NCBI GenBank assembly: GCA_021234155.1 | Contig: JAJEKV010000298.1 | Coordinates: 310,001-374,000, forward strand | Direction of reading: 5' to 3' | Length of the DNA stretch: 64,000 nucleotides | Origin: Isoetes taiwanensis | Lineage: Eukaryota > Streptophyta > Lycopodiopsida > Isoetales > Isoetaceae | Part shown: positions 1 to 64,000 of the stretch, piece by piece | How the letters are laid out: each line of letters opens with the position of its first letter | How positions within the stretch are numbered: position 1 is the stretch's first letter | The notes under the pieces: model-generated | What the model was told of the DNA's origin: nothing | The model's database searches: none | The model's input: only the letters and a program-made list of their open reading frames with translations | Made by a program: the position numbers and the translations under genes

Positions 1-1560
1 GAAGAAAGAGCATTCCCTCTGACAGCCAACTGACATGGGCCATCCATCGGACTCCACTCCTAGTGGAATGAGCCAGCAAGGGAAGAGTGGATGTGTCATT
101 CACCCGTCTCCCATCGGGTCGACCTATCTGCGGAAGCATGAATAAACAATGAGCACATAACACAATACAACAATACAATCACCTCGAAGGGTGAAACATC
201 ATCTCCTCATCAATATAACAACATCAATATGTACACTAATAGTAAAAGGGAAATCCTACCCAGGGCTCAGACTCGAGGGGGTATGACTGCCGGCTTGGGC
301 CTCCAGAAGTCATGGCAGACAGAATTCATGGCACATGGATTTGGCTGGCATAAGAACATGGCTAAGGGTAGTCCACTCCATCCGCCCCTCCTGTGCACAC
401 TTTGCAGATTGGGTTGAAAAGTGTTGGGACGGACCGTAGAGCCTGCCGGTGCATAGCCCAAAGGTCTACTATTGGGTTGCATCTCCCCAGCCCTGATGAG
501 GCGGTGAAGAGAGTCGCCTCTCCTCGAAACTTCCATGCCCAACACACGGGTGACTAGAGGGCCACCGCCCTTATTCGACTTGAACCCAATGGAGAGTGAC
601 GATCACTCCACGGGGTGTCGAGCTCATGCCTTGCCCACACGCAGGTGGCAAGCCATTAAGCCTAGTCCACGGGATCCCCTGTAGGCTTGACACACCAGAG
701 GGATCATTCTGTGTTGGGACAAGTATCCCATTGTTCGCGGGCCTAGCCCCTCAACCCACAACCGGTGGGCTCCGTGCAATGTGCCGCATAATTGGGAGCT
801 AGTAGGCTACCTATGATCATCGCTACACAAGCTTTAGGCCTCTACCCCTTCCCAATACATGGAGGTCGTGAATGAAATACCAACATCATCACGTAACTGA
901 AATGAAGAATATCATTTAATCTATCTATCTAAACATCCAGAGTTAGGTTCCTTTGTTAGAGCTTATGATCTCGGGATCTATAAGGCCTCTATGGCTGAAC
1001 TAACATACTAAACCAGCCTATTGCCTAGCCAAAAGGCGGATTTGCACAACAGAATGACTCAATACCTGGTCCTTGACCTGCTCCAAAGCCTCGGAATGCA
1101 TTCATGCCTCTGATCCTGCTGAAGACTGCTGCTACTCGATGATCGGTTGTGCAAAGACGGCTTTGCAGAGCCGAACAATGCGAAATGGGGTCTTGGCTTG
1201 GCCGAAATAGCTCAAGAGAACCCTAAATGCGAGAAGGGAAAGGAGCTCTATGAAAACCCTAAAATGCAAAGAGAAGAAAGGGTTTAGGGTTTAAGGGGAA
1301 GCCCTTTTATAGAAACCCTTAGGGTTAGGTTAGACATTGACCAAATGGGGTTTAGCCATTTGGCAATGGGGTCCATGGGGTTATTAATTGTGAATGTTTA
1401 TTTAACATGCACAATATTCGAAGTTGCCCCCCTAGGTGCAACTCTTGCCCCCTAGGTGCAACCTATTACGGCCACCAAGTACATGTCATCTATGACATGT
1501 ATGGGTGACGTAGCAGTATAATATACGTATTCGGGGCATATATTATGCTGGAACGTCACA
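1..1560 (-). mobile_element. 3' LTR of a minus-strand Ty3/gypsy element (cut by window edge)
   Basis: Read on the minus strand, this stretch matches the LTR at 13544-15113 along almost its whole length (the step from Cys-less leader text through the TATA region to the 3' end). It begins TGTGACGT at 1560 (plus-strand ACGTCACA at 1553-1560), the same terminal motif as the plus copy. About the last 40 bases of the LTR lie beyond position 1. A polypurine tract directly precedes it on the minus strand, so it is the 3' LTR and its internal region lies at higher coordinates. It differs from the plus copy by scattered substitutions and a duplicated CCCCTAGG-containing segment near its start. Confidence 0.85.
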
Positions 1561-1720
1561 TTCTCCCCACCTTGACTTGATGCTGTCCTCAGTATAACGC
1601 GTCTCCCCACCTTGGAAACCTGCATACCCTGCAATACATTTGATGCATATAATTTTACGACACAATTACCCCAAGGTAATATTTAAGTTTTAATTTCTAT
1701 AACACATCCTTTTTGGGTTG
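1561..1720 (-). mobile_element. Polypurine tract and pol C-terminal remnant of the minus gypsy element
   Basis: On the minus strand the sequence just outside the LTR reads GTCAAGGTGGGGAGAA immediately before TGTGACGT, a normal plus-strand-priming polypurine tract. Upstream of it a reading frame ends in RTASSQGGENVT, the usual last residues of plant gypsy polyproteins that overlap the tract. Coding similarity fades by about 1720. The gypsy fragment at 6440-6860 on the same strand could be a more distant piece of the same copy, separated by later insertions. Confidence 0.65.
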
Positions 1721-1790
1721 CCCCTAGGGGGGCAAACCTCGTTTATGTGGGTTTGTGGGATATGCTGAGTATATGCTGGAATATACTCAT
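1709..1790. repeat. 80-bp repeat shared with 39610-39690 in inverted orientation
   Basis: The segment contains the near-palindrome GTTGCCCCTAGGGGGGCAAAC followed by a block with TTTATGTGGG and ATATGCTGGAATATA. The reverse complement of 39610-39690 matches it with only a few differences. It is probably part of an LTR or MITE terminus of an unlisted family; neither copy shows clear element ends. Confidence 0.6.
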
Positions 1791-1809
1791 ATATGTTGAT
1801 GACCGCTAT

Positions 1810-2833
1810 GGGGGCGTATGTGGGGCCAGTTATATCCCTCACCACTTGGAACGATCCGAGCAGGTGAAGGCCTTCTTGGCCCTGCACCGGGAGTGAAATC
1901 CACGGTCCCATATCGAGATCTTGCTCCAGAGACAAAGGCTTCCTTCCATTACAGAGGGGTGCTACTGGAACGTCACATTATTTACTTCCGAAGGTGGTGG
2001 CTATGGATGAAGCCGGCTGCCCAACCTTGCTTTGGCAAAGGGCGATGGGCCCCAAATGACTCAAAGCCTGCTGGAAAGACAAGCAAGCCCAGTGGTTCTC
2101 GCTATGGAATGTGCAGCACACGTGATGTGGACCGGTGCATACACCGAAGGAACGCTACCGCCTTGAAGCAAAGATTTGATGCTTGCTTCATGGCCAAGCT
2201 TTGGGATGCAGAGGCCCGGGTCACATGTCAAGGTGGCAAATTATCGCACGCCAGGTTAATCCCATGCTAACGAGGGGCCCACACCACTACCCTCGCGGCA
2301 CCCATCTACCCATGAAAAAGCGCAGGTGATTGCTTCCATTCGCGACAGTGCACACCACCTCCGCATTGAGACAGGCAGATGGATTCGGAGCCGCTGCGGA
2401 GGACAGAGTCCGCCAATGCCGTCAACCGTGGCCATTGAGGATGAAAGTCACGCCCTCCGTGCCCGTCCGGCGCATCGAGCATATCCGGCTCGGTATGCTC
2501 GGTTAGTTGTGCCCCATCAGGCCTTGCATGAGCTACCGAAAGCACGGCCTCCGAGGCTTGTTGGGATCATACCCCTCCGTGAGGTAATGGATACGCGGAC
2601 TTCGCTTATGCCCCCGTCCGACATTAACCTCACCGCACTTGTGATTATGTATATAATCGATAAAAAGATGTCAAAGATCCTTATTGCTACTAAGGTTTTT
2701 CCCCGAAAACCCGCCGTAGGGGGTTTTTAATCCCGTAGTAATATCGCACGCTCTCTCTTTGTACTTGGGTCCCATAGGCCAGTTGGTCTCCGTGGGACGA
2801 TAAAATCATATTCTATTCTATTCTATTCTATGC
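1810..2833 (+). mobile_element. Degenerate 5'-truncated LINE, copy A
   Basis: The sequence is similar over its length to the minus-strand LINE at 34945-36185: both contain ORF2 text around ISLTTW, LERHIIYF / LKRHIIYF and the KACWKDKQAQWFS region, but here it is spread over shifted frames with stops, so it is dead. The 3' end is diagnostic. The block GGTCCCATAGGCCAGTTGGT, then GGACGATAAAA, then a TATTC tail (2812-2833) recurs at the 3' end of copy B and in a short fragment at 56194-56237. It represents only the C-terminal part of reverse transcriptase plus the 3' UTR. No target duplication was found. Confidence 0.8.
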
Positions 2834-5800
2834 TAAAACCCTTTGTTCCTGCATTGTGGATCAAGGATGTCGACTCGAGGGTAACCGGCAACCTAACTGG
2901 ATGAATAAGAAACACAGCCAGGGAGCTTATAAATTTGCTTATGGCTATATAGAAAAAGAGTTCCGAATTAGAAACAGAGGGTGAGCATCCAACTGGGTTC
3001 TCGCTTTTTTCCTACTGCTTTCTTCATATAGTAGCGTGTATAGCTAGCCTTGCCTTAGGTTTACGCTCTTTCCGGTGAATCCATGCTTATATCTAAGCAG
3101 CCTCAAGCTTTTCTGGGTGTTCTATCATCAAGTATTGAGACATATATATAGCAGGGAAATACTCCTTCGTTAAGCTATCTACTGCTCGTGAGATTCAGCA
3201 GAAGAGGTCAGAAAACCCAAAGAATGACCATGTCCATGTTGGTAGGCATGATATTTTGGTCGGACCATGGCCACATCCAGATCCATTGGAACCCATGCTT
3301 CCTATATATTAACGAGATGCAGAGACCATGATATAGTGTCATGGAGGCTAGGCCTAGAATAGGTACCTTTTTCTCACAAATCACATCTCGGGACATTCTA
3401 AAAGGCACAACATATCTCAAAGAGTATTATAGAAATTGTGAAATGCTAACGTTGTTGTGCAATCGACCTTGTCTTGCTTAATTTCTAGTATTTGTGTAAC
3501 AGATTCAATACTCCCCGTGATAAAGGCGCTAGATTGCCTTTCTTATTTTCAAAGCGGGGTTATTATTTGTGTCAAGTTATGTTCGGGGTTGCAACATGAA
3601 AGGGTTTAAGATGGAAGTTTCCATTTCTTGCGCTTTTTCAGAAAAATGCCAAGTTGATCCTCCTCGGGCCGGAGAAGTTCAATTAAAATTACTCACACTC
3701 GCTCTATCACACAAATGTTACATGTTGGGAAGGATATGTGATTCTATTGTGCTTTGCACTTCAATCTCGCTGTTATGTATCGGTAAGACCGAAAAGTAGT
3801 CCGCCATTGCGATTTTGGTCTAGGTGCACTTGGACTTGCAAAGTGAACGCCCCTGCTAAGGTTTTTCAATTTATATTAAACATAATGTTGCACATGTGCA
3901 TTTTATTGACACAATTATTTTTATGGTGTTATGATAGATGCAAAAATGGCTACTGCTTCCGAGAATAATTGGCATTAATACCAACCCCGCCAAGTTCAAC
4001 AAGGGTATTTATTTATCACTCTCATTCTTTATCGCAAAATAGAGATCATATCTTGCATATGTCTTGTTCGCATTTGTTTAATGTACCAAAGCTCTCGGGC
4101 AACCGGGATCTTTCAAATCCAAAGAACCGGATAAGCCGCTTGAACATGTAGCCTAGATTGTTTAAAGAAAGGAGCCCTCACTGAAGTTTATTTAACTCTA
4201 TATATATTACGGTGTAATTCAAACGATGACATAGGGATGTAGACTACAACCTTGAGTGTCTCAAATAAAGAGGTGATGCAATCAACGTATGAATGCTATC
4301 ACATAATATGCTGTGAAAATTTGATGTGCCAGCAGCAAGCAGAAAAGATATTCTTTGTGCTTTTGCTCATTCAAAATAACATATGGTAAAGTCTTCTTCA
4401 ATGATTTATTTCCCATAATTGCTATGAATTTGAACATGTTAAGAAGTTGAAACGCCAAATAAGAAATATTTATCTTACAAGCTAAGCATCAAATGATGTA
4501 TAAGGTTTGACAGCATTAGGTTACAGGAACTTGAAGGTGGGACAGCATAAGGTTGTGTAAAGCTCACAAACAATGTGATGGAATAAATGTCTGATAGATA
4601 TAACATCTCACTTGCAATTGCAATATGAAGTATTAGTGCAAAAAGAGCTTGGCTATGGAAAAGCAATTGCTATTGTGGCAATAGATGTGTCTAGGGCCCA
4701 ACTGATATGTAGGTTTCATTATATGCTCAACATGACAAGGCTTTTTTGCTTACAAAGATGCAATGATATGCAAAATGAAATTACATCCTCAAGCATTTTC
4801 AAAGCATGTGGTAGCGTTGGAGTTAAAGAGCATGACAAAGCATGCGTGAACTTATTGCTTAAACCGAAAATAATATGTTTGCAAGGCATGAAAACATGGA
4901 GGAGACTCGTGCAGTCTTTGATAAGCCACCTGAAGGGACGTGGCATTATGGCTTAAAATGATAACAGGATGTGCCTTGGGTGATGACGATCTTGGCATGG
5001 CTGTAATTTGCCTCTAGAGTATGCAGCACTATGACAAGATCGGGCGAAATATCTTGCTCACTGCAATCCTTAGTGCAATGCTAAAATGCCATAGCATAGA
5101 CATATATCTATATCATTGTATGCGATGTTGCCCTTTTGGGTCATACTTTAGGAAGCTAAAGGTATATTTGAAAGCTATAAGGCAACCCACATCTATACAT
5201 GGATGATTTTACTCATGCTACAATGCATGGGAACATTAGAATTAGGAAGATATGAAGATTAATTTTTCCTTAACACATTTTAGTTCATTTAGATTAAAAC
5301 ATAATTTTTTATACCACTCAAAAATTTCATGGTCTATGGTGCATTAGATAAACCCGTAGTGGTAATAATGATAAATAAAAGTGGTGAACACAAAGCTTGC
5401 AGATTTTTTCCAATGCAAGATGTGTTAAGTGGTGGAGTTTAAGGTTTACTAAATGGAAGGCTATCTTTGGAAGCATTTTAGATCCAATATTATTTTTCCT
5501 CTTGTTTAGATATTAGCCTGTTGCACTTATCTTTTAAGAGTCTAGCTTTGTGGATGTATTAGAGTTTGCTTGCTTTATAAAGTACAGAGTCATAACTTCT
5601 AGGTACCATAGTTTTTGTTGATTCTCATTTCCTTAGCAAGTAGAGAGTTCAGATTTGTATTAATACTTGTGGACTAGTTAATGTTTGTTGAGCTTGTTTA
5701 ATTGTGCAATTTCAAAGGGATCTGATAATGAAATACGCGGTTTGAAAAACTAGTCACTCAAATCGCTTATCCGACACAAAAGATTTAAACATGAAAACAC

Positions 5801-6439
5801 ACTTTCGGGCCACCAGAGGGCAACCCGTCGTGCGCAGCACCTTGTTTAATATCATACTATGGTAAGGGAGTCTTTCACCCTCTTACTTTATCATCTATTA
5901 TTCACAAAGTTTTATAGCTTATACCATTATTATTATTATTAACATAGTTCCAAAATTTCCTACTTAAGGTTCCACATTGTTTCCTGACAACATATCGTGA
6001 CAAAATTATGTGTTGCAAGTCTTCGCAGTGTGACCTTCCTCCCGTAGACTCTCCTATTGGCCTGCAGGTCCAACACTACGCTAGAATACGTTTAATTATT
6101 ATAAGGGTTGGTTGTTAGGGAACCACCCATTAAATACAATTACATGAATGCAAGGCATATCTTCCGGCGTAGGAAGATTATGTTTCTTCCATCGTGGCTG
6201 TGGAGAGAGCGCCCTATCATGCCTAGCATGCTCACTCATGCCTACACCCTTAGTTGCCTTTGGCGTGGAGGGTAGTGTCCTTCCCGTATTTGGGCGTGAA
6301 GGATGGAGTCCTCCCTGTAGTAGGCATTGACCAAAGGTGCTTTCCTATCAATGCATGCCTAAATGACCTCTTATCTCTCAAGGTCGTCTACTTCCGTGGG
6401 ACGGAAGTAGACTTTTTAATCTACTTTCCACTCCCTATC
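2834..6439. other. AT-rich intergenic stretch, no gene supported
   Basis: Short ORFs here have no recognisable domain, no consistent codon bias and no splice-linked partner. A perfect 12-bp-stem hairpin with a GGG loop lies at 6386-6412, inside or next to the gypsy relic. Nothing else could be supported. Confidence 0.6.
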
Positions 6440-6860
6440 GGGTCGGTGTCGACTACTTCGGTGACGAGCCGACCGTTGCATTGCTCCCTGAGTTGTGGGT
6501 ACTGCTTCTCAAGATCTATTTGTAGTGCCCACATGGCGTCTTCCACTGGTAAGTGTCCCTTTCACTAGGTATTGGAGAATTGAGATCTTCTTGTCTTCTT
6601 ATAGGATCTGACAAGAAGAACCTCTGGAACAATCTCAAGGTGATCTTCCATCATTTCCAGTAACTTTGGTGTCTCCAATACTTCCTCTGGATTAGAAGCA
6701 TGTTTCTTTAGGGGACTTACTTGGAAAACACTATGGATCTTCAAGTGTGCTGGCAGGTCCAACTTATAGGATTGGTCCAGTGCACCTTGGAGCAAGCTTC
6801 TTGCTAGAGGATATCTTCGTACTTCCTCCACCAACTGTTGCATGTTGGCTAGCATCCGTT
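6440..6860 (-). pseudogene. Gypsy integrase C-terminus and chromodomain-like tail (relic)
   Basis: Minus-strand translation begins MQQLVEEVRRY, matching the integrase C-terminal region of the plus element (MQQLVEEVRGY near 28200), then jumps by an internal deletion to YKLDLPAHLKIHSVFQVSPL and PEVLLVRSYKKTRRSQF. After a stop it continues as LPVEDAMW...YPQLREQ. This is the order seen in chromodomain-bearing gypsy integrases: the capsule before the chromodomain, then the W-E-aromatic segment. It supplies the part of pol missing from the plus element, which is cut at 28427. A weaker similar stretch lies at 12060-12280. Confidence 0.75.
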
Positions 6861-7614
6861 AACGTCTTAATTAAACATTATAGTCTTGGACCCCTGCATG
6901 ATCCTGCTGGACTTCCCTTAATGCATGCAATTATATTAATTACCTTACGGTAATATTTTTATACTATCAATATGTAGCATAATAACAGGGGTTTTTTTTT
7001 GTATTTTTATACAGTTTTCTCTAAGGTTTTCATATGATTTGGTGGGCGTATTGCATAAGGTGTACTAATTGGTACATCTAGAGCGCACAAAGTATTTGCA
7101 TGCAGGTTTGTGCCTTTTTTTTATTTGGCCCTCCTTCATGGTCAAGATCAAATGGCTTACAACAAAAGCCCTCTTTAAAAAGACAAGATCGAACGGCTTA
7201 CGAGAAAAGCCCACTTTTGAAAAACAAAAAGAACAAAAAGAGGATCACATGCAAGTATCGTGGATATGCACTCTAGGGTTTTTATTTGTTGTCGAAACAG
7301 GAGATGCCACGATGGTAACGAAAGGCATGTGGGCTTGCTCGATTTTGCAAAGCTCTTGTACAAATCGGCCGGTCCACACCAGATTCAAGATCTTGCGGTA
7401 CAAATTTTGTTTCCGGTATGTTTAAGTCTTTCAGTTCTTGCTTCATTCTTCACCCCGTTTAAATGTCTCTAAGCAAGCAGAACTTGTCTTGTGGGGAACC
7501 ACCTTATGCAAGCTGTTTTCTAAATCTTCAATACTATCTGCCCGCATTACGTAGAAAAGCAAATAACGCACCAGGTATCTTGCGTTTGTTCTCATGTATC
7601 TTTGCTTCATACAG

Positions 7615-8690
7615 AATCTTTAAAGCCTCTGACAAAGGCAAAGATGGGGCCCTTTCTATCAGTGAGCTGAAATCTCTTGTTTTGAGTCTAGGAGTGTGTA
7701 CTCAGACAAATGTACCTGAAGATGATGAAGTCCAAGCCTGGTTGAGAGACTTTGATATTTCAAACAATGGATTGATTCAAAAGCAGGAATTCATAAATGG
7801 CATGTCAAAATGGATGAAGGCAGTAAAAGGTAAGTTGAACAGGTACCCCACTCTTGTACACAAGCCAGATTTTTGGCATAGCAGATCAGAGGTTAGTGAT
7901 CTGTAAATAAACCATGATTCCATATTTGATATTCTAATCTAGACATGGTTAACTTGGTGGGCAGGAAGCAGAGCACAATTTAAATATTACGTTACATGCG
8001 ATTCTGATGACAACAAAGAAGAAGATGAAGAGAAGAAACCAAAGGAGCGACCCACCAAGAGAGCAGCGATCACAAAGGCATCACTGCTCATTGTATGTGG
8101 AGCTGTGGTAGCAGGAATATTTTCAGATCCTTTGGTGGACACTGGATTCTATCACTAACTTCTCAACTGCTTCCAAAATTCCACCCTTTTTTGTAGCCTT
8201 TATAGCTACTCCACTGGCAACAAACTCAAGTGAGGCCATTTCCTCACTAATGTTTGCAAATTTCGGAAGAAGAAGAAAAATACATCCATTACATACTCTC
8301 AGGTATCTTTGCCTAAGATCTGCTTCTATTTAGTTATGCTAGTGCCCGTTTCGGTTCTAATCTTTGGTGTTTACAGATTTATGGTGCAGTAGCTCTAAAC
8401 AACACTCTATATCTTTGGATATTCTTAGCTGTAGTGGTGGCTCGTCATTTAGATTGCAACTTCTCCTCCTCAAGTGACAACCATTGCTATAGTGACTATT
8501 ATCATGGGGGCAATAGGAGGGTCTAGAACTAGTTTTCCGGTTTGCATAGGTCTAATAGCATTGGCCCTTTACCCACTTTCAATTGGGATGGTTGTTATCT
8601 TACCGCTGCTCTCTGCTCTCTGTTCTAGTGAGGAGAATGCGATCGGTGGGCCTTTGAATGGCGTTCAGATTGTGTGGCAATGGTAAGATT
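7615..8690 (+). pseudogene. NCL: NCL-type Na+/Ca2+ exchanger (EF-hand cation exchanger), C-terminal half, broken
   Basis: Three exons can be followed. Exon 7615-7829 encodes an EF-hand pair: a weak loop DKGKDGALSISE and a good loop DISNNGLIQKQE. Exon 7965-8302 encodes a charged linker, a membrane segment ending FSDPLVDT, then NFSTASKIPPFFVAFIATPLATNSSEAIS, the conserved exchanger alpha-repeat. Exon 8377-8650 encodes IYGAVALNNTLYLWIFLAVV and further membrane segments (ALALYPLSIGMVVIL). The order and motifs match plant NCL proteins, which exchange Na+ for Ca2+ in membranes. One-base frame changes occur after LVDT (about 8143) and near 8470, and no N-terminal membrane half was found upstream. 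A LINE lies just downstream. Most likely a pseudogene; assembly errors cannot be excluded. Confidence 0.8.
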
Positions 8691-9088
8691 TCTTGCAAGA
8701 CACATATTACGTGTTAACTTCGTCCTTGTTTGCATTTGAGAGCGGGTCTTCGTCATGCACAAATGCTCATTGATCAACAACTCCACTTCTCTAGTTGTTA
8801 AGCAAGTGGTCCTTGTGCTATATATTAATACCATTATCTGTTTTAAATGTACACTTGTGCTGATTTGTAGGATATATGTGAACAAAGGAGAAAGCCCAGT
8901 TGCCACGAAATTCAGCATTCTATGTACATCAATTCTTCGTCAAACAACAGAGAACTATACATTTCTTTCAACTAGTTAGTAGTTACACATCTATTCTCAT
9001 TAATTTGGATACACATTCTTTTGATAATAGAAAGAAGATCCAAGTTTGTTAATGCCTCAATGCGTCAAATCCACAGTGTGATTGTACA

Positions 9089-9106
9089 AGATGCTTATCT
9101 TATCTT
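9089..9106. repeat. Left target-site duplication of LINE C
   Basis: AGATGCTTATCTTATCTT occurs here and again at 10787-10804, directly after the poly(A) tail. This defines a LINE insertion made by target-primed reverse transcription. Confidence 0.92.
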
Positions 9107-10786
9107 TGTTTGGCTCTATTCCCTTGGAAGGTGCTTCCAGGTAATGTGTGTACTAAGCTGTTGGGTATTCCCTTTGGAGGGGATGTTTCCATGGGGAGGG
9201 TGTGGGATGAGATTTTGCAGGGGTTGCAGAAACACCTCAATTGGTGGAAGGGTAGCAAGTTGTCCATGGCAGGTAGGATCACTATTGCCAAGTCAGTACT
9301 TTGTAGCACTCATGTGTATCAAAGATCTGCGATGTTAGCCGTTGAGGGTAAGATACGGGCTTTGGATAAGATTGTTCGAAATTTTGTGTGGGGGGGGGAT
9401 GATGAAGGGGCGGTTGTTAAAGTGGCTTGGTGGAAGTGTCTCCGCCCGGGAGGATGGGGGCTTGGCCATTCGGATTTTGTTTGCATAGTAAGGTGTTGGT
9501 CTCTAAGTTTATTTGGAGCATTGCGAGGGATGGAGCATCTTCTCCAGTGCGGCACTATTGTGGCAATCTCTTAGCCATTGTGTGGCATTTGGAAAGTCGA
9601 TGCGTGCATGTAGAGTTGCCACAGGCTTTGTTGTATGGTCTAGGCCTTTCCCACATGCATCCCCTTTTCTCCGCGGGGGTGTTGCGGGCTTGGGATCACG
9701 TCGTGTGCTCTTCGGCTAGATTATGCCTCGGGTTTATCACCACTCTTCTCCTTTCTTGTGGGTTCCTCTACCCCCTAGCATTACTTGCCCTTAGGGCGCC
9801 TTGTGCATGCTTTCGGGCCTTGAGGCCCGTTGGAAGCGACTGCTGTGCTCACCTTGGAGGATTGGTATTGGGATGGTCAGCTAGCCGTGGGAATTCTTTC
9901 GAGCTTCGCTTTTCGCTGAAGGGCGATGGTAGGGCTATCACGGGAACAAGTGGCGGGGGAGTATTCGCTACACATACCTATAGTCCCTCGGGGTGATGTG
10001 GTGGTGCAGGTTTGGAAGGTTCATCGGATGTTGTATCTTCTTGTTTTGTGCGGTCTTGTTTAGGGTGTTGGCTATTCATGACACTCTCGCCCCGCCGGGC
10101 AAGTGGTCTCTGCGGCTTCGGGTTCTCGATGGCTTCGGTTTGGGCGTGGACATGGAGCTCACTTCCCCACCGAAGGTTGGTGCTTATACGTGGCGGTGGT
10201 GCACCGGCTATCGGGGTGAATGTCCTTGTGAGTCGGTTTAGGCGGGTGTGAGCCCTCTTTGCCCTTGTTGTGGCCTTCATCATTGAGGCGTGGAGCATTA
10301 TGCGGTTTTATGCCCTCACTTGCGGGTTGCACAGGATTGGGTCAGGGGCTCGTTTTTGGTGAGATTGAATAGCCAACAATTGCTGCTTCATGTATATCGG
10401 TGCTTGGGTAAAACGATGCGGCGACAAGCCTTGCATCTACGTGTGTGGCTTGGTTGGTGTGGTTGATTTGGAAGCCGGCGGTTGTGGATCTTCGGGGATT
10501 GACTGACTGCTGACCTCTCGATTCCCTCGACTTCGGGGTACAAGCTATTTCAAAGCTTTTTTGGTGTTCGGGATTAGTAGAGCGGAAGTTTTCCATTTGG
10601 CGGGACTTCTTGGGTGTGGTAGATGGTGATGGCGGTTTAATGCAATGATGGTAGAGTTGCGGTTGTTGTGGAGTGTCGAGGTATCACTTTGTCTCTTTGG
10701 GGGCGATTCTCCTTCCTCCTCACTTGCTTTGTAACATTATCATTCTTTTAATATATTCGACCACGTTCTTCAAAAAAAAAAAAAAA
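9107..10786 (+). mobile_element. 5'-truncated LINE C with poly(A) tail
   Basis: The insert is bounded by an 18-bp direct repeat and ends in a poly(A) run (about 10772-10786). Its 5' part reads as the C-terminal end of a LINE reverse transcriptase: LGIPFGGDVSMGRVWDEI, LNWWKGSKLSMAGRITIAKSVL and a VRNFVWGG segment. Around 10250-10330 it has a CPCC...H...C pattern like the zf-RVT zinc-binding domain. Frames change several times, so it is not functional. The last ~65 bases before poly(A) (CTTGCTTTGTAA...GTTCTTC) recur in the tiny insert at 54230-54296, showing one family with repeated activity. The perfect target duplications suggest a fairly recent insertion. Confidence 0.93.
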
Positions 10787-10804
10787 AGATGCTTATCTTA
10801 TCTT
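10787..10804. repeat. Right target-site duplication of LINE C
   Basis: Identical to 9089-9106 (AGATGCTTATCTTATCTT). Confidence 0.92.
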
Positions 10805-10982
10805 ATCTTTTGGCCTTATTGGAGCATATAACTACGTTTATTTTTTTTGCTATTTCAAATACCTAAATAAGCATATTTTTGAACATATCGTTAATACCAT
10901 TACAAATGTTTTCTACTTTGTTCATCTAAGTTTACCTATGTTTCCTTTTGTTAGGGCCCGAAGGGCCCAAATTTTTTTTTGA

Positions 10983-11441
10983 TATAACAACCAACATATA
11001 ACTATCATTAACATTACTAACACAAACCATTGCATCCAATGTATTTAAATTAAAATCCCCCTGAAACCCCCTTTGGTTTGGGTGCATATTCACACGGGGG
11101 GTTACGTAGGGCAGCGAGAGCCCCTAAAAACTTACAATACATGTATAAAATTAACACCATTAACTACATTCCCTCAAATCTTATAGTATTTTATAAACCT
11201 CAATATACAGTATATAAAAACTTGTACATGGATACCCCACAAACGAGGATCGCTATGTACGGTCCAGATCGAAGAATAAAGGCCTTATATGCCTATCCGA
11301 CAGCTCTCGTTGCCCGGAGTAACCCCCCGTGTGAATATGCACCCAAACCAAAGGGGGTTTCAGGGGGATTTTAATTTAAATACATTGGATGCAATGGTTT
11401 GTGTTAGTAATGTTAATGATAGTTATATGTTGGTTGTTATA
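10983..11441. mobile_element. Foldback / MITE-like element with ~140-bp inverted arms
   Basis: Positions 10983-11122 and 11303-11441 are reverse complements with only a few mismatches. The arms carry TAACAACCAACATATAACTA at the outer end and GGTTTGGGTGCATATTCACA inside. The ~180-bp loop has no coding potential. The ends read TA-TAACAACC ... GGTTGTTA-TA, consistent with a TA target duplication, as for Tc1/mariner-type MITEs, but the family was not identified. A transcript would fold into a long hairpin and could feed small-RNA production. Confidence 0.85.
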
Positions 11442-13543
11442 GTAGTATTGGATATACTGCTTCCAATAGTATTATATTTAACTAACTGTTATATGATAAC
11501 TTTACGACCTTTAAGATATGTCATCATACAATTATCGAGGCAATACTTATTTTAAAAAGTATTTTAATTATTTATCATATGGCTAGGGTTTATATCATCG
11601 GATCCAAGTGTTGAGCATGTGCCTCTCGCTCGCTACTTGGTTGGTGATGTATCAACCTTACATGTATATACTTTATAGTTGCTATACTTATGAGAAGATA
11701 GACAAATTCTTATTATATTTGTCATGACCCTATGAAGGTTAGTTAAATGGCTTTGGAAGGAATTACATCCTTGGGAAGGTTTAACTAAGATTTTATGTAA
11801 TTATTATCTTACTTTATCTCGATACTGAGATATCTACACAAGACAAAACTATCTATGCAGTTATTATGAACATATAATTTATCAACAAGACATTAAAGCT
11901 TATGATACATGCCCTCATGGAGTGCTATCGATGCCCTGCATAATAGTATACTTAATATTATATAATTTATGTAGTTATACAAGGTTCACAACCCTGAATA
12001 ATTTAATTAAGAGCTAGGCTACTAGCTCATTCCTAGGTGTGAATGCTTTTCCCATCATGCATTCTATCTATTATGCAAAGCCTCTCCCCACCTTAGTTGT
12101 TGCACCCACTAAGGCTAGAATACATCTCCCCATTGAGCCGGTGTCAACTAATTTGGAGACGGCTTGGCCGTTTGTATTGCTTCCATTTATTCGCTCCCCC
12201 GCTTTAGTGCAATTGGCTATCGCGTCAGTCTTGCATGCTGAAGGACACATAGACATTAAGCATCTATCCATCTTACGCTCTATTTGCTTTGGCTACATGC
12301 GGAACGAACTCTATTTCACGGGTCGACTAATTTGATGGCGATTCAACCCCTAAGATATAGGTAGGTTCAGTCCTAAGATTGAGCCCCCACTTTCTTCATA
12401 AGAAAATGGTCCTACACCTCAATGTATCCTATCCCCTTAATTGATGTTGTCATAACCTCTCAGCTAATCTATCTACCTTAAGAGGCTATATGCTTCTTAC
12501 CTAACACATTAATTTAGTAGCCTTAGCTAACATATTTAATCATCTATGATGGATGCAGCCATCATTTTTAACATATCTATCCCTAAGCGATGAGTTATTG
12601 AATTATTTATAACAATTCTAAATTGCAAGGTTTTATTATCATGACAATTCCTTTTGTCTCAAAAGATTATGTGATTAACATACTTCTTATTTTTAGATGT
12701 ACCTTTCATGTATTATTTCATTTTATATTCTAGAGATCCCCCTTCCTTAGTTATTTACTCTCTTGGAATATTCCTATCAATTGAATTGATGTCATCATAA
12801 CAAGTTGGCCGGACTTGTTAGATATCCTCAAATCACGTTTGATTCTTCGGTTTTGCTGCATCTTCCTCGTTCTGCTTGACTCCGAGATTCCTTAAGGTGT
12901 TGCAACTGTAGTTGACCTTCGTGTGTGATCTGAGTTCGTTATCTCAAGCCGCATAGAGCGTTCCTCGATGTAAACTCTTGAGTTGAAAATGCCCCTCCTT
13001 AATGTGTTTACCTGTCATGTGGTGTTGTGACTACTCAGTGTCCATATATGGAGTGTGTCATTACAAGGTTGAAGATGTGTAGTATCATTGATCGCTTGGG
13101 GGTACGATCACCTGGTTGTTGCAGTCGGGTGTTCTTGCATGTCTTCGAAGCTCTGAGATAGTGATCGTCGGTTAGACAGTGTCATTTCTCGGCCGTTTGA
13201 ATTTCTGAGTGCGACTCCTGTTGCTTAGATTTTGCTTCGTTAACCTGCAAAATTGCAATGTGAGAATAAGCAAAGTATAAGAAATTGCTATATGAGAATA
13301 AACAAATCATAAAAAACAAAACTGAAAGTGATACTTTTGGAGCAATTTAGCATCCACTGCAAAGCCTTTGACATGACATAGGATCTGTATGCTTGGACTC
13401 ACCAGACACAGGAGAGTGTTTTTGAATGGACCAGCAAACACAAGTATTGCCAAGCCAATATTTGGACCTTGCAAAACTGGGACAAAAATATATTGACATC
13501 ATGCAAACACAATGCTATCCTTTATGTGAGTGTTCTGGACATC
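11442..13543. other. Intergenic stretch; one faint gypsy relic at 12060-12280 (minus)
   Basis: Minus-strand text around 12071-12271 (NGQAVSKLVDTGSMG) resembles the tail after the chromodomain-like region at 6440-6560 (NGRLVTEVVDTDPIG), suggesting another remnant of that element family. The remainder shows only short ORFs with no recognisable features. Confidence 0.4.
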
Positions 13544-15113
13544 TGTGACGTATATTATATTGCCACGTCACCCGTACATGTCACGGATGACATGTACTTG
13601 GTGGTTGTAGTAGGTTGCACCTAGGGGGCAACTTTGAATATTGTGCATGTTAAATAAACATACACAATTAATAACCCCATGGGCCCCATTGCCAAATGGC
13701 TAAACCCCATTTGCCAATGTTCTAACCTAACCCTAAGGGTTTCTATATAAGGGTTCCCCCTTAAACCCTAAACCCTTCTTTCTTCCTTGCATTTTAGGGT
13801 TTCCATAGAGCTCCTTTCTCATTTTGCATTTAGGGTTCTCTTGCGCCATTTCGGCCAAGTGAAGACCCCATTTCGCCTTGCTCGGCTCTGCAAAGCCGTC
13901 TTTGCACAATAGATCATCGAGTACAGCCATCTTCAGCAAGATCAGAGACATGGATGCGTTCCGAGGAACCGGAGCGGGTCAAGGACCAGGTATCTAGTCA
14001 TTCTGTTGTGTAAAGCCGTCTTTGGGCTAAGCAGTGAGGTAGTTTAGCATATTCATTTAGCCATAGAGGCCTTATAGATCCCGAGATCATAAGCCCTAAC
14101 TAAGGAACCTAACTCTGTATTTAGGTAGATAGATTAAGATTATATTCTTCATTTCAAGTTCCGTGATGATGATGGTATTTCATTCGGTGACCTCCATGTA
14201 TTGGGAAGGGGGGTAGAGACCCTAGCAGCCTTGTAGAAGATGATCCTAGAATAGTATCATTAGTACCCAATTATTGCGGCCTGTACGCAGGAGCCCACCG
14301 GGTTGAAGGTGGAGGGGCCAGACCGGCAGAACAAGGAGGTATTTGTCCCAACACAGATCAGTCCCTCTGGTGTGTAAAGCCTACCAGGGACTCTAGTGGG
14401 CTAGGTCTAATGCCTTGTCACTGCATGTGGGCAAGGCATGGGCTCGACACCCGTGGAGTGATGCGTCACTCTCCGTTGGGTTCAAGTCGAATAAGGGCAG
14501 TGGCCCTCTAGCCACCTGTGTTAGAGCATGGAAGCCTCTGGAGGGAGAGTGACCTTCCTCTTGCCTCATCGGGGCTGAGGAGATGCAACTCAGTAGTAGC
14601 ACTTTTGGCTATGTACCCGGCAGGCTATGGTCCAGTCCCAAGACTTATCATCCCACTTTGCAAAGTGTGTACAGGAGGGGCGGATGGAGTGGACTACCCA
14701 ACAACCATGTTCCTTTGCCAGCCAAATCCATTGCCATGAATTCTGTCTGCAACGACTTCTGGAGACCCAGCTGTCAGTCGAACCCCTTTGAGTCAGAGCC
14801 CCGGGTAGGATTCCCTTGTTGTTATTGAACATACTAATGATGTTGTATATGTGATGATGATGATGATGATGTGCTCACCCTTCGAGGTGATCGTATTTAT
14901 ATACTGTTAGTTTGTGCTCATGTTTGTTTATTCACGCTTCCGCAGATAGGTCGACCTGATGGGAGTCGGGTCAATGACACATCCATTCTTCCCTTCTGGC
15001 TCATTCCACTGAGAGTGGGGTCAGGTGGATGGCCCTTGTCAGTGTAGCTGCCAGGGGGAATGCTCCTCCTTCGAATACGATGGTGCATCGTATAAGGAGT
15101 AGGGGACGTCACA
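13544..15113 (+). repeat. 5' LTR of gypsy copy A
   Basis: The 1570-bp LTR starts TGTGACGT and ends ACGTCACA, a perfect 8-bp terminal inverted repeat, and is followed one base later by the primer binding site. A TATA box (CTATATAAGG near 13743-13752) and telo-box motifs (AAACCCTAA) mark its internal promoter. The other copy in this window is inverted at 1-1560. Confidence 0.93.
13743..13752 (+). promoter_or_regulatory. LTR TATA box
   Basis: CTATATAAGG lies about 200 bases inside the LTR, followed by AAACCCTAAACCC telo-box motifs. In the inverted LTR the corresponding site (near 1303) is the weaker CTTTTATAG. It is the likely U3 promoter of the element. Confidence 0.6.
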
Positions 15114-15114
15114 G

Positions 15115-15126
15115 TGGTATCAGAGC
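15115..15126 (+). promoter_or_regulatory. Primer binding site, tRNA-Met type
   Basis: TGGTATCAGAGC begins two bases after the LTR end. It is the standard sequence complementary to the 3' end of plant initiator tRNA-Met used to prime minus-strand synthesis. It proves that the upstream repeat is a 5' LTR. Confidence 0.93.
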
Positions 15127-15329
15127 ATGATCTTGGCAGACCAAGATCGAGCACTGACCATTTTCCCATAGGACTAACAGTAGATTCAAGCCTTGGGAAA
15201 TAGCCATCCAAGCAAGAGCCTCGAAAATTGTGATTTTTTTTCCAATTTCTAGTGTAGTAAATAGGTTAATGCTAAGTTAGTAGTAAGTTAGCAGAAACCC
15301 AACCTAAAATGGTCAAAAATAGTTGACCC

Positions 15330-15393
15330 CTCACAGAGTGCGCCCAGACCCAATCGATTTGCAAACCAATTCGACCTTGGCGCACTGTGTGAG
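15330..15393. repeat. 64-bp palindromic repeat P1
   Basis: Outer arms CTCACAGAGTGCGCCCAG and CTGGCGCACTGTGTGAG type (here CTTGGCGC) pair with one mismatch and one bulge; the centre is a palindromic TTTGCAAA core flanked by AACCAATTCGACC. It is the first of five copies around the histone-like gene. Confidence 0.9.
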
Positions 15394-15536
15394 TGGTGGA
15401 CCCTTATTGACCTAGTAGATGTATAATTTAGCTAAACTAATGGTACAGTTCAGCTTATCTCCTTGATTCTAGCTAGTTTTGCATGTTATAACACTAAGAA
15501 ACCCCTTGTAAATTGAAAATTGGACCCAAGAGATGA

Positions 15537-15599
15537 CCACAGTGAGTGCCTGGACCAAATCCATTTGGAATCTGAATTGATCCCTGGCGTGATTGTGAG
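15537..15599. repeat. Degenerate 64-bp palindromic repeat P2
   Basis: This is a diverged copy of the palindrome (CACAGTGAGTGCCTGGACC ... CTGGCGTGATTGTGAG). It starts 207 bases after P1, the same spacing as the copies downstream. Its inter-palindrome sequence is also related to that between the later copies. Confidence 0.7.
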
Positions 15600-15669
15600 T
15601 GGTGGATGCTTTTTGGGTTAAATAACCTAATGTACCCCTCAGATCTTCACAAATACCTTCTAGATTGGC

Positions 15670-15720
15670 CCAATATGGAATTGCAAGTCCAAACCCTAAA
15701 TTTCCCCTACCTATAAATAG
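15670..15720 (+). promoter_or_regulatory. Promoter of the H3-like gene: CCAAT, telo-box, TATA
   Basis: CCAAT at 15670-15674, the telo-box AAACCCTAA at 15691-15699 and CTATAAATAG at 15711-15720 lie in the usual order, with the TATA box 94 bases before the ATG at 15814. Telo-boxes are common in plant promoters of growth-linked genes. This suggests the H3-like gene has its own promoter, separate from the LTR. Confidence 0.65.
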
Positions 15721-15813
15721 AAAGTTAGGGTTCCTCATTTGTCCCCAGCGCCTTCGGAGAACAGCTAATCCCAGAAAACGATTTCTAGGGCTTCGATTTC
15801 TTCAAACAAAGAC

Positions 15814-17046
15814 ATGGCCCGCACCAAACAGAGAGCCGGATTACTGTGTCCCCTGGACATGTCAGCGCCCAAGAGAAAGCAGCTCGACAAAAGGCCCGAC
15901 GGGCTCAGGAGCGAGCCGAGTGGGATCACGAGGAGCAGAAGGCCCAACCTAACCCAGGTACCCAGGAGGAGGCCCCTGAGCGCCAGGAAGAGGAGCGGCC
16001 CCGCGACCTTGAGGAGGGGGGTGAAGAACTCATAGCGGAAGAAGCAGCAAAGTTACTGCAGAGGGAGCTCGAGAGAGAGCTCTTCCAGGACCTTAACAAG
16101 GAAGACAAGAAGGAGAAGAAGAGGAAGCGGGAGCACGAGGACGGAGTAGAGAGGAAGTCGAAGGAGGAGCGTCGCAGGGAGAAAGAGGAGCGGCGCAAGA
16201 GGATGGAAGAGAAGAAGCAAAAGAGGGAGGAGAAGAGGAGACGACGGGAGGAGCGGGAGAAGTTGAGGGCAGCAAAAGAAAAAGCTCCTGCGCTGCCAAA
16301 GGACACGAAGCACAAGATGAAGACGACTCCCGCCAAAGGAGTCACTATCCAGGAGCCAGACCCCGAGAAGCCTCCATCCTCATCTGACACTGAGTCAGAT
16401 GAGGGAACTAGGATGCCCGACCCAACTGAGGCCTCGGGACCCTCAAACACAGCGCGGGAGGAGGAGGATGTGGTGGCAAAGGCACCCCCGTACCCTAGGT
16501 GGCCGTCGCCAAAACACCCCAGTGACAGTACCAAGAAGCCCAAGCCGCAGAGGAAGTCGTATGTACTCAAGCATGAGCTTGAGTACAGAAAAAAGTTAAA
16601 AGAGTACACTTCGTACATGAAAATGTACGAAGAATACTCTAAGTATTATAACGAGCATAAGGTCACATTCGTCGAAGGAGGCCGACCGACTAAGAAGAAT
16701 ACTCTGAAGCCGCCACCCGAGAGACCTGCTCCACCAAAGAAACCACAGAAGAAAAGGGCGGACTCCAAATTTTCCAGAGCTGCTAGGGAGATCCGACATT
16801 TTCAGCAGAGCTATGGACTTGTCATCCCCAGAGCGCCCTTCGCGAGGCTAACACATGAGATTTTGCAAGAATTCGATAAGTCCAAGCGAGTCACGGACGA
16901 TATGTTGCTGGCGTTACAGGAGACGGTCGAGCAGCACCTAGTGCAACCACTTCGAAGACTCTGTTGCATGTGCTATGCATGCAAAAAGAGTAACTTATAT
17001 GCCAAAAGATATAAGGCTAGCCCAATACATAAAGGAGGCATATTAA
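15814..17046 (+). pseudogene. Histone H3-like protein with long charged insertion, encoded inside a gypsy element (two frame changes)
   Basis: The ATG at 15814 opens MARTKQRA, the H3 tail start, and further on reads APKRKQL, like the APRKQL of H3. The frame then changes into a long open frame (to about 16946) that is rich in Lys/Glu/Arg and probably forms coiled coils (about 16020-16310), followed by an acidic/proline segment and a Tyr-rich helix. From 16785 it shows an H3 fold: REIRHFQQSYGLVIP, APFARLTHEILQEF and [13 protein letters not shown] (alpha-N, alpha-1, alpha-2), with the same loop-1 length as H3. At about 16947 one extra base returns the frame to that of the [31 protein letters not shown], then TAA at 17044-17046. 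The total is about 410 residues against 135 for H3. IPRAPF recalls plant CENH3. The two frame changes compensate, so this copy is probably dead while an intact relative is expected. Poly(A) signals AATAAA lie at 17057 and 17070. Confidence 0.9.
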
Positions 17047-17189
17047 GACTGTATTAAATAAATTTTGTTAATAAATTTGTAATTTGGATGAGTTAATGTG
17101 TTTAATCAGGTGTAAATAGGATGTGTTATTACGTTCTGTACTTGGAATTAACAAATTTGGAGCAAAACCAAGTGTTTTTGGCCCCACCC

Positions 17190-17253
17190 CTCACAGAGTG
17201 CGCCCAGACCAATTCGGTTTGCAAACCAATTCGACCCTGGCGCACTGTGTGAG
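17190..17253. repeat. 64-bp palindromic repeat P3
   Basis: Near-perfect copy with the 12-bp core palindrome GGTTTGCAAACC and the outer CTCACAGAGTGCGCC / GGCGCACTGTGTGAG arms. Confidence 0.92.
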
Positions 17254-17393
17254 TGGTTGAGCATGGTTTGATGCCAAATCTTGTCCAAATGCAAAAAGTA
17301 AGTATACCATTCGACTCAGCTCACCTTAATTAGTAGGATTTGACCCCTAGTTTGTAGAAATTGGCCAACCCTAACTCAAATGGAGCCCCACCC

Positions 17394-17457
17394 CTCACAG
17401 AGTGCGCTCAGACCAATTCGGTTTGCAAACCATTTCGACCCTGGCGCACTGCGTGAG
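17394..17457. repeat. 64-bp palindromic repeat P4
   Basis: Copy starting 204 bases after P3. The ~140-bp spacers between copies are themselves similar (GTCCAAATG, GTAGGATT and TAGTTT motifs recur), so the whole 205-bp unit is tandemly repeated. Confidence 0.92.
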
Positions 17458-17598
17458 TGGTCGACCCCAAAACTAGACCAAAACTTGTCCAAATGAGGCA
17501 AGTAAGAGCTCAATCCGACCTATCTCGACGCGATATGTAGGATTCCATCTTTAGTTTCCATGTTTGGCATCATCCTTGACCCAAACAAGGCCCCACCC

Positions 17599-17662
17599 CT
17601 CACAGAGTGCGCCCAGACCAATTCGGTTTACAAACCGATTCGACCCTGGCGCACTGTGTGAG
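17599..17662. repeat. 64-bp palindromic repeat P5
   Basis: Copy starting 205 bases after P4, with core GGTTTACAAACC. It is the last copy before the second TATA module at 17825. Confidence 0.92.
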
Positions 17663-17824
17663 TGGTCACACTAAAATTGCCGTAGCTTGTCCATAGTTTC
17701 CCTAAATTAGGTGAAAGGGTCCCTAGAATGCATTCTTTAGCGTAGTTAGCGTGTGAATTGTATACTTAGATCTTAGAATCATAGATATTCCACAACTTGA
17801 AATTTCCCAAAATTATTGTTTTGC

Positions 17825-17834
17825 CTATAAACAG
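17825..17834 (+). promoter_or_regulatory. Candidate TATA box of the second extra gene
   Basis: CTATAAACAG sits downstream of three palindromes exactly as CTATAAATAG at 15711 sits downstream of two. The following bases (ACATGTGTCATTTGC / TCCTCATTTGTCCCC) are loosely alike. The candidate start of the next gene is ~590 bases further on, so the link is inferred. Confidence 0.45.
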
Positions 17835-18426
17835 GACCACATGTGTCATTTGCATCCTACACCCTTGCTCCTCACTCCAAGCCAGGGAAAAAAATAGCGA
17901 CAATAGTACGGCTAAACTATAAAGGAAGAAATTTTTGGAAAAAAGAAAAAAATCGCCAAATATTTTCAAAGTTGACCTCCCTTACACCAAGATTTAGCCA
18001 AACATAAGAAAGAAGGAGAGGAAAAATTCTTCCACTTTAGCCATACTTTTTAATAGCTAATGTAAAATATATTATGGAATAGAGGTTGCTAATACTATAT
18101 TAGATGAACAGTTTTTTGTTCTCCAACTAGTAGATTTCTATTATTAATATGTTCGTACAAATAAAAAGTTTGGCATAGCATAAATGTTTGGCTAAAGTTT
18201 ATATAAAGGTTCAAACAAAAAATAGTCAAACATTCAAAACTAGTAAAGGAAAATTATTCAACTTTAGCCAAACATTCGAAAGTTTTCATATGTATTTTGG
18301 GTTAAATTAGCCAAAGTTAACTAATTTAAAATATGACTTTAGTAATTTTTTCCCTGCTCCAAGCTGATTTTTCAGGCCTCTAAGATGCTTCCCTAACTGT
18401 TTGACATCCCCAGCTGCTCATTGACC
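17835..18426. other. AT-rich leader between the second TATA module and the next gene
   Basis: The stretch is rich in repeated TTTAGCCAAACAT / AAATTAGCCAAAG-like motifs (around 17990, 18045, 18190, 18265 and 18310). It has no coding potential and may be an untranslated leader. Confidence 0.45.
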
Positions 18427-19935
18427 ATGGCAACCACTGTATTCAGGTGATGGTACAGCGCCACAGCTCATGTGGCCGAGGCTGACATCAAGTCCGTCTT
18501 CGCTGTCTTCCAGAAGGAGCTTGATGTGGAAGCCACCATCAACGCCACCCCCTTTTACCAAGACATTATATCTGAGTTCCATGCCAAGATAGGACCATCC
18601 TTGGTAGAACTCCCCCGTTGCATAAGATATTTTGCCCCCAGCATGGCCCTTAAGTCAGCTCTGCAGGACATCTCAAACATAGACAAGTACTTAGAGAACA
18701 AAGCAGTTCGCCTACCCAATTACATGTCTATCTCTGTCAATAGGAGGAGGTACTTTTCCTATATAGCAGCCATAGTTATTTTCCTATCTCTTCGAGGCCA
18801 AACCCAGATAGAAGAACCCTCAGTGCAGCCCTTAGAAGTTGAACCCATGGCCATGGCCGGCTATGGCAGCAGCAAAAGAGGAGCAGATGCGTCTCGAGTA
18901 CGAACAAGAGGGAGAAGAGGAGGAACACGGGTCGGATTCAGAAGACATCGACCTAGAACAGGAGAGGCAGCAACTCCAAAGCTTTGAAGAAGGACTCAGA
19001 GCAACAAGAAGAGCACTACCACTTGGGCAAGGAATAACAAGCTTGACCCCAGTGTTCATAGGAGGAGAAGCATACTTAAGCCTCCATGACATTAAAAATC
19101 TTCCAGAATGCAGAGGTAGGGGTTTCAGAGTGGATGAAATTCTGCATCTCCTACGGCAACAACCAGATCTCGACGACTTCATCGATCGAGAAATTCAAGA
19201 CTTCTCCATCAAAGATAAGGGAAGCTGTGACATACACGCGCTTAGACGTCATCGCATTATCGAGGCTTACATGTGCATCGACAAATGATGATCGGCGGAA
19301 TTGCCGGGCCGGAAGAAGAGTTCCTGGCAATCCAAGAGCACATGAGCATCAAGGGAAAGTCGACATCAGCACTCTTACCTAGCTCATCAACAACGGCACT
19401 AGGGCAGCATGGAGGCAGCATCAACCTGAGGAAATTAGTGCACCAGGACTTCAGAAAACTAGAGGAGGTGCAGCTTGACGAGTACGCGGGAAGACATAGG
19501 GCAACCTCGGCATCTGGTGAGGAAGCAGGGCATGATAAATCCCTCAGGTACTACCTTCCATTACTCCTAAACAGAAGAATAGCGGTTATATACCGCCAAT
19601 TCAGCCCACGGGGTGAAGAAGGGGTCTTTATGCTTATCGCCCTCTCAGGAATTGGAAATCATGCTCGATTTGCCCCAAACATCGACGATGCCATCCATAT
19701 CAAGAGAACGATAGCATTAAGTATTTTCGACTTCGCAATCCCCTACAGACGGCAGGGCAGGTTGGCAGTGACGGCAGCATATACTTCGGATAGGAGGATC
19801 GAGGACTTAATGACAACGCTCCAAGAAGGCACGGCCACAAACATCCTCAGGAACCTAGGGAGAACAATCGGCACGGCCCAAGTGAAGAAATTTTTAGAGG
19901 ACAACCCCGACTACTTGAAGAAATTCCAGGAATAA
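18427..19935 (+). pseudogene. Unidentified second gene of gypsy copy A, frameshifted (~490-500 residues)
   Basis: The ATG at 18427 opens MATTVFR, hits an in-frame TGA, then continues in the same frame (WYSATAHVAEADIKSVFAVF) to about 18830. Later parts lie in other frames: 18839-19290 (acidic EQEGEEEEH, then FRVDEILHLLRQQPDLDDFI) and 19273-19935 (MMIGGIAGPEEEF, LRYYLPLLLNRRIAVIYRQF, ending DNPDYLKKFQE). The smooth composition over the joined pieces suggests one former protein, mostly helical, with an acidic middle and a basic C-terminal third. I recognise no domain. It precedes gag, follows the H3-like gene on the same strand and has its own upstream palindrome-TATA module. It could be a second captured or virus-derived gene, or a divergent structural protein. 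Confidence 0.55.
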
Positions 19936-20107
19936 AATTAGAAATGTTTTAAAAATATTCTGATATCTTGGATGTATAAGTATTATTATGAATGTAAATG
20001 GTAATCTCAATTATGTTCTCTTGGTATATTTATTTCTCCCCACAATTATATCATCAAACAACCAATGCAACGACAAAACAATGAACTAATCATCAGAGTA
20101 TAATCTA

Positions 20108-21502
20108 ATGTATGCAGCTAGAGTACCTAGAAATGTTGAACAACAAGGACATCATGACCAAGAGCGTACTCCACCAAGGCGTTTCCAGCCAAGAAACCCA
20201 CGCCAAGAGTTTGATGCAAGAATACCGAGGAGGAAGAGCTATCCGATTCGGGATCCGACATTCATGAAATAAGGGCATTGCTGGCAGTAGCAGCAACAGG
20301 AGGGCAAGATCAGAATGTGCCATTGCCAGAAACACCGGCCGACCGAACAGTGCAGCAAAGGAAGAGAAGCTGGAGAAGAAGATCCCCTAGCTCGGGTTCC
20401 TCCGACTCTAGTTCAGACTCTGATTTCGGATCGGAAGAGCAGGAGGAGAGACAGGACCAACGAGACGACCCAAACCGTGATAGGGGCAGGGCACAATATG
20501 ACTATCAGAAGAAGGTCGACTCAGCGCTTAGCAATGTCTAGAAAGCAAGAAAGCTCCAGCAGTTCTCAGGAGACACCAGATCTGGAATGGAAGCAGAAGC
20601 ATGGCTTGATGAAATGAGGGAATATGGTAACGCTTATAGCATGAAGGACAAGGACAAAGGCAGAGTAGCTACAGCCAACTTGAAGGGAGCAGCTAGGATT
20701 TGGTGGAAGGGCTATGCCAAAGCACATGGACTGAGCAGGGACAGTTGGAGGTTCAAAAAGCTTGCTAAGGCATTCAAGCGCCATTATGTACCAAGAGAGC
20801 ATAAGTGCCACATGATGCAGCAGTTTTGAAAGGCACGCAGTGGAGGGTTACATAGAAGGGTTGAATGAGGAGATCCGGAAACTAGTAAGAGCAATCAACC
20901 CTAGGACGGTGTCAGAAGCGGAATCCAAAGCAGTCAGCTTGCAAGGGACGGAACCCCAAGAGAATGCACCAAGGCAGCAGTATTACCATGACAAGGGGAA
21001 GGGCACGGGAAGCTATAGCCCAAGAGCGGCGAGCCCAGTAGCTAGCAAGCCTCAGTACAATGCTAATTACGGGAAGTAGGGCAATGCAAAATCTGGCAAG
21101 CAGGATAAGAAACATTTGACCTTCAAAGAGCAAGGAGGGGGATCCAACTATTCCAAGGCAGTGAGGCAGTTTTTGCAATCCATTCCCAAAGAGAAGAAGC
21201 AGGAGTGCATAGAGAAGCAGTTGTGCTTTAGGTGTTTCCAACCAAGGCATAGGACAAACAATTGCCCCTTGATGATGAACGTAGCATTAGCGGAGATGGG
21301 ATGGGAGACACCAACGGAAGCTGATGACGACGATGCACCGGACTATATTCATGGTAAGTGCCATATTTTTGCAGCCATTGATACGGAGAACGCAAAAAGC
21401 CAGTACCAAGTAATCTCCATAACGGGGAAAGCCAAGGAGAAATCCTTCATAGTCTTGATAGATACAGGGAGCACCCATAACTTCGCATCGCCAAGAATGG
21501 TA
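20108..21502 (+). pseudogene. gag (with zinc knuckle) and start of protease of gypsy copy A
   Basis: The ATG at 20108 opens a basic N-terminus (MYAARVPRNVEQQ). Frame changes at about 20270 and 20830 and a TAG at 21077 break it. The core gag domain includes EAWLDEMREYGNAY, LKGAARIWWKGYAK and FKRHYVPREH. A nucleic-acid-binding knuckle of the form CX2CX4HX4C (CFRCFQPRHRTNNC) follows near 21224-21268. The frame ends with the aspartic-protease signature VLIDTGSTHNF, interrupted by TAG at 21503-21505 and then continued without frame change into pol. Gag packages the element RNA, and the protease cuts the polyprotein. Confidence 0.85.
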
Positions 21503-21505
21503 TAG

Positions 21506-22577
21506 ACATTGAAACTTAAGCCCTTGAAGTCAAAGCCTAGACCAGTTGTGTTGGCTAGTGGAGCAATCAGGCATACAGCAGGAAAAAGAATTAACTTCAA
21601 CGTAGACTTGCCGGGAGTCAACGTAGCATTGGGAGCTGAAGTGATGAACATCGGAAAATATGATTTGATAATAGGAATGGAGTATCTCGGACCAGCAGGA
21701 GCCATCATTGATTGTGGCAAGCGTAAGGTGACTTTAACAATGCCGGAAGGCAAGATCATCGAGATAGCAGGTAAAGAAGTAACACCAATTATGCAATGCA
21801 TGTCGAGTCAGAAATTACTTAAGTGCATAAGGAAGGAGCAAGTGGCCTACATCTTCAGACTCCAAGCAGACCAGGAAGGGACGGAGGAAGAGAAAGAGGC
21901 CAAAGCATTGAAAAAGCTCCCAAAGCCTATAGCAAAGTTGATAAAGAAATTTCATGACTTGTTTCCTGATGAGATCAAGCAGCTTCCACCCTACAGAGGA
22001 GTCGAGTGTGAAATAGCACTTGAACCAAGGACTAAGCCAACTAGCAAGGCACCTTATAGAATGTCAACCGAAGAGTTGATGGAGTTGAAGAAGCAACTGC
22101 AAGAACTGCTAGACCTAGGGTTCATAAGACCTAGTGTCTCTCCTTTTGGAGTGTCTATCCTTTTTGTGAAGAAGAAGGATAGAAGCCTTAGGATGTGCAT
22201 TGACTACCGTCAATTAAATAAGCACACCATTAAGAATAAGTATGCCTTGCCTAGATCAGATGATCTCATGGACCAGTTGCAGGGAGCGAAGGTATTTTCT
22301 AAGATAGACTTGAGATCAGGTTATCACCAGATCAGGATCAAGGAAGAAGACATCCACAAGTCGGCTTTCAGAACGAGATATGGCCACTATGAGTTCACGG
22401 TGATGCCATTCGGTTTGTCCAATGCGCCAGCGGCTCTCATGAGGCTTATGAACGATGTATTCCACGAATTCTTAGATGCTTTCATCATAGTCTTCTTCGA
22501 CGACATCCTAGTTTACAACAAGTCTTTGGAGGAACATGCCCAACATTTGAGGAAGGTACTTGAAAGTTGCATTTAAT
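21506..22577 (+). pseudogene. Protease end and reverse transcriptase of gypsy copy A
   Basis: It continues in the frame of the protease after TAG. It contains the protease C-terminal half ([19 protein letters not shown]), the pre-RT linker ([21 protein letters not shown]) and RT blocks: [63 protein letters not shown] and [10 protein letters not shown], where the catalytic Asp pair is intact. The frame runs to the insertion point of the 3.9-kb element at 22580. This 355-residue stretch is the best preserved part of the polyprotein. Confidence 0.92.
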
Positions 22578-22734
22578 TAAAGTGGGACAAATCTTGAATT
22601 TTGGGACTCGGACTGAAAATGGGACTCATACTCAATTTTTTTTTTGAATTGAGTGCTAGAATAGAATTTTGTCTTAATAAAACAACAATAACATTTACAA
22701 ACAACAAACCGAGAAAAGAAGGGGAGTTTGAAGG

Positions 22735-22965
22735 GGGTCGGAGGGTGGGCAAGAGGCAACTAGAGAGGGGGAGGAGGATGGGCAAGAGGCAATTGGGGGA
22801 GGGGAGGGGGGATGGGGAAAGAGGCAAATCGGAGAGGGGAGGAGGATGGGATAGAGGCAACCGGAGAAAGGGAAGGAGGATGGGCAAAGAGGCAACCGGG
22901 AGGGGCAAGGAAAGGGGGAGGAGGATGGGCAAATGGGCAAATGGGAAGGAGAGAGAAAGGGCAAA
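22735..22965. repeat. GA-rich minisatellite
   Basis: About six imperfect ~35-bp units of the type GAGGAGGATGGGCAAGAGGC with AACCGGAGAGGGG spacers. All frames across it are low-complexity shadows. Confidence 0.8.
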
Positions 22966-23728
22966 GGGGGCAAAGATGGGCAACCTTTAATAATTATAAT
23001 CAATATAATTATAAATCAATAATATAATTAACAAATATAATTAACATTATTATAATTAATTAAAAAAAACAATATATATAATTATTAATCTAATAGGCTA
23101 GGCTAATTTCTCGACTAGTGGGGCGAGAAGCTCCCCACAAAACCATACTCCAAAAAAGCTACCAAGGAGAATTGCTTGTCTACCAGGGATATTTTTGCAA
23201 GACGGAGAATGGATGGGGGCTATCGGCTATGGCGGAAATTCTCCCTGAATGGCTATGGCGAGCGCTTTTCTTCCTGAACGGAGCAATTTCTTGCCCCATA
23301 AAACCTCCATCTCTAAGCATTGAACATGTGTGGCCGATTTTGTTCAGAATTTGAGCTTGTGCCATGGCTATGGCTAGGGCTATGATCGATTCTTAATCGC
23401 GCCAGCCCCTTTACTCATCATATATTGTCGATTCCATGGGCCTCGATCCTTAGACGAAAAAAAATAGGAAAATGGCCAAAGTTTAGAAAAACACCCGTCT
23501 TGCACCATCTGGAACAGGGGTCAAAAAGCTGTGAAGGGGGTTTGAAGTAAACTCTCAGGCATGTGCAAATCCGAGGGTTGGGAAGGACGCAAGACACGGT
23601 GTAGAAGATCAGAAAGCCGAATTTGGGATTTTCAAATCTCTTAGCAGTTAAACAGGTATGGCCGAAGCGCCCAGAAGCTTCTAGTTCTTGTGGTCAGAGA
23701 AGGGGCTTCGCCATCGTAGTTCTTGTGG

Positions 23729-24239
23729 TCAGAGAAGGGGCTCTGCCATCGAAATAGATTTACAAGTCCTGATTTCCTTAGAAGAATTCAAATCCATGTC
23801 TTCATTTTTGGGATTATACGAGCTTCCTAAAGAATGAGAGGGCAGAGAATCCACCAGGTTCTTGGGAGCAGTCCCTGGGTCTTCTATTCTAGATCCCTGG
23901 CTAGTGCTCTGATCATAAAAATTTGTTTTCGCTTTGGCTCCACGCAGGGCTCTAGCCGCTGTATCATATGCTTTGTGCTTTTGCAGCTTCCTCTGCGGTA
24001 TCAAATATTCCTAACCATACCCTGGTTTTTTTCCATGGATCTCTAATTTCTGCCGTGATATCTTCCAAGATGGCCTCTTCCTTACGCCCGTGACGAGATC
24101 CGCCTCCCACAGAGACGGTTTTGGGGCTTTGCTGACGCTTCTTAGCCATTGTGTAAAGGCGAGAAAAAAATGAGATGAAGGGTGCCGGAGTTGAAGGAAG
24201 TGAGAGAAGCCGAGGATCTTTGAAAAAGAAGCTTCTCAT
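23729..24239 (-). pseudogene. AP2/ERF transcription factor fragment captured in the MULE
   Basis: Minus-strand frames together show an AP2/ERF DNA-binding domain: [13 protein letters not shown] upstream, GVRKRP in one frame, then [20 protein letters not shown] and EEAA in another, then [18 protein letters not shown] after a further frame change. The WLG and RAYD/AA elements are the family hallmarks, and the [10 protein letters not shown] text resembles group VIII (EAR-type repressor) ERFs. At least two frame changes and a G-to-S-like disruption at RKRPSW break it. It lies inside the mobile element that interrupts gypsy pol, so it is a captured host fragment rather than a resident gene. Confidence 0.88.
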
Positions 24240-25254
24240 CCGGGCCGGATCTTTTTTTCATCCGGCGGATCTTTTTTCATCCCGCATTCTTTCATCCGCT
24301 TCTTCCTTCTTTCGTCCCTCTGCTCTACCAAATCCTTTGCTCGTCCGGATCGGGTGAGTTTGAAAACTAGTTTGAAAATCCAGACCATGGCTTCCGCTTC
24401 AAATAACAAAGGGAAAATAAAAAATTTGCGCCCTATGTCATTTTTTTATCTCTCTCCATAGCCGTGGAAGCTTTTTGGTTCTTGGTCGGCCCTGGGAGCT
24501 ATGCTATGGGAGCTTCTTCCAAGAAACAAAGAGTCCAAGTGGTACAAAGGAGTTTCGGCCTCAAAGGTATGTACCAAATTTTAAAATTCAAGCATGGGCG
24601 GAAAAAAAAGGGTATTAGAAAAAAAGGGGTAAAATAATACGTCGAAAAAGGAAGTGTAAAAAATAAATGCTAATAATATATAGGATTATATTTTGACGGT
24701 GTCCCCAATTTCTCTTTTTTATGTGTGTGCTACTATGTTCACACATTAAACATTATGTTGCCATGGTGCACGTTTTCTAGGCATATATTCTTATTCTAAG
24801 GTAAAAATTTAACTTTGCGAAGATCATGATATAATTTACACCTTGTTTAACCCATTTTGAAGGTTCAAGACACAAAATGGGGACAAGTACATATTAATAG
24901 GTCTAATGCATATTAATAGATTTAATGCATAGGTCTAATAGGCTCTCATAGGTTATAATGTGCATTATAGGTGCATATGTTGCTATTTACATGTGCATTA
25001 GGCATTACTCTTTTACATAGCTAAATATGAGCCCAATGGTCCCCCTTCATATAGCTATATGGTTCCATTAGAAAAGGGAGGGTCCATTGGATATGTGTCC
25101 ATTAGATAATACATGGAGATGGTCTATTTTTCATGGAAAATATGTAGGAAATTTATGGGAGGGTATTTTTTCATAGAAAATATATAGGATGTTTGAAGGT
25201 TATTCATTTTCAACCTTCTACGGACTCTCGAGCTTTGAAATTGCCTTTTTATTT

Positions 25255-25765
25255 CGAGTTTCGCCTTTTTCGACTCATGAAGCCTAAAAAGGCCCCTCAA
25301 ACTTGTACATTTTTTCGCTTTGGTTGCCTTTTTCATTTCGCAAGTCGAGAAAGGCCTTTTGACCCTAAAACTCCCGCGGTTTACGCTTTGAACCGCTTTT
25401 TTCGACTTCTGAAGTCGAGAAAGGCCTTCGATCCCTAAAACCCGTTTTGGCGATGAACCTTTTCGACTCAAGGAGTGAAAGGCCTTTCCCCCTAAAGCTT
25501 ATGTGCTTTTGAGCTGCCTCGCGAAGTCGAAAGGCCTTCACCCCCTAAAACTGCGTTTTTGAACCGCTTTTTCGACTGCATGAAGTCGAAACCGATCCCT
25601 TTAAACCTGCGTTTTTTTTGGACGCTTTTCTCGACTCGCTGAAGTCGAAAAGGCCTTCGAAAACCCCCTAAAACTTTGCTTTGAGTCTTGAGCCTTTCTC
25701 GACTCGCGAGTCGAGAAAGGCCTTCTAACCTGTGTTTTTCCCTCTGAGCTGCCTTTCTCATGCCT
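25255..25765. repeat. Array of eight palindromic hairpin units
   Basis: Eight units spaced 50-70 bases apart each contain a dyad of the type CCTTTCTCGACT - spacer - AGTCGAGAAAGG, followed by a CCCTAAAAC spacer. The unit at 25692-25721 is a perfect 30-bp palindrome with CTCGCGAG at its centre. The short minus-strand ORF across 25124-25471 is a shadow of this array. Confidence 0.85.
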
Positions 25766-26487
25766 GTATTTTCCAAAAATGGCCCTAAGAACTGTGTTTT
25801 ATTTTATTTTCTTGACTAATTTGATTTTGTCTCTTGCAGTCCTTATCTCGACCAGATAGTACATGCTTGGGAGCAATGAAAAGATCAGTTCATTGAAGAA
25901 AGGTGCCGAGAAGAGGGTGGTGACATCAGCTTGGACATACAAGCACCCTGGCCCATAAAGGAACTCCTCATACAAATTTCTATCGCCTCGCAAGTTGCTC
26001 CGTGACTAGGAGAGAGCTCCACGCGCCCTTTGCACTAGGTGGTTCATGTGTGAAGAGGGTGTAATCATTGTGCCCATACCACCACTATGGTCTCTTCACC
26101 CACTGTAATATATATTGTAATGAGCCCATTTATAAATATAAGGTATCTCAAAACTAGTATTTTTGGGTGATTAAGTAAATAATTTTTTAATTTTTGTTGG
26201 AATTTGTGATCTATTGTCTACCCACCTAAGAAAATAGAGCCAAAATGTTCAACTAAGAATCTTTTTCAATTAGAACTTTGGTTTCAAGTCAGTAATGAAA
26301 TTCCTATGTTTATGCGTTGCATTGTTCTTGTTCTCTACACGCTATCCAAGAAAACTCGAACAAAAGCTTGATGCACACTAATAGACAAAAATTCCACTAT
26401 GCGATTTTGGTCGAGGTGCTTCTTTTGTGTAAATTAACAGAGTTCCAAGAAAAAAGTGGGAATGGAATGAGTCCCACTTTTAATTAA

Positions 26488-28427
26488 ATACGGCTTTTGA
26501 GAAGTTGAGGAGGCATCAACTCTTTATGGCTATCTAAGTGTCACTTCGCAACGGAAAGAGTGGAGTACTTAGGGCATGTGATCACAGCAGAAGGCATCTC
26601 CACCACTCCCTCGCCAAGATCGGCAGTTGATTGATTGGCCCTTAACCAAGAACACACATAAAGTAAGGAGCTTCCTCGGTCTAGCGTGCTATTATAGAAG
26701 GTTCGTCAAGAACTTTGCCAAGGTAGCAGCCATTGACGGACCTCACCAAAGTGGAAGATAAAAGATTGGGCAATTCATTGGCAAAAAAGCAAGGCCCGTA
26801 AAGCTTTTGACACATTGAAATAAGCATTGACGACGGGCGCCAGTTTTGATCTTGCCAGACCCGGCCAAAGATATGACGTTAGTAGAATAGCGACAGGTGC
26901 AGTCCTCATGCAGGAGGAAAGGGTAGTGGCCTATGATTCGAAGAAAATGAACGATGCGGAGCATCGCTACACAACACATGATCAGGAGCTTCTGGCTATA
27001 GTAATAGCTTTGAGAATTTGGAGGCACTATTTATTAGGAAGAAGATTCCAGCTAGATACGGATCATCAAAGCCTTCAATACATATTTACACAACCACTCC
27101 TCAATTTGAGGCAAAGGAGGTGGATGGAATTCCTTGAAGAATATGACTTCGAGGTAACTTATAAGCTAGGCAAGCTCAATGTGGTTGCAGATGCTCTTTC
27201 TAGGAAGTCTTTGGCCACGAGAACGCATTGTAATGCAATTTCGACGCTCACGAGCGAGTTTGGCAAGAAGATTGAAGAAAGCTTGCCAACAGATCCCGAC
27301 TTTAAAGAAGTTTGGGCAAGTCTTTGCAAGGAAGCCAGGACCGACAAGGAAAGAGAAATGTTCAGGCACTATAAGAAGGAGAATAACTTGCTATACCATA
27401 AAAACAAATTGTGTGTACCCGAATCTTCAGAAGTTAGGAAGCTAATCCTACATGATACATACAATAGTTCCATAGCAGGACATGCATGGTTTATGAAGAC
27501 ATACTTCAAAATTAGAAGCACTTACTTCTGGCCCGGCATGAAGAAGGAGATAGCAAGGTATATTCGTGAGTGCCAAATATGCCAGCAGACAAAGGCGGAA
27601 CAACTACGAATTCCAGGTGCCTTGGAACCATTGCCTATGCCAAACGTTAAGTGGGAGGTAATAAGTATGGACTTTATAACAGGACTCCCAAGAACAGCAA
27701 GGGACAAAGATGCCCTGATGGTGGTAGTAGATAAGTTGTCAAAGATGGCACACTTTGTGCCGCGGCAGACAACAGATATTTTGATTAGACACGGCCGCTC
27801 TATTTGTTGAGGAGATTTTCGACTCCACCAAGCATGCCGAGGGAGATAATTTCAGATAGGGACCGCAAATTCATGAGTGCCTTTTTGGCGGGACCTATTC
27901 ACCACCATGCATTTAAGCTTTCGATGAGCACGCATATCATCCCCCAAACGACATGGTCAGACGGAGAGGACCTAATATGATCATCAAAGATATGTGAAGA
28001 AGCTATGTTTGGAACAAGCAATCTAAGTGGGATGATTTCATCCACTTAGTAGAGTTCACAGACAACAAGTGCCAAAAGCGGTGAGTCGCCGCAGATGAGT
28101 CCCTTTGTGATCAATTACGGGTACCAATGTCTTACCCCGGATACTTGGCACAATCCCGTGTCCAAGGTAGAAGTCTCTCAGCAAATGCTTTCGGAGATGC
28201 AGCAGTTGGTGGAGGAAGTGAGAGGATACCTCCTAGCAGTAAGAAGTAGGCAGAAGAGCATCGCCGACAAGCATAGAACAGTAAGGGAATTTCAGGTGGG
28301 AGACAACATATGGTTGAAGATCAAGATGAAGCAGGCCAAGCTCCGCATCGGCAATTGCAAGAAGCTTGCTCCAAGATGGGCTGGACCTTTCAGGATAACC
28401 AAAAGAGTAGGTGCCCAAGCCTACAAG
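26488..28427 (+). pseudogene. RT connection, RNase H and integrase of gypsy copy A
   Basis: After the insertion the text resumes with KLRRHQLFMA, ERVEYLGHVITAEGIS and further frame-broken RT connection. An open frame at 26827-27809 carries RNase H (GAVLMQEERVVAYDSKKMND, TTHDQELLAI, DTDHQSLQYIF, VVADALSRK) and integrase (HDTYNSSIAGH ... CQICQQTKAEQ zinc-binding part, then VISMDFITGLPR with the first catalytic Asp). Later catalytic text (after 27800) is frame-shifted. Integrase C-terminal sequence (MQQLVEEVRGYLLA, FQVGDNIWLKIK, GPFRITKRVGAQAYK) ends abruptly at 28427, where the next LTR element begins. Confidence 0.88.
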
Positions 28428-28976
28428 TGTTTGGGGTTTGGGTTCGGGAACTCCTGCAAGACAGCCCTCTGTGAGGACCCTTGGATCAAACAGGAGAATC
28501 CGGGAGCTGTGTCACGCGGGATTTGCAAAAGAAACAAAGGAAAAGGAAAAGAGAGAAAACAAAAGGCGACAATGAGAACACAATGATGGGAACAAAACTC
28601 TTTGATATCAATGATGATACATGAGCTCTCGTAATAGAGAGAAACAAAATGGAGACAAGACCAAAAACTCGTCTAAAAATCGAATGCTAGCTCTACTCCT
28701 ATATATAGTACAATGGCCTGGAAGGAGGCCTGATTTGCAAGAATGTTGGCGGTGCCTCTTGAAATGCCTGAAATCACGCTGATGCTGATGGTCCGTCACT
28801 TGTCTGTTCTCGGGCCCGTGGCCTTCTGCGTGGTCTGCTGCTTGGTCTGCTGCTTGGTCTTCTGCTGGGCTTTGGACGACTGACCTGCACCTGACTGTGG
28901 ATCCTTGCTCTTGACCTGGTCCGTCGTGTGCATGAATAGTCCTGCACTGTGACGCATAGACTCACACTCCCCACCA
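28428..28976 (-). repeat. Putative LTR of a minus-strand retroelement inserted in gypsy integrase
   Basis: On the minus strand a polypurine-like GGTGGGGAG precedes TGTGAGTC at 28976, and the stretch ends CCCCAAACA at 28428, exactly where the gypsy integrase text is cut. A TATA box (CTATATATAGG near 28700) lies in the middle. TGT...ACA ends, the TATA box and the tract support a 549-bp 3' LTR. The partner LTR was not found, so the call is tentative. Confidence 0.5.
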
Positions 28977-31655
28977 AACGACACTCAGGGAGGAGAAAAG
29001 GGGGAAAAGTCTCTGAAGGTGGAAACCCAGCAACTTGAAAGTCATCCTGGCGTGTATGAGGGCGGTTGCCAGAGTGATAATTTGCAATAAGGTCTTGTCG
29101 GGCTTGGAGAGCTTCAGGAGTGTGGAGACCAAGTGCTGGATGAGCGTCAATGAGAAACCCAGAGTGCACCATTTCTTCAAGGGCACGGTGTGCTTCAGCA
29201 CAGTACAAACTGGCATTCCATGAGAAGGCAAAATGGAGGTCAAGGTACTGACGCTTGCATTCGAGTTGCAATAATAGATAGGACGCTGTCTGGCAAGTGA
29301 ACTCAGCAGAAAGCACTTTAAGGCATCACAAAAACCTGCTTGGCGGTGAACAGATGGATCCGGGGAAGTGGTAGCATGTTCCAAAAAGAGATCAAGGCCA
29401 GAGACAGCGTGTGTGGGTGTCTCCCAACCTCGTGCATTAGGGATGTAGATCCAATTTTTGGTGTGGTCTAAGGTAGCGCCATTCTCCCAATTAGAGCGTC
29501 GAACAAAATGCGGATCCCATCGAAGATCAGTGGAGATCTGAGGAGGTGTCCACCCAGCGTGGCCGTCCAGGACTTTAGTCCAAAAGGGAAGACGCCAATC
29601 CGAGGTGAGATACCGGGGGCGTGGTGGTGCACTCAACGAAGCATATGGAGATTGAGCCATGCCCGTGGGCATGGGGCTGCTGGGCCGCTCCCCCGAATTC
29701 ACTAACAAGGTTCCAGATCAAGAGCTCGGCACCACCGGGTCCCAATCAGAACTGAGAGCATGGTATAGACCGGAGGATTAACCCAACCCCGGGTATAGTC
29801 TTGTTGCCCGTATGGGCACGCAGCTGATTGTAGCCACCCGTGTGCCGCGATATAAATTTGTGCAAATGGAAGATCCTCAGGATGGGCTAAATTCTTCCGT
29901 ACTTGTTCCAGCGTCTCAGCTTGCTATAGAGGTAGGTGATGAGCAAGCTCAGGCATGTATTCAATGCTTAGAGTGTTGGACCGAGCAGGATCCTGTAAAT
30001 ACGGGTTGTTTTCTAATAACAACCAGTGAGCATGAGGGTTGCCTTGAAAAATTCGATGGGCCTCATCTCGGAATTTATCTTGTGTATCAGCCAGGTAAAA
30101 ATCATGAAAAATATAAGCCATAAGTTGAACAACATGGAAGATCACCAAATCTGAATCCTCGCAGTGGATTTGATCAAAGACCAATAGGGTGCAGAGTAAG
30201 CCTTTTGTCTTCAATGGAGAGGTCCGGCCAGATCCTGAGAAAATCCTCGCTGCCCAGGGACTGCGCATTAAGCTTGCCATTTGCCGAATACCACTTGAGA
30301 AGAAAAAGATGGCGGCGAGCAACCACATAATATAGATAACTGGAAGGAGTAAAGAAGTCCGTAGGAAGGCGGAGAGCAAGATCAAGTTATACCTCATGTT
30401 GACTCTGGGCTTCTTCCACAGATTGAACAGCTTGCTGGAGTTGATGCTCCAAGTCTTGGAGCTGATTATCTTTGTCAGCCAGAAGGCGTGACTGATCACG
30501 GAACTTCTTGTGAGAGAGCGTGGCCTAAGACGATGAAGGCACTTGAGTGGAGCTTTGAAGCCGAAGAGTGGCAATTTCTGTATCATCTATGATCTTCTGC
30601 TTCTGGGCTTCAAGGAGTTGAGCCTGGAGAGGCGTGATCTGACTGTGCAGCGTGGAAAGTTGGTCTTCGAGAGAAGTGATGCGCACATTTCGCTCACCAA
30701 GGTCTTGGAGCTGGTTGTTATAATTCTGAGAAAGCTCCGTGTACATGGTTTGGAGATCGGCAAGGAGTTTATCTTTGTCTACTAGGAGTTTGTCCTTATC
30801 CTTGTTGGTAGCCAATAGTTCCTAAATAGCCGATCAGAATCGAGCCTCGCTGATCGGGCCGAAAGCGCTAGTCCGTTCTCGTTTCGGGCCTTTGAGAGAT
30901 TCACGGGCCTGTAAAAGAGCCTCGTGCTTCTGTTGAAGTTTTTCTTCAAGGGATTGAACTTCCTTGGTGGCAGCTTGGAGATCCCTGTGAACCGCTTCCG
31001 TGGCCTCCATGTAAGCTTGAATGCCATTCATGAAGGTTTCTTGCGAGTCCTGAAGCTTAAGGACAGCTGCTTGTACATCCTGCTGATATTGATGCAGGGC
31101 TTGGCGAGAAGGTGAAGGTGCGGGGCCCTGTTAATATTAGACCTGCGGTGACGCCCGAGAAACATGATGAGAATTTGAGCGCGTGGTTTCCGATGAGGAA
31201 GAGGAGACAGAAATAGGTTTTTCTTGATTTTGAGCGTGACCAGGAGAAGGATGAGGGCATGAAGTTTCGGCATGAAGATTTTGGTCAATGGGATTTGAGG
31301 GCGCTTTGGTGGATGCTTGAGACGTGGTGTTTGGGCAAGTGGGTGAACCCTGACTGGGGAGAGGGAGACAATGACGGAGGATGGCCTGCAAATGAGCACC
31401 TATGCTAGATTCAAGGCCCGAAGAAGGGGCTGCTCGGATGCGATCAATTTCATGAAGGAGGCGGAGAAACAAAATTTGAGGCCAATCAATGGAATGCGTG
31501 GAGTGGATGGCCAGGACAACAATGTTGAAAAACTGCTTATTGATGTGGGTATTCTTGATGGAATACCCATAGAACTTTCGCCACAGAAATTTGACAAAAA
31601 TATCATGGGATTTGGCAATGTTCGTGAGACGATGAGTGTTGGCCTGATAACCCAC
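28977..31655 (-). mobile_element. Internal region of an unclassified minus-strand retroelement
   Basis: Minus-strand frames give a Lys/Gln/Leu-rich coiled coil (30815-30525: KDKLLVDKDKLLADLQTMYT, SLEDQLSTLHSQI), preceded by a Ser/Pro/Thr-rich stretch (31400-31137) and an N-terminal part HDIFVKFLWRKFYGYS (31620-31560). It is followed by broken frames (FDQIHCEDSDLVIFHVVQL; PQISTDLRWDPHFVRRSNW) down to the putative LTR. I recognise no RT or integrase here. The domain order (folded part, low-complexity stretch, coiled coil, C-terminal part) looks like a non-autonomous element that codes only for a gag-like protein. It joins the RT of gypsy copy B at about 31655. Confidence 0.5.
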
Positions 31656-32060
31656 TGGAATATGGCCGGAGCATTACATACACCAAAGGGCATCACTTGA
31701 TAAGCGTAAGTTCCCCAAATAGTCACAAATGCTGTCTTCTCCCTATCTTCTGGTCTAATCAATACTTGGTTATACCCCGAGAATCCATCCATAAATGAAT
31801 AAACCTCTTGACCCCCTATAGCATCTAACACCTCATTTGTGAAGGGAATAGGTAAGTGGTCTTTTCAAGTAGCATCATTCAGCTTTCGATAATCAACACA
31901 TATACGTATTTTCAAGTTTTTCTTATAAACACACACGATGGGTGATACCCATTCACTATAATCCACAGGATAGATAAAGACAACCTTAGTCTACAAGGCT
32001 TTTGCACTACATATTTAGCATTAGCATAGAGCTCAATCTTATGCATGCATAATGACGGGT
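31656..32060 (-). pseudogene. Reverse transcriptase fragment of gypsy copy B
   Basis: The minus strand reads VSPIVCVYKKNLKIRICVDY, RKLNDAT, LDAIGGQEVYSFMDGFSGYN, EKTAFVTIWGTYAYQVMPFG and VCNAPAIFQ, then joins foreign sequence. These are RT blocks 2-4; the YVDD-type catalytic block is missing through truncation. Confidence 0.88.
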
Positions 32061-32421
32061 TGATGCTTTCAGATCATCATATGACCACGCAAAAATGTCC
32101 TGATATTTTGAAAACAAGGCAACACATTTGCCATACAAATCCCCAATGACATTAGCCCCCAACTTTATTGTCTTTACTACCTCTCCTTTTTCGAGGTTAA
32201 TTTCTTGCAATTTTAGGAGGTTGTGAGAAGGTCTCATATTGACTAGTTTTTTGTGCAGGTTTCTTTTCCACCTCGACATCTTGAATTGTGCACTTTGTGA
32301 AATAATCAGGATACTTATCTTGTTTAGTATCTTTTTCTTTATCGTCTTCACATTCTTTCTACACATCTACTTGGTTAACATCTAAAACACCCATGAAATT
32401 TAGAATCGTATCCTCCAAATC

Positions 32422-32592
32422 TTTTTTTTTTTTTTTTTGGAGTCAAGGTGGGGTTTATATTCATACTAAAATCTTAAATACATATGGCGTATACCATAGG
32501 TGGCATACATATAATAAAAATTGCACATTCCTAATAATAGGAGCTGTGCTATCAGTCAGATCTAAGTCTGATCCATTCAAAATACATCTAAG
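32422..32592 (-). mobile_element. Small poly(A) retroposon in gypsy copy B
   Basis: A 171-bp insert begins on the plus strand with an 18-base T run (a poly(A) tail on the minus strand). It is flanked by a perfect 16-bp direct repeat TCGTATCCTCCAAATC at 32406-32421 and 32593-32608. No pol III boxes were seen, so it is more likely a 5'-truncated LINE than a SINE. Its 3' end differs from LINE C. Confidence 0.88.
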
Positions 32593-32756
32593 TCGTATCC
32601 TCCAAATCTACAACTGTGTCATCACTAACTCCATGCATACCTCTTTCTTTCAAGGACATATCCTCTTCTGTCTCATTAGAGGATGCTACATTCATCACTA
32701 CTTTCACTATCCTCGTCACTGAAATCAGATTCTACTTCAAATTGTGCGACAACTTT

Positions 32757-33330
32757 TCACATTTCACTCACCGCAATTTCCACCCTATTATTACCATCAC
32801 CAATAACTAAAATTCCCATATGCCAATCATGTATTGCTCTAGCTTGCAACAACCATGGCCGGCCTAATAATAATGGATAATAACATACACTGGTGGTAGC
32901 TCTCAGAACTACATAGTCCACATAGAACACAAGATATGCAATCATGGTTTTTATGCCTGTAATCATGCCTAAAGGTTTGACTCGCCTCTGATAAGCCATC
33001 CTTACTCTAGAATAAATAAGAGAAGGTGCATGTAAGTCTAATCTTCGAAGAGTTTCTTCTGGCATAATGTTAACCCCAGACCCTCCATCAACCATAGCAG
33101 AATTGAGCCCTACCTCCCCTATAACAACATGCACAGATGTGGATTCCATATTGAACAAAGAGAGCCATAAGGAATTAAAGATACATTCTTTTGCAATCGT
33201 AAAGCCGCAGCCACTTCCTTTCGGCATGGAGGGGATAAGGACAATAATTGCGCAAAGGTGATAGTGGGCCTGATATTACCTAGATCGGCCAATATATCAT
33301 AAGTAGGCATGTTTCTAGAGAGTTTCAAAA
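32757..33330 (-). pseudogene. Aspartic protease region of gypsy copy B
   Basis: The minus-strand frame contains VHVVIGEVGLNSAMVDGGSG, VNIMPEETLRRLDL and YPLLLGRPWLLQARAIHDW. The catalytic triad is DGGSG instead of the usual D-S/T-G, as in several plant gypsy/Athila-like proteases, and the downstream LLGRPW block is a normal protease C-terminal mark. It lies between the knuckles and RT. Confidence 0.75.
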
Positions 33331-33519
33331 TTTTCTTATATTTCCTTTTACTCCTTGCTAGTTTCCTAGGTTACTTTCTCGACTCTTCCTCATTTACAAG
33401 GGGTAAATTTCCAATATCCATAATGCCTTTCAGTTCTTCAATTGTAGGGGTGTCATGCAAGGTCTCCTTGGGAGTGTCTCGGGTTTTCCCTAATCCTAAG
33501 AATTCAGGTGTTTTAAATC

Positions 33520-34945
33520 TCACAATCTACTCTTCCTCTGATTACTCGGATTTATTTGCATTTGATAGCTAGGACATGTTACCTCCTCTATTGGCTCACA
33601 CAAATTAGAGTCAAGGGTTGTTTCTTTCCCCTTAGACCCTTTATCTGCAGAATGTGATGGCAATACATGAGGAAATCTATCTTGTGAGTGTGAACCCTGA
33701 GTATTACAGATGCCACATACAGGTTCAAAGCCTACTTCTTTTTGTGGATTGGGCCAATTAGTAGCTATGTTGCCAACTTCATGGCACCTATAACATGTCA
33801 CTTGCCGTTGAGGCCTTGTCGGTCTTGGTGATGGTCTTAAAGATCAATTGTTTGCATCCTTTCTATTTTGCATAGAAGGGTCAGCCACATAAACAAGTAT
33901 TAATCGTGGACTGTCTTTTGCATTTGTCTGGATATAATAACTAGGGACACTAGAAGGTTGCATGAATGGCCTTATATTAGTTCTAGGCCCATTACCTCGC
34001 TGCTAAAAATAACATTCATCATCTGTGTGACTAATTCTTCTACAATGATTAACATTTTCTAGGATTAGTGAAGGGACATTCATTTGAAAAATGGCCATAA
34101 CCTTGGCATTTGACACACCATACATTCTTTTGGGATCTAGGTTGTAAATTCCTCCATCTTGAGAGGGTTGCTTAACATGCTTAGTTTTCAAAGCTTCATC
34201 GATGGCTTTCTTAATAGTTGCCTGAATACCCAAGGTAGAAAGTTGATTTTGAGATATTTGTGATTGTGACAACCCTCCAGGAGTTGTACCATATGGCATC
34301 CTACTATAATCAATTAATTTTGGAGATACATAATGAGCATCTATATCTGGCACGTTAGGTTTAATACTTTGGACTACTGGGGCATATAAGCTAGGAATAC
34401 CTTGCATAGAGGAGTTCATTCCTGCCTATTCCAGTTGAGATGCAATTTTAATGGCTAGTTCTAAGGTAGTAGATGATTGCAATTTTATAAAAAAACTCAT
34501 ATGCTTAGGCAGCCCTTTTGTAAACCATTGAATCTGATACTCTACATCAGGAAGTTAAGGCTTTTTACCTAGAAGTCTACGAAATCTATTCACATAACTT
34601 TGAACAGACTCCTCTGGCCATATAGCAAAATCTTGTAGTTCATCATCTAGCCTATCTACAAAACCTGCTGGCCTAAAATTTTCTAAGAAGGCATCTTCCA
34701 ACTCCTTCCAAGTTGTATAAATTGTGCTCTTCAATGAGTGATAATACCATTTAGAAGCTCGTAAAGTCAATGTGGCTAGAAACCACCTTAGTCTCTCTAT
34801 GTTGGTGTTTTCCTAGTTTGCCTTGCTCACAGTTAGGAAATGGCTTATATGTGCGTCTGGATCCACCAACATGACCCCAAAAAAACTATAATGCATACGC
34901 GTAGATTTTGCTGGTATTGGTTGTTATATTCTATAAAATTTGGCT
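33520..34945 (-). pseudogene. gag of gypsy copy B
   Basis: The minus strand reads DPDAHISHFLTVSKAN, IERLRWFLATLTLRASKWYY, WKELEDAFLENFRPAGFVDR and ESVQSYVNRFRRLL, the gag core of plant gypsy elements, followed by a spacer and two degraded knuckles (CYRCHEVGNIATNW and CGICNTQGSHSQDRF, each missing its last Cys). Several stops interrupt it. The N-terminal part of gag lies beyond the LINE at 34945-36185. Confidence 0.82.
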
Positions 34946-36185
34946 TTGCATGTGAAACAGATTCCTTAAATAGAATAGAATATGTTTTTATCGTCTACAG
35001 AGACCAATTGGCCTATGGGACCCAAAAAGAGAGAGCAGCAAGCGTATTACTTCCAGGATTAAAAAACCCCTGCCCCGAAGGGTTTTCGAGGGAAAAACCT
35101 TAGCAGTAATAAGAATGCTGGTATACTATACAATCGTATATGACAATTCAATGCTGTACCAGAGGACACAACTGACTCCGTGTATCTAGAACCTCCTGGA
35201 AGTATGATCCCAACAAGCCCACGGAGGCTGTTTCAACAGCTCATGCAGGGGCTGGTGAGGCACAATTAACTGAACATATCATGCCGGGATATGATCGAAC
35301 ATTGGGAGGCCAGAAGGGCATGACATTCATCCTCAATGACGGCCTGTTAACAACATCGACAGATCCTGTCCTCATGTGGCTCCCGAGTCCATCGCCCCAT
35401 CTCAATGCGGAGGCGGTGTGCACCCATGCAAATGGAAGCTAAAAGTCTGCGCTTCTTCGTGGGCAAATGAGTGCGCAAATAGTGTTGTGGGCCTCTTGTG
35501 GGCACGGGGTTGACTTCACACCAGTGCGCCATTTTGGCATCGTGGCCAGGCATCTGCATCCCAGAGCTTGGCAAGGAAGCTAGCATCTAGATACTGCCGC
35601 AATGCATTGTGCTCTTTTTTTGTCCGTACCTACTCACATCTGTATGTCTGCACATTCCAACGTGAGAACCACTGAGCTTGCTTGTCCTTCCAGCAGGCTT
35701 TGAGGCACTGTGGACCCATTGCTACTGCCAATGCAAGGTTGGGCAATCGAGCATCACCCATACCAACTACCTTCTGAAAGTAAATGATATGGCGTTTCAG
35801 TGCAACCCTTTGAAGGGGTAGAAAACCTGTCTCCTGGAGCAGGATCTGACATGGAACTATAGATTTCACCCCAAGTGCCCGTGCTAAGAAGGCCTTCTGT
35901 ACCTGCTCCAGATCATTCCAGGTGGTGAGGGATATCACCGGACCCCATACCTCTTCCCCATATAGGAGAACCGGCTCGACCAAGGCCTTGAACAGGTGTG
36001 ACTGGTGGCCCCAGGCATACAACTCTACCTTGTGGCTATTGCTCTGCATGGCATATAGTGCTTTTTAGCATGTTGTGACAAGCAACCTGATGGAAGCATC
36101 CCACTGTGTGGTAGTAGAAAACTCGATCCCTAAATACTTATAGAAAGAAGCTACCTCTACATCTTGTCCCTGGTAAGTGAATCTT
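34945..36185 (-). mobile_element. 5'-truncated LINE, copy B, inserted in gag of gypsy copy B
   Basis: The minus-strand text starts in a reverse transcriptase (YKYLGIEFSTTTQWDASIR), continues with LFKALVEPVLLYGEEVWGPV and KRHIIYFQKVVGMG, and ends at 34945 with GTCCCATAGGCCAATTGGTC, GACGATAAAAAC and a TATTC tail. It matches LINE A (1810-2833) base for base over long stretches, but is better preserved, with one 139-residue open frame. Gag of gypsy copy B resumes on both sides. Clear target duplications were not found. Confidence 0.88.
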
Positions 36186-37450
36186 CCTCCTCTTTCAACT
36201 TACGTGCTATCTCCCTTGTTACAGTTCTTTCCTGTCTCAATTGAGCCTGATGCTCTCTTTGTTCTTTAGCTAGTGAGGGATAAATACATCATAGGTATAC
36301 TATGGGTGGCAAGTCTCATCTATGACAGTGGCGCTCTCGCTCTTTTGTTTAGTCCTACCTAGTCTTGCTCCCAAATTCTCACTAATCTTGTCATTTATAT
36401 CAAGATTTGCAGTAGATAGGAAATAGCATTTTCTTTTTCACAGTTCTAGGGTGCAAGGTTTATGCATCGAGTTAATCCCGCTTTCACAAGCCCAGTCCAC
36501 GCGAAGCCACCAAACATGTAAAGGGTTTTCGTGTGTGTAGGAATAATATAGCCAGCAAATAATTTATGATTTCTACACAAGGTGTTGAACTCTGGAATCC
36601 AAATATGCAGCACTAAGGATTTAAATTTTTAAACTATACTATGAATAACAGACAATATAATAATGAATCAGAGTTATGATCATCGCATAAGATCTGGATA
36701 CACAAGATATTCTAAATATTTATCTCATAAATAAGCCATAATCACAGGAAGTCATATTCATAGTTTAGGGTTGAACAACAAAACATGTAACATAATTATC
36801 TCTGAATAGCCATAATCAACCTACAGAATTACAGAGATGTTCTAGCAAAGTTCTCATCTATGCTCTGGAATAAGGGTCGGACCTGCTAAATCCCTTGAAT
36901 CCTTGGTCACTTGGTCCGATGCTTCTGCTTCTGTAATTGGATTTGTTGCCCGCCCTGAACTCTGGCCTCGAATGCTCTGATCCACTGCCTGCTCTCCTCC
37001 AGAATGATCCAACAATCTGCTGCTCCGGAATGCCCTGAATTGAATGCCCTGTTCTGTTGCTGACTTCGTAGTTCGTTCTTCCTGCTCGAGATGAAGTTCG
37101 ATGCCCTATTCCTTCTCCTAACCTTCGTGTCTTTTCCCATTCAAAAGAGGGCTTTTGCTCCTAGCCCTTAGATCCATCCTCTTTCAATATCCTCCCTTAA
37201 ATTAAATAACTATACTTTTTCCTTAGCTTCCCATATTTTCCACTTAACCCCATATTTTCAACCATGATAAAAAATAATTCTTCAAGTTTATATCTTCAAG
37301 TAACATTCAAATATGATAATATGACTAGTTTTGCACAACTTACAAAGGTAAAATCACATGGCATTGCTCTCATAATCACTATTTCACCCAAAATGCACAA
37401 ATATAGACACTTTATATCTTCTCCATGCATGTTTAGGAGGACAGTCCTTG
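36186..37450 (-). other. Gag N-terminus, leader and possible 5' LTR of gypsy copy B
   Basis: Charged helical gag text (HQAQLRQERTVTREIARKLK) is seen at 36300-36190. Upstream on the minus strand, ACACACGAAAACCCTTTACA is followed by TGTTTGGTGGCTTCGCGTGG, which could be an LTR end plus primer site. The ~900 bp beyond has LTR-like composition. No second LTR is available to set the ends. Confidence 0.35.
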
Positions 37451-40400
37451 TAAGGAGTGAATGGGACCACTAAACTGTACAAAGAAATGGCAGCATCAGC
37501 ATCACAAGCAAACTTTCAAAAAGTAATCAATTGTATATTTATTAACAAGATACTCACCTTGTTTTATCATCACCACATTCTATGTCAGAGGCTGCTGCTT
37601 CTGCATCTTTTGTGGACTACTACACCTTGTTTGCTATCACATCAACCACTCAGTCGTTGTCTTCTTTTGTTGGTCCTGGTTCTTGTTCTGGTTTGATTTC
37701 CTTTACAACCTGTGATCTTGTCCTCTTTCTTGGTGGTGGTTGCAGATCTGGGGTTCCAGATTTCATAAATTTCATGAAGAGAAATCTTTGTAATATGGAA
37801 CTGAGGACGTGATTAGGATGAAGAAGCATCTACAAAAATGGGAACCTGGATAGAAGTACGAACAGGAAATACACCAGGATCCAGAAGAGAAAGAGGTGTA
37901 GGATTAAGATCAGGATCAAAGGCATAGATAGAAACGAAAATGGGAACATGAACAGAGTCATATATACGGATTGGGACATCATAGACAAAACATGAACTGA
38001 GGCAGAGATGGAAACAAGATCAAGACGTCGAGCAGAAAACACAGACACAGGCAGAATCAGGAACCAATGATAGTGCATGAACTGGATTAGGCATTGGATC
38101 AGAGACAAGGACTACAAATGAACTGGGACTAGAGCTGAAACTAGTAAATAGGAATGATCTAGGCGCCAGTCTACCTATGGATTATACCATTGAAGCATGT
38201 GGTCTAGCAATGAGATTGAAGAAAATGCTACAAGAAGCTCACACGAACATAACCCAAAAAGGTACAGTACATACTGTGACTATGCCCGAAGAGATCTCAC
38301 GTTCAATCACCCCATTAGAACTAGGATGCTCGAGCATGATTCTGGGGATGATATGCACAGAAACAAATGCACTATCCATAAAATAAGCATTCCCATCACT
38401 ATCGAGCTACGTCAAAACGTTGAACTTCCCAACCTCTGACTACAATAAATAGAAATCACAAATTCTTTACTGACCTTATTAGAAGGAATAAACCCTTCAT
38501 CAGGTGTGGAAGGAGTGACAACTATCGGCTAGCCAGCGAGAGAACCTATGGAAAAAACATATCATGTCGTTATTATGTTCTACTTCTGTGGCAAAAAATC
38601 AATAACATTAACATAATGCACTTGAAGAGCTTCAAGTCGCATCACGAGAAAGTTGATATGGTAAAGATCTCAACCAAGAAACAATGACAAGAATTACCAA
38701 AATGGAATATTCAAGAACAAGAAACTTCTGTTAGGAATAAAAAGGCAGCTTCATCTATCTTACATAAATGAATTTTGAATATGGATAAGACATGCACTTA
38801 CCTAGAGCTGCAATTCCCAAAAACCCACTTCCAAAGCAAGACCATTATGGGCCATCAAGGATTCTATTTTCATTCCATAATCCAGGTTTTGCAATTTCTT
38901 AGATTCCCTTACAAGACAATAACTCTGATGTCGCATAACCTCTGCAACATGAATTGCATTTTCCAGTTTTCCAAATCCACCTAGAGATTTAAAGAACCGC
39001 ACCATAACGTTGTGCAACAAAACATATGGAAGTAGTTGTTCTTTAACAACTATTGTGGAGAGTGTTGAACTACCCTAACATGGTTATGAAGAAGCAATTT
39101 AACAACAGAAAAACAATGACAAAGCAAAAGCAAGAAGGGAAATCTTTAAACCTAATTAATATAAGCATTTGAAGTTGAAGCAAACAACGTTGATACTATA
39201 GCTTCCATGGCCAAGGTCATCGCCCATGTTTCCCCATGTCATAGTGAATCAAAACATGCTCATCAAACTTGAACTTCAAAATGGGGGATTGCACAGACTT
39301 GTGTTCCTTCTATCGAAAAGGTTATCCCAGCAAAATGTCCAAGCAACGCTATTCCATGCCATTGCTCATGATATTACTAGGTCTACTTCTAATAAGCACC
39401 ACAAGTTTGGAAGATCTGGCACCTGTTCGATTGAGCATGGTTTGAAATATTCGATTATCTGGAATCTTCCCGTCATTCCTTCAGATTGAGATGCTTCTAT
39501 CTCAGATTGACTAAGGCGGTGCGGTTAGGGTTAGTTCACACACCAAGACAAAGAACAATGGCGTATCGAGAGTTTAGGTGTAAGAGTAGGTTTGAGATCC
39601 ACAAGATATCCTAGGTATATTCCAGCATATACCTAAGATATGCCAAAAGCCCACATAAACAAGGGTTTGCCCCCCTAGGGGCAACCCAAAAATTAACGAA
39701 TTGGACTTTGTCCTACTATTTTTTGAAGAGTAGGATTTTGTCTACTCTTTTTATAGGCAGGAGGATTTTTTTAATATGTAAATTTATTTATTATAACTTA
39801 TCATATACATAGAAATTCATCTTTAGAATATTAGCCAAAAAGTTAGATTACCCTTTTCTTTACATCTGAATATATAAATCAATTTTTTTCATTTTCGGCC
39901 ATCTTCCCCTTTCCGACCTCTTCCCTGTACGTGGGCAGGAACATAATAGGCAGATAGAACCACCGACAAGAGAAAGAGAGAGAAGGCAACCACTTCCTGT
40001 CCCCTTTCGTCCATGGCCATGGTCGAATAACTGCCAGGCGAGCCATTCAAGTTCCAAACACAACCGAGAGGTACACAAAGTTTCCAATTTTTTTTATTCT
40101 TTTCGAGTTCAAGTTTTTCAATGGGAAAAAAGAAAAAGGACATGGACAAGCAAAGACACATTCATTTATACTTAATCAAAACATTGCGTTTTTATGTATA
40201 AGATTTCATCATCTTTGCGGGATTTTTTGTTCTAAGGAAAATGGACTTTGTCCTACTATTTTTGTGTTGGATTGAACACGTCCTTGCTGAAATTTGAGAT
40301 ATCCTATTTATCTATAACTAAAAGGATTTTTTATTTTTGTTTACCTCACTTTTCATAAAATTTAGAACGCTGAACACAATGCATGCTTCGGAATAGAAGA

Positions 40401-40680
40401 ATTTAGAAGAATTTTGGGCCACTTGGAAATAATAATGCAGCTAAGCATTTCAATTCCAGGAAGTACCAACTTTGGATGTATGCCAGGTCCTCAGCATATG
40501 AAAGTACGAAGAAGTTAAAAAAATGAAGGCTCCAAGAATATAGGGACTTTTTTAACTACGAAAAAAATGGCAAAGGGAGGAAATGCGGCCACTTGAGGAC
40601 AAAGCAAATGTCAAAGGGGAGCCTCATAATAGGAATTTAGTGGACTTTTGGGAACGAACAAACAACCCTATAAGTTCCAC
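37451..40680. other. Intergenic region, no gene supported
   Basis: Minus-strand text around 37810-38110 (DPDLNPTPLSLLDPGVFPVR) has protein-like composition but contains a stop and has no recognisable partner. The 80-bp repeat at 39610-39690 is the inverted copy of 1709-1790. Otherwise only scattered short ORFs were seen. Confidence 0.5.
39610..39690. repeat. 80-bp repeat, inverted copy of 1709-1790
   Basis: Contains TTTGCCCCCCTAGGGGCAAC and TATATTCCAGCATATACCTA. Its reverse complement aligns with 1709-1790. Confidence 0.6.
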
Positions 40681-40682
40681 CG

Positions 40683-40747
40683 ACACGTGGCATAAAGGAA
40701 AACCGCGTTACCTGAGGCTACTACACCGTCCGAAGGTGCTTATAAGA
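40683..40747 (+). promoter_or_regulatory. G-box/ABRE and TATA box of the first PSK-like gene
   Basis: ACACGTGGC at 40683-40691 is a perfect G-box/ABA-response core, and TATAAGA at 40741-40747 lies 107 bases before the ATG at 40854. The order and spacing fit a plant core promoter with a stress-hormone element. Confidence 0.5.
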
Positions 40748-40853
40748 ACACTGCAACTGCTTGCTCGTTTTGGAGCAGAGCGAGAAAAAAGTGAAGAGCT
40801 CACTACTTACTTCTTACTCCTATTTTCAGCATACCCTTTTGAATTTGCCGCTC

Positions 40854-41419
40854 ATGTCTAGTACACGGCCCCTTCAAATCGCCTTGCTTTTCCTCTTCAT
40901 CTCCACCCTTTTCTTCGCACATACAATGGCGGCCAGACCACTTTCAGGTCCTTACCCATGCCATTTTTGTTTTTTGGGTTGTTTCGATCTTGCTATTTCT
41001 GAACTGGGTTTCATTTTCTGAGTCCATAGATTCCAAATTTAGCTCAATACAGCAAAGTTGAATTCGTGAATATATTCTAAGTTAGCACTTAGCAAAGTGT
41101 TCGTTTCTTTGATTCGCACCAATTTTTTTTGTGCATTAAATCTCACCTGACATCTTTTGTGCGGACAGATGCCACTCCAAATGAAGTTTCTAATTTGGTT
41201 GCTGCAGAAGAAGTGTCCAAGTCCAAAGCACAGGTAGCTTGTGTGCTTTTTTCTTTCATACAAGAGTACCAGAGCCATTTAAAGAGCTAGTTTTTGCATT
41301 TATTTTGGTATTGACTTGACAAACTGTGTTTGCAGGAAGAAGAATCCAGCCTGAAATGTGGTGCAGATTGCAGGCGTGATCTTGCAGATGTGGATTACAT
41401 ATATCATGTTAACCCTTAA
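40854..41419 (+). CDS. Phytosulfokine-like secreted peptide precursor 1 (three exons)
   Basis: Exons 40854-40947, 41169-41233 and 41336-41419, all with GT-AG borders, encode 80 residues. Residues 1-27 form a signal peptide (hydrophobic IALLFLFISTLFFA, then MAARPLS). The middle is acidic and variable. The C-terminus reads LKCGADCRRDLADV-DYIYHVNP and then stops. Phytosulfokine precursors have the same plan: signal peptide, variable region, Cys pair, RR-x-L, then D-YIYTQ, with Tyr sulfation directed by the acidic residue. Here YIY is kept but TQ is replaced by HVNP at the very end. The likely product is a secreted, possibly sulfated signal peptide of the PSK type. The paralogue at 54372 shares intron positions and phases, which supports the splice model. 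Confidence 0.82.
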
Positions 41420-44280
41420 CAATGCAGAATTTTTACACATTCTGACAGTGGCAAAACGTGTATATATTCCACAGACCCTGAAGAAGGCACACACGATTTC
41501 AAGCTTGGATTGAGATTTGAGTAAAATTTAGTGTGACATCTCAATACTTATTGTAATCGGAAGAACCATATATGTTAAAAGAGTGTACTTTACCAATACA
41601 AAGGCCATTTCTGGCTATTTCATGTCTGAAACTGGCTCAGTTTTGTCCCGCTCGGTTTTATCTAATATAATGGCTAGTTATTCTGTCTCTTCTGTTTGGC
41701 TTGTTTCTGTTCGATGGTGTTATAAGACACTGTTGTTAATTAAGCGTTCCTTGAAGATTCTTGCTTATCTTTGTAGATATGCTCAGAGATGTATGAAAAG
41801 GATATATATAAGGAAAATTATAGACAACCATCTTGTGCAAGGGATATATGGAAGAATCATCACTTTCTCATCTTTTCTGCAAAAGGGGATTGATTCCAAA
41901 ACCAATATTTACGATAGCGTGTTGAATGAGCAATAGGTCAAATGTTTGAATGGACCAAACCAAAAGCAGGGGATGATGTTGCAAATGTGCTGGACTGCTG
42001 ATTCTGAGAAACAAGAGAAGAATCTCTGCCATAGCTACAGAGCACAAAACTCAAACAGCTCTATTTCTTTGTTGGATGTATCCAGTGAAAACAAGCTATA
42101 AGATGTTGAAGGCTTATTGAAAATGTTGAACAGTTATTGGTTTTTTGATTTTGGTTCTTTGCTATGATTTTACATATTAATGAGGGTTCAGGTTATGGTT
42201 TCTCTGCCATGGTCATATAGAACAGAGCCTGATGAGCTTTCAGAATATGAAAGATCTGCCATAGCCAGGAACTTAGGGCTAACTCACAGCTACTGCCATA
42301 GCCATAGAGCACAGAGCTTCAGGTGGGTATTCTTCAACTTAAAGCAAAGTTGTGATAGGTCTGAAATTCTGAAAAGCTATGGCTTTCAATCCGTTGATTA
42401 TATCAGCAGCTTACAGCATATGTTGCGCAATCAGATACAAGTTTAACAGTTCCATCACTATTGCCACCATCTCTGCTACCAGATCATTCATTGATTCTGT
42501 TTCTGTGCCCTGGATTCATGAATCTAGGCCGTCATATTTGCCAGATTTTTATCAGTCCTTGAACCCAGAAGGCCCCAGCAGAGTTGACATCCCTAAGTTG
42601 ACATTTCCCAGAAACTTTTTTTTTTTTGTATCATGTGGTCGAATTTGGACTCTTATCTGTTCAGAATCTGAATCATTTATGCCAGTTGGACTTTTGAATT
42701 CCTCGATCAATTGCTCATGATTCATCAGCCAATTAAGGCATTCATCATCAATATCAGACCAAAAGAAACACAAAAAGATCGAGCCATATCAAGGAAAGGA
42801 ATTTCAAAGGCCGACAGAGGCAATGAATACCCCAACACTAAAAACTCTTTATTTGGAGATGGGCAAAACCCACCTACTACATTCTACTGCATTCATCAAA
42901 CAGTACGAATTCAATCTCCAAAAAAAAAACCTTTTCTGGGTTATTTTTTTCAAGGTACCAAAAACTAATCCTGCTTTTGTAGGCTACCGAAGCAAACCAT
43001 TCATTCGAGTGTACCATATTCTGAGTGCTAGAAATTTTACACTGGAGCAAATCAAAAACTGGGGACCCAGGGATAAGAGCGGGTACTGGGTAGGTACCGG
43101 GTAGGATGTTTTCGACCCTGTGTTAAGTGTGCAAGCTCTGGGATCAAAAAATATGCAGACACGCACAAATGGCCTGGGAATCCTACCACCTTGTACCAAC
43201 CTGACTGGACGGATACCATCCTTGACTTTGCTTTTTTGTTTGATAGACATGCCCTGCCTAACTAAGGAAGAAGGACCCTCCCTCTGTTTTTTTTTTCTTT
43301 CCGCCCTGACACCTTAGCACGCTCTCTTTGAGGCCTTGTGTTGTGACCTTTCCCTCGTGTCTTATGCCCTTGCTCGGCTGGCACTTTCTGGTCGGCCCAA
43401 AAACATTTTCCGATGGACATTCCGGCAGCCGGAGACAGCCCTGGGTAGGTACTATGGAAGTCAGCTTAAACATTGGCATTTATATTCCCTCAGTGGAGAC
43501 ATTACCTCCGGTTCGGGCAGCTGTTTGTTTGTTCCAAACAATGTTCCCTTATGGGACGTTCCACATTGGGAAATTTTCCTGCTATTTCTAAACAATACTA
43601 TGAACTTTTGAATTTAAATGGTAGCTTATAAGGGTTCCTCGGTATTTTCCAAACCAAGACGACACTCAAGGAATAAAATATTTTATACACCATCTCACAT
43701 GCCATTTCAAGGCCATAGGACATTTCAAGGTCACCAACATGTTTTAAGGAATAATCTGAACTCAAAATCATGCAGGATTCCTTCCCGTTGATCATACTAC
43801 TATAAAAATACGTCAAAATGACACAGAAAGGACAGAGCGTAAATGACATGTATCTATACAAATGGCTACATATTCTAAATGAGGTGCACCCTGGACTACC
43901 ACAGTCGTCGGATTTGTCGATCCTACGACCCAGATCGTATGTTGGCGCCTCTGGGCACCTCTCGTTTCGCTTATAGTCATTTATGATTGGGGGCGCCTAC
44001 GATTTTGAAATATGAAATACGATTTCGCCTAAGGTTTTGAGGGAATATCAAACCTCTATACGACTTTGCCTAAGATTTTGTAAAATACAGGAGCTCGAAC
44101 CTCTACCAAAATAATTCAATGTCCTAACTAAGTCTACTTTAACCAATATACCTAGTGAGCTAATGCGATTATTTTTTATCTTGAATCTATGTTTTTTTTT
44201 TTTTATAACAAATCATTTGATTGTTTTTTTCAGAAATTGTTATTTTTACATCTATATCAAATACCCTCTGGAACCCCCTG
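41420..44280. other. Intergenic region, no gene supported
   Basis: AT-rich DNA with repeated GCCATAG / CTATGGC motifs at 42000-42390, which also occur around 23225-23370 and 62770-62850, and with T runs at 42611 and 43287. ORFs here lack recognisable domains and splice partners. Confidence 0.5.
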
Positions 44281-44317
44281 TTATTTTGCTACATATTCTC
44301 ATTAGTGCTCCTCTACA

Positions 44318-44818
44318 ATTTAGAAGAAATTGGATGCACAGAGAAAGAGAGATACCAGATTGAAGAACAAGATGAACAAAGCAGTGGTTGACCGAGAAGA
44401 TGTGAGCATCAGACGCAGGCAAGAAATAGCCAAGCTTATAGTTGATTACTTCAACAAGCTTACCAAGAAGCATTCACCCAAAATCAAGGCGGATGTGATG
44501 AAGAGGGTTGTTTATCACCACGAAATGGAAATCTCAGATCCTGGAATGTCCAGAGTTTTTTCTACCATGCTGCTGGATATGCCTCCTGACTTTGTAACCA
44601 GAGTTTTCTCTACCTACTCTTTTTTGCACCATGCTTTTGTTAAGCATGATAGCATGAAGCATTCTGAAGTATATTTACAATGGAAGCGGAAGTTCTTTGA
44701 GGAAGTATTAGCTAAGCCTAATAATCTCACATTTTTTCAAACTACAGCCATCTTTAAGATGTTCAGGTGGTACTATTTTCCTGATTATTATTGTGTTAAA
44801 TGTAAGAAGGCAGCATAG
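44318..44818 (+). CDS. Unidentified protein, C-terminal exon
   Basis: An open frame of about 165 codons follows an acceptor-like CTACAATTTAG at 44318 and ends TAG at 44818; the first in-frame ATG is at 44369. The product is basic and helical at first (RRRQEIAKLIVDYFNKLTKK), contains a repeated RVFST motif (SRVFSTMLLD and TRVFSTYSFL), many aromatic residues (MFRWYYFPDYY) and ends in a CVKCKKAA zinc-ribbon-like half. I recognise no family. An upstream exon was not found, so this may be partial, or a relic. Confidence 0.4.
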
Positions 44819-45184
44819 GTCTGGGCCTAAGCGCAATAATTAAAACCTGTACATAATTTGCAGTTTTATAACATAGTTGTTGCATATTTTCCAATTCTGC
44901 TATTCTAAGTATGGCAGTATATAACTTTAGACCTATCACTATTGTAATAGTCAAGTTCAATAGTAATTATCCTTTTTGAAATCATTGTTTTCCATAATAT
45001 AGAGTCAGGAGGCATTGAGGACATAATAGGCTGAGACCAGATAGTTTCTGAGACTGTAATCCACCACTTCAACTGTTTCCTGCTCCAACTATGCGTCAGT
45101 GATGTCTACCTATAAAATGGTCTCCTGAACTACATGGGAAGACAAGTATTCCAATGATGGAATTAGAAATTTCTGCAAAAAATT

Positions 45185-45691
45185 CTACTCTTCCTGCCCC
45201 TTGAAAGGCATAGCAGGAAGGGTTGTGTGTGGAGGATTTAGAAATCCTTTGTGTAGGCTGTCATCTACCAAGAAAATCCTACCATGGTAGGTAGGAAAGT
45301 TCTCAAGCACAACCTTCAACTCCTTGATATGAAGCTTCTTCACTGCAATGCTTGGATGGTCAATTGTGTAGCATTGCTCCTGGCCATAAATTTTTAAGAA
45401 CTTAGTCTGCAAATCCAGGAACAAGGCAGCTACCATATCCCTTGTGTTGTGAAGAAGAGAGGCACTCCATATTACAACTTCAAATTTTTGCAATGCCCAC
45501 TCCACAAACTCATGGTATCCTGGTTTGCAAATTAGGTACTTGTTTGCAGTCTTCTCCACAACAAGATGTGTATCGGGTCGAGGCAGTACCTTTTCTCTGG
45601 TTCTCCTCTGTTGTGTATGTACCAGCACGCCATTTATATCCAGAACCATAAGCTTCTTCGAAGGTTGCCATCCTTCAACCTCTTGCAACAC
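45185..45691 (-). CDS. FCP1-like HAD phosphatase domain, C-terminal exon
   Basis: The minus-strand frame of 168 codons contains KKLMVLDINGVLVH (HAD motif I), YHEFVEWALQKFEVVIWSAS (motif II, W-S/T-A-S) and GRIFLVDDSLHKGFLNPPH (motif III), the layout of FCP1/SCP-type domains that dephosphorylate RNA polymerase II tails or other nuclear proteins. Motif I is D-I-N-G instead of D-x-D-G: the nucleophile Asp is kept but the second, acid/base Asp is Asn, as in a plant subfamily with DLNG. Activity may be weak or absent. The frame ends soon after motif III (KGQEE, stop), shorter than relatives. A preceding exon probably ends QVVSEGRIDK...MVVASQ (about 45880-45810). Confidence 0.78.
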   Translation of the reverse strand: MLQEVEGWQPSKKLMVLDINGVLVHTQQRRTREKVLPRPDTHLVVEKTANKYLICKPGYHEFVEWALQKFEVVIWSASLLHNTRDMVAALFLDLQTKFLKIYGQEQCYTIDHPSIAVKKLHIKELKVVLENFPTYHGRIFLVDDSLHKGFLNPPHTTLPAMPFKGQEE

Positions 45692-47466
45692 TATGCTAAA
45701 CTATGCTGTCATCTGTTGCGGCTTTGCTAGTCGGTGATGGCAAGTGCTAACGTTGATGCTTAGATGTACCTGCTTCAAGATCTTCATGCCCCCAAAAAAA
45801 AGGTGTCACCTGGCTAGCCACAACCATTGCACAGGGACTCACTAACTTATCAATCCTGCCCTCAGAAACTACTTGCATTGTTCTCCTGCAAAATCAAAAG
45901 TGGTGCTACAATTACCAACTGAAATTTGCAGAATGTTGTGCCAAGTCAGGATAATAACTGCTTGAACCTAAATCTTGGATTGCACCTTTTATAGGTTGTT
46001 TTGGCACTTGGGTTGCTTCACTATCTTCTTCTTCAGATTCACTAAGTACCACTTGTACCTGCCTTTTCCTTCTGCAGTCAAATGTATATTGAGCCCTAGA
46101 TTGAATGAAATTTCAAACAAATTTTATAAGGCCACAGTAGCAGAAAACATAGATCTGGTTTTGGCAAGTCTGGTGCAATCAAAATTAGGCCTCCTGAAAC
46201 AAGTATGGCAGAAATACATTAGACTGGGGGCCTTTTCCCTAGTGCAACGTCTATAGGCACGTCCTCATCAACCGAATCATCTGACTCGCCCTCACTCTCG
46301 TCTTCTGTAGCCTTTTTGGTCCTTGATCTTGTCACCCTAGTGATCGGGGAAACTCTCTTGCTGATCTGCTTCTCCACAACTTCAACATCTTTGCCTGACC
46401 CTGCATCAACAGTGTTAGAGCAGGCCTTTGTAGAGGCTGCTGCAGAATTTGCAACTAATACGGTAATTGGTAACATCGTCAGAATTACTGGAATCTGCTT
46501 TAGACTGCGTTGGTGTCTTCAGCACTGTGTTGTCAGGTGCTGCATCATGCTTTTGACTGCTGGCATCTTGCTTTGTACTGTCTATAGGCTCTTTTACTGT
46601 AGTTACCAATTCAAAAAACAAGCATGTACCTTTTCTAGCTGTTCTTGGCTGTGGAGTTTGAGTCCTTGTAGACTTGTGCTTGGCTGATCCAGGGGTCCTT
46701 TCACTTATTGGTGTTCTAACATGCTTCCTTTTCTTATTGCTATCTGGAGTTATAGCTACTACCTCATCATCAAGCTTAATTTTCTCAACCCGGTGTGCAC
46801 CGGCATATATGGGTTGCCTCCTGCACCAGTGCCTCCTGAAGCTTGCCTTTCTGCTATGCTTTCAGGTGCTGTGGTTTGATGAGATCTGCTGGGCTCTGCT
46901 TTGATTGCTGGACCATTGCTGGTGGGTTTGCTTTTAACCTTGCTGTTGTAGGCTCTACTCTTTGCTGCAATTGCTGCCCAATTAATCTTGAAGTTCTCTG
47001 GATCCTGCTTTGCTCTCTAATAGTTATTGAATACAAAAAGATATGATACTATTTTTCTTACTTCTCTATTCTTCAACCCATCTAGGTATATTTTGCTTAG
47101 AAGTTCAATTAGAGCTTCTTCATGCTCTGGCCTTACCTTGTCAATGGAAGTTTTGCCAAGAGCGGCCCTGTTGATATCCCAAATTTTACTGTACTCTGCT
47201 GCACTTATAACATCTGCTCGAAATTGAGAGGGATGAACGCCCTCCTTTGGTAGACCCGTATATGCATGGAAGTCTTCTTCGGTTCAACAGTCAGCCAGGT
47301 CCGACCTTAAGGGAACGTTTCTTCTGGCCTGAAAAAATGCAGAGAAATCAAATTAACGGGGAACCCTAAACCCATAGAAATTTCGGCATTGCTTTTTGCT
47401 TACCCGAAGCATAGCCTCCGTTGAAATTACTGCTTGAGGGGGCGTATCAATCACATTCTTTACCAT
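45692..47466 (-). pseudogene. Upstream exons of the FCP1-like gene (disordered, charged), partly broken
   Basis: The minus-strand ATG at 47466 opens MVKNVIDTPPQAVISTEAML and reaches a good donor (CGG-GTAAGC at 47404). A second exon after TTTTTTCAG (about 47333) reads RRNVPLRSDLADC, meets an in-frame TGA (47284-47286), then continues as FHAYTGLPKEGVHPSQF, ISAAEYSKIWDINRAALGKT and LIELLSKIYLDGL. A short intron follows, then RAKQDPENFKINWAAI. After a frame change come VEKIKLDDEVVAITPDSNKK and Ser/Thr/Lys-rich disordered text with TPGSAKHK and TRSRTKKATEDESEGESDDS. It suits a nuclear protein N-terminal to the phosphatase domain. The TGA and frame change suggest a pseudogene or allelic errors. Confidence 0.5.
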
Positions 47467-49984
47467 GGTTGATCTGTTTTGTATAGTGTGGAAATCAGAG
47501 AGTACAAATCAGCAGGTTGTTTGGCCAGAGTAGAGAAAGTTGGGGAAGAGAGATTTGGAAAACACAAATTTGAAAGTTTGCTTGTTTCGGTTCAAAATTT
47601 TAGCGGGTCGCATTCATTACCGCAGGCATTGAACAGGTCATGATTATATAAAGGGGTACGGGCTAGATGAAGTGACGAGCAGAAAATAGGTGGTACTATA
47701 ATAGGTGAAGGGTGGGAAAAAAAGTGAAGGGTGGAAAAAAATGTATGAAGGGTGCTGGTGCTGGAGTCTCATTTATTTGCTGCCCATCAGCATGCTTTTG
47801 CCCATCTGTTGTTATTCCATTGCCTCATCCTTTGTTATCTGCTCCAGGCGATTGCTTAATAAAACAGGAAGCCCAATTTGCATCTTAGCCCTAGAATAAA
47901 AAGTTGACTCGAAGGCACATTCTTGTTTATTTCTCATCAAAGCCATTCCAATTTCAATTCCATAGCATCAAAACATTTCTTGTTGTATCTTGACTATGTG
48001 ATGCACATAGAGGTAGATGGCATCATCTTGCCACATCGAGGGGAGCAGCATGGCTTGATCGTCTTCATCACCTGTTAGTCAAGTGGAATTCTCCATTTCT
48101 TACGTTTAAACCATGTGCATGTAGAGGAGGGAGTTTTTTAAACCCAATTCTGTACATATACGGTCGATAAGAGGGTTCATTTTTTGGTTTTTGTTTTGCA
48201 CTAGCCTAGGTAAATTTTGATCAAAAGAGTAAAAAATCGTCTTTTGAAAATCCATACACAGGGAGGTTTTTTGCCACCCCTGAATGCATATGGCATGCCC
48301 TTGCTCCTAGTCCATTTCATTGATGCCATTTCCCGGCTGCATATATTGAGGCATATAGCAATCATCTGAAAGGGTCCACCTTTTCCGTCCAAGAGGATCT
48401 AACTTCATCACAAATTTGCAAACAGAAGGAGGAATTATGTCGGGTATGAGAAGCTCACCTGCAATGGAAGTGGGCAGTGTACAGAAGAAGTCAAGCTATC
48501 ATTAGGGATCAGTGGCCTGTCAGTGGCCCTCTGATCTATGGACAGTTTATGTATGGCCATGTTCTTCTTTTTTATGTTATTTCTATTTGTTATTGTGTTT
48601 TTATGATGGGGCTTAGTTTCCAAGTTTCATTTGGGCTCTTGCCCTTTGCATATACTCATCCCATGGCCCGCACGGTCCCCGTGGATGTAAATACCTACCT
48701 ACCTATCTATCTTGTTCCTTATTACTTGCTTCAAGCCGTTACATTGAATAAAAACCCAATTCAGTAGAACAAAAACCCACTTGATGTTGTCATGGCATTT
48801 GACACCTTCTTGCTTAGGTTATTAGTGGAGGTTCACAATAGACTGTGCACCCTACCGTCATCTTTGTTGTACCTTGAACTAATTTTATGTTATTATAATG
48901 ACCAACTAGAGATAATTAGGTAGTTTGATGACCTCATATGATCGTTCTTAAATCTAAGCACGTTGAACCTTTCAATACCAAGATGCATTTCATTATGCAT
49001 TTTGAACAAGATTATAGCATTCATTATATATTAGATTTGGTTTATTGTCTATTAGACTTCTACCATGTTGTTTCTCAATAGAGGATTCCATCTTCTTCAA
49101 CTTCCTAGTTTATGCAATGTCCTTTTAAAATATGTGACTTGTCAAAGAACATGCCGTATTTACATTGTCAGATTGCCCACATAGCCTCTACTTCGATGCT
49201 TCTTCTTGGGTTTCTCTATATGCTGTAGCATTTGATGACACCATCCACTTTGATTTATTATTTTTTTGGATAAAGAATCAACCATACGTGGTAAGTAACA
49301 AATGCAAATTGACAATTTGTGACCTCAATAATAACTCAGATCCTAGTTATCTAAACGAGTACATAGGTTTAATGTTTGCGATCTATTGAACTATTAGACT
49401 TTAGCTTTACGATGTAGATTTTGGACTCATGAATGGGATGCAAAAACATGTTGACTTGCCATGTTTCATATTCCAAGGGAATTGTTCAATATAGTTGCCT
49501 CTTCGTGCGTATGGGGCATGAATGCAACATGTGATGTTATTTATGGGGCTTGAATGTTGAGTTCAAGGTATGGATGATCGTTTAATATCTAATCCTAAGT
49601 CAAGGAAACCATTGACATAATGGGACAACCAATTCCTTTACAACACACCGAGTATCTTCATCTATTAAATGGGAGAGTGACATTTGGTTGTTTGATATGG
49701 CCGGAATGTGTGGTAGAATGCAATGCCCAATGCATGTGGATGACTAGAGCGTCAATTTACAATGTTAAACATAGACACTAATTTAGCAGTAAATTCGAAT
49801 ATGAAAAATCTTAATCATAATTGTAACAAATATTGCATTGGATTGCACACATTCCTGTTCCAATATAATATGGGGTGGTGGCAAAGAAAGGAGAGATTTT
49901 TTGACAAGGAATAAAGTCTGCTTTTCGGATTAGACATTTGCTCATTATGGCATTTGAAGTTGTAATGCAATATCCTTTTGACAA

Positions 49985-50150
49985 TTGACACTTAAAGTAT
50001 TAGTTTCCAATTGACACTTAAAGTATTTGTTGACACCCTCCTTACTTATCAAAAAGCTGCTAAATGAGTTTATGATGTAATTCCTTCCCAGTGACACTTA
50101 AAGTATGTCTTGACATCCTCCTTATCAGAAAGTGGCGAAATGAGTTTATA
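49985..50150. repeat. Imperfect tandem duplication
   Basis: GACACTTAAAGTAT followed by TTGACA-CCTCCTTA and AAATGAGTTTAT occurs twice in a row, with a third partial GACACTTAAAGTATT at the left. Confidence 0.75.
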
Positions 50151-51113
50151 ATGTTCATTCATCTTTACAGAACTTTCCTTCATATTTCTCACAATATAGA
50201 CTTGCTTTTCAATTGATTATTGATTTTACTTTATTTTTTGCTCAAAGAGAAATAAGTGGTAGTTTGACCTTCGGAAAAACTACCAAAATGCCCCCACAAG
50301 TTTTGAACCAAAATGTCCCCTAAAAATAGGGTGCTTTGCTGAAATGGCAATAACATGTTTTATGATAACTCAAATAAGGATGTACCCCTCAGAAAAATTG
50401 TAGACGAGAGTAAGATCTTTCTAACAATGGTAAAACCATTTAAATTGGAGTTGCAGTCTACACAATCTATAGTGTTTTGAATTTAAACAACTCAAAATAA
50501 CTTATGATTTGAACTCCGATTTGGATTTCATTGAATTGATCATATGCTAAATTGACAATGTTGATGAGCCATAACAATTATGTTATTGTATTTGCCAAAA
50601 TGCCCTCAATAATAAAATTTAAAGTTTTCCTTTGATTTTTATCCCATATTAGGTCAATCAAATTTACCAATGCGATGCAATTATGTAGTATAACAATGTT
50701 ACAATCATGATCTATTTCTTCACTGGGGATGGTTCAAGGAGGTTCAGGTCTATCAATTTTTTTTCTTCTTATTTTGCCTACTATATTTGAAACACGACTT
50801 TACTTTGAACAACAAGCGTAATACAAGCGGGCAATCTAGGAATTGTCCTTAATGGTTGGATGTGTGCAAACATAGCACAGATTTTTGTATTGGTTTTTCT
50901 TGCTACTTGTATTACATCGCATACATTGAACATAAAATATTCATGTTTATGAGTAGAAGGCAACAATAATTGTCCTTAACCAAGAATCTAAGATATTTCT
51001 ATCAATTCATAGTTATTTCTACTAATTCGTAGTTCATTTTTATTATGCATTTCTATTACAAGGTTTTATTTGTTTAACTTTCATATGGAGTGCCCATGAC
51101 AATATGCATCGAA

Positions 51114-51219
51114 CTGATAATCCCTTGCTGTACTCCTATGAGATATCCCAATCATGAGTGTATCGTCTGATAATCCCTTGTTGTACTCCTATAAGGTATC
51201 TCAATCATGAGTGTATCGC
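51114..51219. repeat. Two 53-bp tandem repeats
   Basis: CTGATAATCCCTTG ... AATCATGAGTGTATCG is repeated directly with four or five differences. Confidence 0.85.
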
Positions 51220-52371
51220 CTCCCATGGGTATACTATATACAAAAATGAGTTGATAATGTATGCGAATAGAATGTAAAATGCAATTTGCACATGCAAGCC
51301 ATCATCTATATGCAAAATACGAGGGAGTTAGGTGATGGCGAGTCATGGAACAAGAAACCTAATAGAAAAAACATGTGCACACAAGTAAATAACATATAGA
51401 AATAAAAAAATGTCCACAAGTAAATCTACCTACATATCACCGACAAAGTATCCAACATTTTAGGATCACTGCATAATACATGTTAGAGTCAATTTGAAAA
51501 ACATGCGTGAAAACATTAAAGGTAATAGTGGTAGAAATGTTTAGCACATAATGGGAGCATTCTATAGCAAAAGATTACAGATGGAAAGTTAATCCTCAGA
51601 AAGAAAGCTGATCTTGTAACATATGATTGACAAGATAAATTAGGAAGATGTCAAAAGCCTAAAAGATGAGAAATTTTTACCATATAATGATGGGCACAAA
51701 AGAGGGAAAGGCAAATTTGAACCACATGATTGACAAGATGAGGAGCAAGGTGGTGGCATCCATGTAAGGTGCATAAATAAATAAAATAAAATAAAGGATG
51801 ATATTACCACGTGTTGCAATATTTTTGTGTTCATTCTCAGAAACAACACATCAATCATAACTTCCAAAACTATGTGATGGCAAAACAAGTGGAGGTAGGG
51901 GCCAACTTTCTAGTTGATTTGATCCATACTTTTGTGTTTAATCTGCCATTTAGCTTTGAGCAATGTGCATTATGCTGGGCAACATGATTATGAGGATTTG
52001 TGGTGGGCACGCATGATCAAAATTTCACCTTTTGTCTGACCCTATTGCTTTCAAGCTTCAAATATAAAACAATATCTAGGATACACCTTATGTAATGTAG
52101 GCAAAATTTCAGCCTTCTTAGCCGAAAAGTGTAAGCTTGTAGCTTTCACACGACAACACAAAGGAGGCACAAAGCGCCAATTATGTTTGAGATTGAGAGT
52201 ATAATATATAGAAATTGGGAGCACGATGTGTGATGATGGACATAAAAATGCATGTTGGGGGCTCCAAATTAAATATTGGATTCCTATGTACGCCTCATCA
52301 AACAAAAATTTCTTGTTTTTTGTGTGAAGAACCCGAAAAAAAACTCACCGTTATTTTGCGCCCAAAAAGGC

Positions 52372-52425
52372 GTGCTTGTAGCGCAGTGGCGCACCGCCAG
52401 GAATCTTTGTTCGACGCCATCATTG
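52372..52425 (+). ncRNA. Possible tRNA-derived SINE head (pol III A and B boxes)
   Basis: TAGCGCAGTGG fits the A box of tRNA-derived promoters, and TGTTCGACGCC about 30 bases later approximates the B box (GGTTCGAATCC). The text between, GCACCGCCAGGAATCTT, does not fold as a tRNA. The 5' end and a poly(A) end were not found, so it may be a SINE fragment or chance. Confidence 0.35.
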
Positions 52426-52655
52426 CATGTGTCGCTTTGACTCCCAAATTGCTTGAAAATATGTCCCCTCATCCCCGCCGTTGATTTTGCCACCTCGACT
52501 GCTTACTTGTTATGTTATTGACTTTGACTTGTACATTGCTACTATACGTTCCTTTTTCTTGCACTTTTGTTTTCATTTGGAAAAAGAGTACATTTACCGT
52601 TGCCAAAAAACAAATAAAACAAAAACAGAAGTGCTCTTCATGTTGCTCCTGTCAG

Positions 52656-53123
52656 GCCTCGAATTTAGATTTTGCACTAACCAGCAAAAATGCCGTCCTT
52701 TATTTATGCTTACCGGATTTTTGAGAAAAATACCTCTAATTTGCCGGATTTAACACTATTTTTATGAAATTTTTACCAGAAATTTGCCTGCATCTACTTT
52801 AGCAAATCGGATATTTCCAACTTTAATCGGATATTGCGGGGAGGAACCCCTAATTTTCGACCCTTGGCTCCTGTCACATTTGCCTAACATCCATGGGATA
52901 ATGACACAATTCTATGCTAGAAATTGCCAAGGGTCGAAATTGGGGGTTCTCCCCTAATATCCGATTAAGTTAGAAATATCCGATTTGCTAAAGTAAATTC
53001 GGTAGAAATTTCATAAAAATAGTATTAAATCCGGCAAATTAGAGGTACATTTTTTTCAAAAATCCAGTAAACATAAATAAGGGCGGCATTTTTGCTGGTT
53101 AGTGCAAAATCTAAATTCGAGGC
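52656..53123. mobile_element. Foldback / MITE-like element with ~200-bp inverted arms
   Basis: Positions 52656-52867 and 52927-53123 are reverse complements with few mismatches and small gaps, separated by 59 bases. The outer ends read GCCTCGAATTTAGA / TCTAAATTCGAGGC and the inner ends TTTTCGACCCTTGG / CCAAGGGTCGAAAT. TTGCTCC occurs a few bases outside each end (52643 and 53131) and may be a target duplication. There is no coding sequence. Confidence 0.85.
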
Positions 53124-53129
53124 ATGGAA

Positions 53130-54210
53130 ATTGCTCCCACTCTGCGCATAGGCATCTAAGCTAGTAGATACCAAAAACCAAACAACATAGCTAAAAAACC
53201 AAAGTGAATCTTGCTTAGAAAGGTTCATCTCTATTATCTCCTTGTTTGCCTGAGATGTATTTTGTTGTTTAGAGTTGTCTATTCAATAATGTTAAGTTGC
53301 TAGCATGGTTGAGAGTTTTATTTGCATGTTCATGATTAAATTACTATGTGTACTATTTTTTAATCCATCTAGATTAGGCCTACACTAAGAAGGCCATAAT
53401 GATTTCAATATTCATGTTATGTCTAACATATTAGAGAACCCAATCCATCGATGGCTGATGCAAGGAGCTTACATGTGAGGGAAAGGTCTCTAAAAACAGT
53501 GTTGGCCAATTTTGAACCGTGAACTCAGGGTGATTTTAAGTACCTACTCTTAGATTTAATATTGGTCATACTCCAACCTGTGACCTCAGATTTAAGGTCT
53601 TCACTCTAGATCAAGCCTTGCATAATGTCTTAGTTATAGATAAAATTCCGCCTCATCTCCTCTATAAGAAGTTGTAGGATAGTCTGTGCCTTGACTTCCT
53701 ACATCTAACAACCTCCCAAGGTAGCGTTAAAAAAACACAAAAATGATACACTTTAGAGTATTATACATGAAAAAAATGTACGGGGCAACCAATAAATCAA
53801 ATGAAATAAGTCAAAATACAACGATTAAATACGAGCCACACACTTCTAAATCAGGGTAGGCTTGGTAGGCTTGGATTTGATATAAAGTCAGAAAAGAAAC
53901 CATAATTTGAAGACACATAGGCCTAAGAAATATCCCACGTGCAACAATGAGAAGCAAGGGGGGTTTTCATCCATGGATTTGACAAAATTAAGATAAGAAG
54001 AAGATGGAGATGCATTACAAGGCCACGAAAAAATGTGGGTGTTGATGCAATGATGCACCCATTTTGCAATGCACCAAAAAAAGCAGCATTCCCACTCATA
54101 TGCCTACATGTGTAGAACGGGGTATAAAAGTTGACAAAAACCTGCGCAATGGTACGAAAGTATAGTGGTCGGTATTTTGTTTGTATACGAAAATGGGCGC
54201 ACATGGGCTC
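53130..54210. other. Intergenic, no gene supported
   Basis: Short unrecognised ORFs only. Confidence 0.55.
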
Positions 54211-54229
54211 TCAAGAAACTCCGCGTCTG

Positions 54230-54297
54230 ATCTGAGTCTTGCTGTGTAATCCTTTTTATTTAATATAAGTCATACGTTCTTCAAAAAAAAAAAAAAA
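54230..54297 (+). mobile_element. Tiny 3'-end insertion of the LINE C family in a promoter
   Basis: About 67 bases (CTTGCTGTGTAATCC ... GTTCTTC plus poly(A)) match the last bases of LINE C before its tail. The insert is flanked by the direct repeat AAGAAACTCCGCGTCTG (54213-54229 and 54296-54312). It ends about 25 bases before the TATA-like box of the second PSK-like gene. Confidence 0.93.
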
Positions 54298-54321
54298 GAA
54301 ACTCCGCGTCTGCTGGAGCGC

Positions 54322-54329
54322 TATATTAA
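54322..54329 (+). promoter_or_regulatory. TATA-like box of the second PSK-like gene
   Basis: TATATTAA lies 43 bases before the ATG at 54372, close for a TATA box, implying a very short leader or an upstream alternative start. Confidence 0.45.
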
Positions 54330-54371
54330 CGGGTTCTAAAACTCTAAAGGCCAAGTATCTTCTTCATAAAA

Positions 54372-54824
54372 ATGACGAGCAGAAATTTCCTCTATCTCTT
54401 CCTCTTCGTTTCGGCTCTTCTCCTTACCAGCACGGACTCCGCCAGAATTCTTCCAGGTTGCCGGAAACTGGAATTCGTTTCTTAGCTTAAATTTTTCCTC
54501 ATCTTCCTGCTGCATAGCTTTTGCACATTTTAATGCTTCGTTTGTGGGTCTTACAAATTCACGTTTGTTAGAATCTTATTTGGTTTGGTTGGCGTTACAG
54601 GAAGAAGCCTTGTTGATATGCCCAAGCTAACGCCTAAAGGGGTCTCTGAAACACAGGTATTGCCTCTTATTTTTCCGCAACGAAGAGAAGCTCAATTATT
54701 CTGATACTGATCTGCTTCTATGTGCTTGCAGCTTCAAGACATGGAAGACCCCAACTTCAAGTGTGGGGCAGATTGTCGACGTGACCTGGCTCACGTGGAC
54801 TACATTTATAATGCCAACCCTTAA
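54372..54824 (+). CDS. Phytosulfokine-like secreted peptide precursor 2 (three exons)
   Basis: Exons 54372-54456, 54601-54656 and 54732-54824 with GT-AG borders encode 77 residues. Residues 1-24 are a signal peptide (FLYLFLFVSALLLTSTDSA). The middle (RSLVDMPKLTPKGVSETQ) differs from precursor 1, but the last 20 residues match it except at three positions: CGADCRRDLA, H, V, DYIY, NANP, stop. Intron phases (1 and 0) are identical. The pattern (variable middle, fixed Cys-RR-DYIY end) is that expected of a processed, tyrosine-sulfated signal peptide precursor of the phytosulfokine type. The two genes, 13 kb apart on one strand, are a local duplication. Confidence 0.85.
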
Positions 54825-57800
54825 CTTAATAATACTTCTTGTAGCCTGTGCAACAGATATTACTTTTACAACACAGATATTACTTTTACAACAGAGATTG
54901 TTTGTACAGAGTTTGTTGGTCACCCCATTTTTATGTGAGTCTGTTGTTATATACACAACTGAATGTTGTTGTTGCACATTTTTTTTAATTACTGGAAAGT
55001 TATTTATTTATTACAGGCCGTCCACATTTTAAGATTTAGAATTTATGAAATTTTCAAAGCAAAGCTTTTTCATCATCCAAAATTATCATTTTATAGCATA
55101 CAAATACGTAGGTTTTTGACAAGTATGTATTTGAAGTGACATTGTTGAGCATCATTATTGCATGTATTTTATGGCCTGGGATGAAATTTGTGCATGCATG
55201 TGGATGACCTTGGCCACATAAGGAGAATACTATAGGCCTTTGACTTCCTTTGAATCCCTATAATGCCGTTAAGGAAATTTCAGATGGGGAAACTTCTATG
55301 GCAAACAATGAAGAACTTGTATGACAAACAATTTATTATAAATAATTGATTAGAATGGGATGGTCCATACAATGTTTATGCAACAGCTTTCATTTTTAAA
55401 AAGAGGAGGAGCAAATTTATAAGGTTCAAATGAGAAAAAGAGTTGCAAAATGCGTAATTGTATAAATGATGTCTTTGGATAAAGTTGGTTTTAACTTCTA
55501 TACCGGGTCGGGTACATCTTATACTAAAAACAATAGCATGATCTATGCTCTTAAGACGGGTTTCGGGTCCGGGGTGGTGGTTAGAGCTATTTCCATGTAA
55601 CTGCTTTTCCATGTATTGCTTGTGTGTTTAGTGCTACTTCCATGTACTAGTTTCCTCCTATATAATATGACTTTGAACTATTTTCTAAAGATAAACATTG
55701 AAGTATATATTTAAGACTTGAAGGAAGTTTTATTTTTTCACTGATGGCAAAGCTAGCTTGACAATCCATTGATCAAAATTTGACTTCACTTTGCTCATAA
55801 CTCCCTTTTCTTTTTTTTTCGCTTTTCTTTTCGAGAGAATGAAGTTTTTAACCATTAACCATTAATTATGGAAAACATGTAACATTATAGGTAATTTCCA
55901 TGATCCAAAATGACCATGTCTATTAATCTTAGAGTTTGGAAAGGTTTAAACCATCTAAAGAATAAACATAGGAAAATGCTACAAGTTTAGATAAATATTT
56001 AGTGACCAAAGTTAAGAGGACCATTGGAAAACAATATCCCATATCGATATCATTGTGAATCTTAGAAATTCACACATTAAGGTTCACCAAAAGATATTTG
56101 ATTTGAGGGCTTTTCACACAACTAGTGTGTCTTATATTTTAAGGCATACTATTGGTCCATGTCAACATTTAAGGAAGGAAGGAAGGAAGGAAGTTTTTAT
56201 CGTCTACGGAGGCACCACCCATGGGACTAACTGAGCTTTTCACATTTAAAACCATATAAGACATGTCTTATTTAGGTTTCTAGGTTTGGATAGGTTCGGT
56301 AAGGGCAATGGAGTCTTATTTTATAATCGGAACTTCCCCACAAAATAAGACACCAATTTTATTATATTCTATTTTATTCTATTGACCACCATATTCAAAA
56401 TAAAAGGTGGTCTTATTTTGTGATGGTTTTCATACACTAGTATTTGTTAGTGTCTCATTTACATAAGACATCCCGTGAGTGTGAAACAACTTATATTTGT
56501 GTGTCTTATTTTTTTTGCTTTGAGTCACAAATGATGTCTTATATGAAATGGGACAGCCATATTACAAGACATCGTGAGAAAAGGCCCCGAGTAAAAAGGC
56601 GATTTCTTTGACTTTTGAGGCATTAATTTTTGCATAGACTTAATGATTTGCCTTGAAAAGATATTGCGGTGGTCAAAAACCTCAGATTCAAGCCGTAAGG
56701 CAAAAAAAAAGGATTAGAAGGAGTACGAGTCCGAAGTGGAAATGATCACAAAAATGAGGCTGCAAGATCAGATCCGATTTCTTTCCCGCTTTTTGCAATT
56801 TCGATCATATATTCTATCCGAAAGTTACATGACCATCCAAATCCCAACCATTGTCCCATAACAATCAACCTTCTTCCTCTAATATAATAGTGGCATTCTC
56901 TGGTAGAATTGAACTGTGACATCTCACAATTTTCTACCGCTAATATCCATGAACCGTAATAGTATATACATCAACTATGTTTCCTTGCACTTCACCCATA
57001 CTATTTTTCCGGCCGAATCCTCTTAAATCTTGAAATAACTCTTTTCAAATTCCCTCGCGTAATGGGTACAATCATTCTCAACTAAAATGAAGCTATTTGA
57101 CCATTGTACTTTTCTAGCTTTGCTTCATAGACCTGATCAAGAATTAAGTTTATACTTGTAATTCCACAACTAATAAAAAATATTAGTGTTAGCAAAGTCC
57201 CCATGGCATTTAAGCTGAAAAATTGTATAAACTAGAATAGAGTTCCATTAGAATCATAATGGTTGTCACCACATCTCATTTTGTGAGCAGCTGTTAGTTG
57301 GGTAGAAGCAAGCAAGGTCATGTGTCACTTCCTAGTTTTACATTTCCAATGTAAATGTAAATCCATTTTAATGACCAGAATCACGCAGATTGTATGTTAC
57401 TAAATATAGAAACAAAATTTGGAGGTAATTCTTCCCAAATGTTGAATTGATCCCTCATCATCCGCCTTTCCCAACTATTATTTAGCTTTTTCCGCAACTA
57501 CTTTCAAGAAGCTTGCAATATAGAAATAGGTTTTTATCGGGGCGATGAAGAGCCGCTATGTTTATGTAGGCTCAAGGGGTTCTTCGTCATGTTCTTACCC
57601 AAATGGGTTAGTTATGGGAGAGATCTGGCAACGGTAAGCACAAACCGTGGTGAAGGGCTTGATACAGATCTACAAGAAGTTCCATTCATCGCGGCACTAC
57701 CTGCATTGCATCGTAGGCTTAGTTATAGACCTCCGCCATTGGTAAATCAATGTGGAAGAAGTGCATCCGCCGGGTTATAAGATGGTAATTTTGGAATTCT

Positions 57801-58860
57801 AACTCGTAATGTTAACTAGTTGATAGTTTACATTGATATCTTGGGATGTAATAGTCTTTTGAGTTCATTAAATTTTACTTCATTGATGTGGGAAGTAAAG
57901 TCTTGCACATCGACGCATTAATATTGTGAAAGATCAATAAAAAAAATTATATTAAATCAGAAAAACATCTATTACGATGAACAATAGAAGATCATGATCC
58001 CAGAAAACAGAGTTCATTTATCCATTACAGAGCAATGTACTTCCAAGAATAGGGATTATCTGCCACAAATTCCTTCACAACTTCCTAAGCCCTCGCTCTT
58101 TTCTATTACTCCTTGTTTTCCAAACAACACAAGATCCCAAATTTCACCCCAAATGAACATTTTATATTGCTCTATCATCCAAGATACCACCTTGAGCATT
58201 AACATATTGTGTGTTTCCTTGGGCACCTTCCACATCAGTTGTACTTCCTTTAGTTTTATATTCTCACCTTTCCTCGTATATCAACCCTTCGTGGTTTCAA
58301 GCCACTCAGCACCAGCTGATTCTTAGATTTTGGTAGTTAGCCCAATCAAAGTTTACTAAACCTGCATTAAACAAGAAACGAACTGTGATAATATCATAGT
58401 TGGCTCATTTGCTATTTATGAGCATACGTGAGTGGATGATTGAACAATTTAGAAATTGTAATATTGAAAGGTTTCTTTCTATCTACAACATTTATTCCCA
58501 AAAACCCTTAACTATACATTCCATTCAAAAAATCGAGCTGAAGATTGAATAAGAGTGTTCTCTCTCAGGGGATGGAGTAGCCAAAATTGGTGAAAACACA
58601 CCATGAAAAAGAAAATCACACGAAAAGCATAAACTTGAAACGGCCATGTCAATGAGATGCCTGGGCAACCGCATTCGGCTCGGGCTTTTAGAGGAGCATA
58701 TAGAGATTCGTAACATGGGATGGGTAGAAAACTATTCCATGCCATTGCAAGAGCAAGTAACTCTCGAGCTACTAAAAAATGCGCAATGCTAAGACTAGAG
58801 AAGTGTATTGCATGACATCTAACAAGGTAGTCAAGATCTTGCAAAGCTATTAAGGATTTC
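54825..58860. other. Intergenic, no gene supported
   Basis: It includes an AAGG microsatellite (56171-56193) joined to a LINE tail fragment, and an unexplained GC-richer patch at 57540-57780 with possible splice borders but no recognisable product. Confidence 0.5.
56194..56237 (-). mobile_element. 3'-end fragment of the LINE A/B family
   Basis: The minus strand reads AGTCCCATGGGTGGTGCCTC, then GTAGACGATAAAAACTT, matching the 3' ends of LINE A and B. It is followed by a TTCC repeat tail in place of TATTC. Confidence 0.65.
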
Positions 58861-58959
<99 letters not shown>

Positions 58960-59042
58960 TAGATAGATAGATAGATAGATAGATGATAGACAGATGGGAG
59001 GATAGATAGAGGATAGATAGATAGATGATAGATAGATAGATG
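58861..59042. repeat. GATA microsatellite
   Basis: About 180 bp of nearly pure GATA repeats with a few interruptions. The long minus-strand frames of SIYL repeats are shadows of it. Confidence 0.97.
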
Positions 59043-62000
59043 AATTTACATCCACGGAGATAGATAGAGAAGAGAGGTTGCTTTTTAAATGCTTTCCTTA
59101 GGGTATGCCATACTGCCATCATGAACTAAAGAGACTAAGATGATGGTCGCTGGTTTGGGGAAGACTAGCAACTTGGTCATAACAACTCAGAATCCAATCC
59201 CATAAACTAATGTACATTATGACCATCATGCATGCCTGTCTATATGGCTTCAAATATCTCCGTGAAAGTAACAGGCCTAGAATCTTAAACCAGTCCCTAG
59301 AAGCCATTTGCACTCTTGGACGCATAAAAAATACATCTATGTATTCAAGCCATTGCAACCTAAAGGGTACTGGAGCCATTCGACCATTAAGCCAAAGCAT
59401 GAGTTTCAACTGCTCTATTTCTCTTTGTTCTCGCCGTTGGTTCGTGCCTAAATCATAAGTTTCCCCATGTATCATAGTCTCGAGTGTGGCTAAAATCAAT
59501 AGTGAGGAAAAATTTGCCGTGATCGCAGGTGAATTTAAAAGTTGGCAACATGCGCCAAATTAGATTTCTTCAACTAAAAATTATAAATTAGCCAATTTTT
59601 GTCGTCACCAACAAATTATATACTTTAATCCAAATCCCTGTAATTTTCTTGCAATAAGGGTGCATTTTTGTGCCATTTTTATGTCATTTTGTTGCTTGAC
59701 AATTGATATTGGCTCTCTTTGGGAAGCAATTCTCTTTTGATGATTTATGATTATTTAAGCAACATTTGATGTAGTTTTGTACCATCTCGATAATGCCCTC
59801 ATTTGTTTTTTCCTTTTTGTGCATCAAAAGTCATATCTTTTATTGCCTTTTGATAAGTTGTAAGATCTCGTGGATGCATAAAATTTAATAACTTAAAATG
59901 CTATCTTGAAGGAGATAATTATTATCATTGATTGATGTATTTGAAGGCTATCTACCATGCACGCTTTTGGATGGACTCCTTGCCTATTGATATAAAGGAT
60001 GCTAATTTTTCATCAAAACTAAGAAAGACTTATGCCCTTTGAATGTCCTTTATCATCAAAAGTTCATGCTATATCGTGGGCTAAAATTGTTATGCAGTTA
60101 ACTGCATCAACTAAAAAGAGTGTACACTGAGATACATACTCTAGAGCCATTTTCTTAAGATACCAATTGTATTCTTAGTGCTTGGAGAATATGATTGATT
60201 GTATTTCTAAAGCCAAATAAGTTAGTGTACCAAATCGAAGACATGGAACAACAAGTACCCGATGATAAAGGCATTCTCTCGCATACTCATTGTCTTCTAT
60301 AGACTATCGCTTTTATTCTGCTCATGTACAAGAGACAACAATTGGGCGTAAAGACTTGCCTAATCTTTCCTTCAATGAATTGGTTGAAAAAGACGTAGAT
60401 CTAATGCTTTCTTCAAAATATAACCTAAAAACACACCAATTGGCTCTCCTAAATCAAATCCCTTTGAATTTTCTAGTACTAATTCTAAAGTTGTAGATGG
60501 CATGGATTAGAATTTGAAATAAGAATGAGATTGAGTATGTAGGTTAGGAGACCTAAGATCATCAAGGACCAGGATGATGGTGAAGGCGAATTTACTATGA
60601 AGATGAGGGAAGACATAAATGCTACCAAGAGTATTTCACTCAAATTATAATCCTTCTTCAAAATGGTAACATTTCATATCCCCCTTTCTAGCATGTCCAA
60701 GAAGGTATATAGCCAAAGAAACAGTAGTGCTACCGAGGGTTGAGATTCCCAGGGCGAAAGTGTATTTTGGTAGTTTCTTTGTCATTGTTTGGTCTCTTTG
60801 CTCTGGAACACACCTAATGCCATTTTCTCACCATGAGTTTTGCTTACTTGTTTGTGTGTCAATTCATAGAATTGAGGGAGGGTTCAATTATAGAATTGAG
60901 GGAGGATGATCCTTGACTCGCCAGACAAAGCATATGATCGGGATCCGCCTAGGCACAAATGGGGATCATCATTGCATTCGAGAGGGTCTAGATTGTTATT
61001 ACGCCAAAGCTTTTGTTTTACATGTTGAATTTTTGCTTTTTAAAGCTTGGCAATATGATATTCCACAACCAAGATTCCGTAATTTTGTATCAATCAAGTT
61101 TATGAACTTGGAGAGTCCAGTAATCGAGAGTGATAGCATAACCCTCTAGTAAATTGGAATAGAACATTCTGCCTACTTTCTCTCTATATATCTATTTATA
61201 TGTGCAATTTTAACTTTCTAGTCTATTTTGGCATGGATTTGAGATTCACAATTTTGTTTCCACATCAGTCTGGGCTTGAAGAATAAATACTTGTGCCGAG
61301 TAATTGCACCGGAAATACCAATAAAACCAATGTTAGTGAGAGCTGTTGTTTTCATCCACTTCATACTCACGTAGCACATGGGCACGTATCAGCTTCCTTG
61401 TCTTTTCTCATATTAAAGCAGGATGTTCCATCTCCAATTTGAGGTCATATACCAAATTGGGTAATGGAACATTTACACAAGGTGTCATCATGCATAACCG
61501 AGTGTTCTAGGTCACAACACTACGAACCGATAGCTTGTCTAATACATGTTATGCTGCCTAGAAGTGAGCCATATTTGATATACAATCCATGAAAGGACTA
61601 ATCTTCCAAACCTTATAAGTGTACTCTATATGCATTTCCCTACCCTTTTTTATGTCTTGTAACCTATGCTGCAACATGCATTCAAACAACACACTAATGT
61701 GACTATCAAATTCACTTTCATATGTCAGTAGAATCAATGCGTACCAGTAAGCAACATCAACTAAAAGTCCTACAAAACCCTTTGTGCTTCAATGGTTTGT
61801 TAAAATGAAGTATGTAAGATATGCATCTTGTCAACCCGTTGTTGACAACAAAGTTAGGCCTTATAACTTATAAGGTTCACCTATAAAATGCCAACAAGAA
61901 TAGAAGTTATCTTCTAGACATTTTGTCAAATGTATATAAAAACTACCTCTCTCTCAAGCTGCGAACTGCTGGAACAGAACGTAACACCATTTGCTTCCTA

Positions 62001-64000
62001 GAGTTGACATTCATAGAAAGCTTCTACATATAGTTTCATCCAAAATAGTGATATTTTTTTATACAACATGCATTTTACATAAAATTTAGGGCTAACCATG
62101 TAGTATTTTGGCACTTGCATTGAGTTTCTAATATATCTAGAATTTAACATTTTCAGCTTTGTTTGACCCTGTATTCCATGATAATCTCTAGGCCAATGTT
62201 TCAAATAGAAAATGAGAGCTAAATTCTTGTTTATATTTCACTTCAATTTTATCTTCCAAATGTCATTTGATTCACTCAGCATAGAGCGATTGCAAAATAT
62301 AAGAGCTTGTTGATTCAAAATTTCGCCAGAAGCAGCAATTTTTAAATTAGCCGACAGGGTGGGAGGCTTGAACAATGTGGCATTAAGTTTAAGATCCATC
62401 TTTAATCTTTAATAGAAGTTACTTAAAGTTATGTGGCGTATGTTCGTGAGGGAAGTGGAAGATTTATACCAATAGCTTCCATAAAGCATGTCTAGGAATT
62501 ACGCAGATATTTGGTGTCAACTCTCCGAGTAGCTCATGACCAAATCATGTTTAATATATTTTTCAACCGCACATAGGATGACTTAACTAAGCATCTCCAC
62601 CGGTACCAAATAGTTGAAATGAACAAATATTTTGCGTAATCACCAAATTCAGCTTTGGAAGTTCATTAGAACATTGGGGTGTAAATTTACACGGTGATCA
62701 AAAAACGACAAAGACTCAAAGACCTAAAGCACTTGATCCGCCGCCTTTTATGTCACGCGAATAATGCCGCGCCTGCCATAACCGCATTTCATAGCCATAA
62801 GCCATAGCGCTTCTCTAGGGGCCTAACTTTCTCACGCCATAGCCATAGCTTTTAGTCCGAATTTACAGCCATGCCGGAAGTTTCGTAAATGGAAAGCACC
62901 TAATGGCCTGCTGTTGACAAAGAGAAGATTTTGTGGAAATGCATGGATTGTCACATACTCAATTCCGCTCTAAAATGAAATATTTGGAGAAAAATCACCA
63001 AAGAAGATTGGCTATCAGTTTGGAGAGAGGAGATAAATTCATTAATGATAAAAAATCTCTACCGGTAATGCCTTGGCTATCCTCGAAAGAAAGGAATGTC
63101 GATAAAAAAGCTTTATCGAGCGAGGGAGCTCATGCAATAATGAGGTCGTAAAATGATAGCCTATGCTTGTATTATTGAAAATTGCATATCGCGACAAAAA
63201 CAATCCCCGGGAAAAGTAATAAAAATTGGGTCACTGGAGCTCAAATTATGAAATAATAGATATGTAGAAAGCCTCAATCTGGAACCAAAAATACAGAGAA
63301 GATCGTAAAAGCTGAAGAAGAGGAAAAGAAGGAAAAGGGAACTTTTTATTTTGAACAAAAAATTTTTACGTATCAGAACTGGACGAGAATGAGATCACCG
63401 TGAATTTCTAGTGAGAGAGAAGCTTGTGCATTGAGTTGAATGACATCCTTGTCATACGGCAAGTAGAGGATTCTCAAACCAGTTTCTATGGCAATGCGTA
63501 TAAACAATAATATTGAGCAAATGAAAAGAATTAGAACTCAAAATTCGCAGGTGTAACTCCAGTTAGAGAAAGACATTGGCCGAAGCTTTTGAAACAAGTA
63601 TTATGCTTTGAGACCTATGCAAAGAAAAAAATGGCAGTTGTGAATAGTCAATCCAAACACAAAGATCAAGAAGGGATGAATTGCAAGGTGAACTCGCCAC
63701 GAAGATGCTAACCTCTCAATAATCGATCAAAACCGCAAAACTTGGAAGAACCGGGAAGGTATGAAATTTACCACCAGGAGTCAATGCAAGTTAGTAGAGA
63801 CTTAATTGCTATTTGAGGATCGCGCCAGCCGCGATGTGGGATTAGCATCAAAGAATTACAGTTATCAAGAAACTAAAATGTGATCATGAGTATCGTCACC
63901 TTTAATGTGCACAAATTTTGTTACAAAAGGTAAATGCATTGTTTGCACTTCATCTATCGGCCTTTTATTTTTAGAGCTTGGAAATGACAGTCTTCGTGGA
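59043..64000. other. AT-rich intergenic region, no gene supported
   Basis: A 22-bp unit (CATAGAATTGAGGGAGGGTT) is duplicated at 60866-60906. GCCATAG motifs cluster at 62770-62850. A minus-strand stretch at 63395-63510 (IAIETGLRILYLPYDKDVIQ) looks protein-like but could not be linked to a gene. Confidence 0.5.

Follow-up and report, generated by a model that had tools for sequence, protein, structure and literature searches.

In the lycophyte Isoetes taiwanensis, a high-copy lineage of Ty3/gypsy chromoviruses carries a histone H3 gene as a conserved open reading frame (ORF1) between its primer-binding site and gag, as a first-pass annotation made from the sequence alone had proposed. The H3 fold of ORF1 is under purifying selection both in three types of element, designated A, B, and C, and in the lineage represented in the window, by which we mean the whole 64,000-nucleotide stretch of DNA analyzed. 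The preservation of this element-borne H3 suggests an influence of the element on its own chromatin.

The window copy of the element is laid out as follows.

13544..15113, plus strand: 5′ LTR, TGTGACG...CGTCACA, read from the sequence
15115..15126, plus strand: primer-binding site TGGTATCAGAGC, read from the sequence
15325-15400, 17185-17262, 17390-17465, and 17590-17670: four copies of a palindromic hairpin
15814..15840, plus strand: ORF1 start with the codons of the H3 N-terminal tail (MARTKQ...), in a frame that differs from that of the linker in this copy
15840..16769, plus strand: charged linker of ORF1, about 300 residues, in the open frame 15789-17054
16770..16952, plus strand: H3 fold of ORF1, alpha-N to alpha-2 (segment matching PF00125 by itself at E = 1.7e-10)
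16942..17046, plus strand: H3 fold of ORF1, alpha-3 with the stop codon, here shifted to another frame
18451..19935, plus strand: remains of ORF2, spread over three frames (homology to the type A to C ORF2 shown only for 19246-19932)
20542..21076, plus strand: remains of gag (Retrotrans_gag match at 20542-20826; DNA similarity to gag of type A to C loci)
21080..22573, plus strand: protease and reverse transcriptase (RVP_2 matched weakly, under the cut-off; RVT_1 matched at E = 6.4e-30)
26824..28500, plus strand: remains of RNase H and integrase (69% DNA identity over 1517 columns to positions 8322-9826 of locus L017)

The 5′ LTR at 13544 contains a block conserved in the LTRs of type A to C loci, and the primer-binding site TGGTATCAGAGC is presumably of the initiator tRNA-Met type; no 3′ LTR of the element was found within the 64-kb window. 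The Retrotrans_gag match at 20542 to 20826 (E = 6.7e-5) scored 23.5 bits, slightly under the cut-off of 24.1. The pol region is split by an interruption of about 4.2 kb (22577 to 26823), and the L017 segment to which the RNase H and integrase remains align contains both domains by Pfam. A G-rich repeat with a spacing of about 33 bases lies inside the interruption, at 22732 to 22900. Two other elements left traces in the window: the LTR of a second related element lies inverted at positions 1 to 1528 (minus strand; 83% identity to the 5′ LTR at 13544), its interior being expected outside the window, and a minus-strand frame at 31400 to 31864 resembles, by eye, the reverse transcriptase of another LTR element.

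The ATG at 15814 starts MARTKQ, as had been noted, and the annotation's reading of the charged frame ending in REIRHFQ...LLALQE...LV as an H3 fold was borne out by profile search: residues 308 to 403 of the frame at 15789 to 17054 matched the Pfam Histone family (E = 1.6e-12), and the same frame matched solved H3 chains in the PDB (E from 3.7e-9). The last helix does lie in another frame, with its stop at 17044 to 17046, but where a single shift had been described the copy has two breaks, the MARTKQ codons and the last helix both falling outside the linker frame. Because ORF1 is broken twice, the window alone could not establish one protein. An AlphaFold model of positions 16683 to 17054, computed with H3 relatives aligned (mean pLDDT, 53.8; predicted helices at 29-43, 50-67, and 72-103), was given no evidential weight.

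We searched the I. taiwanensis genome (1,658,258,908 bases in 1110 contigs) for further copies. With positions 16700 to 17050 as the DNA query, the best 40 of 590 loose candidates were scored and were 77 to 100% identical, the 100% match being the window itself; 12 other copies of the window lineage (L036 to L047) were read. Their N terminus was exactly MARTKQTAR in 7 of the 12 and carried one or two changes in 4, and it was not found in L040. Position 9 was K in 2 of these 11 tails and I in 9. Of the canonical N-terminal tail ARTKQTARKSTGGK, only residues 1 to 8 are kept in the window lineage, and no ARKS stretch around K27 was seen by eye. Most of the copies read were broken; in L043, however, a single frame runs from the tail through the linker into the fold, and in L037 the linker and the whole fold are joined. 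At the protein level, 143 of the 150 best-scored matches to a 60-amino-acid query beginning at the M of MARTKQTAR started at residue 1 (counted from the table), and the 150 best-scored places for a 151-amino-acid linker-and-fold query were 74 to 100% identical, one of them being the query itself. Intact copies, which the annotation had left to be sought, do exist: at 18 loci, tail and fold matches fell in one stop-free frame of 393 to 489 amino acids, as deduced from match coordinates (same frame length, starts a multiple of three apart). The fold of the window lineage is also followed by ORF2. At least 46 of 150 ORF2 matches, the window's included, lie 1.8 to 4.1 kb downstream on the same strand, 45 of these 46 pairs being less than 3 kb apart; the number is a lower bound, since pairing was done by eye between lists of best places only.

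Two further observations concern the window lineage. A palindromic hairpin of about 75 bases (CTCACAGAGTGCGCC...GGCGCACTGTGTGAG) stands both before and after ORF1; its window copies fold far better than shuffled sequences (z = −3.7 to −6.8), and it recurs in L035 to L044, L046, and L047, L045 being the only other window-lineage locus read in which it was not found. In the type A to C loci, no such hairpin was found at E ≤ 1e-5. The charged linker of L037 (1508-2491, minus strand) gave a subthreshold match to the acidic region of CAF-1 p150 (E = 0.027), which probably reflects composition only.

A genome search with PF00125, in which the best 150 of 8705 loose candidates were scored, revealed that the window lineage is not the only one with an element-borne H3. 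Fifteen of the 150 matches begin at profile position 2 and resemble ordinary host H3, the canonical tail being present in all eight ordinary host loci read (L001 to L008); the other 135 begin later. From these 135 we fetched 20 loci, mostly chosen for long open frames, which fall into three types by their start: A (MPRFKLT...), B (ME..KQVY...), and C (MANTKSAP...). All three have an N-terminal domain of about 330 residues followed by a near-canonical H3 fold, in which 75 to 81 of 92 residues equal those of host H3 at 19 loci and, in L027, where the fold is cut, 74 of 84. The frame ends where the fold ends at 18 of the 20 loci, L023 continuing past it and L027 stopping within it; the N-terminal domain is in the same frame at 18 of the 20, although its start is missing in L022, and only its end is present in L027 and L028. 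Neither an ARTKQ start nor a canonical tail is present in types A to C. The fold reached profile E values of about 1e-41 in these types and 1e-24 in L037; types A to C, L036, L037, L042, and the window frame all scored above the PF00125 cut-off, with H3 chains as the best PDB matches. A chance match to the H3 fold is excluded by these E values together with the 150 places at 74 to 100% identity. The A to C N-terminal domain itself was not found in other proteins (8000 candidates sharing most words; best 120 of 4704 matches); four of those 120 matches, ranks one, two, and four among them, were read, and each is a protein in which the ordinary H3 domain is repeated. Against the PDB, this domain gave one match, taken as noise (E = 0.28), and the window linker had no detectable match to it. 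The element is present in at least hundreds of copies (135 plus 150 places, although the two lists may overlap).

The carrier is a Ty3/gypsy chromovirus, since its pol domains, a chromodomain, and LTR pairs are present. It has the order gag-protease-reverse transcriptase-RNase H-integrase, LTRs, a primer-binding site, and a chromodomain at the C terminus of the integrase. Reverse transcriptase, RNase H, integrase, and SH3_Tf2-1 were matched by Pfam, and the gag has a CCHC knuckle (weak Pfam matches). The chromodomain PF00385 was matched in L033 (E = 4e-8) and a YLVKWK-type motif was seen in four of five downstream pieces read; no Chromo match was obtained for the piece from L029. Three of six elements tried had LTR pairs of useful length, with identities of 96.5% (L009), 90.7% (L014), and 93.4% (L017), the others yielding a 97-bp piece (L020), simple repeats only (L016), or nothing (L026). 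Downstream of the H3 ORF and on the same strand, 19 of the 20 type A to C loci have ORF2 (all but L017) and 19 have gag-pol (all but L021); the primer-binding motif of the window copy lies upstream in 12 of the 20, far upstream in L020. In L017 (3777-8094), the H3 ORF is kept, ORF2 is undetectable, and gag-pol comes directly next. The annotation had allowed that a host H3 gene might merely be flanked by elements by chance; we rejected this on the fixed same-strand context of ORF2 and gag-pol.

ORF2, the second extra ORF of the carrier, encodes about 450 amino acids and is 44 to 49% identical between types (L009, L014, L020, L022, L025, L026, and L027). It had no match in the PDB and only two in Pfam, both taken as noise (E = 0.1 and 0.21), and its remains in the window had no Pfam match. 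The window ORF2 is nevertheless homologous to that of types A to C (blastp to L020, E = 1e-10), which ties the window lineage and types A to C together. One database protein, P0121, from an ENA contig, is a relative of ORF2; its nearest place in the Isoetes genome is only 62% identical, and it is therefore probably a protein of another organism.

Whether the captured gene had been H3 or CENH3 was left undecided by the annotation. A tree was built from 148 rows, 79 of them different, over 92 columns, with a single CENH3 sequence; in it, types A, B, and C formed one clade (99/99) within canonical H3, which points to one capture of ordinary H3. The window lineage, with five rows of which one (L042) is half out of frame, formed a long branch, and a topology joining it to types A to C was not rejected (p-AU = 0.136). 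The window-lineage gene may go back to the same capture as that of types A to C, to a second capture, or to CENH3. By eye, MPRFKLT and MANTKSA each resemble MARTKQT at four of seven positions, and a PATGG-like stretch is retained ahead of KPHRFRPG in type A; this weak signal suggests that ORF1 of types A to C may derive from an H3 with a tail interrupted by an insertion. Like CENH3 and other H3 variants, ORF1 has a divergent N-terminal part ahead of the H3 fold, and the window fold shares REIRHFQ with what we take to be the Arabidopsis CENH3 sequence. Unlike CENH3, ORF1 is a multicopy retroelement gene, and loop 1 of the window fold aligns to H3 without an insertion. The tree, with its single CENH3 row, did not join CENH3 and the window lineage.

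Within types, fold dN/dS of ORF1 was 0.038 in A (28 pairs), 0.020 in B (21 pairs), and 0.008 in C (one pair), values that are too low by an amount not quantified because the sample was chosen by fold score; between types, 78 of 86 pairs were saturated at synonymous sites. Constraint is looser in the globular N-terminal part, with within-type values of 0.131 for A, 0.078 for B, and 0.118 for C. Looking independently of the fold, we scored 130 matches to the type A N-terminal domain, of which 80 had no internal stop and 39 of these lay in open frames of 430 or more amino acids, long enough to hold the fold. For the window lineage, 13 copies including the window, chosen by DNA similarity, gave a fold dN/dS of 0.059 over 68 pairs, 10 more pairs being saturated (all 78 pairs, pN = 0.062 versus pS = 0.387), compared with 0.130 for the stretch before the fold (78 pairs) and 0.341 for the tail and charged linker (12 pairs only); these ratios are rough because synonymous divergence differs between stretches.

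We see about an even chance that ORF1 is a host-derived H3 that acts as a nucleosomal replacement H3 on the element's chromatin, its translation, nucleosome entry, and chromatin role being what we infer. An ancestor of this chromovirus lineage would have captured a host H3 and retained it as the element's first gene. The ORF1 protein would pair with host H4 and join nucleosomes in place of the usual H3, from which its N-terminal half differs greatly. The domain of about 330 residues occupies the position of most of the tail in types A to C; the window lineage retains the first tail residues, including K4, at the N terminus, followed by the charged linker of about 300 residues. K9 and K27 of H3 are sites of silencing marks. 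With somewhat less confidence, short of an even chance, we propose that element-made H3 builds nucleosomes on the element's own DNA whose tails cannot be marked in the usual way, the payoff being chromatin that would be hard to mark for silencing; it may also guide the chromodomain integrase, possibly serving in addition as its landing site or tether. Counting for replacement H3 are the profile matches of the fold, its near-host sequence in types A to C, the intact frames with tail and fold, the fixed place ahead of ORF2 and gag-pol, and the purifying selection. The role assigned to the tail change is argued from silence, and an N-terminal domain of about 330 residues, to our knowledge unusual in a nucleosomal H3, counts against replacement H3, as do the broken state of most window-lineage copies read and the underestimated dN/dS of the type A to C sample. 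Among 21 residues that we take to represent the H3-H3′ bundle and the DNA contacts, all 21 are kept in a type B fold and 15 in L037. The window-lineage fold has lost R63, K64, K79, F84, R129, and R131, which makes its fit in the nucleosome less sure. Retention of the H3-H3′ bundle favors mixing with host histones, to judge from the residues kept, whereas Medusavirus histones vary there, perhaps to avoid host histones (PMC11500106). By eye, the carrier chromodomain keeps the second cage residue alone when set against HP1 and so resembles group II, for which PMC2832683 describes the partner as unknown (see also PMC12786077). The element-made H3 is a candidate partner.

As an alternative, an integration tether without a silencing role, in which ORF1 would direct the pre-integration complex to assembling chromatin via H3-H4 pairing, with the chromodomain integrase as partner, is in our judgment unlikely. 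It fits the group II-like chromodomain and its unnamed partner, but an H3 partner is not required, as we know of no group II chromoviruses in general that carry an H3. We also think it rather improbable that ORF1 is a histone mimic working outside nucleosomes, titrating H3 chaperones, H3K4 readers, or H3 methyltransferases through the tail (window lineage) or an H4-bound fold. The persistence of MARTKQTAR and the many tail matches from residue 1 are what a decoy would predict, but it is types A to C, without an ARTKQ start, that hold the fold most strictly, down to DNA-contact residues that a decoy does not need. More doubtful still is packaging, by which the histone fold and a basic linker would condense element RNA or cDNA inside the virus-like particle: the linker is strongly charged and ORF1 adjoins gag, but that gag already has its own CCHC knuckle, and condensing RNA needs no near-invariant H3-H3′ and H4 faces. 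Passive capture, as functionless host H3 cargo or a chance-flanked host gene, has a very slight probability and is already contradicted: many copies are broken, the window's included, and transient gene capture is known for LTR elements (PMC7264820), but dN/dS is far under 1 although synonymous divergence is largely saturated, many frames are stop-free, and the position of the gene is fixed both in the type A to C loci and, by the same-strand ORF2, in the window lineage.

Replacement H3 is our favored reading. Histone H3 is a central point of transposon silencing in plants. A high-copy retroelement with a selected H3 of its own makes it testable whether a parasite acts directly on nucleosomes, and this large family is a source of numerous natural H3 variants in which the fold is constrained and the tail radically changed. 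If the reading is true, a selfish element writes its own histone into chromatin.

Chromoviruses and LTR elements with extra genes are already known; a histone gene in a retrotransposon was not found in the literature searched. In agreement with the annotation, which knew of no described plant LTR element with an H3 gene, we found no retrotransposon-encoded histone in the open-access literature, among the best-ranked matches of longer result lists. The word "histone" is absent from the main texts of two Isoetes genome papers (one being PMC8566536), from a review of additional ORFs in plants (PMC7264820), and from a study of ORF-capturing LTR elements in bdelloids.

The element shares with plant Ty3/gypsy chromoviruses the same gag, protease, reverse transcriptase, RNase H, integrase, SH3_Tf2-1, C-terminal chromodomain, and tRNA-iMet primer-binding site; unlike them, it has two extra ORFs ahead of gag, the first being a histone H3. 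Tat/Ogre-type elements also have an ORF before gag, together with a non-chromovirus reverse transcriptase lineage and no chromodomain; membership in that group was rejected because the carrier has a chromodomain. As with orchid Gypsy elements, which carry an AlkB-type m6A demethylase as an additional ORF (PMC9289625; review, PMC7264820), a host-type domain was acquired as an extra sense ORF, but here the extra gene is a core histone and is sited before gag. As in giant viruses such as Medusavirus (PMC11500106), a core histone is encoded by a mobile or viral genome. We rejected assignment to the viral histones of large DNA viruses, the carrier being an LTR retroelement. Unlike Medusavirus, as described in the same paper, the element encodes a single histone that is near the host sequence and keeps the H3-H3′ bundle.
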